Shown here one piece after another: positions 1 to 64,000 of a DNA stretch of 64,000 nucleotides. Each line of letters starts with the position of its first letter. The first letter of the stretch is position 1. Position numbers and translations under genes: made by a program. Under the pieces are notes generated by a model. It had not been told where the DNA came from. It saw only the letters and a program-made list of their open reading frames with translations, and did not search any database. The stretch is from Methanofollis aquaemaris (GTDB lineage Archaea; Halobacteriota; Methanomicrobia; Methanomicrobiales; Methanofollaceae). Location of the stretch: positions 1,772,561 to 1,836,560 of the forward strand of contig NZ_CP036172.1 in assembly GCF_017357525.1 (NCBI RefSeq), read 5' to 3'.

Positions 1-2
1 TG

Positions 3-1259
3 GCCGACCCGGTACACCTGGGACGCGCCCACGGGGTGAAGGTCGACGTCTTCCCTGAGGGCGATCTCGATCCCCTCCAGGGTTCGCTCGGCGGGTATGA
101 AGCCGATGCGACCGGGATCGCGGGGACGCTTTTCACCGGCGACCTCGGGACGAGAACCGCCTTCGTCGCCATCTTCTTCAGGGACGGGGCGTCGGAGAAA
201 TCATATGCCACGTTCATGCTCACCGCTGCGGACGCCGTGAGGTTTGGCGATCTGTGGGAGAACGGATCGTACATCAGGCTCCGCGACTGGTCGGAGGCGT
301 CGGTCTCGCCGGAGAAGAAACTCGTCGGGTATGAGGAACCGGGTGCCGCGCTGGAACCAACCGGTCCCGCCATGGCGGTGAAGGCGGTTCAGATCCCTGA
401 ATCCTGTGACGATGAAGGGCTCCGGGAGAGGATGCGCGAGACCGCCGACGACCTGGCAACTACGGTGAGCGAACTTTCCATCACGGCAGGACGCGGGGAC
501 CACGCGAAAGCGGCCACCCTTGCCATGGGCTTGGCCTGCTCGGCCAGGTCGTACGCCGCCGACTTCGGAGACCTGGAGATCCCGGCAGGTTCGGAGGGGG
601 CCAGGGCCGATTTTATCAGGGGACTGGATGCCTATGTCGGGGCGGGTTCGGCGCTCTGGTATGGGGCCAACTTCGAGAACTCAACGATGTATGACGAGGG
701 GGCCACCTCCCTCGCCGAGGCGCGGGACACGCTGAACGGGGTGCTCGGGGCCCTTAACCTCAAGACTCTGGACGACCCGACCCTCGAACTCAAGTCGACC
801 GAACTCTATCCCGATGCGCTCGCCCTCGGGAAGGGATATATCTATGCCGATGCCAGGGGGGAGCATAAACTCTCGGTGAAACCCGGGTCGTACAAGTTCT
901 GGAAGTCGTATTCTGCGGGTGAAGAGGAGGTGACGGCACCGTACGGGAAGACGTTTTTCATGCTCGTGATGGACGTCAACTATGTCGCCTACTACGGTGG
1001 CGGGAGTTCGAAGGTCGGAACCCCGGCACCCCAGGTCTTCACCCTGCTTGCCGACGGGGAATCTTATACGCCGGTGAAGGTTTCGGCCTCCTACCTCAGG
1101 AACATCGGGTCGGTCTACCGGAGCGTCAACCTCGATCGGGACGATCGTCGTTCTGTCGGCTACCTGGTCTTCGAGGTGCCGGAATCTTTCGACCCCACAG
1201 GTGCCCATCTCAAAGCCAATCTTGGTGCGGGCGGTTCGCCGGTCTGGAAGATCGGCTGA
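3..1259 (+). CDS. Secreted-type protein of unknown function, 5' end cut by window edge
   Basis: I do not recognise the full-length family. The reading frame is open to the first base of the window, and its first residues (ADPVHL...GVKV) match an internal stretch of the frameshifted paralog just downstream (ADPEHL...GVKV), so the N-terminus with the expected signal peptide is missing. The GTG at 36 is therefore probably not the start. The C-terminal third (about residues 300-407 counted from 36) alternates hydrophobic strands and ends in a VFEVP motif, which resembles the DUF4352-type immunoglobulin-like domain of archaeal surface lipoproteins; that is an inference. The middle contains an alpha-helical stretch around an ALWYGA motif shared with the paralog. 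Function is unknown. It ends 461 bases before the paralog starts. Confidence 0.7.
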   Translation, partial: ADPVHLGRAHGVKVDVFPEGDLDPLQGSLGGYEADATGIAGTLFTGDLGTRTAFVAIFFRDGASEKSYATFMLTAADAVRFGDLWENGSYIRLRDWSEASVSPEKKLVGYEEPGAALEPTGPAMAVKAVQIPESCDDEGLRERMRETADDLATTVSELSITAGRGDHAKAATLAMGLACSARSYAADFGDLEIPAGSEGARADFIRGLDAYVGAGSALWYGANFENSTMYDEGATSLAEARDTLNGVLGALNLKTLDDPTLELKSTELYPDALALGKGYIYADARGEHKLSVKPGSYKFWKSYSAGEEEVTAPYGKTFFMLVMDVNYVAYYGGGSSKVGTPAPQVFTLLADGESYTPVKVSASYLRNIGSVYRSVNLDRDDRRSVGYLVFEVPESFDPTGAHLKANLGAGGSPVWKIG

Positions 1260-1720
1260 GGACTCTGTTGAATCCCTTCGGGTTGATCGTTGCGCGGAGG
1301 GCCGGGGGAGATTCTGCGATAGGGGCGGTCCATCTGATCGACGTGCCTTCCTGCACGCTCGCGCCGGGGGCGCTGCCCCCGGAACCCCCGGGATCAAGAT
1401 AAGGGCGGGAAGGCAGAGATATGAATGTTTTGAGGTTCGTGCTGTCCTCCACCGATCAAGTCCATCTGTGTGGGGGTGGTCAACCCTCATTTGCCCTCGA
1501 AGAGATATTCTACAGATCCGTTTTCTCTCTCCATTTTTTGTGTCGTCTATCTCTCCCGGCGCTCCCGTACAGGAGGATAAATTATATTATTTGATTCTTA
1601 AGTAGCACAAATAGAGAATGACAATATATATATATTCACACTGCAGAAAAAAATCGCCATATGCATGGTCATTACGGTCCCGCGGAGGCCGCAGGGAAGG
1701 GAACATGATCTGGTGCGGGA
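1260..1720. other. Spacer between the two paralogs
   Basis: No convincing gene. It begins with a partial copy of the end of the ~65-bp dispersed repeat (CTCTGTTGAAT at 1263-1273), carries a GC-rich hairpin repeat at about 1300-1417, and becomes AT-rich from 1570 onward, where the promoter of the downstream gene is expected (TATA-like TATATATATTC near 1626-1636). Confidence 0.5.
1300..1417 (+). repeat. GC-rich hairpin repeat, family A copy 1
   Basis: Contains the near-perfect palindrome CCGGGGGCGCTGCCCCCGG followed by a CCCCCGGGAT segment and AAGGGCGGGAAGGC. The same order of blocks recurs at 27612-27712 and 54944-55050, and inverted at 22845-22918. Non-coding; a structured RNA or mobile miniature element is possible. 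Confidence 0.6.
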
Positions 1721-3270
1721 ATGCGTCTGATGCTGGCGGCATCACTCCTTCTTTGTATCTGTTGTGTGGCCCCGGCCGCCGCCGGGCTCATGGACAACTC
1801 CGGGGAGGGTCAGGGCCTCGCCCGCCTTGTCTCTCTCTCCGAGCAGATCGGTGAACCGGATGCCGACACGCCGGGGCAGGCGAACCTGACCGGTTCAGGT
1901 GAGAATATGTTTGTCTCCTCGGGATCGTCTCAGGAGGACGCGGTTGCAGGGGTGTCCGTCTCCCTCTCGGGAGCTATGGTCAAAGATGTCGCGGTCTATT
2001 CTCTCATCACCGATCCCGGTGTGGCAGACCCGGAGCATCTGGAGCGTTCCTCCGGGGTGAAGGTCGTGCCGTCACCGATGCCGACGACCCCCTGGCCGAT
2101 ACGCTCTGGTGGTACGAGCAGGACGCGACGCGGGTGGTGCAGGCCCTCTATGCCGACGGGGTCGGGGATGATCTCGGTTTTGTCGTCGTTGTCTTCACAA
2201 AACTCAATGAAAAAGAATATTTTGCGAAGTTTGTCCTCGATGCCGCCGATGTTGCCTCCTTCCCGGCCGGTTTTGACGGCGGCTACATCAGGTACGCCGA
2301 CTGGTCTGAGGCCCTGGTCACCGGCGGTGCAGGAGTCGTGGGCTACGAATCCCCTGGCCGGGTGCTCGCGTGCAACCGACCGGCCGGCGGGGGCGCCGCG
2401 ATCCCGTGCCCTGACAGGGTCTTCGGGTCGATAATGACAGACGTGGCCACGGTATTGAACGAGAAGATCTCTGAGATTTCGTGTGCGGCCGGGGCGGAGG
2501 AGTACGAGACTGTGGGCACCCTCTCGATGGAACTCGCTGCAACCGCTCGTGCCGACGAACAATTTTTCAGGAGTCTTTCGGTGCCGGAAGAATTGAAACC
2601 TGCGTACCGGGAGTTCCTCAACGGTCTTGCGATGTATCAGGACGCGGGTTCGCTCTTCTGGTATGGTGCCTCGCTCAGCGATCTGAAATCTTTCTCAGAG
2701 GGGAACGACCGCCTGGTCCAGGGCCAGACTCAGACGCGGTGCGCTCTCGAACGTCTATCTCTCCAGGTTGCGGCACCCGATCTCCCGCCGGCTCCGCCGG
2801 AGGATCTCTATCCCGATGCCATCCGCCTCAAACAGCGATACGAGTTCAAAGACCGCGCTGGCGCTAACAACCTCTCGGTGCGGGTCGATTCGTTCGCCTG
2901 GATCGATCGTTATCACACCACGAAGGACGAGGTCCAGGAAGAGCACCGCCCGTCGTACGGGAACCGGTTCCTGGGTGTCCTGGTGGAGGTCAACCATCTC
3001 GGGTACTGGGGCAAGGGCAACCAGAAATTTAAAACTCCGAAGCCCGGCGACTTCACCCTTCTCTCACAGGGCGAGTGGGTCAAACTGACCCAACCCGACA
3101 CACCGTACATCCGGAACGTGGGTTCGATATATCAGCAGGTGACCCTGGACCGCAAGGAGCGGATCATCGGGTACCTTATCTATGAGGTTCCCGGGTCATT
3201 CGATCCCTCGGGCTCGTACCTGAAGGCCGAACTCGGGGATGCCGGCACTCCGATCTGGCGGCTTGGGTAA
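1721..3270 (+). pseudogene. Secreted-type protein of unknown function, frameshifted paralog of the preceding gene
   Basis: The ATG at 1721 opens a clear signal peptide (MRLMLAAS...CCVAPAAAG). The frame runs to a GVKVV motif at about 2057-2068. Similarity to the upstream paralog then continues one frame over, from VTDADDPL at 2071 to the stop at 3270. The alignment across the junction needs about one missing base near 2069-2070. Downstream the match is strong: FxxKFVLDAADV, YIRxxDWSEA, LFWYGA, YIRNVGSIYQQV, VFEVP/IYEVP. Both halves are otherwise free of stops over long distances, so the break is recent or a sequencing error; nothing here suggests a programmed slip site. If intact it would be an exported protein of about 516 residues with a DUF4352-like C-terminal domain. 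Confidence 0.75.
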
Positions 3271-3409
3271 GTGCATAGATCCGGAGAGAAGAACGTAATC
3301 AGACAAAAAGCGTGAAGCAGGCCGGAGCCGTCAGGCCCCGACCCACCGCCTCAGAGGACTCATAGGGTTCGTCAACGCCGGACGCGCCGGCTCGGAACGG
3401 TCAATCTCA

Positions 3410-4045
3410 TCATCGACGATAGGGAGCGTAGGCCCTGGCCGCCGCGGCCGGGTCCACCGCACCGTAGATGGCGCGGCCGACGATCATGCCGTCGACGAGG
3501 GGTGCGACCTCCGCCGGGTCGCCGCCCTGCGCCCCGACGCCCGGGGAGAGGATCTTTTTCTCGCCGATCAGGTTTCTCAACACTTTGATCCGTGCGGGCC
3601 GGGTCGCCGGGGCGATGATCCCGTCCGCGCCGTTTTCCACCACGAGACGGCAGATCGCTTCGGGCACCCCTTCGGAGAAGAAGGTGAGGGCGCCCGGATG
3701 GCTCATCTCGGCGACGACATAGCACTCGCCGCCATGGGCATGGGCGCTCTCCACGCAGGCGGCGATGGAGTCGGGGCCGGGGAAGGCCTGGGCGATGACC
3801 GCCGAGAACCCTGCCTCAAAGACCTGGTCGCAGATGAGCATGTTGGTGTTCGGGATGTCGGCAACCTTGAAGTCGGCGATGAGCGGGAGGCCGAGGTCTG
3901 CGAGGTCGCGGGCGATCCCAAGGCCGGTGCCGAGCACCAGGGGGTAGCCGACCTTGATCGCGTCGACTTCTTCTGCGCAGGCCGCTGCGATGCTGAGGGC
4001 GGATGTCCGGTCGGTGACGTCCAGGGAGAGGACAAGATCAGTCAT
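3410..4045 (-). CDS. pyrF: Orotidine 5'-phosphate decarboxylase
   Basis: Decarboxylates OMP to UMP, the last step of de novo pyrimidine synthesis, in the cytoplasm. The 211-residue product has the archaeal OMPDC length and starts with the MTDLVLSLDVT strand carrying the first substrate Asp. The catalytic D-x-K-x-x-D signature is DFKVADIPN (about residues 58-66), and the phosphate-gripping end is GAQGGDP plus VGRAIY. It lies downstream of deoxyhypusine synthase on the same strand, 67 bases after that gene's stop. It has its own Shine-Dalgarno (AGGAGC just before ATG) and a TATA-like ATTTAAAG at 4071-4078. The first codons are duplicated upstream (see the 37-bp repeat). Confidence 0.95.
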   Translation of the reverse strand: MTDLVLSLDVTDRTSALSIAAACAEEVDAIKVGYPLVLGTGLGIARDLADLGLPLIADFKVADIPNTNMLICDQVFEAGFSAVIAQAFPGPDSIAACVESAHAHGGECYVVAEMSHPGALTFFSEGVPEAICRLVVENGADGIIAPATRPARIKVLRNLIGEKKILSPGVGAQGGDPAEVAPLVDGMIVGRAIYGAVDPAAAARAYAPYRR

Positions 4046-4125
4046 GCTCCTATGCTCCTTTTGAAGTCTTATTTAAAGTTGCTGAAATGTGACATCCAGG
4101 GAGAGGACGAGGTCAGTCCTGCTCC
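4014..4125. repeat. 37-bp direct repeat: fossil copy of the pyrF start between dys and pyrF
   Basis: Positions 4014-4050 (ribosome binding site, start and first ten codons of pyrF) recur at 4089-4125 with four mismatches. The upstream copy overlaps the last codons and stop of deoxyhypusine synthase and still encodes TDLVLSLDVT in frame after the lost start. The 38 bases between the copies hold a TATA-like box. The simplest reading is that dys and pyrF once overlapped and a small tandem duplication separated them. Confidence 0.8.
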
Positions 4126-5060
4126 AGCCTTTCCAGGACCGCGGCGGCGATGAGGGGCAGGTTGATCGTCGCATCGCCGTACACCGTGATCGCCGCAGCG
4201 TCCTCGTTGATCTTGCCCCAGGACTGCGCCTCGGTGAGGGTCGCGCCCGAGAGCCCGCCAAGGTCGGGACGGTCGCCGGTGAGCTGCACCGCGTAGTCGA
4301 AGCCCGTCGGGGTGATGAGTTTGTTCTGGAAGATGAAGTTCTTCGGCACCCCGCCGCCCACCAGGAAGGCACCGGCATGTTCGGCCGCATAGCAGCGATC
4401 GATGATATCTTTCATGTCACCAAAGGCGTCGACGGTGATATGGTGCATCTGATTATAGAACCAGAACTGCAGCCCGAGCATCGAGTCCTGGATCGCCGGG
4501 CAGAAGACCGGGACATCGTACTTCGCCGCGGTTGCCAGGATCCCGTGGTCCAGGTGCTCGCCGATATGACGGAGAAGTCCTGAGATGGTGATCGTCGTTT
4601 TGTCCGGGATCTCGGTGAGACACTCCTGCATGAACTCTTCAAGGTGGATGAAGGCCTCGTCCGGGAGGAAGATGTCGTAGATCCGGTTGATCTCCTCGTG
4701 CCGCAGTTCGATATCATCGCAGACTGCGGTGCCGTGGTAGTGGTGGCACCCGATCGCCTCGATGGTGTCGTGGGTGAGGTTGGCGCCGGTTGAGACCAGG
4801 ATATCGATGTGGCCCCGCTCGATGAGGTCGCTGACGACCCCGCCCATTCCGGCCGGGACCATTGCCCCGGCAAGGCCGAAGAACTTTGTCGCCTTCTCGT
4901 CCCTGAGCATCATCTCATAGATGTCGACTGCCTGGGCAAGGGCTCCGCCATTGTAGGCTCCCGCTCCCTTGATCGCACGGACAAGCGTGTCGGCTGTCAT
5001 GCCGGGGGAGAGTTTGAGTTGCTTGACCGGGTCTCCGCATTCTTCTGTATTAGATTCCAT
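4113..5060 (-). CDS. dys: Deoxyhypusine synthase
   Basis: Transfers an aminobutyl group from spermidine to a lysine of archaeal aIF5A, making deoxyhypusine. The 315-residue protein shows family landmarks: FFGLAGAMVPAGMG near residue 60, the NAD-binding VSTGANLTHD around 90, HYHGTA, and the C-terminal FNFIFQNK-type active-site lysine region, here VPKNFIFQNKL (about 240-250), followed by TGDRPDLGGLSGAT. The start ATG at 5060 is the first in frame. It is upstream of pyrF on the same strand, and the two were probably once overlapping (see the duplicated pyrF start). Housekeeping gene, with nothing unusual in the coding part. Confidence 0.93.
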   Translation of the reverse strand: MESNTEECGDPVKQLKLSPGMTADTLVRAIKGAGAYNGGALAQAVDIYEMMLRDEKATKFFGLAGAMVPAGMGGVVSDLIERGHIDILVSTGANLTHDTIEAIGCHHYHGTAVCDDIELRHEEINRIYDIFLPDEAFIHLEEFMQECLTEIPDKTTITISGLLRHIGEHLDHGILATAAKYDVPVFCPAIQDSMLGLQFWFYNQMHHITVDAFGDMKDIIDRCYAAEHAGAFLVGGGVPKNFIFQNKLITPTGFDYAVQLTGDRPDLGGLSGATLTEAQSWGKINEDAAAITVYGDATINLPLIAAAVLERLEQD

Positions 5061-5372
5061 AGGACACCAGATTGTCTATGATCTTCGTCCCGTGATCCAT
5101 TAACAGTTTTGACCCGGACAACCGGTGGAAAAAAGGGATATGTGCTGTTGTATTGATATTCCCCAGTACTTGATCCTCTCTTTGGCGGCGATATGGATCA
5201 ATTGTAGTATCTTATATTGTTGGGGAGTGCCTGACTCCCCATATTGTATACGGTGTGTTCGCTTCCATTGCTTCCGAGTTTCCGAGGCTTGTGCGTGTAT
5301 GTGCTCTTCTTCTCCCCCTGTGGTATTTTCAAGGGACGAACATTCGGAAGATGTGCAGACTTCCACTGGCTC
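5061..5372. other. Spacer between dys promoter side and end of alcohol dehydrogenase 1
   Basis: No gene. It holds the 5' side of dys (minus strand reads away from 5060) and the 3' side of alcohol dehydrogenase 1. A perfect 8-bp inverted repeat, TGGGGAGT-gcctg-ACTCCCCA, lies at 5221-5241 and is flanked by AT-rich DNA. It may terminate minus-strand transcripts from the dehydrogenase about 130 bases past its stop, but it lacks a long T run. Confidence 0.5.
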
Positions 5373-6521
5373 TTAGAAGGCTTCCTTGTAGATAGCCATG
5401 ACCTCATCCTTCGTCGCGACACGGGGGTTGGTGAGGTTGCAGATGTCCTTCATGGCGTTGTCGGCCAGGGTCGGGATGTCCTCTTCCTTGGCGCCGAGTT
5501 CCGTCACGGTTGCCGGGATGCCGACGTCGACCGAAAGCGTCTTGATCGCTTCGATAGCCTTGTTCGCGGCTTCCATGGTGGAAAGGCCCTCGACGTTCTC
5601 GCCGAGTGCCTTGGCGATGTCGACAAAGCGCTCAGGTGTGGCGATGAGGTTGAACTTCTCGACGTACGGCAGGAGGATGGCGTTGCAGACGCCGTGCGGG
5701 AGGTTGTAGAAGCCGCCGAGCTGGTGGGCCATGGCGTGGACGTAGCCGAGGCTGGCGTTGTTGAATGCGATGCCGGCGAGGTACTCGGCGTGGGCCATCT
5801 TGTCGCGGGCCTCGAGGTTGGCGCCGTTGGCGACTGCCGGGCGGAGCCACTTGCTGATGAGCTCAATGGCCATGAGCGCGGCTGCGTCGGTGGTCGGCGT
5901 GGCGATGGTGGAGACGTAGGCCTCGACCGCGTGGGTGAGGGCGTCCATACCGGTTGCGGCGGTGAGTGCCGGCGGCATGCTGACCATCAGTTCGGGGTCG
6001 TTGATCGCGACGTCGGCAGTGTATTTCCAGTCGACGAGGGCCATCTTGACGTGCCGACGGGTGTCGGTGATGACGGCGAAGCTGGTCATCTCAGAGGCGG
6101 TACCCGCGGTGGTGTTGACGGTGATGAATGGTGGCAGGGCTTCCTTTGCCATCCCGGCGCCTTCGTAGTCGTAGATCTCGCCGCCGTTGGTGGCGACGAC
6201 ACCAATGCCCTTGGCGCAGTCCATCGGGGACCCTCCGCCGACGGCGACGATCATGTCGCAGCCTTCCTTCTTGTAGGCTGCTGCACCCTCGTGGACCGAG
6301 ACATCGGTCGGGTTGGGCTCGGCACCTGCGAAGACGTAGAAGTCGACACCGGCTTCCTTGAGGAGGGCGCCGACCTCTTCGGCGAGTGCCTTGCCGTGGC
6401 GACCCTTCCCTGAAACGATGAGGGCCTTCTTGCCGTTGAGCATCTGTGCCCAGTTTCCGATCTCCTTCACTGCACCAGCGCCCATGAGGGCGACTGCCGG
6501 GTTCAGATATGTGTATACCAT
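5373..6521 (-). CDS. Iron-containing alcohol dehydrogenase, copy 1
   Basis: Oxidises a primary alcohol (ethanol is the likely substrate, an inference) to the aldehyde with NAD(P). The 382-residue product is a group III, iron-dependent dehydrogenase. The nucleotide motif GGGSPMDCAKG is near residue 95, TTAGTASEMT near 135, and the metal ligands are Asp and His of GMDALTHAVEAY (about 195-205), His of VHAMAHQLGG and His of LPHGVCNA. An upstream in-frame ATG at 6545 exists, but I chose 6521 because it has GGAG eight bases before it and matches the start of its twin at 14935 (MTSTYLNP against MVYTYLNP). It is first in the minus-strand arm of the alcohol-oxidation cluster, next to Fno. Confidence 0.93.
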   Translation of the reverse strand: MVYTYLNPAVALMGAGAVKEIGNWAQMLNGKKALIVSGKGRHGKALAEEVGALLKEAGVDFYVFAGAEPNPTDVSVHEGAAAYKKEGCDMIVAVGGGSPMDCAKGIGVVATNGGEIYDYEGAGMAKEALPPFITVNTTAGTASEMTSFAVITDTRRHVKMALVDWKYTADVAINDPELMVSMPPALTAATGMDALTHAVEAYVSTIATPTTDAAALMAIELISKWLRPAVANGANLEARDKMAHAEYLAGIAFNNASLGYVHAMAHQLGGFYNLPHGVCNAILLPYVEKFNLIATPERFVDIAKALGENVEGLSTMEAANKAIEAIKTLSVDVGIPATVTELGAKEEDIPTLADNAMKDICNLTNPRVATKDEVMAIYKEAF

Positions 6522-6545
6522 TATTCCCACTCCATTTGAGGACAC

Positions 6546-6981
6546 TCTGTTCTGAGCATCCTATGATCGAAGACTCCACATGGGGCGATATAAAGGGTGG
6601 AGATTTCATTCCAGGTCTACGTGCTTTTATAGGATTTATTTATAATTATTAATCCTTAAATTCTCAAAATGGCTCATAATTGGACCTTGATTTCCGTCCT
6701 ATCAGTTTAAGTCTGGAATTTATACTATAATGGTCTATGATGGCAATTCGTAGATTTCACTCTGATATGCCATGAAAAATCATGAAAGATGCTTATTTTG
6801 CCGGTAAAATTCCGGTATTTTTGCCCCGCGACCTCTTCGAAATCTGCGCGCTCCAGAGTGAGGACGGCGGGAGTTGCCGCACCCCCCGGGACGGCGTGCA
6901 CCCGGGTGGCAATGTGTTCAGATAGGATAACGAACAATGTCGGAAGAAGAATAGTTTCGAAAAAATTGATGGGGATATATT
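6546..6981. other. Spacer between adh1 and fno1
   Basis: Mostly AT-rich promoter DNA for adh1. A GC-rich island at about 6830-6937 interrupts it; on the minus strand it can encode a 70-residue peptide from 6937 (HIATRVHAVPGGAATP...) with no ribosome binding site. It could be a gene scrap. Nothing comparable is present in the same place in copy 2. Confidence 0.4.
6585..6595 (-). promoter_or_regulatory. Likely TATA box of alcohol dehydrogenase 1
   Basis: On the minus strand this reads CCTTTATATCGC. It would place the transcript start near 6560-6565, giving a leader of about 40 bases. A second TATA-like CCTATAAAAGC lies farther up near 6627-6637. Confidence 0.5.
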
Positions 6982-7629
6982 TTATTTGAAGTAAACCCCG
7001 ACGTCCCGCTTCTTGCTGAACCTGGCAATGTTGATGACGAGGGGCGTGATGGCCTCGATGTACGGCGAGACTGCGAGAGGTCCGGCGTTCACGGCTTCAA
7101 GTTCTGAGATCGTGTTGACCAGTTCGATGACTTTCTCCTTTGCGTCCTCGTCGTCAGAACAGACACAGACCGAATAGTCGAGGGGCTCGGAGAGTTTCTG
7201 CCACTTGCCGGCCGGGATGTTGTTGAAGGCGGCGACGATCTTTGAGTCCGGCAGGAGTTTCTGGAGTTTCAGGGCCGCTGAGCCGTCCTCGGGTGGATTG
7301 TACTTGAAGTAGTCGGTCCTGACCATCGGGTTCATCAGGCTGACGATGGTCTTGCCCTCGAGTCCGGTGAGGGAGTCGATGGTCCTTTCCAGGTTCTCTG
7401 CCGGGATCGAGAAGACGACGATCTCTGACTCGTCCACGACACCCTGGTTGGTCGTCGGGTTGAGGTCGAAGGGGAGACCGAGCACCTTGAGCGCGTAGCC
7501 GCACATCTCACAGGCGGCCTGAGCCTTTTCCTCTTTGCGCGATCCGATATAGACGGTGTGGTTCTGTGAAAGCCGCAGTGCCATACCCTGTCCGATTCCA
7601 CCGGTTCCGCCGATGATTCCTACTTTCAT
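6982..7629 (-). CDS. fno: F420H2:NADP oxidoreductase, copy 1
   Basis: Transfers hydride between NADP(H) and coenzyme F420. In an alcohol-growing methanogen it converts NADPH from alcohol oxidation into F420H2 for CO2 reduction. The 215-residue protein opens with the Rossmann motif MKVGIIGGTGGIGQGMA. It has the NADP phosphate-recognising SR pair (YIGSRKEEKA), the VVFSIPAEN strand, SLMNPM, and VAAFNNIPAGKW in the F420 pocket region, and it ends in the usual FSKKRDVGVYFK-type tail. It lies beside adh1 on the same strand but with 436 bases between, so it probably has its own promoter. It is divergent from the nuoE-like gene. Confidence 0.95.
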   Translation of the reverse strand: MKVGIIGGTGGIGQGMALRLSQNHTVYIGSRKEEKAQAACEMCGYALKVLGLPFDLNPTTNQGVVDESEIVVFSIPAENLERTIDSLTGLEGKTIVSLMNPMVRTDYFKYNPPEDGSAALKLQKLLPDSKIVAAFNNIPAGKWQKLSEPLDYSVCVCSDDEDAKEKVIELVNTISELEAVNAGPLAVSPYIEAITPLVINIARFSKKRDVGVYFK

Positions 7630-8109
7630 GGTCGAGGAGTGGATGATCCCTGGTAATTATTATTTTCGGTTTGTAATCTTTCCAATATGTCTAAATATTT
7701 TCTAAAAATCGTGAAGAATTGGTTGTACGGGCGATCGGGGGAAAGATCTACAATCAGAATGATTTCCGGTCCCTGATCTCGATCTGATCTGTGGCTCCCT
7801 GCATGGGTCGAACCCTCCCCTCCGACATGGTCGTACCTGCCTCCCTGGCGGGGATCTCTCCAAATTGCTGTCCGATCCCCTGCGCGCCCCTCTGCGGGCG
7901 ATTCATGCCGGGCTTTCGTCGGCCCTCCGTGAGTGTGCTGGATGGAATCAATTCTAATCTTTTAAAAAAATATTCCTTTCATCATTTCTCATTCTCCCTG
8001 TTTAATCATGAAAAACCCTTAAATTGGGGGGGAAATCAACAGACGTAAATAGTTAGAGATTTTTTCATTAACTGGAACCTGAGTATACCAATATCATGGA
8101 GGGTTTGAA
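7630..8109. promoter_or_regulatory. Divergent control region between fno1 and the nuoEFG-like genes
   Basis: 480 bases with no supported gene. The AT-rich block 7650-7710 (AAATATTT core at 7690-7697) is positioned for the fno1 promoter. A second AT-rich block at 7955-8030 is positioned for the plus-strand operon. The Shine-Dalgarno GGAGGG for the nuoE-like gene is at 8098-8103. Confidence 0.5.
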
Positions 8110-8589
8110 ACGACAGAGACACAAGAACAGATCCCAACGGTGCGTCAGATCATCGAAGGCTACCCGAAAGAGCCTCGTTATCTGCTTGCAGCGTTACAGG
8201 ATATCCAGGAAAATCACACGTACCTGTCTGTCGAATCGATGAAGATGGTCGCCGAGTATCTCGGCGTTCCTGAGAGTCGGGTCTTTAGTGTCGCCACTTT
8301 TTACAAAGCGCTCAGTCTTGTCCCCCAGGGCAAGAAAGTGATCAAGGTCTGCAACGGCACGGCATGCCACCTCCGCGGTGCGCCCAAACTCGTTGAAGCC
8401 CTGGAGAAAGAACTTGGCATCAAGAACGGCGAGACGACCGATGACGGTCTCTTCACGATCCAGACAGTGAACTGTGTCGGAGCCTGTGCAATGGCTCCGG
8501 TTGTCATGGTCAATGACCGGGTCTACGGGAAGGTGACCATCTCACAGGTCTCGGAAATTATTGAGGAGGAGAGGAAAGATGCGGTTTGA
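8110..8589 (+). CDS. NuoE-like [2Fe-2S] subunit of aldehyde-oxidising flavin complex, copy 1 (ACG start?)
   Basis: Thioredoxin-fold [2Fe-2S] subunit (24-kDa family) that docks on the NuoF-like flavoprotein. Cluster ligands are in [14 protein letters not shown] (first pair) and [10 protein letters not shown] (second pair), near residues 90-130. The start is odd. A strong GGAGGG at 8098-8103 sits six bases before ACG at 8110, exactly where the twin gene at 16257 has ATG: the two N-termini align codon for codon with no gap. The first conventional in-frame start is GTG at 8140, which has no ribosome binding site and would cut off ten residues. An ACG start, a mutated start or a base-call error are the options. 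The gene overlaps the nuoF-like gene by 11 bases. Confidence 0.85.
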
Positions 8590-10453
8590 TACGATAAAAG
8601 ACCTCGAAGAATACCGTGCGGGTCTTCTTGCCTCAGCACCCGATGTTCCCCACATCTGGGTCTGTGCGGGGCCAGGGTGTCTTGCCAACGGCAGCATGGA
8701 GATCTACGAGGCCTTCATGGCGTATGCCGACGAGCACGACCTGAAGGCCGAGATCGACCTCAAAGCGGAGGCCACCGGCTGCCAGGGGCTCTGCGAGCGC
8801 GGTCCCCTCGTCACCGTTCGCCTCGCAAAGGACACCGATGAGATCTTCTACCAGCATGTAAGGGTCAAGGACGTTTCCGAGATCATGGAGAAGACCGTCC
8901 TCGGCGGTAACGTCGTCGACCGTCTCCTGTACCGCGATCAGGCCACCAAGTCGAAGATCGCCTCGACCTCGGCCATCCCGTTCTATGCTCACCAGAAGAA
9001 GATCGTCCTCAAGAACTGTGGGCATGTCAACCCCCTCTCCATCGACGAAGCCATCGGCGCCGGCGCCTATGCCGGGCTTGCGAAGGCACTCGCTATGGAG
9101 CCTGCAGAGGTCGTGAAGGTCGTCAAGGACTCCGGTCTCCGAGGTCGCGGCGGCGGAGGGTTCCCGACCGGTGTGAAGTGGGAGTCGGCCGCCGTCGTCG
9201 ACGCCCCGCAGAAATATGTGGTCGTGAACGGCGACGAAGGTGACCCTGGTGCGTTCATGGACCGGGCCGTCATGGAAGGCGACCCGCACACCATGCTCGA
9301 AGGCCTTGCCATCGGTGGATATGCCATTGGGGCTACACGGGGTCTGATCTATGTCAGGAACGAGTACCCGATCGCCGTCGAGCACCTCCATCTCGCCATC
9401 GAGCAGGCGCACGAGTACGGTCTCCTCGGCAAGAACATCCTGGGCAGCGGTTTCGATTTCGAGATCGAGATCGTCCGGGGTGGCGGCGCCTTCGTCTGCG
9501 GTGAATCGACCTCCCTCATGACCTCCATCGAGGGCAGGGCCGGTGTCCCGCGGGTCAAGTACATTCGTTCGACCGAGAAGGGTCTCTGGGAAGGCCCGAC
9601 TGTCCTCAACAATGTCGAGAGTTGGGCAAACATCCCGCAGATCCTGCTCAACGGTGCTGAGTGGTTCAAGAGCATGGGCACCGACAACAGCAGCGGGACC
9701 AAGGTCTTCTCTCTCGTCGGCAAGATCAAGAACAGCGGCCTCGTCGAGGTGCCGATGGGCGTCACCCTGCGCGAGATGATCTACGAGATCGGTGGGGGGG
9801 TGCTCAACGACCGCGAGTTCAAGGCTGTCCAGACCGGCGGGCCGTCGGGCGGCTGCCTCCCGGCAAGCGAACTCGACCGCCCGGTGGACTTCGACCAGCT
9901 CAAGGCTGCCGGTTCGATGATGGGCTCAGGCGGGATGATCGTCATGGACGACCACACCTGCATGGTCAACCTCGCCCAGTATTTCGTCGACTTCCTGGTC
10001 GAGGAGTCGTGCGGGAAGTGCACACCCTGCCGCGAGGGTCTGAAAGCGATGCAGACGCTCCTCCACGGCCTCACCTCGGGCACCGCCAGACCCGGCGACA
10101 CTGCGCTTCTCAAGGAGATCGCCGAGCATGTCCGGGACACCGCACTCTGCGGCCTGGGCAAGACCGCCGCCAACCCGGTGCTCTCGACGATGCACTGGTT
10201 CCCTGAAGAATATGAGGAGCATGAGAAGGAGGGCTTCTGTCGGGCCGGGGTCTGCAGCGGACTCTACACCCTTGAGATCGATCCCGATCTCTGCACCGGA
10301 TGCACCCTCTGTGAACGGGTCTGTCCGGCCGGTGCGGTCGCCGGCGAGAAGAAGATGCCGCACACCATCGACAAGCATGCCTGTGTCACCTGCGGCTCAT
10401 GCATCGACGCGTGTCGGTTCAAGGCGATCAAGGTCGTGAGGAGGAGTGAGTAA
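8579..10453 (+). CDS. NuoF-like FMN/NAD(P)-binding iron-sulfur subunit, copy 1
   Basis: This 624-residue flavoprotein is the presumed NAD(P) site of the complex. Domains in order: an N-terminal thioredoxin-like [2Fe-2S] domain ([10 protein letters not shown] and CQGLCERGP, about residues 25-90); the NuoF core with the FMN/NAD motif [13 protein letters not shown] (about 195) and [10 protein letters not shown]; a SLBB region; the [4Fe-4S] site [11 protein letters not shown] (about 480); and a C-terminal two-cluster ferredoxin ([12 protein letters not shown] and [11 protein letters not shown]). This layout matches HydB/HndC and the Bfu-type electron-bifurcating family. I chose ATG 8579, with GGAGGAGAGG just before it, overlapping the nuoE-like stop. 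The next gene starts two bases after its stop. Confidence 0.92.
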
Positions 10454-10454
10454 C

Positions 10455-11222
10455 ATGGTTGAAGTGACGATCGACGGGCAGAAAATTGAGGTTGAGAAGG
10501 GAACGACCGCCCTGGAGGCGGCGCGTGCCCTGGGCATCGAGATCCCGACCCTCTGTTACCACGAGGGCCTGCCGCCCGACGGCAACTGCCGCCTCTGCCA
10601 GGTGGAGGTCACCGACCACCGCGGCCGCACCAGTCTGGTCATCTCGTGCATGTACCCGATCAAGGGACCGGTCGAGATCAGGACCGACACCGAGCGGGTC
10701 CGTGACGCCCGCGCCTTTGTGGTGAGGCTCCTCCTCGCCCGCTCGCCTGACTCCCCGATCCTCCAGCAGCTCGCGGAGGAGTACGGTGTCGAGCCCCTGG
10801 ACGCACGCTTCGTCCCTGAGGGCGAGAGCGATCTCTGCATCCGGTGTGGCCGGTGTGTCCGGGCTTGCGCCACCCTCGGCAACGACTGCATCGAGTTTGT
10901 CTGGCGCGGGTGGGAGAAAGAGGTGAACACCCCCTTCAAGGAGCCTTCAAAGTCCTGCGTCGGTTGCGGTTCCTGCGCCCAGGTCTGCCCGACCGGTGCG
11001 ATCCGCGCCACTACGGACGGTGCCACCAGGACGATCTGGGGACGGACCTTCGACCTCGTCGCCTGTGAGCGTTGCGGGGAGCTTTTCGCGACCCCCGAGC
11101 AACTCGAGGCCGCCGTGCCGGAGTCCGGGGAGGTGGACGGCCGCGTGCTCTGTCCGAGGTGCCGCAAACTTGAGCAGGCACGTGCAATCGCGTCCGGTCT
11201 GGGAGCGCACCAGGAGAGTTGA
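10455..11222 (+). CDS. NuoG-like iron-sulfur subunit, copy 1
   Basis: This 255-residue electron-transfer subunit resembles the N-terminal part of NuoG, HoxU and HydA. A ubiquitin-like [2Fe-2S] domain comes first (CYHEGLPPDGNCRLCQVEV plus SCMYP, about residues 33-65), then a two-cluster ferredoxin (CIRCGRCVRAC, CVGCGSCAQVCP). The His-Cys3 cluster motif of true NuoG is absent. The C-terminus adds two Cys pairs (CERCGELF and CPRCRK), likely a zinc or rubredoxin-like knuckle. There is no catalytic hydrogenase or molybdopterin domain, so it must pass electrons on, presumably to the adjacent ferredoxin-AOR pair. ATG 10455 is chosen because it matches the twin at 18593; GTG 10446 is in frame upstream. 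Confidence 0.9.
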   Translation: MVEVTIDGQKIEVEKGTTALEAARALGIEIPTLCYHEGLPPDGNCRLCQVEVTDHRGRTSLVISCMYPIKGPVEIRTDTERVRDARAFVVRLLLARSPDSPILQQLAEEYGVEPLDARFVPEGESDLCIRCGRCVRACATLGNDCIEFVWRGWEKEVNTPFKEPSKSCVGCGSCAQVCPTGAIRATTDGATRTIWGRTFDLVACERCGELFATPEQLEAAVPESGEVDGRVLCPRCRKLEQARAIASGLGAHQES

Positions 11223-11320
11223 AGGGAGGTTAATGAAACCCCCTCACCTCTGTTCAAGATCTAACCGGGGTATGTTGACTATTCTCACATAATTTATCAT
11301 TAAAAATTAAATAATCGCCC

Positions 11321-11394
11321 AAAATATTTGGATCGATCATAGAAATATTTAAATTATGGATATGTTAATCCTCAACCTGTAGGAGTGTACAACC
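11321..11394 (+). promoter_or_regulatory. Internal promoter/operator region before the ferredoxin-AOR pair, copy 1
   Basis: The 172-base gap after the nuoG-like gene is AT-rich and carries two AAATATTT octamers at 11322-11329 and 11343-11350, exactly 21 bases apart (two helical turns), with ATCGAT between them. The second may be the TATA element (AAATATTTAAAT). A good Shine-Dalgarno, GTAGGAG, precedes ATG 11395. Copy 2 has only 79 bases here and no such motif. Confidence 0.55.
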
Positions 11395-11883
11395 ATGGAG
11401 AAAACTGAGAACCTGTTGCTGATCACCCCTGAGCGGTGCATCGGCTGCGGGACATGCGAACTGGCATGCTCGATCGGGCATGTCGGAGAATTCAAGCCGA
11501 CTGTTGCGAATATCTCGGTCCTCAGATTTGAGGCCGGAGTGAACGTGCCCATGGCCTGTCTGCAGTGCGACAAGCCCGCCTGTGTTGCTGCGTGCAAGAG
11601 TGGCGCCCTCGAGAAGGATCCTGCAAGCGGTCTCGTCAGCGTTAACGGCGCCAAATGTATCGGATGCCGGATGTGCGTGATGGCCTGCCCCTTCGGCAAC
11701 ATCTCGTACAACGCTGCTGCAAAGCAGGCCCTGAAGTGCGACCAGTGTGGCGGTCACCCGATGTGCGCCGAGTTCTGCCCGGCAAACGCTATCGAATATC
11801 TGCCCGCCGACACTGCGAATGTTCAGAGGAAGAAGGCGTTCGCTGCAAAACTTGCTGCCGGTATCTCGGAGGTGAATGTATAA
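11395..11883 (+). CDS. Four-cluster ferredoxin subunit of aldehyde oxidoreductase, copy 1
   Basis: A 162-residue HycB/CooF-type protein with four cysteine quartets: [36 protein letters not shown] and [15 protein letters not shown], enough for four [4Fe-4S] clusters. It is the electron-transfer partner (AorA/WorS type) of the tungsten subunit that follows; its TAA stop shares an A with the AOR ATG, so the pair is translationally coupled. It would wire the tungsten site to the NuoEFG-like head or to soluble ferredoxin; that routing is an inference from gene order. Confidence 0.9.
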
Positions 11884-13691
11884 TGTATGGCTGGACTGGA
11901 ACGGTGCTCCGCGTCAACCTGACTGAGGGCACGGTCAAGAAGGAACCCCTCAACGAGGACTTCGCAAAGAATTACATCGGCGGGCGTGGGCTCGGCGAGA
12001 AGTACTTCGTCGACGAGGTCGACATGGCTGTCGACGCCCTCTCTCCCGAGAACAAACTCATCTTCGCCACCGGCCCGTTGACCGGGACGATGGGTGTCTC
12101 GACCGGGCGCTACGACGTCGTCGCCAAGGGCCCGCTCAACAACACCCTCGCCTCGTCCAACTCAGGCGGCTACTTCGGTCCGGCGATCAAGTACGCCGGC
12201 TACGACCTGATCATCTTCGAGGGGAAGGCTGAGAAGCCGGTCTACCTCTGGATCAACAACGACACCGTCGAACTCCGCGACGCCTCCCACCTCTGGGGAA
12301 AGACGATCTACGAGACCGACGACGCCGTGAAGGCCGAGACCGACCCGGACGCTGAGGTTGCCTGCATCGGTCCTGCCGGTGAGAAACTCGTCCTCTTCGC
12401 CTGCATCATGAACGACAAGCACCGTGCCGCCGGCAGGACCGGGATCGGTACGGTCATGGGCTCCAAGAACCTCAAGGCCCTTGCCGTCCGCGGCACCGGC
12501 GGGATCAAGGTCGCCGACAAGGAAGGTTACCTCAACGCCGTCCGCGCCGCCAGAAAAAAGATCGCTGAGAACCCGGTCACCTCCCAGGGTCTGCCGACCT
12601 TCGGGTCCAACATCCTGGTCAATATCATCAACGAGTCCGGGGCACTTCCAACGAAGAACTGGCGTGAAGCCTACGACCCCGAGGCCGACAAGATCTCCGG
12701 CGAGACCCTCAGCCGCGACAACCTCATCCACAACAAGGGGTGCGCCTCCTGTGTCATCGGGTGTGGGCGTGTCGCCAAGGCGAAGGGTCGGTTCAACGAG
12801 ATTGGCGAAGGGCCTGAATATGAGTCGGCCTGGTGCTTCGGTTCTGACTGTGCTATCCACGACATGGACGCTGTCCTGAAGGCGAACTTCCTCTGTAACG
12901 AACTCGGGATGGACACCATCTCTCTGGGCTCGACGATCGCCTGTGCGATGGAGCTCGTCGACATCGGCGCCATCGACGGTGAGAAGACCGGGTGCGACCT
13001 CAAGTTCGGCAACGCCGAAGCGATGGTCGAGATCACCCGTGCTACCGCCTACCGTGAAGGCTTTGGCGACGAGATCGCCGAGGGTTCCTTCAGGCTGGCC
13101 ACGAAGTATGGCCACCCCGAACTCTCGATGACCGTCAAGAAGCAGGAGATGCCGGCCTACGACCCGCGTGCGATCCAGGGTATCGGTCTGGAATACGCCA
13201 CCTCCAACCGTGGCGGGTGCCACGTCCGCGGCTACACCATCTCACCTGAGATCCTCGGCCTCCCGATGAAGATGGACCCCTCGGTCACCGAAGGCAAGCC
13301 CGAGATCCTCAAGATCTTCCAGGATCTCACCGGTGCGCTCTCCGCCTCCGGAACCTGTCTCTTCGCCTCGTTCGCGATCGGCGCCGACGAGATCGCCGCC
13401 GAACTCTCGGCCGCGACCGGCGTCGAGTTCACGACCGAGAAGGTCATGGAGATCGGCGAGCGGATCTACAACATGGAGCGGATGTTCATCGTCAAGAACG
13501 GTTACTCCGGGAAGGACGACGCTCTCCCGCCCAGGCTGCTCAACGACCCGATCCCGGCAGGCCCGGCAAAGGGCGGTGTCAACCACCTGCCTGAGATGCT
13601 GCCGCACTACTACGATATCAGGGGTTGGGACGCCGATGGTATCCCGACGCAGAAAAAGCTTGAGGAGCTCGGCCTGGCCGACATGGCCTGA
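11883..13691 (+). CDS. Tungsten-containing aldehyde oxidoreductase large subunit, copy 1
   Basis: Oxidises aldehydes to carboxylic acids using a tungsten bis-pyranopterin; acetaldehyde to acetate is the expected reaction here. The 602-residue product has the AOR family length. It shows the N-terminal pterin-binding region with RGLGEKYF and FATGPLTGT (about 40-75), SNSGGYFG, a [17 protein letters not shown] loop near 195, and the [4Fe-4S] ligands C-x2-C-x3-C in [12 protein letters not shown] (about 285) with the fourth Cys in SGTCLF (about 490). ATG 11883 overlaps the ferredoxin stop. It is last in the plus-strand operon of copy 1 and is followed by T-rich DNA. Confidence 0.95.
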
Positions 13692-13699
13692 GGCCCTCC

Positions 13700-13731
13700 T
13701 CTTTTTCGGATCCTATCGGTCCTATTTTTTT
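13700..13731 (+). terminator. T-rich terminator after AOR copy 1
   Basis: Two T tracts (five T at 13702-13706, seven T at 13725-13731) follow the AOR stop, in the 95-base gap before the convergent end of alcohol dehydrogenase 2. Archaeal termination often needs only such T runs. Confidence 0.5.
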
Positions 13732-13786
13732 ATCAGGGGTCGGGACGGTGCAGTTCCTCCCACATACTCCGGTTTTGGTCCTGATT

Positions 13787-14935
13787 TCACATTGCCTCTT
13801 TATAGATCTCCATGACCTCTTCCTTCGTCGCCTTTCGCGGGTTGGTGAGGTTGCAGATGTCTTTCATGGCGTTCTCGGCGAGGGTCGGGATGTCCCCCTC
13901 CTTGGCGCCGAGTGACTTGACGCCCGGCGGGATGCCGATGTCGGCCGAGAGTGTCCTTATGGCGTCGATAGCTTTGTTTGCGGCATCGATGGTGGAGAGT
14001 CCCTCGACATTCTCACCAAGTGCCTTGGCGATGTCAACAAAGCGCTCTGGTGCGGCGATGAGGTTGAACTTCTGGACATGCGGCAGGAGGATGGCGTTGC
14101 AGACACCGTGCGGCAGGTTGTAGAGCCCTCCGAGCTGGTGCGCCATGGCGTGGACGTATCCGAGGCTGGCGTTGTTGAAGGCGATACCGGCGAGGTACTC
14201 GGCGTGGGCCATCATGTCGCGGGCATGGATGTCGTCGCCGTTGGCGACTGCCGGGCGGAGCCATTTGCCGATGAGATGGATGGCCATGAGGGCGGCGGCG
14301 TCGGTGGTCGGCGTGGCGATGGTGGAGACATAGGCCTCGACTGCGTGCGTGAGGGCGTCCATGCCGGTGGCGGCGGTGAGTGCGGGCGGCATGCTGACCA
14401 TCAGTTCGGGGTCGTTGATCGCAACCTTGGGGGTCATCTTCCAGTCGACGAGGGCCATCTTGACGTGCCGTCGGGTGTCGGTGATGACCGCGAAGTTGGT
14501 CATCTCAGAGGCCGTGCCCGCGGTGGTGTTGACGGCGATGAGTGGCGGCAGGGGTTCCCTGACCTTGCCGGCACCCTCGTAATCATAGATCGTCCCGCCG
14601 TTGGTGGCGATGATCCCGACGCCCTTGGCGCAGTCCATCGGGGACCCGCCGCCGGCGGCGACGATCATATTGCAGCCCTCTTTCTTGTACATCTCGGCGC
14701 CCTTGTGGACGGCGTTGTCGGTCGGGTTGGGCTCGGCGCCAGGATAGATCACAAAATTGACCCCGGAATCCTTGAGGAGTGCGCCGACTTCATCGGCGAG
14801 TGCCTTTCCGTGTTTCCCGATGCCGCAGACAATGAATGCTTTCTTTGCCCCCAGCATCTTTGCCCAGGTTCCAATTTCTTTCACCGCTCCGGCGCCCATG
14901 AGGGCGACCGGCGGGTTCAGATAGGTGGATGTCAT
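13787..14935 (-). CDS. Iron-containing alcohol dehydrogenase, copy 2
   Basis: The twin of the enzyme at 5373-6521, also 382 residues and clearly the same family: GGGSPMDCAKG, TTAGTASEMT, metal ligands in GMDALTHAVEAY, VHAMAHQLGG and LPHGVCNA all conserved. Differences cluster in the N-terminal third (for example YPGAEPNPTDNAVHKGAEMYKK against FAGAEPNPTDVSVHEG). Expected to oxidise ethanol or another primary alcohol with NAD(P). The start ATG at 14935 has GGAGGGG about ten bases upstream. Its 3' end converges on AOR copy 1, so this gene marks the junction of the tandem duplication. Confidence 0.93.
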   Translation of the reverse strand: MTSTYLNPPVALMGAGAVKEIGTWAKMLGAKKAFIVCGIGKHGKALADEVGALLKDSGVNFVIYPGAEPNPTDNAVHKGAEMYKKEGCNMIVAAGGGSPMDCAKGVGIIATNGGTIYDYEGAGKVREPLPPLIAVNTTAGTASEMTNFAVITDTRRHVKMALVDWKMTPKVAINDPELMVSMPPALTAATGMDALTHAVEAYVSTIATPTTDAAALMAIHLIGKWLRPAVANGDDIHARDMMAHAEYLAGIAFNNASLGYVHAMAHQLGGLYNLPHGVCNAILLPHVQKFNLIAAPERFVDIAKALGENVEGLSTIDAANKAIDAIRTLSADIGIPPGVKSLGAKEGDIPTLAENAMKDICNLTNPRKATKEEVMEIYKEAM

Positions 14936-15392
14936 CTCTTTTTCCCCTCCGTATCAGGCACCACAACAGGTGCCCTGTGAAGGGGACAGACTCTCTGAAA
15001 CCATAAAAGATTTTGCCAGGTTCGGGAGATTTTCCGGACTCCTCGCCGGAAACGGTCTACATCTCTTGAGACCTTTGTCTCCTGCCGGTCGGGGTTGTGC
15101 CTCTCTGTTCTGAGTGTCTGGGGAAGAAACGATGATTCGGGGGTATGGGGTGGCTGAATGTTGTCGGTGCGGTCTTTTCCATTCTGAGAAGGCGCAGTCT
15201 TCTCGGGGTATGGTGTCAGGTCCGGACCTGAACTGGGAGTGAGAGGGGATGAGATGAGGGTGATGATCACATCTGGTCTTCGGGGATCTCCCGTGACCAG
15301 GAGGGTGATGGGAACTGGGCACCTCGCCATCCCCGGAGATCCCGACGGCTGAGGTTGCCGCCCCCTTCGATGAAAAAAGAAGAACGTCGGAT
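14936..15392. promoter_or_regulatory. Control region upstream of alcohol dehydrogenase 2
   Basis: 457 bases with no supported gene. On the minus strand a TATA-like CTTTTATGG lies near 15002-15010. A perfect inverted repeat GGCACC-acaaca-GGTGCC at 14957-14974 falls just downstream of the expected transcript start and could be an operator. The rest (15030-15392) shows no clear feature and is not similar to the corresponding spacer of copy 1. Confidence 0.45.
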
Positions 15393-16040
15393 CTATTTGA
15401 AGTAGACCCCGACGTCCCGCATCTTGCTGAACCGTGCGATGTTTATGACAAGCGGGGTGATGGCCTCGATGTACGACGAGACCGCCAGCGGCCCGGCGTT
15501 CAGGGCCTTGAGTTCGGAGATCGAGTTGACCAGTTCCATGACACGTTCTTTTGCGTCGTCAAAGTCCGAACAGACACAGACCGAGTAGTCGAGGGGTTCG
15601 GAGAGTTGCTGCCACTTGCCGGCCGGGATGTTGTTGAAGGCGGCGACGACCTTTGATTCCGGCAGGAGTTTCTGAAGTTTTTCTGCAGCCGATCCTTCCT
15701 CCGGCGGGTTGTACTTGAAGAACTCGGTTCTGACCATCGGGTTCATCAGACTGATCACCGTCTTGCCCTCCAGTCCGGTAAGCCCCTCGATCGTCCTCTC
15801 CAGGTTCTCGGCCGGGATCGAGAAGACGACGATCTCCGATTCGTCCACGACCCCCTGGTTGGTCGTCGGGAGCAGGTCGAAGGGCATGCCCAACACCTTG
15901 AGGGCGTAGCCGCAGAGCTCGCAGGCGGCCTGAGCCTTTTCTTCGATGCGCGATCCGATATAGACGGTGTGGTTCTGCGAGAGCCGCAGTGCCATCCCCT
16001 GTCCGATCCCCCCGGTCCCTCCAATAATGCCTACTTTCAT
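15393..16040 (-). CDS. fno: F420H2:NADP oxidoreductase, copy 2
   Basis: The twin of the gene at 6982-7629 with the same 215-residue length and the same Rossmann start MKVGIIGGTGGIGQGMA, NADP-specific YIGSRIEEKA, SIPAEN, SLMNPM and NNIPAGKW motifs. Changes are conservative (LLPTTNQ for LNPTTNQ, FDDAKERV for DEDAKEKV). It exchanges reducing equivalents between NADPH from alcohol oxidation and F420. It is divergent from the second nuoE-like gene across a 216-base spacer and on the same strand as adh2. Confidence 0.95.
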   Translation of the reverse strand: MKVGIIGGTGGIGQGMALRLSQNHTVYIGSRIEEKAQAACELCGYALKVLGMPFDLLPTTNQGVVDESEIVVFSIPAENLERTIEGLTGLEGKTVISLMNPMVRTEFFKYNPPEEGSAAEKLQKLLPESKVVAAFNNIPAGKWQQLSEPLDYSVCVCSDFDDAKERVMELVNSISELKALNAGPLAVSSYIEAITPLVINIARFSKMRDVGVYFK

Positions 16041-16256
16041 GACCGCTTCCTACCTTTTTGTATCTCTTATGCTTTTCGGCTTAAGGTTTTTGAGATTTGA
16101 TCTGCCCTGATGCAGGTCGTCATCTCCTCAGGGATCAGATCAGGGGTTGGGCCTGGCCACATTTTTCTCCCGTGTTTCTGCGGCAGCACCCCGACACCCC
16201 GCACTCGAAGGTTTTTTCTATCAATAAACCCGGTGAGGGTAGCACGGGGGGTTGAT
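16041..16256. promoter_or_regulatory. Divergent control region between fno2 and the second nuoEFG-like operon
   Basis: Shorter and less AT-rich than its counterpart at 7630-8109. An AT-rich TTTTTTCTATCAATAAA at 16211-16227 is the most plausible promoter element for the plus-strand operon. A G-rich run precedes ATG 16257. Confidence 0.4.
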
Positions 16257-16742
16257 ATGACCGAAGGCGTGGGAGATCAAACAGCGGTGCAGGAGATTCT
16301 CGGGGCCTATCCCAGGGATCCCAGACATCTGCTCGCGGCATTGCAGGACATCCAGGCTGAGTACAGTTATCTCTCGGTCGAGTCGATGAAAGAGGTCGCC
16401 AGATATCTCGGCGTCCCTGAAAGTCAGGTCTTCAGTGTCGCCACATTTTACAAGGCACTCAGTCTTGTCCCGCTGGGAAAGAAGGTGATCAAGGTCTGCA
16501 CCGGTACGGCGTGCCATCTCCGCGGTGCGCCCAGACTCGTCGAGGCTATCGAAGGAGCACTCGGGATCAGGGACGGGGAGACCACCGCAGACGGAGTGTT
16601 CACCCTCCAGACCGTGAACTGCGTCGGTGCCTGTGCGATGGCGCCGGTCGTGGTGGTGAACGAGCGAGTGTACGGGAAGGTGGGGATTGCTCAGATCCCG
16701 GAAATGATCGAGACGGAGCGTGAGGATGAGGCTGAAGAGTAG
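16257..16742 (+). CDS. NuoE-like [2Fe-2S] subunit of aldehyde-oxidising flavin complex, copy 2
   Basis: A 161-residue thioredoxin-fold [2Fe-2S] subunit, twin of the gene at 8110-8589. Cluster cysteines lie in [14 protein letters not shown] and [10 protein letters not shown]. Here the start is an ordinary ATG (MTEGVGDQ) preceded by a G-rich stretch, which is the reference for judging the ACG of copy 1. The frame is open farther upstream to 16110, but that stretch has no similarity to copy 1 and I exclude it. It overlaps the next gene by 17 bases. Confidence 0.93.
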
Positions 16743-18591
16743 AGAGGCGCTTGAGGCCTACCGCACCTCGTTGCCGCCGAAGGGTGCCGACGCTCGAGCG
16801 TGGGTGCAGGTCTGCGCCGGCACCGGTTGCATCGCCTTCGGGAGCGTTGCGGTGCGCGAGGCCTTCGAGGAGGAGGCTAGAAAGAGAGGCATGGAGATCG
16901 GGGTCACGTTCCTGGCCGATTCCACCGGGTGCCACGGGTTCTGCGAGCGGGGCCCCCTGGTGGTCATCCATCCGGGAAATATCTTCTACCAGCAGGTGAA
17001 GGTCAAGGATGTTCCCGAGATCTTCGAGAAGACGATCCTGAACGGGGAGGTGATCAAGCGCCTCCTGTACCGCGACCCGTTGACGAAGGAACACTACCAG
17101 ACCGCCGAGAAGATCCCCTTCTATGCCAGTCAGCACCGGATCGTCCTCAAGAACACCGGGCATGTCAACCCCTTCGAGATCGACGATTACCTCCGTGCGG
17201 GGGGGTATGCCGGGCTTGCGAAGGCTCTTTCGATGTCGCCGAAAGAGGTGGTCGGGGTCGTCAGGGACTCGGGGCTTCGCGGCCGCGGCGGCGGCGGGTT
17301 CCCGACCGGCGTGAAATGGGAGTCGGCCGCCGGTGTCGAGGCACCTGAGAAGTACGTCGTTGCCAATGGTGACGAGGGCGATCCCGGCGCCTTCATGGAC
17401 CGCAGTCTCATGGAAGGCGACCCGCACAGCGTCATCGAGGGGATGATCATCGGGGGGTATGCGATCGGCGCCACCCGCGGGATCATCTATGTCAGGAACG
17501 AGTATCCGCTCGCGGTCAGGCACCTGACCCGCGCCATCGAGCAGGCGCACGAGTACGGCCTCCTGGGTGAGCAGGTGCTCGGCAGCGGGTTCGACTTCGA
17601 GATCGAGATCTTCCGGGGCGGGGGGGCTTTTGTCTGCGGCGAGTCCACCGCCCTGATGACTTCCATTGAGGGGAAGGCCGGGGTTCCGCGGGTCAAGTAC
17701 ATCCGTTCGACTGAGAAGGGACTCTGGGAGGCCCCGACGATCCTCAACAATGTCGAGACCTGGGGGAACATCCCGCAGATCCTGGTGCACGGCGCCGACT
17801 GGTTCAGGAGCATGGGCACCGCGAACAGCAGCGGGACCAAGGTCTTCTCGCTCGTCGGCAAGGTCAAGAACAGCGGTCTTGTCGAGGTGCCGATGGGCAT
17901 ACCTCTGCGCACGATGATCTACGAGATCGGCGGCGGGGTGCTCAAAGACCGCGAGTTCAAGGCTGTGCAGACCGGCGGGCCGTCGGGCGGGTGTCTGCCG
18001 GCGGAGAGACTCGATCTCCCGGTGGATTTCGACGAATTGATCAAGGCCGGGTCGATGATGGGGTCGGGGGGGATGATCATCATGGACGAGCACACCTGCA
18101 TGGTCAATGTCGCCCAGTATTTCATCGATTTCCTGGTCGAGGAGTCGTGCGGGAAATGCACGCCCTGCCGCGAGGGGCTCAAGGCGATGCAGACTCTTCT
18201 CCACGGTCTCACCTCGGGCACCGCCCGACCCGGCGACACCGCACTGCTCAAGGAGTTTGCCGGGCATGTGCGGGACACCTCGCTCTGCGGCCTGGGCAAG
18301 ACCGCCGCGAACCCCGTGCTCTCAACGATGCACTGGTTCCCCGAGGAGTACGAGGAGCACGAGAAGGAGGGCTTCTGCCGCGCCGGGGTATGCAGCGGGC
18401 TCTACGCCCTTGAGATCGATCCCGCACTCTGCACCGGGTGCACACTCTGCGCCAAGGTCTGCCCGGTCGATGCCGCCACCGGGGAGAAGAAACAGACACA
18501 CCGGATCGACATGGAGAAATGCATCACCTGCGGTTCGTGCATCGATGTCTGTCCGGTCAGAGCGGTCAAGGTCGTGAGGGGGGTGACGTGA
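16726..18591 (+). CDS. NuoF-like FMN/NAD(P)-binding iron-sulfur subunit, copy 2
   Basis: A 621-residue twin of the gene at 8579. The same domain order is present: N-terminal [2Fe-2S] thioredoxin-like domain ([19 protein letters not shown]), NuoF core with [13 protein letters not shown] and [10 protein letters not shown], [4Fe-4S] site [11 protein letters not shown], and C-terminal two-cluster ferredoxin ([24 protein letters not shown]). ATG 16726 is preferred over GTG 16720 because GGAG lies seven bases upstream. Copy 2 completes the second ferredoxin quartet with CIDVCP where copy 1 reads CIDACR. Expected to hold the FMN and NAD(P) site of the complex. Confidence 0.92.
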
Positions 18592-18592
18592 G

Positions 18593-19366
18593 ATGGTTGA
18601 AGTGACGATCGACGGGCAGAAGACCGAGGTGGAGAAGGGGACGACCGCCCTGGTGGCGGTGCGGGCCCTGGGCATCAATGTGCCGACCCTCTGCTATCAT
18701 GAGGGTCTGCCGCCCGACGGCAACTGCCGCCTCTGCCAGGTGGAGGTGACCGAACTCGGCCGGAGCAAACTGGTCATCTCGTGCATGTACCCGATCAAGC
18801 GGTCGGTCGAGATCAAAACCGACACCCCCCCGGTCCGCGAGGCCCGTGCGTTTGTGCTCAGACTGCTTCTCACCCGCTCGCCCCACTCGCCGGTCCTCCG
18901 GCAACTTGCCGCGGAGTACGGCGTCGAACCCCTGGACGAACGTTTCGCCCCAGGGGGAGAACCCGACCTCTGCATCAGGTGCGGGCGGTGTGTCAGGGCC
19001 TGCGCCGATCTTGGAAATTGTCTCGGGTTTGTCGGGCGCGGCTGGGAGAAGGAGGTGCACACGCCCTTCAGAGAACCGACCGCCGACTGTCGGGGGTGTG
19101 CGGCCTGTGCGGAGGTCTGCCCGACGGGAGCGATCCCGGTCATGGAGGACGAGGCGGCGGGCACCAGGACGATCTGGGGACGGACCTTCGAACTGATCGC
19201 CTGCGAGATCTGCGGCGATCTGTTTGCGACGCGGGAACAGATCGAGGCGGTGGAACCGGGGTTCGAGACGAAGGGCCTGCGGCTTCTCTGTCCCCGGTGC
19301 CGCCGGATCGTCGAGGCGCAGGAGGTCGGGACCGGGGTGGGATCGCGCGAGGAGAAGAAGGAATGA
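18593..19366 (+). CDS. NuoG-like iron-sulfur subunit, copy 2
   Basis: A 257-residue twin of the gene at 10455. N-terminal [2Fe-2S] domain (CYHEGLPPDGNCRLCQVEV), two-cluster ferredoxin (CIRCGRCVRAC, CRGCAACAEVCP) and C-terminal Cys pairs (CEICGDLF, CPRCRRI). No hydrogenase or molybdopterin domain. ATG is one base after the TGA of the nuoF-like gene, so translation is coupled. Most divergence from copy 1 is in the last 60 residues. Confidence 0.9.
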   Translation: MVEVTIDGQKTEVEKGTTALVAVRALGINVPTLCYHEGLPPDGNCRLCQVEVTELGRSKLVISCMYPIKRSVEIKTDTPPVREARAFVLRLLLTRSPHSPVLRQLAAEYGVEPLDERFAPGGEPDLCIRCGRCVRACADLGNCLGFVGRGWEKEVHTPFREPTADCRGCAACAEVCPTGAIPVMEDEAAGTRTIWGRTFELIACEICGDLFATREQIEAVEPGFETKGLRLLCPRCRRIVEAQEVGTGVGSREEKKE

Positions 19367-19445
19367 CCGTGTCGTCCCGGGCGACGGCATGGGAACGGTT
19401 AAATGAAAGTGTATGGATCGTGGGACTGACCGAGGGGGGAAGAAG

Positions 19446-19934
19446 ATGGAAAAAACTGAGAACTTGCTGCTGATCACTCCTGAGAAGTGTATCGGCTGTG
19501 GAACCTGTGAACTGGCATGCTCGGTCGGGCATGAAGGAGAGTTTCGACCGGCGACATCGAGGATATCGGTCCACCGGTTTGAGGCGGGAGTGAACGTCCC
19601 GATGACCTGTCTGCAGTGCGACAAACCGGCGTGTGTGGCGGGGTGCCCCACCGGCGCCCTGGAGAAGGACACCGAGACCGGGCTGGTCAATGTCATTGCA
19701 TCGAAGTGTATCGGGTGCCGGATGTGCGTGATGGCCTGTCCGTTCGGCAACATCTCGTACAGCATGGCGGCGAAAAAACCATTGAAATGCGACCAATGCG
19801 ACGGCAGTCCGATGTGCGTCGAGTTCTGCCCGACGAACGCCATCGAGTATCTGCCGGCCGACACAGCGACGATCCGGCGGAAGAAGGCGTTCTCGGCAAA
19901 GATTGCCGCCGGTATTTCGGAGGTGGAGATCTGA
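19446..19934 (+). CDS. Four-cluster ferredoxin subunit of aldehyde oxidoreductase, copy 2
   Basis: A 162-residue twin of the gene at 11395 with four cysteine quartets ([52 protein letters not shown]). In copy 2 the second quartet carries the standard GCP ending whereas copy 1 reads ACK. An in-frame start exists at 19413, but ATG 19446 matches copy 1 and follows a GGGGGAAG ribosome binding site. The gap to the nuoG-like gene is only 79 bases, so here the ferredoxin and AOR are probably cotranscribed with nuoEFG-like genes. Confidence 0.9.
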
Positions 19935-21742
19935 TGTACGGCTGGATGGGGACGGTGCTCCGTATCGACCTGGGTGCGGGCACGGTCAAGAAAGAGGCAC
20001 TGAACAAGGCGTTTGCCGAGGAGTTCATCGGGTCCAGGGGACTTGGCGAGAAGTACTTTATGGAGGAGGTCGACCCGACGGTGGACGCCCTCTCGCCGGA
20101 GAACAAACTCATCTTCGCCACCGGGCCGTTGACCGGGACGATGGGCGTCTCGACCGGGCGCTACGACGTGGTCGCCAAGGCCCCGCTCAACAACACCCTG
20201 GCCTCGTCCAACTCGGGCGGGTACTTCGGTGCCGAGGTGAAGTACGCAGGCTACGACCTGATCATCTTTGAGGGGAAGGCCGCAAAACCAGTGTATATCT
20301 GGATCAACAACGGCGCCGTCGAGATCCGCGACGCCTCCACTCTCTGGGGCAAGACGGTCTACGAGGCCGACGACGCCCTGAGGGCCGAGACCGATCCCGA
20401 GGCTGAGGTGGCCTGCATCGGTCCGGCCGGCGAGAAACTTGTCCTCTTCGCAAACATCATGAACGACAAGCACCGTGCCGCCGGGAGGACCGGGATCGGG
20501 GCGGTGATGGGATCGAAGAATCTCAAAGCCATCGCCGTCCGCGGCACCGGCGGGATCAAGGTCGCCGACAAGAACGAGTTCCTCACTATCGTGAGAGATG
20601 CAAGGAAGAAGATCAACGAGAACCCGGTCACGTCCCAGGGTCTGCCGACCTATGGGAGCAATGTCCTGGTCAACATCATCAACGAGGTTGGGGCCTTCCC
20701 GACAAACAACTGGCGCGAGGCGTACTTCGACGAGGCCGACAAGATCTCGGGGGAGACGCTCACCGGCAAGCATCTGGTCCATGGCAAGGGCTGCGGGAGT
20801 TGCGTGGTCGGGTGCGGCCGCGTCGCGAAGGCCCACGGGCGGTATCAGGAGGTCGGCGAAGGCCCGGAGTACGAGTCGGCCTGGTCGTTCGGGGCGGACT
20901 GCGGGATCTCTGATATGGATGCCGTCCTGAAGGCGAACTTCCTCTGCAACGAACTCGGGATGGACACGATCACGATGGGCTCGACGATCGCCTGTGCGAT
21001 GGAACTCGCGGACATCGGGGCGGTCGATGCGATGCAGAACGGGGTCGAGGTTCGTTTCGGGAGTTCGGAGGCACTGGTCGAACTGACGCGGGCCACCGCC
21101 TACCGCGAGGGTTTCGGCGACGACCTGGCACTCGGCTCGTACCGTCTGGGCGAGAAGTACGGCCATCCCGAACTTTCGATGAGCGTCAAGAAGCAGGAGA
21201 TGCCTGCCTATGACCCGCGGGCGATCCAGGGGATCGGTCTGGAGTACGCCACTTCCAACCGCGGCGGGTGCCATGTCAGGGGCTACACCATCTCGCCCGA
21301 GGTGCTGGGCCTCCCGATGAAACTGGACCCGGCGGTCACCGAGGGCAAGGCCGAGATCCTCAAAATCTTCCAGGATCTTACTGCGGCGCTCTCCTCGTCG
21401 GGCACCTGTCTCTTCTCTTCGTTTGCGATCGGCGCCGACGAGATCGCCGCTGAACTGAAGACGGTCACCGGGGTCGACTACACGCCCGAGCGGATCATGG
21501 CGATCGGGGAGAGGATCTGGAATATGGAGCGGATGTTCAACATCAAGAACGGTTACACGGCCGAGGACGACACGCTCCCGCCCAGACTGCTCAAAGAACC
21601 GATCCCGCGAGGGCCGGCGAAGGGCCAGGTCAGCAGGCTTCCAGAGATGTTGCCTCAGTACTATAAGGTCCGCGGCTGGGACGAGAAGGGGGTTCCGACG
21701 CAGGAGAAGCTGGAAGAACTCGGGTTGGCGAAATTGATCTGA
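19934..21742 (+). CDS. Tungsten-containing aldehyde oxidoreductase large subunit, copy 2
   Basis: A 602-residue twin of the gene at 11883, exactly equal in length and about four fifths identical by eye. Pterin-binding landmarks ([26 protein letters not shown]) and the [4Fe-4S] ligands ([12 protein letters not shown] plus SGTCLF) are intact. Expected to oxidise aldehydes to acids with electrons leaving via the coupled ferredoxin subunit, whose stop overlaps this ATG (TGATG). It ends copy 2 of the cluster and is followed by an 11-T run. Confidence 0.95.
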
Positions 21743-21746
21743 ATTC

Positions 21747-21757
21747 TTTTTTTTTTT
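21747..21757 (+). terminator. Poly-T terminator after AOR copy 2
   Basis: Eleven consecutive T begin four bases after the AOR stop, a typical archaeal termination signal with no hairpin needed. Confidence 0.6.
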
Positions 21758-21759
21758 GA

Positions 21760-21870
21760 GTTCTGCTGAATTGAGCATGAGTCAAGAGCACGCCTCAAGC
21801 ATACCGGATGAAAAGTTTTTCATGGAAATTGGGCGTGAACCCCTGACTCAAGCGTACGCGATGAAAATGA
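21760..21870 (+). repeat. ~65-bp dispersed repeat, one full and one partial copy
   Basis: The first copy (about 21760-21823) runs TTCTGCTGAATTGAGCATGA ... GCACGCCTCAAGCATAC ... GGATGAAAAG. A second partial copy (CTCAAGCGTACGCGATGAAAA) is at 21847-21867. Other copies are at 22161-22220, 22798-22846, 27142-27195, 27872-27937, 31970-32035 and 55404-55460. Confidence 0.7.
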
Positions 21871-22021
21871 TCGTGGATCTCTGGAGCAGGCATGGATCTG
21901 TGCTCCCTCTTTTGAGCAAGACCTCCTGTGGGAACATCATCGCATTGCCGCCCCGGTGCGTATGATGGAGAAAGGCACGTCGTTCAGAGATGCCGCTCCC
22001 AATCGTCGAATCTTCACCTTC

Positions 22022-22090
22022 GTCTCGCGCCGGGGGGAGACCCCCCGACCCCCCACGTATGAGGATAGCCGAGGGGCGGCGATTGAACAG
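22022..22090 (+). repeat. GC-rich hairpin repeat, family C copy 1
   Basis: Begins GTCTCGCGCCGGGGGG, folds through CCGGGGGGAGACCCCCCG, and continues CCCCCCACGTATGAGGATAG to GATTGAACAG. The block at 55266-55336 is nearly identical. Confidence 0.65.
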
Positions 22091-22160
22091 GGCCTCCACT
22101 GATCCTATGTCCTGAAAAGAGGGATCGAAACCATTTCAACACCCGGAGATCGAGCGACGA

Positions 22161-22220
22161 GTAATTTTCATCCCGTATGCTTGAGGCGTGCCCCTCGCCT
22201 CATGTGAAATTCTACAACGC
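22161..22220 (-). repeat. ~65-bp dispersed repeat, inverted copy
   Basis: Plus strand reads ATTTTCATCCCGTATGCTTG AGGCGTGCCCC ... CCTCATGTGAAATTC, the inverse of the copy at 31970-32035, more diverged toward its outer end. Confidence 0.6.
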
Positions 22221-22509
22221 GCTTTTTTTCATCGTTTCCCGGGATCGAAATTTACACCTTTGCAATGGTTTTCACTCTTGTGCTTCTGTTTTGGCACCCC
22301 GAGCGCCGTCACCTGTGCCGGTCGATCCGAAAACAGCGGCCCGAATGCCTGACTCTCCCCCGTCGTTTCCACATTTGAATCCGTCCTGAGAACACAGCCG
22401 GAGATGCCCGGCCACCGATCAGGGGTGCCGGGTGTTCTCTGAAATGTGTGAAAATTATTGGGGGTACCTGTACATACTTCTCTCTATGTACTCTGTACGC
22501 AGATCCAGG

Positions 22510-22800
22510 TCAGGATCGGCTTTCCTCTGCGGCCGTCTGGTTTTCACCCCGCAAGTGGAAACCGGGCGCGAGGGTGAAAGAGTCGGGATCGTCGTCAAGC
22601 CAGACGTCCCCCTTCGCCGCCCACTCGCGGTAGGTCCGGCAATCGAACGAGAAATCATATTCCCGGCGTTTCATCTCGATCTTGTACGGCTTTTCAGCCA
22701 CCGCGGCGTCGATGAGACTGACCGCCGGACACCTGTCCGGGATGCCACGGTTCAGATCGCCCTGCAGTTGCCTGACGGTGAGGCCGTGTAGAATCAGGTA
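22510..22800 (-). pseudogene. Remnant of a protein gene, 5' end missing
   Basis: The minus strand holds an uninterrupted frame of about 95 codons with good coding character (LILHGLTVRQLQ ... CPAVSLIDAAV ... YREWAAKGDVWLDDD) and a stop at 22510, but no start preceded by a ribosome binding site. An in-frame GTG at 22701 would give 63 residues. The upstream side runs directly into a partial dispersed repeat at 22798-22846, which may have removed the 5' end. I do not recognise the family. Confidence 0.4.
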
Positions 22801-22846
22801 TGACCCCCTGGCTCAAGCATACGCGAAAAAATTTCTCATCATAGAT
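22798..22846 (+). repeat. ~65-bp dispersed repeat, partial copy
   Basis: Reads CTGGCTCAAGCATACGCGAA then AAAATTTCTCATCATAG, matching the right half of the element at 31970-32035. Confidence 0.55.
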
Positions 22847-22918
22847 ATCCTGGGGGTCTCCCCCCGGCGCGATTCATGGGGGAAGGCACGTCGATCAGAC
22901 GTGCCGCCCCATCAGAAG
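22845..22918 (-). repeat. GC-rich hairpin repeat, family A inverted copy
   Basis: On the minus strand this reads TGATGGGGCGGCACGTCTGA, TCGACGTGCCTTCCCCCATG, then the CGCCGGGGGGAGACCCCC stem, the same block order as 27612-27712. Confidence 0.6.
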
Positions 22919-22975
22919 GATGAGGAATCTTAAGTTGCTATCTCGTGTCACGGGAGAGTGACACAGCGTACTGGA

Positions 22976-24217
22976 TCAGTTGAACTCGTTTCGCCGCAAC
23001 CCCGGTTCCCCCCGCACCAGCGGTTTCGAGAGATGCCGGCGTGCCGTCGGCGGCACCTCATACCACCCGGTGCTGATCGATCTCGGAGAGACGACGCATT
23101 CGGGCTCGGCCTCCCTCGCCCCACAACGGCGGCATTTGTAGCCCTTCTCCCGTCCCGCCGAGGTCATCCGCTTCCCGCAGGTCTGGCAGATGGGCGGGCG
23201 ATAGCGGACGTCTGCCGCCGCATCTATGAGCCTGACCTTCTCCAGGTTGAGACTCCCGTTTTTGTAACTCCCGCAGACGACGACCTGGTCGTCGGGGACC
23301 AGCGCCCGCACGACGTCGCGAAAACCTTTCGTCGGTTCGTAGGCCATGCACCTGAGACGCTCGTCGCCGTCGCGGACTTTGATCTCGACGTGCCTACCCT
23401 CGCCGGTCGTCGCCCGCTCCGCGACCGTGGCCTCCACGCAGTACGACCGGCCGTCGAGGAGGGTGCCGATCGTGCCGGAAACGAGGTGGGCGTCGGTCCC
23501 CTGGTTCGTGACCCATACCTGCGCGAGGGCCTCCTCCTCTGCGACGATATGCCCTGCCGCCGCCTCCACCCATGCCGGACTCTCGCCCCTGATCCCGAAG
23601 AGGACCGGGTCGGGCGTATGGGGGACGCAGACGACGACCCGGTTCTCGGAGTCGACCGAGTCCCAGGTGTGCGGCCAGGTCGCCGCCTCGGCCGCGAAGA
23701 TCGAATCTCGCTCCACCTTTCTGGGCGTGCCAAAGCGGTCGGCGGAGCGGTAGGCCAGGAGTTCGTACGTCCGGTCGGGCAGTTCGCTTGAGATGGCGGC
23801 CGTCGCCCCGATCAGGCCCCGGCAGTTCTTCCACCCGCGTGAGAGCGCCCCGACCTCGTCGAGAATCTCCCGCGCCTCCCCGACCGTGCAGAAGTCCTGC
23901 ACCGCCTGCCAGTAGAAATCCGGCGGCGGCGCCTCCTCGGCGATCACCAGACCGGGGTTGGTGTTCTCGCAGGAGAGATCGGCGAGTTCGTCCACCAATG
24001 CTCCGGCGATCGAGAACGCCGTCTCGGGATCCCCCTCCGCCCTGATACAGACCGCGGCGTTTCCTCTCGTCTTGTGGGGAGCGTTCGGATTGAGCCTGAC
24101 CAGTCTGGTCTCTGCGACCCCGATCCCTGCGCCCCTCAACTTCCTGACCAGCACGGCCCCCAGATAGGTCGTGCACATCCCTGCCGGCGAGTCGGTGTCG
24201 TCGATACCGATGAGCAT
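22976..24217 (-). CDS. tiaS: tRNA(Ile2) 2-agmatinylcytidine synthetase
   Basis: Attaches agmatine to C34 of tRNA-Ile (CAU), allowing it to read AUA; essential in archaea. The 413-residue protein has the TiaS hallmark start MLIGIDDTDSPAGMCTTYLG, the HKTRGNAAV motif (about 48-56), the KNCRGLIGATAAI stretch, an OB-fold region (about 290-340) and a C-terminal zinc ribbon (CQTCGKR ... KCRRCG, about 348-372). The ATG at 24217 is the natural start. It is divergent from the HTH regulator across 51 bases. Confidence 0.95.
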   Translation of the reverse strand: MLIGIDDTDSPAGMCTTYLGAVLVRKLRGAGIGVAETRLVRLNPNAPHKTRGNAAVCIRAEGDPETAFSIAGALVDELADLSCENTNPGLVIAEEAPPPDFYWQAVQDFCTVGEAREILDEVGALSRGWKNCRGLIGATAAISSELPDRTYELLAYRSADRFGTPRKVERDSIFAAEAATWPHTWDSVDSENRVVVCVPHTPDPVLFGIRGESPAWVEAAAGHIVAEEEALAQVWVTNQGTDAHLVSGTIGTLLDGRSYCVEATVAERATTGEGRHVEIKVRDGDERLRCMAYEPTKGFRDVVRALVPDDQVVVCGSYKNGSLNLEKVRLIDAAADVRYRPPICQTCGKRMTSAGREKGYKCRRCGAREAEPECVVSPRSISTGWYEVPPTARRHLSKPLVRGEPGLRRNEFN

Positions 24218-24268
24218 GAAGCGATTATTTATTAGGGCGTCGTACTATATCCACCTTTAACGAGTGTT

Positions 24269-25177
24269 ATGTCACAGGGACGTCTCCTTGATATGGTCGT
24301 CAGCGTGATGCTTACGGCGGGCTTTGAGGTTTCCGAACGCTGTAGCCTCAGGCCCCGGTCGTTTGATCTGATCGCGGGCAGAGAAGACGTTCTCATGGTC
24401 GTGAAAGTCGTCTCGCACATCGACTCGGTCACCGAAGAGATCTCGCGGGACCTTGACGCCATCGCCCGCCACCTCAATGCCTCCCCGATGATCGTGGGCG
24501 AACGGGCCAGGGACACCGACCTCGAACGCGGGACCGTCTATGTGCGCTACGGGATCTACGCGATCAGCCCGGCCACGCTGTACGACTATCTTGTCGACGG
24601 TGTTCCCCCCCTCATCTATGCCCAGCCAGGTGGGCTGTACGTGAACGTCAACGGGGATATGCTCAAGGGGCTGCGTGAAGAGCACCAGTTTTCTCTCGGC
24701 GACCTTGCCCGGTACCTCGGGGTCTCCCGCCGGACCATCTCCAAGTATGAGGACGGGATGAACACCACCCTTGAGGTGGCGGTCCAGCTCGAGGAACTCT
24801 TCGACGAAGCGGTGATCGAGGCGATCGATCTCCTCTCGTATATTCCGACAGACCAGACCGAGGAGCCGCGGCCCGGCGGTGTCCCCGACGACTTCGAGCG
24901 GATGGGGATCGAGGTCCACCAGATGCGTCGGGCGCCCTTTCAGGCCCTGGCCCTGGTGGAGACCGAGACGATCTTCACCTGCTACGGGACCGCACAAAAG
25001 ACCGTCAAGCGCGCCGCCCTTATCGGGAATATCTCGCAGATCGCAGGAGCTTATGCGATGTGCGTCATCTCCGACTACAAGAAGAAAAAAAGGATCGGAA
25101 GGACGCTTGTTGTCGGAGAGGAGCACCTGCATACCCTGGAGGATGGTTCCGACCTCATTGACCTGATCTCTCTCTGA
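24269..25177 (+). CDS. Archaeal HTH-type transcriptional regulator (Cro/C1 type)
   Basis: A 302-residue regulator conserved in methanogens and related euryarchaea. The N-terminal 115 residues (FDLIAGREDVLMVVKVV ... IDSVTEEISRDLDAIARHL) look like a restriction-nuclease-like sensory fold without obvious catalytic residues. A Cro/C1 helix-turn-helix follows at about 130-190 (LGDLARYLGVSRRTISKYED). The C-terminal third (about 215-300) is a conserved domain of unknown role. Its targets are unknown; placement just before the thermosome gene is suggestive but unproven. Its start is 52 bases from the divergent tiaS start, with AT-rich promoter DNA between. Confidence 0.85.
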   Translation: MSQGRLLDMVVSVMLTAGFEVSERCSLRPRSFDLIAGREDVLMVVKVVSHIDSVTEEISRDLDAIARHLNASPMIVGERARDTDLERGTVYVRYGIYAISPATLYDYLVDGVPPLIYAQPGGLYVNVNGDMLKGLREEHQFSLGDLARYLGVSRRTISKYEDGMNTTLEVAVQLEELFDEAVIEAIDLLSYIPTDQTEEPRPGGVPDDFERMGIEVHQMRRAPFQALALVETETIFTCYGTAQKTVKRAALIGNISQIAGAYAMCVISDYKKKKRIGRTLVVGEEHLHTLEDGSDLIDLISL

Positions 25178-25182
25178 TAAAC

Positions 25183-25190
25183 TTTATATA
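25183..25190 (+). promoter_or_regulatory. TATA box of the thermosome gene
   Basis: TTTATATA, six bases after the regulator stop, would start a transcript near 25213. The ribosome binding site GGTGA lies six bases before ATG 25238. Confidence 0.65.
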
Positions 25191-25237
25191 GAACTACAAA
25201 CCATCTATTTTAGCACTACATTATATGGTGATTTGAA

Positions 25238-26896
25238 ATGTCGCAACAAATGGGAGGACAACCGATCCTGATTCTGAAGGAAGGCAGCTCCCGCACTCGC
25301 GGGAGGGACGCGCAGAGCATCAACATCTCCGCCGCTAAGGCCGTAGCCAGCGCCGTTCGGACGACCCTTGGTCCCCGGGGCATGGATAAGATGCTCGTGG
25401 ACACCATCGGGGATGTCGTCATCACCAACGACGGCGTGACCATCCTCAAAGAGATGGACATCGAACACCCGGCCGCCAAGATGATGGTCGAGGTTGCAAA
25501 GACGCAGGACGACGAGGTCGGCGACGGCACCACCACCGCGGTCGTCGTGGCCGGCGAACTCCTCAAGCGTGCGGAGGATCTCCTCGAACAGGACGTCCAC
25601 CCCACCGTCATCGCTCAGGGCTACCGCAAGGCGGCCGAAAAGGCCATCGAACTCCTCAATGAGATCGCCATCGACGTCGAACCCGGCGACGAGGAGATCC
25701 TCATGAAGATCGCGGGCACCGCCATGACCGGCAAGGGTGCCGAGGCTGCCAAGGACAAACTCTGTGACCTCGTTGTCAGGGCTGTCACCATGGTCGCCGA
25801 CGAGGACGGCACCGTCGACACCGACTACGTCAAGGTCGAGAAGAAGGTCGGCGGTTCCATCGAGGACTCCGAGATCGTCGAAGGCATGCTCATCGACAAG
25901 GAGCGTGTCCACCCCGCGATGCCCAAGAAGGTCGAAGAGGCCAATATCCTCCTGCTCAACGCCGCGGTCGAGTTCAAGAAGACCGAGGTCGACGCCGAGA
26001 TCAACATCACGAGCCCTGACCAGCTCCAGATGTTCCTCGACGAGGAAGAGCGGATGATCAGAAACATCGTCGACAAGATCGTCGCCTCCGGTGCGAACGT
26101 CCTCTTCTGCCAGAAGGGTATCGACGACATCGCCCAGCACTACCTCGCAAAGTCCGGCGTCTTCGCAGTCCGCCGTGTCAAGAAGTCCGACATGGAGAAA
26201 CTCGCCCGTGCAACCGGTGCGTCTCTGGTATCCTCCATCGATGCTATCTCTCCCGAGGAACTCGGCTACGCCGGGCTCGTCGAGGAGCAGAAGGTCTCCG
26301 GCGAGGACATGATCTTCGTCAAGAAGTGCAAGAACCCGAAGGCCGTCTCCATGATCATCAAGGGCGGCACCGAGCACGTCGTCGACGAACTCGACCGTGC
26401 GATCGAGGACGCCCTCAGGGTCGTCGAGGTTGCCATCCGCGACAAGAAGTTTGTCGTCGGCGGCGGTTCGCCTGAGATCGAGCTCTCCCTCCGTCTCCGC
26501 GAGTACGCAGCGACCGTCGGCGGCCGGGCCCAGCTCGCCATCGAGGCCTTTGCAACCGCTCTCGAGATCATCCCGAGGACACTTGCCGAGAACGCCGGAC
26601 TCGACCCCATCGACACCCTGGTCGACCTCCGTGCAGCCCACGAAAAGGGTCAGAAGACCGCCGGGCTCGATGTCTACACCGGCAAGGCTGGCGACATGCT
26701 CGCTCTGGGCGTTGTCGAGCCCCTGCGTGTCAAGACCCAGGCGATCTCCTCGGCCGCCGAGGCCGCTGTGATGATCCTCAGGATCGACGACGTCATCGCG
26801 TCCGCCAAGTCTGCCGGCCCCTCGCCCGAGGAGATGGCAGCCATGGGCGGCGGCATGGGTGGCATGGGCGGCATGGGCGGCATGCCCCCGATGTGA
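25238..26896 (+). CDS. thsA: Thermosome subunit (group II chaperonin)
   Basis: ATP-dependent protein-folding chaperonin that assembles into a two-ring cage closed by its own lid. The 552-residue product shows [13 protein letters not shown] (about 47), the ATP-binding [17 protein letters not shown], the catalytic [10 protein letters not shown] (about 90-100), and [12 protein letters not shown] near 410. It ends in the Gly-Met-rich tail [16 protein letters not shown] typical of thermosomes. A TATA box, a Shine-Dalgarno and a strong hairpin terminator frame it as a single-gene unit. Confidence 0.97.
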
Positions 26897-26917
26897 GCCT
26901 GTAAAATATACTGCAGA

Positions 26918-26947
26918 TGCCCGGAATCCGGGCACCATCAATTTTTT
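26918..26947 (+). terminator. Hairpin terminator after the thermosome gene
   Basis: A perfect 7-bp stem TGCCCGG-aat-CCGGGCA (26918-26934) is followed seven bases later by six T at 26942-26947. Confidence 0.75.
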
Positions 26948-27141
26948 GTGTATTGTTGTGGTCGAAGCTCGTTTCGGCTGAGTGACATTTTTCTGGACGA
27001 ATTCTGGTGTGAAGGATGCATCAGGCACGTCATGATAGATTTTCTCTTCATGTTCTGCTCTTCTCCTTGATCGACCGGTGCGATTTGATAGGGGGAAGGC
27101 GTGCGGTCAGACATGCTGGATCGTTGACTTTTTAGATATTG

Positions 27142-27195
27142 GGCATGAGCCGAAAGCACGTCTCAGGCATATCGAATGAGAATTGTTATGAGCAG
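27142..27195 (+). repeat. ~65-bp dispersed repeat copy
   Basis: GGGCATGAGCCGAAAGCACG then TCTCAGGCATATCGAATGAG, aligned with the copy at 31970-32035 but more diverged at both ends. Confidence 0.6.
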
Positions 27196-27375
27196 TGCTT
27201 CGGGGTGTGGAAGGATCCCCCGGTGCGAGGCGGCGGTGAAGATTCTGCGACAAGGACGGGAAGGTAGAGGGAGGAATCGTTCAGAGGGTGGTCCCGTCCT
27301 CTGCCGATCCGTCACGCAGGGGCAAGGGTGTGGTCGGCCTCTGGTGTTCACTCCGGAAAAGGAATTACCGTGAAC
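27196..27375 (-). repeat. Family C repeat, ~170-bp block
   Basis: Inverted relative to the block at about 55115-55290. Shared landmarks include GGCGGTGAAGATTCTGCG, GTCCTCTGCCGATCCGTCAC and GGGGCAAGGGTGTGG. Both copies could encode a similar short peptide (SHPCPxVxDRQRTG-type), but the match is over the DNA as a whole. Confidence 0.6.
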
Positions 27376-27611
27376 ATCACCCCGAAGATATGCTATGAGG
27401 TCATCCCAAAACTCTCCTGACTTCCCCCTCTTCCAGAGATAAAGAAAGATGATGGTTTCAAACTCTCCTCTCTTCGTAGCGTGAACATCCATTCCTCGCC
27501 TTCTTCTATCCTTTCACCGGGTGCTCTGCCGCCCGACCCCTATCTTCGTCGTGGGGGGTCCTGGGGGTCTCCCCCCGGCGAGAGAAAGCAGGAGAACATT
27601 CTTTAGTCTCT

Positions 27612-27712
27612 ATGTGGGGCGGCACGTGGATCGGTCTGCCTTCCCGCATGCGCGTGCCGGGGGCGCTGCCCCCGGACCCCCGGGATTGCGATAGGGGCGG
27701 GAAGGCGCACGT
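27612..27712 (+). repeat. GC-rich hairpin repeat, family A copy
   Basis: Contains TGGGGCGGCACGTGGATCGG, then the palindrome CCGGGGGCGCTGCCCCCGG and CCCCCGGGATTGCGATAGGG; the best-preserved member beside 1300-1417. Confidence 0.65.
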
Positions 27713-27871
27713 GATGATGATGAAAAGGGGATTACCGTCCTCCTTCCTATCTTCTGCGGGGGGAACGAGGGGCAACCAGCCACCCCGTGGAAGATCTGCG
27801 ATCAGATTTTCTGGAATGAAGGGTTTTGATACGGACGAAGATTCATGTTCGGAATACTTTTGGGATATGCT

Positions 27872-27937
27872 CTATGAAAGATTTTCATTCGGTATGTTTG
27901 AGGCATACTTTCGCTTTATGAGCGATTCTAAAAGGCC
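27872..27937 (-). repeat. ~65-bp dispersed repeat, well-preserved inverted copy
   Basis: Plus strand CTATGAAAGATTTTCATTCG, GTATGTTTGAGGCATACTTT, CGCTTTATGAGCGATTC. It aligns end to end with the reverse complement of 31970-32035 with roughly a dozen differences. Confidence 0.75.
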
Positions 27938-27950
27938 TGTTAAAAAAAGG

Positions 27951-28430
27951 TTAGGTGGAAATGCCGGTTATCTCTTCCAGGATCTTTTCCATATCAACCC
28001 AGATGATAAGGTTCTTCTTGCCTGCGCTCTCGTCTCTCTCCTGAGATTTCTCGGTGACCTTGATGATTCCCTTCACGTGAGCGTCCCTGGAGAGCGACTC
28101 GTCTACCGTTTCGACTTCTTCCTCCGAGATCTGCATCACTGAGAGGACATCGTCGACGATCACGCCGACATTGGCTCCTCCGGCCGCCTCGGAGACGAGG
28201 ATGATGATCTTCTGCCGTTCCTGTTCCCTGGATCGAGGGATTCCAAGGATGGTGCTGAGGGCCATAACGGTCGTGATCTCACCACGCAGGTTGATGATCC
28301 CGGCGATATGGGGGGGTGACCTCGGCACCGGAGTGATCGGGACCATCTCGACGATCTCGCGGGCGAGCGAGATGTCAAGGGCGTACCGTTCCTCCGCCAC
28401 CTCGAACTCGACAACGTCTATCTGTGCCAC
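27951..28430 (-). CDS. cheW: Chemotaxis coupling protein CheW
   Basis: Links chemoreceptors to the histidine kinase CheA. About 159 residues with the CheW fold: FEVAEERYALDISLAREIVEM near the N-terminus, IAGIINLRGEITTVM around residue 45-60, and VGVIVDDVLSVMQI near 95. I prefer the GTG at 28430 because GGTGA lies five bases upstream; the GTG at 28439 would lie inside that ribosome binding site. It directly follows the methyl-accepting protein gene on the same strand, so the two are cotranscribed. No cheA, cheY or flagellar gene is in the window. Confidence 0.92.
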   Translation of the reverse strand: MAQIDVVEFEVAEERYALDISLAREIVEMVPITPVPRSPPHIAGIINLRGEITTVMALSTILGIPRSREQERQKIIILVSEAAGGANVGVIVDDVLSVMQISEEEVETVDESLSRDAHVKGIIKVTEKSQERDESAGKKNLIIWVDMEKILEEITGIST

Positions 28431-28440
28431 ACATTTCACC

Positions 28441-30438
28441 TTACTCTAACTTGAACCCTTCAAGATTCTTCTTCATCTCGCCGGCCATCCCGGCCACTTC
28501 CATGGCGCCGCTCCCGACCTCTTCGGCCGAGGCCGAGACCTCCTCGGTCAGGGCTGCCATGTCCTCGATCATGGACATCGTCTCTTTGGTCATCCGGGTC
28601 GTTGTGTCCATCCGCTCCATCACGCCGTTGGTGGAGTTGGCCTGATCTTCGGTCGCCCGTGCAATCTCAGAGACGCTCACCTGTGCTTCTTTGGAGGCAG
28701 TGACGATCCGGCCGAGTGCTTCGATAGTCTTGTTGACACTCTCGATCCCTGCCGTGATCGCCTCGAAGGAGGCCCCGAGATCCCGGGCGGTCTCTTCACT
28801 CTTTGCCTGGATGCTCCCGATGAGTTCTTCGATGTGGTTGGTGGCATTCTTCGACTCGCCGGCAAGGTTCCTCACCTCACCTGCGACGACGGCGAAGCCG
28901 CGGCCGTGTTCACCGGCTCTTGCCGCCTCGATCGCGGCGTTGAGTGCAAGGAGGTTGGTCTGGTTGGAGATGTCGTTGATAAGTTTGACAATCTTTGAGA
29001 TCTCGTTCATCTCCTCCTTCAACTGCCTGAATTCTTCGACACCCTCCTTCGTAATTCTTTCGACCTCGCCCATCTTCCGGGCCGCCTGGCGGCCGATCTC
29101 TTCAGCTTCGTCTCCCGCCTGGACTGCCGTCTCGGTCCCTTTGAGCACTTCCTGGGAGGTGCTGGCGATCTCCTCGATCGAGGCCGAGAGGTCGGCCATC
29201 GACCTGGCGACTTCTTCGAGGTTCTCGAGTTGGGCCTTTGCATCGTCGGCGGTCTGCTGACTCTTGGCGGCGACCTGCTCGACTGCCCGGGAGATGTCCT
29301 CGGCATTGCGCCCGCTCTCCTGGGAACTTGCCTCGACTTTGATCCCGAGGTCGGCGATCTTCATCAGCGCCTCTTTTATCGCGTCCCTGGATTGGCGGTA
29401 GTTGAGCTTGAGGTCTCTGAGAGGATCGTCGTCTCTGATATCAGTGATGAACGTGAGGTCGCCTTTAGCCATCTCGCCCAGTGCCGTCTTAAACGCCTCC
29501 GCGCTATCGCCGAGGGTTCTCGCTTCTGCCTGGGCCTCCAGTTCCTTCTTGACCAACTCGGTGTTGTCCTGGTAGATGTAGTAGTTGACGTCGATCTCGC
29601 CTTTGTCATTGAGGATAGGGAGTTGGAAGAGGCGGAGGTACGACTTTGTGTTGTCCTCCCAGGAGATCTCCATATCCGAGATCGCGAGTTTTTTGGTCTC
29701 GTATGAGGCGTAGAAGTCGTCGCCGGAGGTCTTGATGTTGAAGTCGTAGAGTTTCTTGGCCATCAACTCTTCATAGGAGCCACGCCAGACACGTTCATAT
29801 TCCTTGTTGAGGTCGAGGCGGTGCTTGTCGCCGGCGAGGACGGCGATGGCCTGCGGGTTCTGCTTGACGAAGGCGTCCGCCCGCCTCTGGAGGGCTTCGA
29901 CCTGTTTGAGTTCCTCTTTCTGTTCGGTGAGATCCTGGTAGATGTAGTAGTTGACGTCGATCTCCCCGTCTTCGTCGAGGATGGGGACCTGGAAGAGACG
30001 GAGGTACGACTTTGTGTTGTCCTCCCAGGAGATCTCCATGTCCGAGATCGCGCGTTTCTTGGTCTCGAATGAGGCGTAGAAGTCGTCGCCGGAGGTCTTG
30101 ATGTTGAAGTCGTAGAGCTTCTTGGCCATCAATTCCTCATAGGAACCACGCCACTCCCGCTCGTACTCCTTGTTCAGGTCGAGGCGGTGTTTGTCGCCGG
30201 CGAGGACGGCGATGCCCTGGGGATTGTATTTGACGAATGCCTCGGCGCGTCTCTTCAGCTTTTCGAGATCTTTTTTCTCCTCTTCTCTCTCACCCATGAT
30301 CCTGATGACCTTGTTGATCATCCTTGCGAGCGGTTTGAACTCGTCGTCGAGAAGATCTTCGTTGACCCTGACAGAAAAATCCCCTTCAAGGGCTTTTTCG
30401 AGGATTGTTTCAATTCTCTCTGGTTCTTGTGTGGTCAT
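28441..30438 (-). CDS. Soluble methyl-accepting chemotaxis protein with twin PAS domains
   Basis: Cytoplasmic chemoreceptor of about 665 residues; no membrane segment is visible. A short N-terminal helix with a HAMP-like linker ([16 protein letters not shown]) is followed by two almost identical PAS domains (about residues 60-180 and 182-302), another HAMP-like segment, and the signalling hairpin tip with the invariant E-x-x-A-G-E-x-G-R-G-F-A-V-V motif. Helices rich in E/Q/A supply methylation sites. The PAS repeats have a period of 366 bases. Start chosen at ATG 30438 ([10 protein letters not shown]), with GGAGG eleven bases upstream; longer starts at 30456 and 30495 are possible. It is followed by cheW. 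Confidence 0.9.
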
Positions 30439-30625
30439 GTCTTCTGTACCCTCCATTGTTAATGATCGATGCTTTCTTTTGATTGATTCAATCAACTCAT
30501 TATTATGTCTTTGTATTTAATCAAAACTTTATTTGATCTATTTTTTTGATAATTGTGGCATAATAATCCAAATTATCCTTTTAAAATCTTATAAAATAGT
30601 ATTTACATGTCGAGGCCCTGGGGAA

Positions 30626-30636
30626 GGTATATATCG
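30626..30636 (+). promoter_or_regulatory. TATA box for a leaderless transcript
   Basis: GGTATATATCG is centred 26 bases before the ATG at 30657, which has no Shine-Dalgarno; the message probably begins at the start codon. Confidence 0.65.
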
Positions 30637-30656
30637 TACCTATCCAAGTAGAGGGC

Positions 30657-31028
30657 ATGGGTGAGCGGTTTATCTTCACAAGGCACCGGACTATCTGCTA
30701 TCACTGTCATGAGGAGGCCGACCAGGTGATCAAGGCGGTATCGTCACAGGCCCGGGTGGCCTGCGCCCACTGCGGGGCCACCAGGATCTTTCTTCCCCGG
30801 GTGGAGGAGGTCGGGGCCGCGGGGGCGTACACACCGATCAGTTGCTATGAGGTCTGGCACCTGAAGCCGATGGCCCCCTGCAAGAATTGTGGGGTTGAGG
30901 GGCCGCACGACCTGATCGTCGGGTGCAACCAGTTCACGACGCGGTGCCACAACTGTGGGTACACCCATTTTTACAAGTTCAATCTGGAATATATCGGGCA
31001 GTGTCCGATCAGGGAGGAAGATGTCTGA
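30657..31028 (+). CDS. Multi-Cys zinc-ribbon protein of unknown function
   Basis: A 123-residue protein with four C-x2-C pairs: CYHC, CAHC, CKNC and CHNC, suggesting two zinc ribbons. I do not recognise a named family; it has the look of a small conserved methanogen protein. Between the knuckles is a basic/aromatic stretch (YEVWHLKPMAPCKNCG). No catalytic motif is seen; nucleic-acid or protein binding are equally plausible. The start has an ideally spaced TATA box and no ribosome binding site, hence leaderless. Confidence 0.75.
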   Translation: MGERFIFTRHRTICYHCHEEADQVIKAVSSQARVACAHCGATRIFLPRVEEVGAAGAYTPISCYEVWHLKPMAPCKNCGVEGPHDLIVGCNQFTTRCHNCGYTHFYKFNLEYIGQCPIREEDV

Positions 31029-31112
31029 TCACCGTCTTGCATCCCGCAGTCCGGGGCTGCCTGTGCCGCATCCCTGAGAGATCCTTAATCCTGTCAGGTC
31101 TCATAATCTGAG

Positions 31113-31937
31113 ATGACAGGAACCATCAGCCGCAGCATTGCGCTGGCGAAGGCATCGTTCTCGGTCCTGAGAAAGGACCGGGAGATGATGCTCTTCCCCA
31201 TCCTCTCAGGCATCGTCACCCTGATCCTCGTCGCCTCCTTCGCCCTCCCCCTGGTTCTCGCCGGGTTCATGACGGAGAGCACCTTCGAGGGGTATGGGGG
31301 CATCGTGCTCCTCTTCCTCTTCTACCTGCTCAGTTACGCTGTTGTGATCTACTTCAACACCGCACTCATCGCGTGTGCCGACATCAGACTCCGCGGCGGT
31401 GACCCGACGGTCGGCGACGGTTTCAGGATCGCCACCGCCAACTTCGGCCGCCTTCTCTCCTGGGCGATGGTGGCGGCGACGGTGGGCCTTGTCCTTCGCC
31501 TCATCTCGGAACGTTCGGAGGGGCTCGGGCAACTTGCGGTCGCCCTCGTCGGAGCGGCCTGGAGCCTTGCGACCTTCTTCGTCATCCCGGTGATGGTCTT
31601 TGAGAAGATGGGGGTCGTCGACGCCATCGGCGAATCCTGGCAACTCTTCAAGCGGACCTGGGGCGAGAATGTCGTCGGCGGGTTCGGTCTTGGGTTGATC
31701 ATGGTTCCGGGCATCCTCCTCATCGTCGCCGGCGTGATCGCCCTGGTGGTGGCTCCGGGTACGGTTTCCATCGCGTTGTTGAGCCTCGGGGTCATCGCCA
31801 CCGTCGTGCTCGCCGTCGTCTATGCCGCCCTCCAGGGGATCTTTGTCGCAGTGCTCTACCGGTACGCAAAGGAAGGCACCGTCTCCCCTGCGTTCGGCGC
31901 GGATCTTGTGCAGGGTGCGTTTACGCCGAAACCCTGA
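31113..31937 (+). CDS. DUF6159-type integral membrane protein
   Basis: A 274-residue membrane protein with about six hydrophobic segments (about residues 28-52, 62-90, 112-130, 140-165, 195-220, 225-255) separated by short charged loops; it begins with a cytosolic basic segment ISRSIALAKASFSVLRKDRE. The pattern and the WQLFKRTWGENV motif fit the DUF6159 family of uncharacterised archaeal and bacterial membrane proteins. Function is unknown. Confidence 0.8.
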   Translation: MTGTISRSIALAKASFSVLRKDREMMLFPILSGIVTLILVASFALPLVLAGFMTESTFEGYGGIVLLFLFYLLSYAVVIYFNTALIACADIRLRGGDPTVGDGFRIATANFGRLLSWAMVAATVGLVLRLISERSEGLGQLAVALVGAAWSLATFFVIPVMVFEKMGVVDAIGESWQLFKRTWGENVVGGFGLGLIMVPGILLIVAGVIALVVAPGTVSIALLSLGVIATVVLAVVYAALQGIFVAVLYRYAKEGTVSPAFGADLVQGAFTPKP

Positions 31938-31969
31938 GCACGGCCTGGCCTGCTATTCCCTCTTTTTCT

Positions 31970-32035
31970 GGCTCTGTTGAATCGCTCATGAAGCGAAAGC
32001 ATGCCTCAGGCATACTGCATGAAAAACTTTCATAG
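31970..32035 (+). repeat. ~65-bp dispersed repeat, reference copy
   Basis: Starts GGCTCTGTTGAATCGCTCAT, continues GAAGCGAAAGCATGCCTCAG, GCATACTGCATGAAAAACTT and ends TCATAG. It contains three small palindromes (CGCT/AGCG arms, ATGCCT-c-AGGCAT and ATGAAA-aac-TTTCAT). Confidence 0.75.
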
Positions 32036-32290
32036 CAGATCTTCTGGACTGATCTCGATGTGGGAGGGGGTGGCCGCCTCCTGGTCGCCCCGCGTCAGTA
32101 TCGGGTCAGGGGTGGCAATGGTCTCTTTAAGATCTCCTGCTCTGCCTTCCCGGCCACAATCCTGAGGTGGGTGTCCGTGGTTCAGGATCGCCCTGAGGAA
32201 ACCGATGCAGGCAACTAATGGTAAATCTATATCTTCTTCGTTTTCATCATCAAAATAGACGAAGAAGACCTTGTTCCAGGGGGGTCATCC
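32030..32290 (-). pseudogene. Possible C-terminal remnant of a protein gene
   Basis: The minus strand keeps an open frame of about 86 codons (WNKVFFVYFDDENEEDIDLP ... ending HIEISPEDLL) that closes with TGA at 32030 inside the dispersed repeat and lacks any start codon. The residue composition looks protein-like, but no family is recognised and chance cannot be excluded. Confidence 0.3.
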
Positions 32291-32351
32291 CTGACAGCCC
32301 CCCTCCTCTGTGTGGGGGTACGTGTGGGCTGCAAACAGACAGGAGATATAC

Positions 32352-32999
32352 ATGGAGAGAGACGAGCGTTCTGAAAAGGAAAAAGCAGAAGGTATGGACA
32401 GAATCGCAAAGACCATCTTTGCCCCGATCTACCCGGTGCTTGCCGAATATTTCCTCGGTCGCTTCGGGCGGCGGGACGGGGTGTGCATCGACCTCGGGAG
32501 CGGACCCGGACACCTTGCGATCGCGGTGGCGAAGGCCTCGGAGATGCAGGTGTATGGCCTCGATGTCTCTGAGGTGGCGCACGCGCTCGCCCGCAAAAAT
32601 ATCAGGGAAGCGGGGCTGGAGGGCAGGATCACGCTCATCTCAGGGGATGTAGGGGCAATACCTCTCCCTGACGATTCGGTCGACCTTGCCGTCAGCCGCG
32701 GTTCGATCTATTTCTGGGACGATCTCCACGCCGCCTTCCGCGAGGTCGCCCGAATCCTCAGACCGGGCGGCATGACTTTTATCGGTGGCGGGTTCGGGAA
32801 CGCAGAACTCTGGGACGATGTTGTGCAGAAGATGATCGCCCGCAATCCGGACTGGGAGACGCGGTATACAAAGAACATGTCTTCGGAGACGACTGCACGG
32901 TTTGAAGAGGCCCTTTCCAGGACTGAAGGCGTCGAAGGTGAAGTGGTCAGAGATGAGTCCGGCGTCTGGGTTGTGATGAGGAAAAAGCCGGTCCCATGA
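32352..32999 (+). CDS. Class I SAM-dependent methyltransferase
   Basis: A 215-residue methyltransferase with motif I VCIDLGSGPGHLAIAVAK (about residues 35-52), an acidic residue after the second strand (YGLDVS), motif II GDVGAIPLPDDSVDLAVSRG and motif III VARILRPGGMTFIGGG. The methyl acceptor is unknown. The ATG at 32352 is preceded by AGGAG at six bases. Its stop overlaps (ATGA) the start of a truncated radical-SAM gene, so the pair formed an operon. Confidence 0.85.
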   Translation: MERDERSEKEKAEGMDRIAKTIFAPIYPVLAEYFLGRFGRRDGVCIDLGSGPGHLAIAVAKASEMQVYGLDVSEVAHALARKNIREAGLEGRITLISGDVGAIPLPDDSVDLAVSRGSIYFWDDLHAAFREVARILRPGGMTFIGGGFGNAELWDDVVQKMIARNPDWETRYTKNMSSETTARFEEALSRTEGVEGEVVRDESGVWVVMRKKPVP

Positions 33000-33151
33000 A
33001 GTGCGGGATCTGCGAACAGGGTTGCAATATCCTTGAGGGCGGGACCGGGCTGTGCAGGATGTACACGCAGACCGGTGGACAGATCGTCGAGCGCCTCCCT
33101 GACTCGTACCTCGCCGTGTTGCCGTTTTCGATCACCTCCGCCCCCCCCTGA
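32996..33151 (+). pseudogene. Truncated radical-SAM iron-sulfur protein (N-terminal 51 residues)
   Basis: ATG overlaps the methyltransferase stop. The peptide MKCGICEQGCNILEGGTGLC followed by RMYTQTGGQIVERLPDSYLA is the characteristic Cys-rich opening of archaeal radical-SAM proteins related to pyruvate-formate-lyase activases, which normally continue through a CxxxCxxC motif for over 300 residues. Here it ends after [10 protein letters not shown] at a TGA, 20 bases inside the 3' end of convergent aroC. The catalytic part is absent, so the gene is a remnant. Confidence 0.65.
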
Positions 33152-34127
33152 GCGCCATCTGCTCAAGAAGGGCGTCGGCGAGGACGAGGGCGAGCATCGC
33201 CTCGGCCACCGGGACCAGGCGGAAGGCGATGCAGGGGTCGTGACGCCCGCCGACTGAGATCTCGACCTCGGTGCCGTGGAGGTCGACGGTCTGCTGTGGT
33301 CTGGCGATGGACGGCGTGGGCTTGACGGCGAGGCGGACCCTGATCTCCTGCCCGGTCGAGATCCCGCCGAGGACGCCGCCGGCATGGTTGGAGAGAAAAC
33401 CGGTGGCGTCCATGGGGTCGTTGTTCTCGCTTCCCAGGAGACGGGCGGCGGCAAACCCTTCCCCGATCTCGACGCCCTTCACCGCCCCGATCCCCATCAT
33501 CGCGGCGGCGATGGCGGCATCCAGTTTCCCGAAGACCGGCGAGCCCAGGCCAGGGGGGACGCCCCCGGCCGTCACCTCGACGATCCCGCCGACCGAGTCG
33601 CCGGCCGCCGCCGCAGAGCGCACCTCCTCCTCCATCGCGCCGGGGTCACGTTCGCCGTGCACCTCGACGACCCGCCCGCCCACGCCGATGCCGTGTGTTG
33701 TGAGGAACTTTGCGGCCACTGCACCGGCCGCGACCCGTGCGGCCGTCTCCCGGCCAGAACTCCGGCCGCCTCCCCGGTGGTCCCGCCGCCCGTATTTCTG
33801 GAGATAGGGGTAGTCGGCATGGCCCGGCCTGAAGACCTCGCGGAGTGCGTCGTAGTCGCCGCTCCGCACGTCGCGGTTCCTGATAAGGAGGGCGACCGGC
33901 GTGCCGGTTGTCCGTCCTTCAAAGACGCCTGAGAGGATCTCGACGGCGTCGGCCTCCTTGCGGGGGGAGGCGAGCGGGCCGCCAGGCCGGCGGCGGTCGA
34001 GCATGGGCTGGATTTCGGCCTCGGAGAGCGAGAGGCCCGGCGGGACGCCGTCGACGATCGCCCCGACCGCCGGGCCATGACTCTCCCCGAAGGTCGTGAC
34101 CCTGAGCCACTGCCCGAAGGTGTTCAT
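33132..34127 (-). CDS. aroC: Chorismate synthase
   Basis: Converts EPSP to chorismate with reduced FMN. The 331-residue protein begins [18 protein letters not shown] and contains the family signatures [31 protein letters not shown] (about 125-142) and RPQQTVDL near 285. It is at the short end of the family and stops soon after [22 protein letters not shown] overlaps the stop of the upstream kinase-dehydrogenase fusion (ATGA). It is the last gene of the aromatic operon; its 3' end overlaps the truncated radical-SAM gene on the other strand. Confidence 0.96.
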
Positions 34128-35476
34128 AGCCCGAGCACCTCCCGCACGGCCTCGGGCCCGACCTGGATCCCGGTCATATGAAGGAACTGTTCACACGCCT
34201 GGTAGACAAACATCTCGGTCCCGGGGATGGTGCGGCAGCCGCGGGCGGCGGCAGCCCTGAGGAGCGGAGTCTCCTGGGGGGTGTAGACGAGGTCGAAGAT
34301 CGTCGTCGCAGGATCGAGGTCGGCGGCGGAGAGGAGTGCACGCGGGTCGGTGCCCATCCCAACCGGGGTGGCGTGGACGACGACGTCGGGAGGGGTTATC
34401 CGGGTGAAGTCTCTGATCTCCCCGGCCCCGCATCCGAACCGCCCGGCCAGGCCCTCTGCCTGCCTGAGGTTGCGGGCCAGGACCGTCACCTCGCACCCGA
34501 GGTCGAGGAGGGCATAGACCGCGGCCGCCGCCGCACCCCCTGCTCCGAGGACGACGGCCGTCCTGGCGCCCGTGCCTTCGAGGGGGCGTCGGACCCCGGT
34601 CCAGTCGGTGTTTGTCGCCCTGACCTGGTCGCCGCAGAAGACCAGGGTGTTTGCCGCCCCGATCGCCTGCGCATGCGAGTCGACCTCGTCGGCCGCGGCC
34701 AGGGCTGCCGCCTTGTGTGGGACCGTGACCGAGAGCCCCTGCACGCCGAGGGCCCTGGCCGCCCTGAGGACTTCGCCAAATTCAGGGTGGTCGAAGAAGG
34801 TGTACGCGGCGTCGATGCCGTAGGCCGCAAAGAGGGCGGTGTAGAGTTCAGGGCTCCTGCTGTGAAGACATGGGTGGCCGGCGATCCCGTAGAGCCCGGT
34901 CGCCGCTTCCAGGGCAAGGAGGCGGTCGGCCTCGCCTGATGGGAGGCAAAAACCCTCCATCACCCGGAGATCGCGCTCGCGTCCGGCCAGAAGGGCGAGG
35001 ACGGCGTCGGCCGTCTCCGCCGGGGTCAAACCCGCAGTGGAGAAGGCGAAGTCTGCGGCGGCGCAGTAATATGGACGGCGGCGTGCCAGGAGGGCCGCCA
35101 CCTCGTCGGTGAGAGGGAGGGGGGTGAGGGGTGGGCGGTCAGAACCTGTTGTCCTCTCCGCGATCGTCTCTGCGTCCGCCTCCAGGAGGACGACCCGCCC
35201 GCCGCGGCGGAGTGCGGCGACATTGGCCGGGTCGAGCACGGCCCCGCCGCCGGTGGCGACGATCCCATCGACGCCGGCGAGGTCGGCAACGACCGCACAT
35301 TCCAGGGCCCTGAACCCCTCTTCCCCCTCTCCGGCGAAGATCGCCGGGATGGACCTGCCTGCTCGCGCCTCGACCATGGCGTCGGTGTCGTAGAAGGGGA
35401 GGCCGAGGCGGTCGGCCAGGATGCGGCCGACCGTCGACTTCCCGGTGCCGCGGTAGCCGATGAGGACGACCTTCAT
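34124..35476 (-). CDS. Fused shikimate kinase-shikimate dehydrogenase
   Basis: A 450-residue bifunctional enzyme. Residues about 1-165 are a bacterial-type AroK P-loop kinase (Walker [13 protein letters not shown], substrate motif [15 protein letters not shown], and lid SDRPPL). Residues about 180-450 are AroE ([11 protein letters not shown] shikimate pocket, SVTVPHK with the catalytic Lys, NTLV, the NADP motif [14 protein letters not shown], and VHATPVGMG). Most archaea use a GHMP-type shikimate kinase, so the AroK-type domain is notable. The frame is open upstream to 36517 as an antiphase shadow of aroA; ATG 35476 overlaps the aroA stop (ATGA). Confidence 0.93.
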
Positions 35477-36738
35477 AGCAACCCGGCCTCCTGCAACGCC
35501 TCCCAGAACCCGGGGAAGGACTTGGCCACGCACTCGGCCTCCTGCACTGTCACCTCGCCGCTCCCGAGGCCGAGGACGGCGGCGCTCATTGCCGTCCGGT
35601 GGTCGCGGACCGGGTCCACCACGAGATGGCCGCGGCGGGGTCCGGGTGAGATGGTGATCTGATCCTCCCCGACCTCGACCCCCGCGCCGAAGCCGCGGAG
35701 CACCCGTGCGATCGCCGCCACCCGGTCGCTCTCCTTGTACCTCAGATGGGCGGTCCCGGTGATGGTGGTCGGGCCGCGGGCAAAGGCGGCGACGGCCGCG
35801 AGGTTCTGGACGGTGTCGGGGGAGGCTGCCATCTCGACCTCGGTCCCGTCGAGGACGCCGTCCGACTCCAGGACCACGCCGGTCGAGTCGGCCCGGACGC
35901 GGCACCCCATCGCCGCGAGGGCGTCGAGGAACCGGCGGTCTCCCTGCGCCGAGGTCGGGTCGAGATGGTCGACCCGCACCCGCCCGCCGCAGACCGCCCC
36001 GATCGCAAAGAAGGTCGAGGCCGAGGACCAATCGCCCTCGACCTCGTAGTGCGTCGGGTGGTATCGGCCGGGCTCGACCAGGAAAGTCCTCTCCTCCTGG
36101 CGCACCTCCACGCCGAAGGCGGCCATCACCCCGGTGGTGAGGTCGAGATAACTTGCAGAGACCGGCGGTGTGGTGAGGGTGAGGGCAAGCCCGTCGGCCC
36201 AGCAGGGGGCGGCGATGAGGAGGGCCGAGATGAACTGGCTCGAGACGTCGCCTGGCATCGACACGCTCCCGCCTCGCACCGGCCCACGGACTATAATAGG
36301 CGGGAAACCAGGACGGCCGGCATAACCGACCTCGCCGCCCAGTGCCGCCACCGCGTCGCCGAGCGGCCCTATGGGGCGCTCCTGCATCCTCGCGCTCCCG
36401 GTGAGCGTGACCGGGAAGTCGGCGAGGGTGGCGAGGCCGGTCAGGAACCTGAGGCTTGTCCCTGAATCGCCGGCGTCGACGACGGCAGGGGCGTCGAGGG
36501 GGAGGCGGCCAGCACACCCCTGCACCGTGAGGACGTCGGCGTCTCCGACGACCCTGATCCCCAGGGTTTCAAGCCCGGTGCGGGTGCGGGCGATGTCGCC
36601 GGCGTCGAGGGGCCTGACGATCTCTGACTTGCCGTCGGCAAGGGCGACGACGACCAGGGCGCGGTGGGTGAGGCTCTTCGACGGCGGGGCGGCGACGGTG
36701 AGGTCGACCCCGCGTCGGCGGGCAAGGCTCACCTCCAT
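35473..36738 (-). CDS. aroA: 3-Phosphoshikimate 1-carboxyvinyltransferase (EPSP synthase)
   Basis: Joins PEP to shikimate-3-phosphate. The 421-residue product has PPSKSLTHRALVV (about 18-30), DAGDSGTSLRFL near 90, MQERPIGPL near 120, SSQFISALLIA, and the C-terminal RYKESDRVAAI and DHRTAMSAAVLGL signatures. ATG 36738 has GGAGGTGAG seven bases upstream and overlaps the pheA-like gene by 10 bases. Confidence 0.96.
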   Translation of the reverse strand: MEVSLARRRGVDLTVAAPPSKSLTHRALVVVALADGKSEIVRPLDAGDIARTRTGLETLGIRVVGDADVLTVQGCAGRLPLDAPAVVDAGDSGTSLRFLTGLATLADFPVTLTGSARMQERPIGPLGDAVAALGGEVGYAGRPGFPPIIVRGPVRGGSVSMPGDVSSQFISALLIAAPCWADGLALTLTTPPVSASYLDLTTGVMAAFGVEVRQEERTFLVEPGRYHPTHYEVEGDWSSASTFFAIGAVCGGRVRVDHLDPTSAQGDRRFLDALAAMGCRVRADSTGVVLESDGVLDGTEVEMAASPDTVQNLAAVAAFARGPTTITGTAHLRYKESDRVAAIARVLRGFGAGVEVGEDQITISPGPRRGHLVVDPVRDHRTAMSAAVLGLGSGEVTVQEAECVAKSFPGFWEALQEAGLL

Positions 36739-37541
36739 CCGCTCACCTCCAGGTGCGGGTAGCACCCGAATTCTTTCACCTCTACGAGGGCCTGGAGTTC
36801 GGCGACGGCCCCGGCCCACTCCGGCCCTTTCTCGCCATCGATGAAAAAAACGTATCGTCCAAGCCCGCGTCGTGCCGGCCGCGACTCGATCCTGGTGAGG
36901 TTGATCTCCCGGCGGGCAAAAACGGCCAGGAGGTCGGCGAGGAGGCCGGCGCGGTCGGTCCTGGGGTCGAGGAGGAGCGAACATTTCGTCGCCTTGTCTC
37001 CGGTATAGGGTGTCTTTGAGATCTGCACGAATCTGGTGGTGTTGTCGGGAGCGTCCTGGACGTCTCGGGCGACGAGCGAGAGCCCGCACCGCTCCGCGGC
37101 CAGGGCGGTGGTGAGGGCCGCCGCCCCTCCCCCGGCACGGGCGGCCTCCTCCGCACTGGCCGCATTGGATGAGGTATGGACGACCGGGACACCGAGACGC
37201 TCGACCAGGGCCGAGGACTGTTCGTGGGCCTGCGGGTGGGCATAGACGAGCGTGACCGCGTCCATGCCGACCGTTGCGGCGAGGTGGAACCTGACCTGGA
37301 CGCAGATTTCGGCGGTGATGAAGACCTGGTGGGTGAGGAGGGCGTCGAGGGACGGCCCGACCCCGCCAGCCTCGCTGTTCTCCAGGGGCACGAGCCCGTC
37401 GCCCTTCCCCGCGGCGACATGGTCGAAGACCGCCCTGATGGTCGGGAGGAGGTGGACCTCATCGGCAAGACGGGCGGCCAGGGCATGGGAGAAAGTGCCG
37501 GCCGGGCCCAGAGCGGCGAGGCTCACCGTGTTGCAAGACAT
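36729..37541 (-). CDS. pheA: Prephenate dehydratase
   Basis: Converts prephenate to phenylpyruvate in phenylalanine synthesis. The 270-residue protein has GPAGTFSHALA at the start, the PLENSEAGGVG motif near 55, the catalytic DNTTRFVQI (about 165), and a C-terminal ACT regulatory domain (about 180-265) with the ESRPARRGLGRYVFFID motif that binds Phe. It is monofunctional with no chorismate mutase domain; a separate mutase is at 44965. It overlaps the upstream tyrA-like gene by 19 bases. Confidence 0.94.
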   Translation of the reverse strand: MSCNTVSLAALGPAGTFSHALAARLADEVHLLPTIRAVFDHVAAGKGDGLVPLENSEAGGVGPSLDALLTHQVFITAEICVQVRFHLAATVGMDAVTLVYAHPQAHEQSSALVERLGVPVVHTSSNAASAEEAARAGGGAAALTTALAAERCGLSLVARDVQDAPDNTTRFVQISKTPYTGDKATKCSLLLDPRTDRAGLLADLLAVFARREINLTRIESRPARRGLGRYVFFIDGEKGPEWAGAVAELQALVEVKEFGCYPHLEVSGWR

Positions 37542-38344
37542 TGCACCAGCGCCTCCGATTCTTCGGTCGCCTCCTCGATATATGCCGAGAAGAACGCCGC
37601 ATCCCTTGCAAAGAGGTCGACAAACTCCTCCTCGCCGTCCCGCACCGCACGCTCCGCCTCTGCCGCGGCCTCCCTGAAGGCGTCGAGGACCGCCGGGACC
37701 GCCGGGTTCTCCTGGATGATGGCGGCATAGAGCGCGGGGTCCTGCCCGAGGAGGCGGCCGACCAGGGCCATCTCGGTCCGGTACACCGGACTGGTCACGG
37801 CCAGGAGGGCGTCGAGGTCGACGCCGAGACGGCGCATCGTCCCGGCCAGGGTGAGGGTTGTATAATGGGTGAGTCCCTGGACGACGGCCATCAGTTGGTC
37901 GTGTGCCGTCGGGTCCATCTCGATGACCCTGGCCCCCCCGGCCCTGAGGACGTCGAGGAGAAGGGCGGCCTGGTCGGGACCTATCCTCGCCGGGCAGGCG
38001 ACGACCGTCTGGCCGGCGAGGGTGGGGGTGGTGGGGCCAAACATCGGGTGGAGCCCGAGGACGGCGGCCCTGGTCCTGAGCATCGCCTCCACCGGCGCCG
38101 CCTTGAGCGAGGTGAGGTCGCAGAGGAGTTGGTCGCTTCTGAGGACAGGGGCGACCTCTTCGATGACCGCCACGGTCTTTCGGATCGGGACCGAGACCAT
38201 CACCACGTCTGCGGCCCTGGCAAGGTCGGTGTTGGTGAGGGCGGTCGCCTGCCCAGAGACGAGCACCTCCCACCCGGCCTCTCGAAAGACCCTGGCAAAG
38301 AAGGTGCCCATCCCGCCGGTCCCGCCGATGATCCCGAGACGCAT
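37523..38344 (-). CDS. tyrA: Prephenate dehydrogenase
   Basis: Oxidatively decarboxylates prephenate to 4-hydroxyphenylpyruvate for tyrosine. The 273-residue protein begins with the Rossmann motif MRLGIIGGTGGMGTFFARVF, has VMVSVPI near 50, the catalytic LHPMFGP (about 95-101) and DPTAHDQLMAVVQGLTHY around 145. It sits two bases downstream of aroB' in the aromatic operon. Confidence 0.93.
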   Translation of the reverse strand: MRLGIIGGTGGMGTFFARVFREAGWEVLVSGQATALTNTDLARAADVVMVSVPIRKTVAVIEEVAPVLRSDQLLCDLTSLKAAPVEAMLRTRAAVLGLHPMFGPTTPTLAGQTVVACPARIGPDQAALLLDVLRAGGARVIEMDPTAHDQLMAVVQGLTHYTTLTLAGTMRRLGVDLDALLAVTSPVYRTEMALVGRLLGQDPALYAAIIQENPAVPAVLDAFREAAAEAERAVRDGEEEFVDLFARDAAFFSAYIEEATEESEALVQCLATR

Positions 38345-38346
38345 CC

Positions 38347-39324
38347 TCAGGTCTCCGTGATCGTCTCCCCGACCGCCATCCCGAAGTGGCGCCCGGCGGT
38401 CATCGAGAGGCCCAGGACCACGTCGCCTTCCCGGAGGGCGGCGACCGAGACCGGGCCGTCCGTGCCGAGGAGGCGGACAGTCTCTGCGTTCTGGAGGACG
38501 ATCCCGGCCGGTCTACCGGCCGCGGTCTCCGCCTCCACCAGAAGGAGAGGCCGGCGCTCGGTCTTCACCCGGCCGACCGCCGCCTCTTCGGTGGTCCCCT
38601 TGCCATCGGCGACGAGCACGCCGTCGCCGGCCCGCACCTCCGAGAGGTACGCCGTCTTCCCGTCGGGCTTGAGGAGGTAGGCATGGACCGCCCCGGCATT
38701 CACCCTGAAGGGCCTGGGGGAGACGTACGGGTTCTCGGCCGTCTCGGCCAGGACCAGGAAGAAGGCTGACGAAGTGTTGCCGACGAGCATCCCCTGCTCC
38801 TCGGCCAGGAGCGAGCAGGTGTCGATGCAGGCGCGGTCGCCCATCCCGATCTGCCGGACCCCCGTGACGGTGAACGCTTCGAGGCCGAGGGCCGGCGTCC
38901 TCGCGGCGACGGCGGCGGCCACCCGCCCGACCTCGGTGGGATCGTCGGTGCCGAGGAGCACGCCGGCGACCCCCTTCTCCAGGATGCCGAGGGCGAGGGC
39001 GGCCTCCTCCGCGGTGTGGACCACGGCGACGACGTGGTCGGAGACGGCGACCAGGTTCTCCAGCGGGATCACCGTCCAGTCCGGGGTGGAGACGACGAGG
39101 AGGCTCTCGCCGGTGGCCTGGGGGAGCGGAGTCTCGGGCGTCACCTCGACGAAGAGGACGTCGGTTCCCGGCACCAGGTCGCCGTCGGGGGCGACAGTGG
39201 TCACTCGGCCGAGGGCGCGGGCGTCTTCGGCGGCCTCGACGACAAGGGCCCCGGCCCCGGCCTCGATCGCCGCGGTGGCCAGGTCGGTCCGCCAGGGACG
39301 GACGTCCACCCAGAAATGGGTCAT
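38347..39324 (-). CDS. 3-Dehydroquinate synthase II
   Basis: The archaeal enzyme (AroB') that deaminates and cyclises 2-amino-3,7-dideoxy-D-threo-hept-6-ulosonate to 3-dehydroquinate with NAD. The 325-residue product shows the family strings VGRVKTERRPLLLVEAE, QNAETVRL and VGNTSSAFFLVLAET, as well as RQIGMGDRACIDTCSLL near 175. Its ATG overlaps the stop of the preceding ADH synthase (ATGA), so substrate-making and substrate-using enzymes are coupled. Confidence 0.95.
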   Translation of the reverse strand: MTHFWVDVRPWRTDLATAAIEAGAGALVVEAAEDARALGRVTTVAPDGDLVPGTDVLFVEVTPETPLPQATGESLLVVSTPDWTVIPLENLVAVSDHVVAVVHTAEEAALALGILEKGVAGVLLGTDDPTEVGRVAAAVAARTPALGLEAFTVTGVRQIGMGDRACIDTCSLLAEEQGMLVGNTSSAFFLVLAETAENPYVSPRPFRVNAGAVHAYLLKPDGKTAYLSEVRAGDGVLVADGKGTTEEAAVGRVKTERRPLLLVEAETAAGRPAGIVLQNAETVRLLGTDGPVSVAALREGDVVLGLSMTAGRHFGMAVGETITET

Positions 39325-40103
39325 CGTCCCTCCAGGGCGGCCGCGGGGTCGAGGCACTGGTGGACGACCTGGCAGATGGCGCGGACAAAGGCCTTCGGGT
39401 CGTCGCGCTGGAAGGCGTTGCGCCCGATACAGACCCCTGACGCCCCGGCGTCGATGGCATCGTGGATCGCCTGGAGGGTGGCGAGGTCGCCGGCCTTCTC
39501 GCCGCCTGCGACCAGGACCGGGATCGAACTCGCCGCGGTGATCTCCGCAAAGGTCGCCGGGTCGCCGGTGTAGGTGGTCTTGACCAGGTCGGCCCCGAGT
39601 TCTTCGGCCACCCTGACGCAGTGGCCGACGGCGGCGGGATCTCGCGGGTCGATGCCGACGCCCCGCGGGTAGACCATCGCCAGCAGCGGCAGTCCCCATC
39701 TGGCGCACTCGCGGGAAACTTCCCCGGCGGCCTCGATCATCTTCGACTCGTGCGGGGCGCCCAGGTTGATGTGGACCGAGACGGCGTCCGCCCCCAGGGA
39801 AACGGCCTCCTCGACGGTGCAGACGAGCACCTTGTCGTCAGGGTCGGGGTTGAGCGAGGTGGAGGCCGAGAGATGGACGACAAGCCCGATGTCCCGTCCA
39901 TGACCGCGGTGGCCGGCCCTGACCATCCCTTTGTGCATGACGATCGCGTTCGCCCCGCCGTCGCTGACCGCGGCGACGGTCTCGGGCATCCTGCGCAGTC
40001 CTTCGATCTGGCCGAGAGTGAACCCGTGATCCATCGGGACGATGACGGTCCGTCCGGTGTTGCGGTCCATGATACGTTCGAGTCGTATCGCTTTTCCAAT
40101 CAT
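39321..40103 (-). CDS. 2-Amino-3,7-dideoxy-D-threo-hept-6-ulosonate synthase paralog 1
   Basis: A 260-residue class I aldolase of the DhnA/AroA' family, which in methanogens condenses an aspartate-semialdehyde-derived unit with a ketose phosphate. Landmarks: [20 protein letters not shown], the Schiff-base lysine in [12 protein letters not shown] (about 180) and [14 protein letters not shown]. It differs in the active-site entrance from its neighbour ([11 protein letters not shown] against [11 protein letters not shown]), so one of the two may prefer another substrate such as fructose-1,6-bisphosphate. ATGA overlaps on both sides. Confidence 0.88.
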
Positions 40104-40891
40104 AATTCCATCATCTCCATTGCTTCTGCGGCACTCCGACCCTGGTGGACGACCGCGGCCGCCGCCCGCATGAACTGGGCCGGGTGCGGGTGGCCGAAGA
40201 CATTGCGCCCGATCGAGATCCCGGCGGCACCACCCTCCATGGCGCCTTCGATCATGGCGAGGGTCGCCGCCTCGTCGGTCTTCGACCCGCCGGCCACGAC
40301 CACCGGCACCGGGCATCCCCGCGTCACCTCCCTGAAGGTGTCGGGGTCGCCGGTGTACACCGTCTTGATCAGGTCGGCGCCCAGTTCGGCCCCGGCCCTT
40401 GCGGCGAGGGCGACGGCCTCCACCCCGCGTTCGTCCTCGATCGACGGGCCTCTGGGGTACATCATCGCAAGCAGCGGCATCCCCCATTCCATGCACTCGA
40501 CCGCGACCTTCCCAAGGTCTTCGAGCATCCTGGCCTCCGAACCGGCCCCGATATTCACATGGACCGAGACGGCGTCGGCGCCTATCTTCAGGGCGTTGGT
40601 GACGGTGTTGACGAGCACCTTCTCGTTCGGGTCAGGGCCGAGCGTGGTCGAGGCCGAGAGGTGGAGGATAAGCCCGATGTCCCGCCCCCACCGGCGGTGG
40701 CCGTACAGCGCAAGTCCCAGGTGGCCGAGCACGGCGTTGGCTCCCCCTTCCGCGACGCAGTCGACGGTCCGTCCCATATCGATGAGCCCGTTCATGGGCC
40801 CGACCGTAACACCATGGTCCATCGGGACGATGATCGTCCGTCCGGTGTTACGATCCATAATACGCTCCATCCTAATCTGTTTTCCTCTCAT
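40100..40891 (-). CDS. 2-Amino-3,7-dideoxy-D-threo-hept-6-ulosonate synthase paralog 2
   Basis: First gene of the aromatic operon; 263 residues. It has [27 protein letters not shown]-type opening residues, the Schiff-base lysine in [12 protein letters not shown] (about 185) and [14 protein letters not shown]. The GVTVGP loop is the form found in ADH synthases, so this is the better candidate for the committed step of the archaeal shikimate route. Its GAGGGGTG ribosome binding site is five bases from ATG. An inverted repeat sits just upstream. Confidence 0.9.
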
Positions 40892-40901
40892 AGAAACACC
40901 C

Positions 40902-40951
40902 CTCAGCAGGATCAGAAGATTCTGCTGAGTTCAAAAGCGATAAAAATACTC
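40902..40951 (-). promoter_or_regulatory. Promoter and inverted repeat of the aromatic operon
   Basis: On the minus strand the TATA-like GAGTATTTTTATCGC (40937-40951) precedes a perfect 8-bp inverted repeat, CTCAGCAG at 40902-40909 and CTGCTGAG at 40922-40929, with a 12-base spacer that itself contains AGAATCTTCT. The expected transcript start falls inside the repeat, the position for a repressor site. Confidence 0.55.
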
Positions 40952-41221
40952 AAAAAAGACGCCGTACGGCGCGACCGCTCCAGGCGAGACGGTCAGAGAA
41001 TGGTCGGTGTGCGGATGATGGTCAGAGCTCGTGAAGATAAAAACATTCACCGGCGAAAAAACATTCACCACACATTGGCTCCATGGTGGATCGTGACGGT
41101 ATTTAATGGTGTGGATGGAGGGAGGGGAAGATCCGGTGGTAATCCCCTCCCGCTGCCATGTCGTGAAGAGAGGGAGTAAAGATCCTCCCACTCCTCAACA
41201 GAGCCTTTCATCCCAGAAAAA
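40952..41221. other. Spacer upstream of the aromatic operon
   Basis: No gene seen. It separates aroD (same strand) from the operon promoter and includes short direct repeats AACATTCACC (41043-41052 and 41063-41072). Confidence 0.4.
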
Positions 41222-41872
41222 TCACCGATAGGTGAGCAACTCCTGGAGTTGTTCGAGTTCCCTGATATCGTATTGCCCCTTCGCCGTCGGCGTGCCGATA
41301 TGACAGTAGACCCATGCCGAACCGAAGTAGGGGAGGAACGTCCGGGCATACCTGAACTCCTCGCCCATCACCGTCGTCACCAGGGGCTTCTCGGCTTCGA
41401 GGGTGAAGTCGAGGAAGTCCAGGAGGTTCCTGGCTGACGACGGGGTGACGGCGATCTTCGGGACATCGCCGTACGCCCTGAGGTCTCGCTCGATCGCCTT
41501 GAGATCGTCTGGCGAGGGCATATATTTGATATGCGCCGAGGCGACGACCTGGAGGTGCTGGTAGTGGATCATCCTGGCAAACTTCCTGAATTTCCGCTCT
41601 ACATCCACATAGTCCACCAGGTCCAGGAAGGGCTGGATGGTCGAGAACCATTCTTCTGCGTCACCGGTGAAGGCACCGCCCTCCTCTCTGCTTCTGAGGG
41701 TGGCGATGATCGGGATGGTGCACTGTCCCCCGACACCCGCCATCACCGATGAAAGGTCATCGCTCATGAGGTCGAGCCGCAGCTCGATGAGGTCCGCGCC
41801 CAGGGCCACCGCCTTCTGGATTTTATCCGGGCTCGACAGCGAGACAACGATCTTCATACACAGAGGAGTCAT
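41222..41872 (-). CDS. aroD: 3-Dehydroquinate dehydratase, type I
   Basis: Dehydrates 3-dehydroquinate to 3-dehydroshikimate via a Schiff base. About 216 residues with KIVVSLSSPDKI at the start, GADLIELRLDLM near 35, the catalytic His in ASAHIKYMPS, KIAVTPSSARNLLD-type Lys strand, and a PYFGSAWVYCHI end. Three starts are possible (41899, 41872, 41857). I chose 41872 because GGTGAG lies just before it, though KIVVSL at 41857 is where many relatives begin. Same strand as the aromatic operon but 330 bases upstream, so probably separately transcribed. Confidence 0.9.
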   Translation of the reverse strand: MTPLCMKIVVSLSSPDKIQKAVALGADLIELRLDLMSDDLSSVMAGVGGQCTIPIIATLRSREEGGAFTGDAEEWFSTIQPFLDLVDYVDVERKFRKFARMIHYQHLQVVASAHIKYMPSPDDLKAIERDLRAYGDVPKIAVTPSSARNLLDFLDFTLEAEKPLVTTVMGEEFRYARTFLPYFGSAWVYCHIGTPTAKGQYDIRELEQLQELLTYR

Positions 41873-42003
41873 ACACTCACCGGTTATATTCCTGTTCATC
41901 TGAGGCTGAAAACGTGCTCGTCCCCCTGCATGAATGGGGTGTCCTGCTTATCCTGATAGGTGAGCCTTTTCCGGCGATCGGGTCGTGAAAAAAAGAGATA
42001 ATC

Positions 42004-42345
42004 TTACGGTGCCTCGAACTCGTTGCAGGCATCGATCACATAGCGCATGTAGGCCATCGCGGGGCCGCCGCCCATCGGAACCGCGGTGAGAGCGCCTTCC
42101 ATGATTTCCTGGCGCGTCGCCCCGGCATTGATGGCGATCTTGACGTGCATCGCGATGCAGAAAGGGCAGTGGTCAGCGACGGCGAGGGCGATCATCATGA
42201 TCTCCTTGTACTTCGCCGGGATCGCCCCTGCTTTCGAGATACTCCTGACCATCGGGAGGAAGGTGTCCCAGACCTCGGGATCGAACTCGGCGATCTCGGT
42301 GTTGGTCTGCTGGACCTGGCTGAGATAATCTCTGATTTCGGTCAT
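42004..42345 (-). CDS. AhpD/carboxymuconolactone decarboxylase-family protein
   Basis: A 113-residue alpha-helical protein with the AhpD-type redox motif DHCPFCIAMHVK (about residues 58-69), the pair of cysteines and nearby His expected of a peroxidase-reducing or peroxidase activity. Partner and substrate are unknown. It stands alone between aroD and the U32 gene. Confidence 0.85.
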   Translation of the reverse strand: MTEIRDYLSQVQQTNTEIAEFDPEVWDTFLPMVRSISKAGAIPAKYKEIMMIALAVADHCPFCIAMHVKIAINAGATRQEIMEGALTAVPMGGGPAMAYMRYVIDACNEFEAP

Positions 42346-42429
42346 GGTAGAGAGATTTTCTGACGAACACGCGGATATAGGTTCCTGCCTGCCCCCTCTG
42401 AAAGGGATTTATTTCCTTCGCCCCCATCT

Positions 42430-44964
42430 ATGCACACGAAACCAAGAGCGATCCCCGAACTCCTCGCCCCTGCGGGCTCATGGGAGGCCCTTCTCGCCGC
42501 GGTTGCGGCCGGAGCCGATGCGGTGTACCTCGGCGGGACGCATTTCTCGGCGCGCCAGTACGCCGCCAACTTCGACGATGCCACCCTGGAGGAAGCGGTT
42601 GTGTATGCCCATGCCCGCGGCGTCAGGGTATACGTGACCGTCAACACCCTCCTCCACGACGCCGAACTCCCGGCGGCCGCGAGGTATCTCCTCTTCCTGT
42701 ACGAGATCGGGGTCGACGCCGTCCTGGTCCAGGACGTCGGGCTTCTCCGACTTGCCAGGACGATTGTTCCCGACCTCGCCCTCCATGCCTCGACGCAGAT
42801 GACGGTCACCAGCGAGGCAGGGGTGCGCTGGGCCGCGTCACACGGGATCGAACGGGTCGTCCTGGCCCGCGAACTCCCACTCGCCGAGGTGGAGGGGATG
42901 CGGGACGCGGTCGAGGAGACCGGGGTTGGGCTGGAGGTCTTCCTCCACGGCGCCCTCTGTTATGCCTACTCGGGCCAGTGTCTCCTCTCGTCGGTGATCG
43001 GCGGACGGAGTGGGAACCGGGGCGCCTGCGCCCAACCGTGCCGAAAGCCCTACACCCTGGTCCGTGGCGACCCGGACCTCTACGGCCGCCCGATTGGGTT
43101 CAGGCCGGTCAGGCTCCCTGACGCCTATCGTCTCTCCACGCGCGACATCTGCCTGTACCCGGCCCTTGAGGAAATAGTCCGCGCTCCCATCGCTTCTCTC
43201 AAGATCGAGGGGCGGATGAAGACCCCGGCCTATGTGGCCACCGTCGTCTCGATCTACCGGCGGGCCCTCGACGCCCTGGCCGCCGGCCAACCACTCCCCG
43301 ACCCCGCCGCTGCGGAGCGCGACCTCGCCCTCGCCTTCACCCGCGGGTTTACGGGGGGCTACCTATGCGGCGAGCGGCACCGCGGGGTGATCGGCCCTGA
43401 ACGCCCTGACAACCGCGGGGTGACCCTCGGCACCGTCACGGCCTTCTCTGACCGGAGGATGGAGGCGACCGTTGCCCTGACCACCGGCGATCTGCTCCCT
43501 GAGAACGGCGACGGGCTTGCGGTGAGGTGGCCGGGCGGGGAGTTCGGGCTGGTGGTGCGCGGGACGCCGCGGGTGCGGGACGGCAGGACACTCAGGCTCA
43601 GATTCCCGCAGCCTGCCCCGGCCGGCGCCGAGGTTGCGGTCACCCGTCGGGCCGCCCTGGAGGCGCAGGCCACCGAGATCGTCCGTTCCGGACGGCAGAG
43701 TGTCAGGATCGACGCTGCGGTCACCTGGGAGGAGGACGGCACGCCGGTGGTGGCCGGGATCTGCACCCCGCCCCACGGGGAACACGTTACGTTCAATGTC
43801 CGGGCCGACGCACCGATGGGCCTGGCCAGAACCCGGCCGCTCGACGCCGATGGGATCAGTGACCATCTCACCAGGACCGGCGGCACGCAGTTCTTCATCG
43901 GCCGCCTCGACCTTCAGTACCCCGGCGGCCTCTTCGCCCCGGCCTCATACCTCAACGCTCTCCGCCGGCAGGTGCTGGCCGCCGTCGGTTCGGCCCTCGT
44001 CGCCGCCGCCCGCCCACCTGTCGATAATATTGCCGCCGCCCGCGAGCGCCTGGCCGCGCTCCTCCCGGACCTGGAGAGGAGCGCCACCCCCACCCCGGCA
44101 GTGCGCCCGGCCCTCGCTGTGCTCACCGACATCCTTACAGGAGTGGCTGCCGCCTCCGACGCAGGGGCCGACCTGATCTTTTTCGAGCCCGCGCCGCCGA
44201 CATGCCGCCCGGAGACCTTCGAGGAAGCGATCAGGTCCGCCGGCGACCGGCCCCTTGTCTGGAAATGGCCGCGGATCGTCACCCGCACTTTCCTGGACAC
44301 CGCCCCCTCTCTCCTCTCCGCCGCCCATGCCGCCGGGATCGCCGGGGTGATGGTCGAGGGGCACGGATGTGCCGAGGCCGTGCGCCGGGCCGTGCCCGGC
44401 ATGCCCCTTTACGGTGGATCCGGGCTGAACATCTGGAACCACGTCTCCGTCGCTGCCCACCCTGACTTCGCTCTCCTCACCCTCTCGCCGGAACTCTCGG
44501 GTGAAGAGATCCTTACTCTCGTCTCTCGCCTCCTGGTCGGTTCTCCCGCCCCCTCTCTCCTCGTCCAGGGGACCGTCGAGGCCGCGGTCACCGAGGACTG
44601 TCCGCCCGCCACTGCCCTCGGATGCCCGGCCGGATGCAGCGGCATGGCCTGGGCGCTCAAGGACGAACGGGGGATGGTCTTCCCCCTCAGACCCGCCGGG
44701 GCGTGCCGGACCGCGATCGGCAACGCCGTCGAGACCTGCCTCCTCGACTACCTCCCCGAACTTGCCGGTGCCGGGGTGGCGACCTTCATCATCGACGCCA
44801 GATGGCGCGGCCCCGCCTATGCCGGGGAGATGACCGGGCTGTATCGTGAGGCCCTTGCCGGTCCGGAACGCAGGGCCGACCTCGAACGCCTCAAAAAAGA
44901 GATAAAGAAACATGCCCTCGGCGGTATCACCGCCTCTTCATATGTTCACGGTACCCGCGCCTGA
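42430..44964 (+). CDS. Peptidase U32-family protein
   Basis: An 844-residue protein of the U32 family (relatives include RlhA, involved in 23S rRNA C2501 hydroxylation, and collagenase-like proteins). The N-terminal barrel has ELLAPAGSWEALLAAVAAGA, the active-region LARELPLAEVE and the U32 signature EVFLHGALCYAYSGQCLLSS (about 175-194), then RGACAQPCRKPY and SLKIEGRMKTPAYV (about 255). A large C-terminal half (about 330-844) adds a DUF3656-like insert and a terminal domain with CPAGCSGMAW and CRTAIGNAVETC; these cysteines may hold a cluster. A TATA-like GGATTTATTTCC about 25 bases upstream suggests a leaderless message. Confidence 0.9.
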   Translation: MHTKPRAIPELLAPAGSWEALLAAVAAGADAVYLGGTHFSARQYAANFDDATLEEAVVYAHARGVRVYVTVNTLLHDAELPAAARYLLFLYEIGVDAVLVQDVGLLRLARTIVPDLALHASTQMTVTSEAGVRWAASHGIERVVLARELPLAEVEGMRDAVEETGVGLEVFLHGALCYAYSGQCLLSSVIGGRSGNRGACAQPCRKPYTLVRGDPDLYGRPIGFRPVRLPDAYRLSTRDICLYPALEEIVRAPIASLKIEGRMKTPAYVATVVSIYRRALDALAAGQPLPDPAAAERDLALAFTRGFTGGYLCGERHRGVIGPERPDNRGVTLGTVTAFSDRRMEATVALTTGDLLPENGDGLAVRWPGGEFGLVVRGTPRVRDGRTLRLRFPQPAPAGAEVAVTRRAALEAQATEIVRSGRQSVRIDAAVTWEEDGTPVVAGICTPPHGEHVTFNVRADAPMGLARTRPLDADGISDHLTRTGGTQFFIGRLDLQYPGGLFAPASYLNALRRQVLAAVGSALVAAARPPVDNIAAARERLAALLPDLERSATPTPAVRPALAVLTDILTGVAAASDAGADLIFFEPAPPTCRPETFEEAIRSAGDRPLVWKWPRIVTRTFLDTAPSLLSAAHAAGIAGVMVEGHGCAEAVRRAVPGMPLYGGSGLNIWNHVSVAAHPDFALLTLSPELSGEEILTLVSRLLVGSPAPSLLVQGTVEAAVTEDCPPATALGCPAGCSGMAWALKDERGMVFPLRPAGACRTAIGNAVETCLLDYLPELAGAGVATFIIDARWRGPAYAGEMTGLYREALAGPERRADLERLKKEIKKHALGGITASSYVHGTRA

Positions 44965-45249
44965 TCAGGGCAGGTTCCCCTCCCCGGTCCACTCCCGCTG
45001 CCGTTCCTCGCTCATCTCAACCAGGATCTCGAAGATCCGGCGCACCTGCACCGGGTCGACCTGCTTCTCCACCGCCGCCTCAAAGGCCGCCTCCAGCAGT
45101 GCCTCCCGCCGCTCCTCGTCCCGCACCGCCGCCCCGGCCAGATACTTCTCATGGGCCATCCGCACCGCCGCCGCCTGGCGCGCCGTGATGAGGTCGATGA
45201 TTCCGGCATCGATCCGGTCGATCTCCCGCCTGACCTCCTCGATCGTCAT
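44965..45249 (-). CDS. Chorismate mutase, AroQ type
   Basis: A 94-residue all-helical enzyme that rearranges chorismate to prephenate, feeding pheA and tyrA. It shows the AroQ pattern: REIDRIDAGIIDLITARQAAA (substrate-binding Arg and Asp, about 8-28), AHEKYLAGAAVRDEERREALL with the active-site Lys and Arg (about 32-52), and the final helix VRRIFEILVEMSEERQ. Its stop directly abuts the stop of the convergent U32 gene. Outside the main aromatic operon. Confidence 0.9.
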   Translation of the reverse strand: MTIEEVRREIDRIDAGIIDLITARQAAAVRMAHEKYLAGAAVRDEERREALLEAAFEAAVEKQVDPVQVRRIFEILVEMSEERQREWTGEGNLP

Positions 45250-45326
45250 GACTTTTCCTCTGCTCTCACCCTACAAAACGGTGCCGACCCACAAGGATAA
45301 ACCCCGGGACGGCGCACTTCTTGTAT

Positions 45327-45929
45327 ATGCTAGAGAGAATCCCGCAACGCGAACGGCGGGACTTGCTCGTGGCCTGGGCGGCGATCGCCGTCGCCTTCAC
45401 GTTCCTCTATCTTCGTGACTTCGCCAACCCGGTGGGACTCCTCATCGTCTTCGTCCTCTCCCTCCTCACCGTCGGGATTGGTTTTGTCCTCCACGAGCTC
45501 GCCCACAAGTTCGCCGCGATGCACTTCGGCTACTGGGCCGAGTTCCAGAAAGACAATGTCATGCTCCTCATGGCCGTTGTCCTCGCCGCCCTCGTCGGGG
45601 TCGTCTTCGCCGCACCCGGCGCAACCATGATCTACGGTGCCACGACCAGACGGGAGAACGGACTCATCTCGGCCGCAGGCCCGGCAACCAACCTCGGTCT
45701 CTGCGCCCTCTTCGCCGGCGTCTATCTTGCGGGCCTGAGCCTCCAGTCTTACTGGGTCGTGATCCTCGGGGTGATGGGTGTCCAGATCAACGCCATGCTC
45801 GCCGCCTTCAACATGCTCCCGGTGAGCGTGCTTGACGGGAAAAAAGTGTTGGCGTGGAACAAAGGGGTCTTTGCCGTCCTCTTCGTCGCTTCGTTCGGGG
45901 CGGTCATCGCCGCGCTGACATTCCTGTAG
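45327..45929 (+). CDS. Site-2-type zinc metalloprotease (M50 family)
   Basis: A 200-residue multi-pass membrane protease. The zinc-binding HELAH is within a membrane helix (VLHELAHKFAAMHFG, about residues 52-66) and the third-ligand motif NMLPVSVLDGKKV near 170 fits the S2P N-x-x-P-x-x-x-L-D-G pattern. About five to six hydrophobic segments. It lacks a PDZ domain and is of the compact archaeal type. ATG 45327 has no ribosome binding site, so is perhaps leaderless. Its 3' end overlaps the convergent flavoprotein gene by 26 bases. Confidence 0.88.
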   Translation: MLERIPQRERRDLLVAWAAIAVAFTFLYLRDFANPVGLLIVFVLSLLTVGIGFVLHELAHKFAAMHFGYWAEFQKDNVMLLMAVVLAALVGVVFAAPGATMIYGATTRRENGLISAAGPATNLGLCALFAGVYLAGLSLQSYWVVILGVMGVQINAMLAAFNMLPVSVLDGKKVLAWNKGVFAVLFVASFGAVIAALTFL

Positions 45930-46527
45930 TCCGGATGGAGACGACCTCCCCGACCACCTCTCCCCCTTTCTCTTTTGCCTCGGTCAGTGCGGTCGGGTGG
46001 CCGCTGATCCCGCCGTACTCGTCCATGTTGTTCGCGATGACATTGTCGTAATACTCGAAACCCGTCCCATTGAAGAACGCCGTCACCATCGGATAGGCCG
46101 AGTCGAAGACATAGTCCCACTTCTGCCCGGCCGTCGAGATGAAAACCCCCTTGTGCGCCCGCATATGCTCGTCGGTGAAAAAGAGATCCTTGAGCACGAA
46201 CTTCCGCGCCCAGAGGAACTGCGCCCGGTCGATGAGTCCTTTCAGGTCGGCGGTGATCCCCATCGAGTAGATCGGGGAGGCGACGGCCAGGACATCGGCC
46301 TCCTCGATCTTTTTGAAAAGTATAGTAAGGTCGTCCTTCACCACGCAGACCCCCAGGGTGTGGCAGGCATTGCACCCGCGGCAGGCCGAGTACTTCAGTT
46401 CCCTGAGCACCACCTTCTCGACCTCGCCGCCCGCCTCTTGTGCCCCTTCCAGGAAGGCGTCGAGGAGGGTCTCGGTGTTCCCGTGCCGGTGCGGACTGCC
46501 CGAGATCCCGAGCACCTTAACAGTCAT
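45904..46527 (-). CDS. Iron-sulfur flavoprotein (Isf type) 1
   Basis: A 207-residue flavodoxin-like protein with an FMN phosphate loop SGSPHRHGNTETLL (about 9-22) and the compact cluster motif CRGCNACHTLGVC (about 49-61), the C-x2-C-x2-C-x5-C pattern of archaeal Isf. Isf family members pass electrons from ferredoxin to oxygen, peroxide or other acceptors; the acceptor here is unknown. It overlaps its paralog upstream by 11 bases, so the two are cotranscribed. Confidence 0.87.
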   Translation of the reverse strand: MTVKVLGISGSPHRHGNTETLLDAFLEGAQEAGGEVEKVVLRELKYSACRGCNACHTLGVCVVKDDLTILFKKIEEADVLAVASPIYSMGITADLKGLIDRAQFLWARKFVLKDLFFTDEHMRAHKGVFISTAGQKWDYVFDSAYPMVTAFFNGTGFEYYDNVIANNMDEYGGISGHPTALTEAKEKGGEVVGEVVSIRTTGMSARR

Positions 46528-47143
46528 CGCCGAACCGCTCCCTCAGTTCCCTGACCAGATCTTTACCAAGCGTCTCGGCATCGGCCGCGGCCGACGGGTG
46601 CTCCTTCACCTCGCCGGCATGGTCCACCCCCTTCACCATCAGGTACGAGATGTCGGCGTCCCTGATCTCCATCACATGATAAAAACACTTCACGGCCGGC
46701 ACCGCTGCGTCGAAGACATCTTCCCAGGTCTGCCCGGCCGTCGAGAGAAAAACCCCGAGGCGTCTGCCTTTCCGCTCGGGCGGGACCACCGGCAGGTGGA
46801 GGACATATTTGCGCGACCGAAAGACCTGGGCGCGGTCGATGAGCGCCTTGGCCTGAGCGCAGACACCCATGCAATAGATAGGGGCCGCAAGAATGACACA
46901 GTCGGCGTCCAGAAGTTTGGGGCCGAGCCAGTCGAGGTCGTCGCGCTGCACGCACCGGTTCAACCGTTCGCAGGCATTGCACCCCCGACACGGTCTGACC
47001 GTCACCTCGTTGAGGGTGATCTTCTCAACCTCGATCCCGGCCCCGCCTTTGGCCTGCATGGCGGCGATCACCCAGTCGAGAAGCGTCTCTGAGTTGCCGT
47101 GCCGGCGCGGGCTGCCGGCGATGGCGAGGACATGGAGCACCAT
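46517..47143 (-). CDS. Iron-sulfur flavoprotein (Isf type) 2
   Basis: A 208-residue paralog of the downstream gene with the FMN loop AGSPRRHGNSETLL and the cluster motif CRGCNACERLNRC. Conserved APIYCMGVCAQAKALIDRAQ and FLSTAGQTWEDVFD strings match its neighbour (SPIYSMGITADLKGLIDRAQ, ISTAGQKWDYVFD). The start at 47143 (MVLHVLAIAGSP) fits the family better than the in-frame ATG at 47170. Confidence 0.86.
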   Translation of the reverse strand: MVLHVLAIAGSPRRHGNSETLLDWVIAAMQAKGGAGIEVEKITLNEVTVRPCRGCNACERLNRCVQRDDLDWLGPKLLDADCVILAAPIYCMGVCAQAKALIDRAQVFRSRKYVLHLPVVPPERKGRRLGVFLSTAGQTWEDVFDAAVPAVKCFYHVMEIRDADISYLMVKGVDHAGEVKEHPSAAADAETLGKDLVRELRERFGDDC

Positions 47144-47182
47144 TACAGGTTCTATCTCCCGGAACCACAAAAAGGTTGGCGG

Positions 47183-49642
47183 TCAGGCCTCCTCCCGGTA
47201 CCAGAACCGCCCGACGGGAACCCTGATCTCGAAGCGTGCCCCCTCGCCCTCCCGTCCGGTCTCGACGATTACAAGCCCGGTCAGGGCGAGAACTTCGCGA
47301 GAGAGGAAGAGCCCGAGCCCGGTGCCATGTCCGGCCCCGTACCTGAAGATGTCTTCTTTCTGCCCTTCCAGGATCCCGACGCCGTTGTCTTCATAGATGA
47401 TCGTGACTTCGTCCCCTGCGGGCACGACATGAACGCGGGCTCTGCTCGCTCCCTTACCGTGACGGATCGAGTTGTCCACCAGGTTGTAGAAGACCCGTTC
47501 GAGGAGGGGGTCGGCGAGGATCTCGAGGTCTGGCGGAACTTCGACCTCGAAGGCGAGATCGGTGGGCGAAAGTGAGGCGAAGGCCCCCTCGATCTCCTCC
47601 CTGACTCCCTGCCAGGTCGGTCCCTTCACCCCGAGTTCCTGGTAGTCGCGGGTGAAATCGACCTGCCGTCTGATCCGCTCCGAGGCCCCGGCGATCTTCT
47701 CCAGATACTCACCCGCCTCTCCACTCTGGCGGGCGAGTTCGAGGTAGCCCTGGAGGACGGTGAGCTGGTTGAGGAGATCGTGGCGGAGGACCGAGTTGAG
47801 GAGGTTGAGTTTTCGGTTCGCCTCATGGACCGCCATCTCCATCGCCTTGCGTTCGGTGATCTCGGTCCCGTACAGGTTTACGTACTCCCCCTCGGGCACC
47901 GGGACACAGGTGACTGAATAGTCGGCACCGTCGACCTGAAAGTCCTGGCGCTTCCCCTCTCCTGCGGAGAAGGTCTCCCTGACAAACGTCCAGAGTTCGT
48001 CAGGTACCATGCCCCCCTCCTGGATCCCCCAGAGGTCCATAAAGTGCCTGCTCGCGGGGTTTGCGTAGAGCACCGTCCCGTCTGGGCGCACCCTGAGTAC
48101 TGGTTCGGGAGATTCTTCCGGGAACTTCGCCAGGTCTCGTGCCTTCTCTTCAGCAATTTTACGTGCGGTGATGTCGTAGAGGAACCCTTGAAGGGCTGCC
48201 GGCTCCCCTTGTGCGTTCAGGATCGTCTGGATCTGTTCGTGGACCCACCTCGACGTCCCGTCCTTCCTGACAATCCTGAGGTCCATGGCCCCGGCCCCAT
48301 GCTTCTCAATAAGGTCGGCAAGAAAGGTATCGAAGGCTTGTCGGTCATTGGGATGGACGATCTCACGCCAGTCCACCTCTCCCGACAGGAAGATGTCAGG
48401 GGTATACCCGGTGATCCCTTCTACATCCCCAAAGATATGGGCCGGACTGAGGTCCGGCTTCGCCCTGAAGGCGATACCCTGGAAGTTCTCCAGGAAGACG
48501 CGATACTTTTCCTCGCTCCGCCTGAGGGCATCCTCCATCGCCACCCGCTTGGTGACATCCCGTCCGATCCCTGTGGTTCCGATAACTGTCCCGTCCGGTC
48601 CGGTGATCGGGGTCTTCACCGTCTCGACCCAGGTCTCGAGACCGTCGGCCCGGCTCAGCGGTTCTACCAGGAACCGTCGTCTCCCTGAGGCCATCACCTC
48701 CAGATCCTCCTCGCGGTACCGCTCGGCCAGGTGCGCCGGCCAGACCTCCCGGTCGGTATGCCCGACGATCTCCTCACGCCTGCGTCCAACGAATTCTTCG
48801 AACGCCCGGTTGACGGCGATGTACCGACCTTCCCGGTCCTTGAGCCAGGCATAGTCGGGGATGTTGTCCAGGATCGCCTTCTGCACCACCTCGCGCCGCT
48901 TGAGTTCCTTCTCAGCCGTCACCCGGGCCGTGATGTCGGTAATGAACCCTTCGAGGGCGACGAGGGCACCGTCAGATCCCTGAACCCCCCGCCCCTGTTC
49001 CCAGACCCACCGGTCGCTCCCGTCGGCGGTCGTGACACGGTATGTAACCCTGAAGGCTGTTCCTCTCTGCACCGCCGACTGGATCTCCTCCCAGACATAG
49101 TCGCGGTCTTCCTCTCTGATCAGGTCGCCGTAAGAGACCCGTCGGTTCATTACCAGGTCTTCGGGGGTGTAGCCAAGCACCTCTTCGCTCCCGTCGCTCA
49201 CGAACTCCATCGTGTACGTGGGATCGTTTCTGCACCGGTAGACCATCCCGGGCAGGTTGGCCATTAGGGTGGTGATTTGCCGTTCCCGCTCTTTGAGGGC
49301 CTCGCCGGCGCGGCGCCCCTCGTAGGCCTCCAGGGCCGCCCGCACCATCTCACCGGTCCCGCCCGCCATCCCGCCGACCGACCGCGTCTCGATGACCACC
49401 GACCGGTCGCCCTCCGAAGGGACGACGAGGAGGTCGGGTGGTGTCTCGCTCCTGAGCACCCGCTCGAAAAAGTCCGGTCCCGTCTCTTCGAGCGGGGCGA
49501 TGACAACTTCGTAGCGCTGGCGGTCGAGTTCGGCCAGCGCTTCATCAGGCCCCGGAACAATCGTAACCGGGGCCTCCTCTGTCCGGGGCCTGGGACTCTT
49601 CCCGACGATCAGGACGCTGGCCCCTTTTTGTATCGTCTCCAT
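47183..49642 (-). CDS. PAS-domain sensor histidine kinase
   Basis: An 819-residue cytoplasmic sensor kinase. An N-terminal receiver-like domain (about 8-110) lacks a convincing phosphoacceptor Asp (strand VVIAPLEETG). Four PAS domains follow (about 125-250, 255-375, 380-500 and 510-610), several with PAC-type endings such as FITDITARVTAE and FLYDITARKIAE. The H-box is LNSVLRHDLLNQL near 630. The ATPase domain has N-box FYNLVDNSIRHG, EDNGVGI, and GTGLGLFLSREVL. It ends with ETGREGEGARFEIRVP, shared with the kinase at 55686. No membrane segment is visible. The signal and output regulator are unknown. Confidence 0.9.
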   Translation of the reverse strand: METIQKGASVLIVGKSPRPRTEEAPVTIVPGPDEALAELDRQRYEVVIAPLEETGPDFFERVLRSETPPDLLVVPSEGDRSVVIETRSVGGMAGGTGEMVRAALEAYEGRRAGEALKERERQITTLMANLPGMVYRCRNDPTYTMEFVSDGSEEVLGYTPEDLVMNRRVSYGDLIREEDRDYVWEEIQSAVQRGTAFRVTYRVTTADGSDRWVWEQGRGVQGSDGALVALEGFITDITARVTAEKELKRREVVQKAILDNIPDYAWLKDREGRYIAVNRAFEEFVGRRREEIVGHTDREVWPAHLAERYREEDLEVMASGRRRFLVEPLSRADGLETWVETVKTPITGPDGTVIGTTGIGRDVTKRVAMEDALRRSEEKYRVFLENFQGIAFRAKPDLSPAHIFGDVEGITGYTPDIFLSGEVDWREIVHPNDRQAFDTFLADLIEKHGAGAMDLRIVRKDGTSRWVHEQIQTILNAQGEPAALQGFLYDITARKIAEEKARDLAKFPEESPEPVLRVRPDGTVLYANPASRHFMDLWGIQEGGMVPDELWTFVRETFSAGEGKRQDFQVDGADYSVTCVPVPEGEYVNLYGTEITERKAMEMAVHEANRKLNLLNSVLRHDLLNQLTVLQGYLELARQSGEAGEYLEKIAGASERIRRQVDFTRDYQELGVKGPTWQGVREEIEGAFASLSPTDLAFEVEVPPDLEILADPLLERVFYNLVDNSIRHGKGASRARVHVVPAGDEVTIIYEDNGVGILEGQKEDIFRYGAGHGTGLGLFLSREVLALTGLVIVETGREGEGARFEIRVPVGRFWYREEA

Positions 49643-49676
49643 GGCTCAAAAGGCAGGGGCCGCTGAGGCTTCCTGC

Positions 49677-50315
49677 TCAAATCTCCTTAAAACAGAGGTA
49701 CCAGTCCTTGCAGTCGTACCCCTCTTTTGCCCGCCGTTCCATCTCCTCCGCCGTTTTTGGCGGGGGGACGACGACTTTTTCACCTGGCTGCCAGTTTGCC
49801 GGGGTCGCCACCCCGTGCTGATCCGTGACCTGGAGGGCCTTGACCAGTCTGACGATCTCGGGGATAGAACGCCCGTTGCTGAGCGGGTAGTAGATCATCG
49901 CTCGCATCTTCCCATCGGGATCGATGAAAAAGACCGTGCGCACCGTCGCCGTGCTGCTCTGGCCGGGATGGATCATCCCGAACTTCCGCGCCACCTGCAT
50001 GTCCAGATCGGCGATGACCGGGAAGGGGATCGTCACTCCCATCTTCTCCTTGATGTTCCTGACCCAGGCAAGGTGGGAGTGGACGCTGTCGATGGAGAGT
50101 CCGATCAACTGCACGTTCAGGCTCTGGAGTTCGTCGTTCGCCTGTGCCAGGGCCATGAACTCGGTCGTGCAGACCGGCGTGAAGTCGGCCGGGTGTGAGA
50201 AGAGCACGACCCACTTCCCACGCAGGTCCGAGAGTTTCAGCGGACCCCGGGTGGTCAGGGCCTCAAAGTCGGGCGCCTCCTCCCCGAGGATGGGGAGGGA
50301 GTGTCTCTCCTCCAT
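49677..50315 (-). CDS. Peroxiredoxin (Prx6/AhpC2 type)
   Basis: A 212-residue thiol peroxidase that reduces hydrogen peroxide and organic peroxides. The peroxidatic Cys is in ADFTPVCTTEF (about 44-54), with the supporting FSHP before it and the active-site Arg strand VRTVFFIDPDGK. C-terminal Cys residues (DCKDWYLC) fit the archaeal Prx6-like enzymes with a resolving cysteine near the end. Last gene of an oxygen-defence operon with the AhpD-like, desulforedoxin-like and zinc-ribbon genes. Confidence 0.93.
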   Translation of the reverse strand: MEERHSLPILGEEAPDFEALTTRGPLKLSDLRGKWVVLFSHPADFTPVCTTEFMALAQANDELQSLNVQLIGLSIDSVHSHLAWVRNIKEKMGVTIPFPVIADLDMQVARKFGMIHPGQSSTATVRTVFFIDPDGKMRAMIYYPLSNGRSIPEIVRLVKALQVTDQHGVATPANWQPGEKVVVPPPKTAEEMERRAKEGYDCKDWYLCFKEI

Positions 50316-50341
50316 ATCTCGTCCCCCCTCGATCTTTCGCT

Positions 50342-50689
50342 CTAGTCCATGAACTCCTCAAGCGCGGCTTTCCCATAGACGTAGGCCGGCATCCCGGCCA
50401 GGAGGAAGGCAACCCGCAACCCCTCCTCGATCGCCTCCTTCTTCACCCCCAGGTTCTTCGCCCCGGCCATCTGAGCCCGCACTGCGTGGCGGTCGCGGAG
50501 CGACGCGGCGATCGCGATCGCGAGCACTTTTTTCGTCTGTTTGGAGAGCGCCCCGTCGGCCCATACCAACTGGTCCAGGCCCATCACCTTCTCATAAAGG
50601 TCGGGTTCCATCTCCTTGAGTTCGGCAAAGATCTTTGGCACCTTGCCGATCTTCTCTTCCAGTTCTTTCAGTTTCTGTTCCATTTTCAT
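50342..50689 (-). CDS. Carboxymuconolactone decarboxylase-like protein lacking the redox cysteines
   Basis: About 115 residues with the AhpD-like helical core (LDQLVWADGALSKQTKKVLAIAIAAS). The position of the usual C-x-x-C reads SLRDRHAVRAQMAGA with no cysteine anywhere in the protein. It cannot be a classical disulfide reductase, so it may be structural or bind a ligand. ATG 50689 overlaps the stop of the desulforedoxin-like gene (TGATG); ATG 50683 is an alternative. Confidence 0.8.
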   Translation of the reverse strand: MKMEQKLKELEEKIGKVPKIFAELKEMEPDLYEKVMGLDQLVWADGALSKQTKKVLAIAIAASLRDRHAVRAQMAGAKNLGVKKEAIEEGLRVAFLLAGMPAYVYGKAALEEFMD

Positions 50690-50814
50690 CACTCCCGGAG
50701 GACCATCGGTTCGCCGCAGCAGACCAGTTCTCCTCCTCCGACTTCTTTGACTTCGACCACGTTCCCGCAGATCTCACAGAGGAAGACCTGCCCTATCTCT
50801 TCGACATTGGCCAT
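50689..50814 (-). CDS. Desulforedoxin-like mini-protein, 41 residues
   Basis: A very small gene: [20 protein letters not shown] then [21 protein letters not shown]. The FLCEICGN pair and the adjacent VCCGEPM pair are the four Fe ligands of desulforedoxin and of the N-terminal domain of desulfoferrodoxin. It binds one iron and shuttles electrons in oxygen or superoxide reduction; no superoxide reductase domain is attached. Coupled by TGATG to the next gene, inside the oxygen-defence operon. Confidence 0.85.
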
Positions 50815-50824
50815 TAGTTATCCC

Positions 50825-51049
50825 TCACTTTCGTTTCGGGGGGTGGACCGCGTCTTCGGGCGTCTTGATGTCGGGCCTGATGTGAGTCATGGGGAAGCAC
50901 TGGTACTCCTCGCAGGCACAACTCGGGCACTTGACCAGATCTTTCTCGGCATCGGTCACCTTCAGTTCCCGCCCACAGTCGATGCAGATGTACTTGCCGG
51001 GCCCCACCCGCTCCCCGGCTTTTACTTTCTCCGGTTCCTCTGCTGTCAC
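50825..51049 (-). CDS. Zinc-ribbon/rubredoxin-like small protein
   Basis: A 74-residue protein with two knuckles, CIDCGREL (about 22-29) and CPSCACEEYQC (about 41-51), preceded by GPGKYICID. It resembles the small zinc-beta-ribbon proteins that accompany oxidative-stress genes. It is first in the minus-strand operon with the desulforedoxin-like protein 10 bases downstream. Metal may be iron or zinc; the role is inferred from context only. Confidence 0.75.
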   Translation of the reverse strand: MTAEEPEKVKAGERVGPGKYICIDCGRELKVTDAEKDLVKCPSCACEEYQCFPMTHIRPDIKTPEDAVHPPKRK

Positions 51050-51163
51050 GCTCTCACCGGCGGAGGATTATAGTCGCTCTTATATAATTCTTCCCGGCAC
51101 GGGAGGGGGGTGGGGGGGCGGGCCAGGCATAGATAGATATAGGCCGGGACAGAGGAGTCATCC

Positions 51164-51763
51164 ATGCCCGAAAAGATCATCGCTCTTCTGGGGAGCCCGG
51201 TGAGGGGGGGCAACACCGCGTATCTCTTTAACAAAGCGGTGAAAGGGGCCGAGGCGGAGGGGTGCGAGGTCGAGAAGGTGATGGTTCCTTCCCTCAACTT
51301 CCAGCCCTGCATGGAGATCCTCCACTGCATGGCCCATGAGGACTGCCAGATGCAGGACGACCTTACGCCGTATTATCAAAAGTTCAGGGAGATGGACGGC
51401 CTGATCATCGCCACGCCGATCATGACGATGGGCATCCCCGGCAAACTCAAGTCGTTCATGGATCGGTTCCAGGTCTTTTACATGGCCAAATATATGCGGA
51501 ACAACTCGTTCATCACGCCCGAGCACCGGGCGCGGAGGAAGACGCTCTTCATCTGCATCTCGGGGATGGACCTGCCCGACAACTTCGCCGGGGCCCTCCA
51601 GACGACGCGGGCCTTCTGCGAGATCATCGACTGTCCGTACTGGGACGGAGTCTTCCAGCGGGATATGGATCATGTCAGGGACATCAGGACGCGCCCCGAG
51701 GTCGTCGAGGCGGCGTACGAGAAGGGAAAAGAGCTCTGTCGCCTGGTCAGGAGGGAGGACTGA
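51164..51763 (+). CDS. Iron-sulfur flavoprotein-like FMN reductase
   Basis: A 199-residue flavodoxin-fold protein with the FMN loop LGSPVRGGNTAYLF and TPIMTMGIPGKLKSFMDRFQ. The cluster motif is altered relative to the other two Isf genes in the window: CMEILHCMAHEDC has three cysteines spaced five apart, so a standard [4Fe-4S] cluster is doubtful. Divergent from the oxygen-defence operon; its 3' end overlaps the convergent CDF transporter gene by 17 bases. Confidence 0.82.
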   Translation: MPEKIIALLGSPVRGGNTAYLFNKAVKGAEAEGCEVEKVMVPSLNFQPCMEILHCMAHEDCQMQDDLTPYYQKFREMDGLIIATPIMTMGIPGKLKSFMDRFQVFYMAKYMRNNSFITPEHRARRKTLFICISGMDLPDNFAGALQTTRAFCEIIDCPYWDGVFQRDMDHVRDIRTRPEVVEAAYEKGKELCRLVRRED

Positions 51764-52634
51764 CCGCGCCGTCCTCCTCCTCGCCGGGCTCGATATGCAC
51801 GATCACCTCTGTCATGCCGGGCACGGCGGCGATGATCGCCGCTTCGATCTCAAGAGTGAGCGCATGTGAGGTCTGCACGCTCATCCTGGGGTCGACGGTG
51901 ACGTGGATGTCGGCCCGGCGGTCACCGGCCCCGCCCCGGCACCTGAACCGGTGGTAACCCTGGACGCCTGTGATAACTGTCACGGCCTTCCGCACTGCAT
52001 CTTCGCAGTTGACGGTGGCGGCGTCGGTGAGGATCATCCCGGCGTCCTTGAGGATAGAGAGCCCCATCTTCCCGATGATCGCCCCGATGGCCAGGGCGAT
52101 GAGGGGGTCGGCGAGCGGGTAGCCGAGACAGACGAACCCGAACCCGCCCAGGACCGAGAGGGAGACGAGGATGTCGCTCTGGGTGTGTTTTGAATCGGCG
52201 ATGAGAAAACTGCTTCCCAGTTCTTCGCCGGCACGGCGTTCGTACCAGGCGACCAGGATGTTGACGACGATCGTCGCCGCCATGACGCCGATGGTGAGTC
52301 CGGTGATATTCGGGGCCGCCCCGGTGGTGATCCTGGCCAGTCCTTCGGTGATCACCCAGTAGGCAGTGAGGAGGAGGAGGCCGCCGACGACCAGGGTGCC
52401 CATCGTCTCGAACTTGGCGTGGCCATAGGGGTGGTTCTGGTCCGGGGGCATGGCGGCGACGGTCATGGCCGCGATCCCGATGATGTTGGAGACCGAGTCG
52501 AAGGTCGAGTGGAGGGCGTCGGCGACCATGGACATCGAACCGGCGAGGAGGCCGAAGACCGCCTTGGCCAGGGCGACGATGATGTTGGCGATGAGGATGA
52601 GCCAGAGTACCCGCCTGGCCCGTACGTACTGCAT
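51747..52634 (-). CDS. Cation diffusion facilitator (CDF) metal efflux transporter
   Basis: A 295-residue membrane antiporter expected to export Zn, Mn or Fe in exchange for protons. Six membrane segments; metal-site motifs are ADALHSTFDS (H-x-x-x-D in the second helix) and DSKHTQSDI (fifth helix). The HPYGHAKFE loop signature is present. A cytosolic ferredoxin-like domain from about 205 carries DIHVTVDPRMS and VIVHIEPGEEED. Metal preference cannot be told from sequence alone. Confidence 0.92.
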   Translation of the reverse strand: MQYVRARRVLWLILIANIIVALAKAVFGLLAGSMSMVADALHSTFDSVSNIIGIAAMTVAAMPPDQNHPYGHAKFETMGTLVVGGLLLLTAYWVITEGLARITTGAAPNITGLTIGVMAATIVVNILVAWYERRAGEELGSSFLIADSKHTQSDILVSLSVLGGFGFVCLGYPLADPLIALAIGAIIGKMGLSILKDAGMILTDAATVNCEDAVRKAVTVITGVQGYHRFRCRGGAGDRRADIHVTVDPRMSVQTSHALTLEIEAAIIAAVPGMTEVIVHIEPGEEEDGAVSPPS

Positions 52635-52669
52635 GTCCGGAGTAAGTTGACGTCTCGATATTTAGGGTT

Positions 52670-53329
52670 TCACAGAAGGCCGCGCTCACGCATGGAGAGG
52701 TGATTTTTCCTGGTGAGAATGATATGGTCGAGAACCCGGATCCCCAGGATCCCGGCGGCGTCGAGGAGTTGTCTGGTGATGGCGATGTCCTCGCGGCTGG
52801 GTTCAGGGGATCCTGAGGGGTGGTTGTGGACAAAGACCACGGAAGCGGCGCGGTCGGTGATGACGTCGGCGAAGACTTCGCGGGGGTGGACCGGGCTGTA
52901 GTTGAGGAGGCCTTTGGTGACGACGCGGTTGCCGACTACCTCGCCGGCGCCGTTGAGGGAGAGGCAGACGAAATATTCCTGTTTTCGCTCGGCGATGTGG
53001 CGGACGAGCGGGATGACGTCTTCGGGCGTGCTTATCCGGATGTCTCCGGGAACAAATCGCCGTCTCGCGAGTTCGAAGGCGGCGGAGATCTGGGAGGCCT
53101 TGGCGGCGCCGACGCCGGGTATGGCGAGGAGGTCGGCATAGGCGGGAATGCCGCCGGGGGGAAGCGTCCCTTCGATCGCCCGTGCGACCTCGAAGACATC
53201 ATGACCGGGGCCGCCGCTCCCGATGATCGCGGCGATGAGTTCCCGATCGGTGAGGGCCTCGGGCCCTCTGACGGCGATCTTCTCCCTGGGACGGTCGAGG
53301 GCGGGAACCTCGGAGATCCGTTTCATCAT
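52670..53329 (-). CDS. radC: RadC/JAMM-domain protein
   Basis: About 219 residues. An N-terminal UPF0758 helix-hairpin-helix part (DRPREKIAVRGPEALTDREL, AIIGSG, LLAIPGVGAAKASQI) precedes a JAMM metalloprotease-like domain with the signature VFVHNHPSGSPEPSREDIAIT. The molecular activity of RadC is unresolved. I chose 53329 because a TATA box (ATTTATATAT at 53353-53362) is centred about 29 bases before it, which suggests a leaderless message; the start at 53341 would be too close. Confidence 0.88.
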   Translation of the reverse strand: MMKRISEVPALDRPREKIAVRGPEALTDRELIAAIIGSGGPGHDVFEVARAIEGTLPPGGIPAYADLLAIPGVGAAKASQISAAFELARRRFVPGDIRISTPEDVIPLVRHIAERKQEYFVCLSLNGAGEVVGNRVVTKGLLNYSPVHPREVFADVITDRAASVVFVHNHPSGSPEPSREDIAITRQLLDAAGILGIRVLDHIILTRKNHLSMRERGLL

Positions 53330-53352
53330 CAGGGCATTCATCGGTATCAATG

Positions 53353-53362
53353 ATATATAAAT
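53353..53362 (-). promoter_or_regulatory. TATA box of radC
   Basis: Minus strand ATTTATATAT, centred about 29 bases before the preferred radC start; no Shine-Dalgarno is visible. Confidence 0.55.
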
Positions 53363-53492
53363 GTTTGAATGTTGTCTATCTGGAGTTTCAGGCGGTCTGA
53401 GATCTCTCTAATCCGATTGCGTGGCGTTGAATGGGTTTTTCTGTATCCTGAAGGCAGAAAGTATTTTTAGCGGGCGCTCTGAAGAGATACGT

Positions 53493-53993
53493 ATGGCAAC
53501 GATGGAGAACCTCAAGGATGCATTTGCCGGTGAGTCGCAGGCGAACAGAAAGTATCAATCTTTCTCCGAGAAGGCAGACGAAGAAGGTTTCCCGAATGTC
53601 GCACGTCTCTACCGTGCGGCTTCCAGGGCCGAGGCGATCCATGCCCGCCGCGAACTCAGCGTGATGGGCGGGGTGAAGAGCACGGCCGAGAACCTGGAGG
53701 GGAGCATCGCCGGCGAGACCGAGGAGTTCACCGAGATGTACCCCGGCTTCATCGAGGAGGCGAAGCAGGAGGGAAACACCGAGGCAACGGTCATCTTCAC
53801 CCATGCGATGAAAGCCGAGCAGGTGCATGCCGGGTTGTACACAAAGGCTCTGGAGGCGCTGCAGGCCGGCAAGGATTTCGAGGGTGTCGAGGTCTTCCTC
53901 TGCCCGGTCTGCGGGAATATCGAGATCGGCAAACCTCCGGAGCGGTGCCCGATCTGTGGGGTGCCTGGTGCGAAGTTTATGACGGTGGAGTGA
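53493..53993 (+). CDS. rbr: Rubrerythrin
   Basis: Non-heme diiron peroxidase of anaerobes, 166 residues. The ferritin-like four-helix bundle has ligands in FAGESQANRKY and ASRAEAIHARREL (about 10-60) and ETEEFTEMYP plus THAMKAEQVHAGLY (about 90-115). The C-terminal rubredoxin-like knuckle has CPVCGN and CPICGVPG. Longer in-frame starts exist, but ATG 53493 fits the family. A TATA-like GTATTTTTA at 53460-53468 is well placed. It acts with the nearby peroxiredoxin operon in oxygen defence. Confidence 0.95.
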   Translation: MATMENLKDAFAGESQANRKYQSFSEKADEEGFPNVARLYRAASRAEAIHARRELSVMGGVKSTAENLEGSIAGETEEFTEMYPGFIEEAKQEGNTEATVIFTHAMKAEQVHAGLYTKALEALQAGKDFEGVEVFLCPVCGNIEIGKPPERCPICGVPGAKFMTVE

Positions 53994-54125
53994 AGGCTCT
54001 ACCTTTTTTCGTGGCAATCAACTGAAACGAATATTTCATGAGGGATTCTGCAGTGAACTCCTCGATAGTTTTAGAGTGAGACAGGGATATTTTTTAACGC
54101 GGTTGTCAGAGATCAAGGGAAGACC

Positions 54126-54839
54126 ATGAAAGAGACAACGCTGACATCCCGCCTGGTCGGCGATGCACAGAATATGGGGATCGATCTCTTCGGCGTGGCA
54201 GCGGCCGACGGTTTTTCTGATCCCGAATATCTCGGGAAACGTCCGGGGGATGTCTTTCCAGGTCTCGCGTCGGTCGTCGTCATCGGGGTGGCGGTGCCGA
54301 AGGGGGCGATCAGGCCTCTTCCGCGAGGGAGGGCACAATACACGAACACCCTGATGGCCGGGACGGCGACCCTGCGTGTCGCCGCCTTCGCTCTGGCCCG
54401 CACCCTCGAGGCCGAAGGGTATGGGGCGGCGATCGTACCCTGTGAGGGAAGTGAGTTCGGGTACTGGTATGCTGACCGGCAGACGTTGATGGCAGATTTC
54501 TCGATGAAATATGCCGCGTGGCTCGCAGGCCTCGGATCGTTTGGGAAGAACCATCTCCTGATCACAGAGGCGTACGGGCCGCGGGTGCGCCTGGCCGCGC
54601 TCCTCACCGACGCACCTCTCGAACCCGGCCGGCCGGTGGGTGGCCTTCTTTCCGAGCAATGTGCCGGGTGCACACGGTGCATCGAGGCATGTCCGGTCGG
54701 GGCGTTCACCCATGAAGGGATCGACCGTCAGAAGTGTGCGTCCTATATGTTCGGCGAACTCGGGGGTCTGCGGTGTGGGATGTGCATCAGGGCGTGCCCT
54801 CTCGCCGGAGAACACAGGGGCGGGAGTGTTCATGAGTGA
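54126..54839 (+). CDS. QueG-like iron-sulfur protein (epoxyqueuosine reductase family relative)
   Basis: A 237-residue protein with an N-terminal half like the cobalamin-binding region of QueG and reductive dehalogenase-type proteins (MGIDLFGVAAADGF, VVVIGVAVPKGAIR, LGSFGKNHLLIT) and a C-terminal two-cluster ferredoxin (CAGCTRCIEACPVGAF and CGMCIRACPLAG). Archaea lack queuosine, so substrate assignment is open. It has no twin-arginine signal. A TATA-like GATATTTTTTAAC lies about 30 bases upstream. Confidence 0.82.
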   Translation: MKETTLTSRLVGDAQNMGIDLFGVAAADGFSDPEYLGKRPGDVFPGLASVVVIGVAVPKGAIRPLPRGRAQYTNTLMAGTATLRVAAFALARTLEAEGYGAAIVPCEGSEFGYWYADRQTLMADFSMKYAAWLAGLGSFGKNHLLITEAYGPRVRLAALLTDAPLEPGRPVGGLLSEQCAGCTRCIEACPVGAFTHEGIDRQKCASYMFGELGGLRCGMCIRACPLAGEHRGGSVHE

Positions 54840-54943
54840 TCGCGGCCCTGTATCCGGCGGACCATATATCAACAATTTTTGATAGGGCGGGATCACCGCT
54901 TCATTGCCGCCCCCCGGCGCGAGTGAGCGACTGAAATTTCTTC

Positions 54944-55050
54944 AGCCTTGTTATGGGGTGGCCCATCCGACCAACGTGCCTTTCCCCACGCTCGCGTCGG
55001 GAGGTCTCCCCTCGGAACCCCGGGATTGCGATTGGATCGGGCAGGCAGCG
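54944..55050 (+). repeat. GC-rich hairpin repeat, family A copy
   Basis: Shares ACGTGCCTTTCCCCACGCTC, the degenerate stem GGGAGGTCTCCCCTCGG and CCCCGGGATTGCGATTGGAT with the copies at 1300 and 27612. Confidence 0.6.
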
Positions 55051-55114
55051 GGGGATCATGAAGAGGATGGTGTCGCTCCCGACGTTCTCTTCACGCGAGG
55101 ATAGAGAATTCTCT

Positions 55115-55336
55115 CGTTCAAGGGCTCTATTGAAAGCCTCTTCTGGAGTGACCATGCGGGGCTGCTCACACCCTTGCCCCTCTGTGATGGATCGGCAGAG
55201 GACAGGGACCCCCTCCGAACAATCACCGGCCGCCTTCCCGCCCGACCGCAGCATCTTCACCGCTGTCTCGCACCGGGGGGCGTTGCCCCCCGGACCCCCC
55301 ACGTATGAAGATAGCCGAGGGGCGGCAAATGAACAG
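55115..55336 (+). repeat. Family C repeat, ~220-bp block with hairpin
   Basis: The first 170 bases match 27196-27375 inverted (ACCCTTGCCCCTCTG, GATGGATCGGCAGAGGACAG). The last 70 bases (55266-55336), with the stem CCGGGGGGCGTTGCCCCCCGG and ACGTATGAAGATAGCCGAGG, match 22022-22090. Confidence 0.65.
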
Positions 55337-55403
55337 TATCCTTCAGGTGCCCTGTTGCAAGGAGAGGAATCAAATATCCCTCCCCACTCAGGAAAACTGC
55401 AAC

Positions 55404-55460
55404 GAGAGATTTTCATCACGTATGCTTGAGCCGGGGGTTCATGCCAGATTCAACAGAGCC
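55404..55460 (-). repeat. ~65-bp dispersed repeat, inverted copy
   Basis: Plus strand GAGATTTTCATCACGTATGC, TTGAGCCGGGGGTTCATG, then GATTCAACAGAGCC; the last block is the exact inverse of the GGCTCTGTTGAATC start of the reference copy at 31970. Confidence 0.7.
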
Positions 55461-55685
55461 CGTTCAAGGGTATTCATGTTGATGACCTTTTGTTCATGAA
55501 TCGCCACCAGACATTGGGGATGTTTGTGAGCGGATCCAATGGTGTGAATCGGCCATAAAAATTCTTAGATGTTTATTCAGGAGATTTATGATGGTTTTTT
55601 GGTGGCTATCAATTTTCATTGGCCTTCAAAAGATAAATAAAAAGATATAATTCTCTCCGCAGAGACTATCCGTCTGGGTTCTCAG

Positions 55686-57119
55686 ATGCAGAAAGAACAG
55701 CAGAAAAGATGGCCGATCGGATATATCCTGATGATTGACCCGGATGAAGGGGTTCTGAACCGCATAAAAGACGCGCTCGGTTACGACGACACGCTCCCGG
55801 TCGTGACATGCCGTTCGGAGGACGAAGCACTGGCACACCTTTCGGCCGCTCCTTGTGAAGCTGTTTTTGCGAGGTACCGGATGCCGGATACCAACAGCCG
55901 CGCCTTTCTCAAGACAGTGCGGGCCCGAAACCCGGATATCCCTTTCATCTTCTTTGCGGGGACAGCACAGGAGGATGAGATCGCGGGGGTGTTCGGTTGT
56001 GGGGACGGCCTCTTTCTTCCGACCGTCGACGGAGGTCCGGCACTTGAACCGGTGATCCACCGCATGGTGGCGCATCGACAGATGATGCGCCACCTCGGCA
56101 TGGCGCAGATCGCCCTCGAACGCGCCGGCGATCTGGTCTTCTGGCTGGACGCCAATGGGCGGTTCGTTTATGTCAATGATACAGCCTCCGCCCTCCTGGG
56201 TTACTCGCGCGAGGAGTTCGCAACGATGACTCTTGGCGAGATCGATCCTGCTTTTCCGACAGAGCGGTGGCCTGAGGCCTGGGAGGAGATGAAACGGCGC
56301 CGGCGTGTCTCCCAAGAGTCTTCCCACCTGACGAAGACGGGGACGGTGATCCCGTTAGAGATCAGGGGCGAATACCTTCATTTTGACGGGAAGGAGTATC
56401 TCTGTGCCGTCGCCAGGGACATCTCCGCTCACAAACAGGCGATGGCCGCGGTGCAGGAGGCGAACAAGAAACTCAATCTCCTCTCCGGCATCACGCGCCA
56501 CGACATCCTCAACCAGGTCACCGCCCTCACTGGCTACCTCCATCTCCTCGACCGGGAGGCGGGGGCGCTGGACAACCCGGCGGTGCAGCAATATCTTGAA
56601 CGGTGCAAGGAAACTGCAGAGACGATCCAGCGTCAGATCTCGTTTACCCGCGACTACGAGGTGCTGGGTGTGCACGGGTCGGCGTGGCAGTCGGTGGATG
56701 AGGCGGTGTGGCGTGCGGCGACCGCGGTCCTGCCTCCGGGTGTCGACCTCCGGGCTGAGACCGGGGCGCTGGAGGTCTATGCTGACCCGATGCTGGAGAA
56801 GGTCTTCTTCAACCTCCTGGAGAATGCCGTCCGTCACGGCGACGGCGTGACCGGGGTGCGGGTCGGGTTCTCCGTGGACGAGAGCGGCGGGGTCATCGTG
56901 GTGGAGGACGACGGCGCCGGCGTCCCGGACGGGAAGAAGTCTTCGATCTTTGAGGTGGGGTTTGGCAGGAAGACCGGAGGGTTCGGGCTCTTTCTGGTGC
57001 AGTCGATCCTGGCTATCACCGGGATGACGATCGTCGAAACCGGACGGGAGGGCGAAGGGGCACGCTTTGAGATCAGGGTGCCGCCCGGAGGATACCGCAA
57101 GGGGGCGGGGGGACGGTGA
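55686..57119 (+). CDS. Histidine kinase with pseudo-receiver and PAS domains
   Basis: A 477-residue cytoplasmic kinase. Residues about 10-125 form a receiver-like domain, but the phosphoacceptor Asp is replaced (VFARYRMPD where active receivers have LLDYRMP), so it is probably not phosphorylated. A PAS domain follows (about 140-260, FVYVNDTASALLGYSREEF). The H-box is LLSGITRHDILNQVTAL near 275. The ATPase has FFNLLENAVRHG, VEDDGAGVPDG and GGFGLFLVQSIL. The last residues (ETGREGEGARFEIRVP) are identical to the kinase at 47183, marking them as close paralogs. Confidence 0.9.
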   Translation: MQKEQQKRWPIGYILMIDPDEGVLNRIKDALGYDDTLPVVTCRSEDEALAHLSAAPCEAVFARYRMPDTNSRAFLKTVRARNPDIPFIFFAGTAQEDEIAGVFGCGDGLFLPTVDGGPALEPVIHRMVAHRQMMRHLGMAQIALERAGDLVFWLDANGRFVYVNDTASALLGYSREEFATMTLGEIDPAFPTERWPEAWEEMKRRRRVSQESSHLTKTGTVIPLEIRGEYLHFDGKEYLCAVARDISAHKQAMAAVQEANKKLNLLSGITRHDILNQVTALTGYLHLLDREAGALDNPAVQQYLERCKETAETIQRQISFTRDYEVLGVHGSAWQSVDEAVWRAATAVLPPGVDLRAETGALEVYADPMLEKVFFNLLENAVRHGDGVTGVRVGFSVDESGGVIVVEDDGAGVPDGKKSSIFEVGFGRKTGGFGLFLVQSILAITGMTIVETGREGEGARFEIRVPPGGYRKGAGGR

Positions 57120-57200
57120 GGACTATCTGTACCCAGGCACCCGCATCTCTATCATCACCTCCTGCAAACCTCCTTCCAGATGTGTGGCACGGATGACGAG

Positions 57201-57782
57201 ATGGATCAGATCAGAGATTACGTTGAGACGGCCCTGCAGGAATCAGGTTCCCACGGTTTTGATCATATCCTTCGGGTCACCCACCTTTGCGAGGCGATCG
57301 GCCGTGTCGAGGGTGCGGATATGCGGGTGCTTATCCCGGCCGCCCTCTTCCACGACATCGCCCGACCTCTTGAGGATGAGCGCGGGATCCCCCATGAAGA
57401 GGAAGGGGCGCGGATCGCAGAAGGCTATCTCAATGCCGTCCATTATGATGCCGACCGTATCCCGGGAATCGCCCATGCCATTCGCACCCACCGCTACCGT
57501 TCCACAGCAACGCCTGAGACCCTGGAGGCACAAATACTCTCCGACGCCGACAAACTCGACGCCATCGGGGCGGTCGGCCTCGCCCGGACATTTCTGCGGG
57601 CCGGGGAACATGGGGGTGGGATACAGGACGCCGTCGATCATATCGGGGAAAAATTGCTGAAGTTGAAGAGTCTGATGTACACGGACGGCGCCCGGCATAT
57701 CGCTGAAGAGCGCCACGCCTTTCTCACCCGGTTTGTCGAGAATCTGGAGGGGGAGATGCATTCCGGCGGCCGAAGTCGCTGA
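57201..57782 (+). CDS. HD-domain phosphohydrolase
   Basis: A 193-residue metal-dependent phosphohydrolase. The HD motif is spread as SHGFDHILRVTHLC (His), AALFHDIAR (His-Asp), AHAIRTHRYR and SDADKLDAIGAVG (final Asp), the order of YedJ/YpgQ-like enzymes that act on nucleotides or small phosphates. The substrate is unknown. ATG 57201 aligns better with the family than the in-frame ATG at 57180. Confidence 0.88.
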   Translation: MDQIRDYVETALQESGSHGFDHILRVTHLCEAIGRVEGADMRVLIPAALFHDIARPLEDERGIPHEEEGARIAEGYLNAVHYDADRIPGIAHAIRTHRYRSTATPETLEAQILSDADKLDAIGAVGLARTFLRAGEHGGGIQDAVDHIGEKLLKLKSLMYTDGARHIAEERHAFLTRFVENLEGEMHSGGRSR

Positions 57783-57842
57783 TCCGAAATGGCGCCGGCC
57801 CACCCCACAACCCTTTTATCTCCCCTTCACCACCCCCCTCCC

Positions 57843-59054
57843 ATGCCAGAAGTCACCGTCTACTCAACCAGACAATGCCCATACTGCCGGATGGTCAAGG
57901 CCTTCCTGGAAAAACATGGGGTCGAGTATCGAGACATCGACGCCGGCGCCGAGGAGAATGCGGCCGCCGACCTCTATCGCATCTCCGGCCAGCTCGGCGT
58001 ACCGGTCACCGTCGTCGGCGAGGAGGTGATCGTCGGCTTCGACGCTCCGCGGCTCACCGAAGTCTTCGGGGCCGAACCCGGCGGCGACACCTTCGACGTC
58101 GTCATCCTCGGCGCCGGCCCGGCCGGGCTGACGGCCGCCGTCTACACCGCCCGAAAATCCCTCTCCACCCTTGTCATCTCCGAGAACATCGGGGGTCAGG
58201 CCATGGAGAGTTGGGCCGTCGAGAACTACATGGGCTATCGGATGGTCACCGGCGAAGATCTGATGACCAGGTTCGAGGAACAGGCCAGGGGCGCCAATGT
58301 CCGCCTCGAACTCGACCGCGTCACCGGTGTGAGCAGGGCGCCCGACGGCCTCTTTGCCGTCACCACCTATGCAGGCCAGACCTTCCAGGCCAGGAGCGTC
58401 ATCGTCGCCACCGGCCGCCGTTCCCGCCGCCTCGGGGTCGAGGGTGAAGAGAAGTTCTGGGGCCGCGGCGTCTCGGTCTGTTCCACCTGCGACGGCCCAC
58501 TCTTCAAGGGGAGAGACGTCGCTGTCGTCGGCGGCGGGAACTCCGCCGTCACCGCCGCTCTGGAGATGGCCAGGATCGCTCACCACGTCCACCTCATCGT
58601 CCGCTCCCAACTCAGGGCCGACCCGGTCTATGCCGACCGCCTGGCTGAGCACGAGAATATCACGATGCACATGCCTTACACCGTGACCGGCCTCCTCGGC
58701 GGGGAGGTGCTCACCGGCGTGCGGATCAGGGAGGCGAAGAGCGGCAGAGAGAGGAGACTCACCGTCGACGGAGTTTTTGCCGAGATCGGTCACGAACCCA
58801 ACACCGCCGCCGTCAAGGATCTGGTCAGGCTCAACGACCAGGCCGAGATCCAGGTGGACGAGAACTGCCAGACCAGCCAGCCCGGCATCTTTGCCGCCGG
58901 CGACGTCACCTCGGTGAGAGGCAAACAGATCATCATCGCCGCCGGCGAAGGGGCGAAGGCCGCCCTCGAAGTCCACGCTTACCTGATGGCCGGAGAGGTA
59001 CAGGCTGCGGCAAAAGTTGCAGTCACCCCGCCGCTCATCCCCCCTCACCCCTGA
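57843..59054 (+). CDS. Glutaredoxin-thioredoxin reductase fusion
   Basis: A 403-residue fusion. Residues 1-80 are a glutaredoxin-like domain with the active site CPYC (TVYSTRQCPYCRMVKAFLEK), cis-Pro in LGVPVTVV and a GFD turn. Residues about 85-400 are a low-molecular-weight thioredoxin reductase: FAD motif VILGAGPAGLTAAVYTARK, redox pair CSTCDGP (about 218-224), nucleotide motif VVGGGNSAVTAAL, and the end GIFAAGDVTSV. After GGGNS the HLIVRSQLRAD segment lacks the HRRxxxR pattern for NADPH, so electron donor specificity is open. The 3' end overlaps the convergent antiporter gene by 20 bases. Confidence 0.93.
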   Translation: MPEVTVYSTRQCPYCRMVKAFLEKHGVEYRDIDAGAEENAAADLYRISGQLGVPVTVVGEEVIVGFDAPRLTEVFGAEPGGDTFDVVILGAGPAGLTAAVYTARKSLSTLVISENIGGQAMESWAVENYMGYRMVTGEDLMTRFEEQARGANVRLELDRVTGVSRAPDGLFAVTTYAGQTFQARSVIVATGRRSRRLGVEGEEKFWGRGVSVCSTCDGPLFKGRDVAVVGGGNSAVTAALEMARIAHHVHLIVRSQLRADPVYADRLAEHENITMHMPYTVTGLLGGEVLTGVRIREAKSGRERRLTVDGVFAEIGHEPNTAAVKDLVRLNDQAEIQVDENCQTSQPGIFAAGDVTSVRGKQIIIAAGEGAKAALEVHAYLMAGEVQAAAKVAVTPPLIPPHP

Positions 59055-61026
59055 AGAGCGGGTCGACGCTGGCGACCTTTTCCTCAGGCCCGATGACCAC
59101 GCAGACGTCCCCGGCCTCGAGCACCGTTTCGCCGCTCGGGGTGGAGAGGACCATGGTCCCCCGGCGGACGGCCAGGACCGTCACCCCGTGGCGCCGGCGG
59201 AGGTCGAGGTCGGCCAGACTCCGCCCGTCGGCCTCCGCTCCCTCGCCGACCCTGAGGCTTTCGATCTCTGCACCGGGCTGGAAGAACCCGATGTCGTGGA
59301 GGCACGGCGCCTGCCTTGCCGTGGCCCTGAGGAAGCCGTAGCCCCCGGCCCGCACCTCGGTCGTGAACCGCTCGATCTCCTCTCTCGGCACCAGGTAGGT
59401 GGTGAGGATTCTGGTGAAGATCTCGACCGAGGTCTCGAACTCGGCCGGGATCACCTCGTCGGCCCCGAGCCTGAAGAGTTCCTCCATCTCGCTCATATAC
59501 CGCGTCCTGGCGATGATCCGCAGGTGCGGATTCGCCCGCCTCGCCGTCGCCACCACCCGTCCGGTCGCCGAAGGGTCGGAGATGACGACGACGAGCGCCT
59601 TCGCCCGGTCGACTCCGACATGGTCAAGGACCGCGGTCCTGGCCGCGTCGCCGTAATAGATCGCCTCCCCCCGTTCCCGTTCCTCACGCACAGTCTCCGG
59701 GTTCATCTCGATGACGACGTACGGGATCTCGGCGGCCCGGGCGGCCCTGGCCACATGTCTGCCGCTGAGCCCGAACCCGACGATGACGATATGATCTCGC
59801 AGCACCGGTTCGTCGGGGGGTGCCTCCCTGATGTTCCCTGACCTGACCCGCTCAGGGAGGGGAAGGCGGCCAGCCCGGTCGGCGAGAGTCGGCGAGAGCC
59901 CGACGGTGAAGGGCGTGGCGATCATCGTGACCACCGCCACGGCCAGGAAGACCTGTTCGGCCCCGGCGCTGAGGAGGCCGTATTCGATGCCCACCACCGA
60001 GAGAATAAACGAGAACTCTCCGATCTGGCTGAGCGCCGTCCCGGTGAGGACTGAGGTCCGCAGGGACGAGCCGATGAGGGAGGTGACGGTGCCGGCGACG
60101 ACGCTCTTGCCCAGGATGACGGCGAGGGCAAGGAGCAGGACCGTCCAGGGGTGGGCGACGACGAACCCGAGGTCCAGGAGCATCCCGACCGAGACGAAGA
60201 AGAAACTGGTGAAGACGTCTTTGAAGGGGAGGACGGTGCCGAGGGCCTCGTGGGCGTATTCGGACTCGGAGATGATCAGCCCGGCAAGGAAGGCGCCGAG
60301 GGAGAGGGAGAGTCCGGCACTCTGAGTGAGCCAGGCGGTGAAGAGGCAGACGACGATGATGGAGAGGAGAAAGATCTCGCGGCTCCGCAGCCTGGCGGCG
60401 TGGAAGAGGAGTTTAGGAACAAGCCACTTTGCCGAGACGACCACGTAGGCGATGAGCCCGACCGAGGTGACGAGGAAGGCCATGACCGCCCCGCTGCTGG
60501 GCTCACCGCCCTCCCCTGCGAGGAAGGGAACGAGGAGCATCATCGGGATGATGACCAGATCCTGGAAGATGAGGATCCCGAGGGCCGTGCGGCCGTGCGG
60601 GCTCTCCACCTCTGAACGCTCCTGGAGGAGCGAGAGGACGATGGCGGTGCTGGAGAGGGAGAGAAGGAACCCGAAAAAGATCGCATGGCCTGGTGCGAGC
60701 CCGAAGAAGAGACCGGCCGCTGCCACGGCGAGGACGGTGAGGACCACCTGGAGGGTGCCGCCGACGAGCACAGCCCGGCGGATCCGCAGGAGGTGCTGGA
60801 ACGAAAATTCCATTCCGATGGTGAAGAGGAGGAGGACCACCCCGATCTCGGCGAGGTTCTGGACGCTTTGGGGATCGTCGATGAGCCCGAGGGCGTGCGG
60901 CCCGGCGACCATCCCGGTGATGAGAAAGCCGACGATGCCGGGTATCTTCAGCCGAGAACAGAGGAAGAGAATGGCGATGGAGAGGGCGAAAATGACGATG
61001 ATGTCGTTGAGGATCAGTTCTTCCAT
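59035..61026 (-). CDS. Kef-type cation:proton antiporter with TrkA domains
   Basis: A 663-residue CPA2-family transporter. Residues about 1-390 span roughly 12-13 membrane helices, with GFLITGMVAGPHALGL, LFTIGMEFSF and SLSSTAIVLSLL typical of KefB/KefC. A cytoplasmic TrkA-N domain (IVIVGFGLSGRHVARAAR, about 415-432) binds NAD(H) or other nucleotides and is followed by a TrkA-C domain (about 560-650). Expected to exchange K+ or Na+ for H+ under nucleotide gating. Confidence 0.92.
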   Translation of the reverse strand: MEELILNDIIVIFALSIAILFLCSRLKIPGIVGFLITGMVAGPHALGLIDDPQSVQNLAEIGVVLLLFTIGMEFSFQHLLRIRRAVLVGGTLQVVLTVLAVAAAGLFFGLAPGHAIFFGFLLSLSSTAIVLSLLQERSEVESPHGRTALGILIFQDLVIIPMMLLVPFLAGEGGEPSSGAVMAFLVTSVGLIAYVVVSAKWLVPKLLFHAARLRSREIFLLSIIVVCLFTAWLTQSAGLSLSLGAFLAGLIISESEYAHEALGTVLPFKDVFTSFFFVSVGMLLDLGFVVAHPWTVLLLALAVILGKSVVAGTVTSLIGSSLRTSVLTGTALSQIGEFSFILSVVGIEYGLLSAGAEQVFLAVAVVTMIATPFTVGLSPTLADRAGRLPLPERVRSGNIREAPPDEPVLRDHIVIVGFGLSGRHVARAARAAEIPYVVIEMNPETVREERERGEAIYYGDAARTAVLDHVGVDRAKALVVVISDPSATGRVVATARRANPHLRIIARTRYMSEMEELFRLGADEVIPAEFETSVEIFTRILTTYLVPREEIERFTTEVRAGGYGFLRATARQAPCLHDIGFFQPGAEIESLRVGEGAEADGRSLADLDLRRRHGVTVLAVRRGTMVLSTPSGETVLEAGDVCVVIGPEEKVASVDPLFRGEGG

Positions 61027-61149
61027 GTGGAACTCCTGATCGATTTATCTCGATCCGATCAGAAGTACGTTTGCAGGGATCCCGATGCGAGGATGTGGGG
61101 GGGAAAAGCGGGAGATCAGAGAAGAGGCGTCTCCACCGTCTCCTCTGAT
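61027..61149. other. Short spacer between the antiporter and tfrB
   Basis: 123 bases, holding the antiporter's upstream region on the minus strand and the 3' side of tfrB. A GATCCGATCAGAAG-type stretch near 61053-61066 shows no clear role. Confidence 0.3.
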
Positions 61150-62613
61150 TCAGGCCTTCTTCCCGGCACGCTGCCGGTCCTTCTCCTCGTAGCCCTCGCG
61201 CAGGAGGGTCATGAGATCCTTGACCGGGAGGTTCGTATGTTCGGAGATATGATATTCGCAGAACGGGCAGCATGAGACGACCATCCCGGCCCCGCTTGCC
61301 TCGAAGGCCTCGCCGCGTTTTTCGCCGAGCGCCGCCGCCACTTCCGGCCGGCCCGAGCGCACCCCGCCGCCTGAACCGCAGCACTGGTTCGGGGTCTCGA
61401 CAAACTCTTTGACCACGGTTCTGAGGAGGGCCCGCGGCTCCTCGCTGATCCCCTGGCCGCGGAGGAGGTGGCAGGGGTCGTGGTAGGTCACGGTGAGCGG
61501 GAGCTTTGCCGGGGCCTCGCACCCGTATTTCGCGAGCACCTCGGTGGCGTCCATCACCCGAAACGGCGTTTTGTAATCGTTCTTGAGCGTCGACCCGCAC
61601 CCGGCGCACATCGTCATCACGAGATCAATATCACGGGTTCTGAAGGCCTCGATGTTGCGGCGCTTGAGGTAGTCGACGAACTCCGTCTGCCCGGTCCTGA
61701 TCAGGGGCGAACCGCAGCAGACCTGCTCGTGTGGGATGATCACCCGGATGCCGTTTCGTCGCATCACCGCAAGCATGTCGAGTGCGGTCTCAGGGAGACG
61801 GCCGTTGTACATGCAGCCCACGAAGAACCCGATCGTCGCCTTCACCTCGCCCTCGGGCTCGATCACCGCAGGCACCTGCTCGAGGAGGGTCGGTTTTGTC
61901 CGGTCCACACTCCGCCCGGTTTCCCTGACCATCTCGGCCACCGTCGTATGGCGCGGGAGGGCCAGGCCCTGCCGTGCCGCCACCTCGCGGAGTTTCTCGA
62001 TCGCCTTGCCTGGGATCTGGATCTCCTTGGGGCAGACGATCCTGCACTGCTGGCAGGAGGTGCAGGCGAAGAGCCCCCGCGCCACCGCCTCGGCCGCCCG
62101 ATTGCCGGTGTCACGGGGGTCCAGGGCCAGGCGAAGTTCCTGGCGCATCGCCGTTGGCCCCGCGAAGTCCGAGACCTGCAGCGCCGGACAGACCGAGACG
62201 CAGGACATGCACTCGATGCACTCGCGCAACGGTTTGATCGCCTCGATCTCGGCCTGCGTCGGGAACTCGGCAGATTCGGCCGGTTCGATGTGGGTGAACC
62301 GGCCCAGGTACGGCGCCAACTCCACCTCCAGGTCTCTGGTCACCGGGAGGTCGAGAGGCTCGACGACCATCCCGTCGCGGGCCTCGGTCAGGCACGCCAG
62401 GCCGGGTATGCCGTCCACCTTCACCGCACAACTCCCGCACTGCCCGGCACCGCAGCACCAGCGGTAGGCAAGCGTCGGGTCCATGGCATGGACGGCGTGG
62501 AGGGCATGGAGAACCCGCGCCCCGTCGTGGACCTCGACGGTATACTCTTCAAGGTGTGGCTGACTGTCGGTCTCCGGGTCAAAGCGCGAGACCCTGAACG
62601 TGATCTCCTTCAT
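61150..62613 (-). CDS. tfrB: Thiol:fumarate reductase subunit B
   Basis: Reduces the CoM-S-S-CoB forming side of fumarate reduction: the TfrAB enzyme oxidises CoM-SH and CoB-SH while fumarate becomes succinate. The 487-residue TfrB joins an SdhB-like N-terminal part ([2Fe-2S] CCGAGQCGSCAVKV about 53-66; [4Fe-4S] CIECMSCVSVCP and CTSCQQCRIVCP about 132-200) to a HdrB-like C-terminal half with two CCG motifs (EQVCCGSPLIRTG near 315 and NQCCGSGGGVR near 410) that handle the thiols. ATG overlaps the tfrA stop (ATGA). Confidence 0.95.
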   Translation of the reverse strand: MKEITFRVSRFDPETDSQPHLEEYTVEVHDGARVLHALHAVHAMDPTLAYRWCCGAGQCGSCAVKVDGIPGLACLTEARDGMVVEPLDLPVTRDLEVELAPYLGRFTHIEPAESAEFPTQAEIEAIKPLRECIECMSCVSVCPALQVSDFAGPTAMRQELRLALDPRDTGNRAAEAVARGLFACTSCQQCRIVCPKEIQIPGKAIEKLREVAARQGLALPRHTTVAEMVRETGRSVDRTKPTLLEQVPAVIEPEGEVKATIGFFVGCMYNGRLPETALDMLAVMRRNGIRVIIPHEQVCCGSPLIRTGQTEFVDYLKRRNIEAFRTRDIDLVMTMCAGCGSTLKNDYKTPFRVMDATEVLAKYGCEAPAKLPLTVTYHDPCHLLRGQGISEEPRALLRTVVKEFVETPNQCCGSGGGVRSGRPEVAAALGEKRGEAFEASGAGMVVSCCPFCEYHISEHTNLPVKDLMTLLREGYEEKDRQRAGKKA

Positions 62614-64000
62614 GCCTTTCTCTCCTCGATGGACGCTCCATGCAGGCTGATCCTGGTGTGCCCGTACGGCGAGTGGGCCGGGTCCGGGCCAGGGGGCACG
62701 TCGGTCCGGTAGTGGGCCCCGCGGCTCTCCGGACGCAGCAGGGCCGAACGGACGATGAGCAGTGCTGTGGTGCAGAGGTTCCGGGCACCGCAACACTCGA
62801 TGAGGTTGCGCTCGGAGACCGCTTTGAGCGGGGCGGCGAGCAGTCCTTCGACGACCCGCTGTGTTGTTTGCAACGCGGTCGCGTCCCGCCGGATCCCGGC
62901 GCCGTCCCACATCGCACGCTGGAGGTGCTCCCGCGCCCAGGTCGGCGAAGATTCGCCCTCGTAGAAGGCGGCGAGCCGTTCCTCCTGCGCCGCCACCTGG
63001 ACTTTATCCAGGACCTTCGCCCGCTCAGGTGTCTTCCCGGCTGCCTCGCCGGCCCGCTTCCCGAATACCTGGGTCTCGGCAAGGGCGTTGCCGCCGAGGC
63101 GGTTGGCCCCGTGAACTCCGCCGGCGGTCTCGCCGCAGGCGAAAAGCCCGGCCAGGCTCGTCTGGCAGGCGGGTGTGATCCGCAGCCCGCCCATCACATG
63201 GTGGGCGGTGGGGGCGACCTCCATCGCCTCCGTCCTGATGTCCACACCGTACCTGAGGAACTGGGAGAGCATCAGCGGGAGGCGCTCCTCGATCTGCCCG
63301 GCCGGCAGATGGGTGACATCCAGCCAGACGCCGTCATGGGAGGTGCCCCGCCCCTCCAGCACCTCGGTGGCGATCGCCCGCGCCACCACGTCGCGGGTGG
63401 AGAGTTCCATCCGCTCGGGGTCGTAGCGGTGCATGAATCGTTCGCCCTCGGCATTGACGAGGTGGCCGCCCTCGCCCCGCACCGCCTCGGTGACCAACCG
63501 TCCCCTGGCGTCGTACGGGTAGACCGCACCGGTCGGGTGGAACTGGACCATCTCCATATCGATCAGGTCGGCCCCGGCCCGGTAGCCGAGGGCGAACCCG
63601 TCGCCGGTCCCGGTGCCCGAGTTGGTGGAGACGTCGTAGACCCTCGACCCTCCACCGGCTGCGAGGACCGTGGCGTCGGCGCGGACCGCGATCAGTTCGC
63701 CTTTCCTGTTGAGGGCCAGGGCCCCACAGACCCGGTCCCCATCTCTGAGCAGTTCGATTGCAGCCGTCTCCTCAAGCCGCTCGACACCGCTCCCGCGCAG
63801 CCGCTCCATCAGGGTGGCCATGATCTCGTGGCCGGTCCGGTCGCCTGCATAGCAGGTCCGCGGGAAAGACTGGCCGCCGAAGGAACGCTGGGCAACCTCC
63901 CGGTCTGCAGAGGCGTCGAAGACCGCTCCCCATCTCACCAGGTCGGTGAGGCGTGCTGGAGCATCGTGAACCAGCGCCTCGACCAGGGCCGGGTCGTTGA
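62610..64000 (-). CDS. tfrA: Thiol:fumarate reductase subunit A, N-terminus beyond window
   Basis: Flavoprotein subunit carrying covalent-type FAD and the fumarate site; only the C-terminal 463 residues are in the window, with the frame open to the last base. Visible motifs include the substrate region QSFPRTCYAGDRTGHEI, the FAD-domain ATVLAAGGGSRVYDVSTN, MVQFHPTGAVYPYDARGRL and the C-terminal FACGETAGGVHGANRLGGNA. Succinate in methanogens of this order is made reductively for 2-oxoglutarate synthesis. Cotranscribed with tfrB. Confidence 0.94.
   Translation of the reverse strand, partial: NDPALVEALVHDAPARLTDLVRWGAVFDASADREVAQRSFGGQSFPRTCYAGDRTGHEIMATLMERLRGSGVERLEETAAIELLRDGDRVCGALALNRKGELIAVRADATVLAAGGGSRVYDVSTNSGTGTGDGFALGYRAGADLIDMEMVQFHPTGAVYPYDARGRLVTEAVRGEGGHLVNAEGERFMHRYDPERMELSTRDVVARAIATEVLEGRGTSHDGVWLDVTHLPAGQIEERLPLMLSQFLRYGVDIRTEAMEVAPTAHHVMGGLRITPACQTSLAGLFACGETAGGVHGANRLGGNALAETQVFGKRAGEAAGKTPERAKVLDKVQVAAQEERLAAFYEGESSPTWAREHLQRAMWDGAGIRRDATALQTTQRVVEGLLAAPLKAVSERNLIECCGARNLCTTALLIVRSALLRPESRGAHYRTDVPPGPDPAHSPYGHTRISLHGASIEERKA

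Follow-up and report, generated by a model that had tools for sequence, protein, structure and literature searches.

The window, by which we mean the whole 64-kb stretch of DNA analysed, comes from a Methanofollis genome (G000) and carries the genes dys and pyrF in the same direction, with 67 nt between them (Table 1). Their junction is marked by a direct repeat of 37 nt with four mismatches, whose copies start 75 nt apart. The first-pass annotation, made from this one sequence, had reported the duplication and the joining of its upstream copy to the end and stop of dys; both descriptions hold, the first to the base. The upstream copy, read from 4125 to 4089, consists of the last dys codons, the TGA and 24 nt of pyrF-like sequence. 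The former pyrF start within it is now AGG (4120-4118), and translation in the pyrF frame gives RTDLVLSLDVTFQQL and then a stop. The match to the pyrF head within this interval was equalled by 0 of 20,000 dinucleotide shuffles and is thus not due to chance. At the downstream copy, the repeat brings GGAGC from the end of dys, at least five bases, ahead of the pyrF ATG. A ribosome binding site had also been placed in the repeat; GGAGC does stand right before the ATG, but it amounts to five bases that are dys codons in the upstream copy, and GGAG at nine bases before the ATG is the better placed candidate.

Table 1. Features of the dys-pyrF junction in the window (64 kb).
Feature	Position	Strand	Basis and remarks
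dys, deoxyhypusine synthase	4113..5060	minus	ORF; over the NCBIfam cut-off of NF002630; stop TGA 4115-4113
Upstream repeat copy: dys end and fossil pyrF head	4089..4125	minus	33/37 identical to 4014-4050
Fossil proper, the 24 nt that follow the dys stop	4089..4112	minus	21/24 sites match pyrF bases 9-32
Spacer between the copies	4051..4088	minus	38 nt; without match to dys tail, pyrF or rest of genome
Putative TATA box TTTAAATA	4070..4077	minus	24 nt before pyrF ATG; pattern search; promoter activity presumed
8-bp tandem repeat, 2 copies	4044..4059	minus	GGAG 4058-4055, candidate Shine-Dalgarno
Downstream repeat copy: working pyrF start, ATG 4045-4043	4014..4050	minus	33/37 identical to 4089-4125
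pyrF, orotidine-5'-phosphate decarboxylase	3410..4045	minus	ORF; over the NCBIfam cut-off of NF010386

The window contains three families of direct repeats at least 28 nt long whose copies stand within 300 nt of each other, and the two besides the junction repeat are 71% and 76% alike. Other repetitions are also seen there, the genes being named from their translations by eye. In a chemotaxis-receptor-like gene (28441-30495, minus) a 366-bp unit is present as two tandem copies with 86% matches (29567-30284), a duplicated sensor-domain segment. A NuoF/HydB-like flavoprotein (8561-10453 and 16720-18591) and an aldehyde-oxidoreductase-like protein (11655-13691 and 19616-21742) are each encoded twice, forming two paralogous gene blocks within about 13 kb. 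The paralogous aldolase-like frames at 39321-40496 and 40100-40891 (minus) are a probable tandem gene duplication, the plus-strand ORFs 36-1259 and 2134-3270 near pyrF are visibly similar in their C-terminal halves, and a thermosome-like gene ends in a 9-bp unit repeated four times (26849-26884), which encodes a Gly-Gly-Met tail.

Gene pairs that overlap occur widely in bacteria and archaea, and the overlap is believed to link the translation of the two genes; its formation has been studied. We sampled 12 Methanofollis genomes, in 11 of which the junction was readable; G007 was left out, its pyrF being cut at a contig end and an adjoining dys not found. Seven of the 11 junctions (G001, G002, G004, G005, G008, G009 and G011) show an 8-nt overlap, ATGACTGA, the dys stop falling within the start of pyrF. 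The other four are gapped, by 66 nt in G003, 62 nt in G006 and 66 nt in G010 besides the 67 nt of G000, and a decayed pyrF head lies directly 3' of the dys stop in every one of them; the second repeat copy is absent from the sister lineages with overlap. Across the order outside the genus, where 187 genomes were searched and the junction was read in 85, the genes overlap in 76 (8 nt in 23 genomes, 4 nt in 50 and 1 nt in three) and are separated in nine, by 0, 0, 1, 2, 2, 5, 15, 33 and 91 nt. With 76 of the 85 genomes overlapping, 73 of them by 4 or 8 nt, the overlap is most simply ancestral. An overlap of dys and pyrF in sister species had been predicted from the single sequence, and these counts confirm it; relatives carrying both copies while the genes never overlap were looked for and did not occur. 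The core of the first-pass idea, an overlapping pair pulled apart by duplication, is accordingly supported through its own prediction. The three longest gaps outside the genus, all in genus g10 (L102/G086, 15 nt; L138/G126, 33 nt; L139/G090, 91 nt), contain no fossil pyrF head, and overlaps have therefore been lost by other routes too. The 91-nt gap is A-rich, with repeated AACGAAA-like words.

The four fossil heads have decayed to different degrees. Over the 24 sites after the dys stop, in-register identity to the pyrF of the same genome is 21 in G000, 20 in G003 and 16 in G006; the G010 fossil agrees at 14 of 24 sites with its own pyrF after one inserted base and at 17 of 24 with the overlapping relative G001. 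In register, matches as good as that of the G006 fossil were given by one of 20,000 shuffles for its own pyrF and by 0 for those of G003 and G001; for the G010 fossil the corresponding numbers were six, three and 0, and two other offsets tried for it were non-significant. When local alignment to the own head was left free, 0 of 20,000 shuffles did as well in G000, 0-2 in G003, 1,517-1,565 in G006 and 445-495 in G010. Local alignment against all 11 heads of the genus was equalled by 14 to 7,804 of 20,000 shuffles for G006 and by 2 to 519 for G010, the G006 fossil showing no excess against the heads of G002 and G010 (7,804 and 7,472 shuffles as good). The G006 and G010 fossils rest on the in-register test and on the closer heads, their free local alignments being weak. 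The relic start lies right at the dys stop, in the register that the ancestral overlap would give, in G010 with one inserted base. The upstream copy of G003, CATGACTGA, has the ancestral overlap intact and its ATG kept, while the ATG has become AGG in the fossils of G000, G006 and G010. The G003 fossil (L003, reverse strand, at the dys stop) continues for 14 codons beyond its ATG, and its predicted product would be a peptide of 15 residues. The G010 fossil contains CCGAC, near the CTCGAC of the overlapping relatives, and the working pyrF of this genome has CTTGAT; by these letters the relic appears nearer the older state than the working gene.

The distribution of the gapped state was compared with a tree of five genes (8,739 columns, rooted by hand) and with trees built from RpoA1 plus EF-2 and including seven outgroups. 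These agree in uniting G000, G003 and G006 as a clade (100/100) and in placing G010 as the sister of G001, G005 and G008, an overlapping trio supported at 100/99 to 100/100. A dys-pyrF tree gives the same groups (the trio at 96/91 with outgroups and 76/80 without), and the pattern is therefore not due to transfer of the locus. The outgroup-rooted trees leave the deeper order of the groups unsettled. In one outgroup, G039, rpoA1 occurs as two genes with equal scores, separated by about 15.7 kb (C1:277485-280091 and 293205-295811), owing either to a large duplication of recent date or to a repeat in the assembly.

Because the gapped species belong to two separate lineages, two events are required, namely two duplications or one duplication and an exact reversal. 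In the latter case a single duplication in the ancestor of (G000, G003, G006) and (G010, G001, G005, G008) would have been undone in G001/G005/G008 by recombination between the repeats, which restored the 8-nt overlap, and we give this course a probability just short of even. The trees demand two changes either way, the same ATG to AGG change is found in three of the four fossils, and parsimony over the 37 repeat columns is a near tie, two duplications taking 46-49 steps and one duplication with reversal 47-49, or 46-47 with free choice of donor. It is set back by the spacers, which are mutually similar in G000, G003 and G006 (p 0.0005 each), whereas homology of the G010 spacer to these three was tried and found non-significant (p 0.15-0.27). 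Moreover, the G010 fossil is best matched by CTCGAC-type heads from species with overlap (G011, G009, G005 and G001), whereas G000, G003 and G006 have heads of the form CTGGAC or CTGGAT, as separate events predict. The dissimilar spacer thus leans towards two origins and the common AGG towards one. A deletion between direct repeats would be expected to give an overlap of exactly 8 nt, and for G001/G005/G008 alone an overlap made in this way is possible. As a general account, with the separated state ancestral and the overlaps made by such deletions, this is scarcely credible and is disfavoured by the order survey, since overlap is general in the order, in both 4-nt and 8-nt genomes, and G002, G004, G009 and G011, outside both gapped lineages, overlap too.

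With the overlap taken as the ancestral state, the DNA now lying between the genes has to be accounted for. The claim that a small tandem duplication split the pair is borne out by the ancestral overlap, the repeat and the fossils, but the gapped species do not form one clade, the gapped state standing at two places in the species tree, and the 38-nt spacer calls for more than duplication alone. Spacers measure 38-43 nt across the gapped species, the five bases before the ATG included. A decayed second dys tail or further pyrF codons were considered as the source of the spacer, and the similarity was not above that of shuffles; in a genome search for a copy from elsewhere, which a short or diverged source could escape, the spacer found itself only. 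The whole period is not repeated as in a simple head-to-tail tandem duplication, the spacer being unlike the dys tail or pyrF beyond the repeat. Since it matches neither gene nor anything elsewhere in the genome, duplication with insertion, or a rearranged duplication, would be needed, and the copying mechanism as we present it is incomplete for the same reason. The spacer might instead be inserted DNA with a ready promoter, the repeat having arisen with the insertion or its repair and not by plain tandem duplication. A plain 75-nt tandem unit should leave a visible second dys tail or more of pyrF, which ought still to be readable because the equally old fossil head is at 21/24, and none is seen. 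Nevertheless, the failure of the genome search to find a second copy and the small size of the spacers, which hold no recognised element, make an insertion rather unlikely. The fossil heads diverge about as much as the four-fold sites of both genes, with 0.167 versus 0.206 for G000-G003, 0.292 versus 0.309 for G000-G006 and 0.250 versus 0.296 for G003-G006, a comparison of low power given the 24 nt after the stop. In view of this similarity to four-fold degenerate sites the fossil seems to be neutral relic DNA, and over these few sites it looks like unconstrained sequence. A selected regulatory element in the upstream copy, such as a leader peptide, an attenuator or a protein-binding RNA, would suit its position between both genes and the frame of ATG and 14 codons before a stop that G003 still has. 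However, with divergence near that of four-fold sites, the ATG gone in three of the four species and the frame of G010 shifted through one inserted base, we consider such an element very improbable; nor did the junction yield a structured RNA or an Rfam family, an Rfam search giving no match and the fold equalling that of shuffles (z 0.36).

Three of the four gapped species (G000, G003 and G006) have TTAAATA at 23-24 nt ahead of the pyrF ATG; G010 has no consensus TATA at this distance, with ATTATTT at 25 nt instead. The stop of the G003 fossil frame falls within the box. Five TTAAATA sites occur in the 64-kb window against 0.44 expected; the other four lie outside the ORFs taken as genes and at distances from starts other than 24 nt. 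The duplication had been said to make room for a new TATA box, and this holds for the box itself, which is present and kept in three gapped species, but its activity as a promoter is putative. No transcript start-site study of Methanofollis was found among the matches listed. In Methanolobus, according to the available text of PMC5378194, the distance of BRE and TATA from the transcript start is about 19-22 nt, and about 16% of transcripts lack a leader. The natural prediction from the position of the box is that the pyrF transcript starts near the ATG and would therefore be nearly leaderless. As regards translation, six gene pairs from Haloferax and E. coli show hardly any termination-reinitiation once the genes stand about 20 nt apart (PMC10666635, available text). 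On account of such published spacing effects the 67-nt gap should largely uncouple pyrF from dys; coupling may be partly kept, as the available text of PMC6728339 reports partial coupling over a 50-bp gap in E. coli.

We propose, with high confidence, that an ancestral overlap was split by duplication of the junction, the first pyrF head being left to decay as a fossil and pyrF, now behind a spacer with a TATA box and GGAG, probably being started independently. In the ancestor dys and pyrF would have overlapped by 8 nt, ATGACTGA, and about 37 nt spanning the junction would have been duplicated, comprising at least the last dys bases, the overlap and about ten pyrF codons. The first copy would keep the end and stop of dys and the second the start of pyrF, so that the pyrF part of the first copy would turn into untranslated, decaying DNA. 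An AT-rich spacer would have arisen between the copies, its TATA box standing 24 nt ahead of the pyrF ATG, and the 8-bp tandem repeat would supply GGAG at Shine-Dalgarno distance. The most likely consequence is that pyrF would lose its termination-reinitiation coupling to dys and be started on its own, through its own promoter, through de novo initiation on a transcript shared with dys, or through both. Ribosomes that had just finished dys may have been trapped at the fossil start; the disappearance of this start from three of the four species would fit selection against such a trap but, with three cases, equally chance or a single change. A bolder combination of these elements, which we regard as doubtful, is that two junction duplications in the genus each turned a coupled overlap into an independently promoted pyrF, and that the leftover start trapped ribosomes and was therefore selected away in three of the four species (ATG to AGG, at the cost of His to Gln in dys). 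The G003 start would then still capture ribosomes and yield its 15-residue peptide, and the dys codons carried along would have become the Shine-Dalgarno sequence of pyrF.

Slippage yields short direct repeats of tens of bases in one lineage. The dys-pyrF repeat resembles such short tandem duplications in being a direct repeat of tens of bases in one lineage with one copy in relatives, and differs from them in that its copies are parted by the 38-nt spacer and do not stand cleanly head to tail. No paper on dys together with pyrF in archaea was found among the matches listed. The ancestral 4- or 8-nt overlap has the geometry needed for termination-reinitiation (PMC6728339, PMC10666635), and 4-nt overlaps are among the commonest, as stated in the available text of PMC10666635; an ancestral dys-pyrF coupling is putative and is suggested by this geometry alone. 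Unlike in these studies, as far as their available text goes, where gaps were lengthened via introduced stop codons, the dys-pyrF geometry was broken by evolution. According to the available text of PMC4161906, studies up to 2014 addressed the creation of overlaps and not their loss. In co-directional prokaryotic genes (PMC4161906; in Salmonella, PMC3843671) overlaps are likewise lost and distances shift between close species. In contrast, the available text of both papers counts states and describes loss via start or stop changes, whereas the dys-pyrF loss can be followed at the level of single bases. The main text of both papers is without the word "duplication" (0 occurrences), and overlap loss by junction duplication is not described among the matches listed, the available text of PMC4161906, PMC3843671 and PMC3887535 included. 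The junction is a small, clean evolutionary case and not a new system: overlap loss is known, and the route with a readable relic is a variation on it. Closely related species show the state before, the state after and several stages of decay, and it is therefore testable whether a broken overlap frees the second gene and whether the old start must go.
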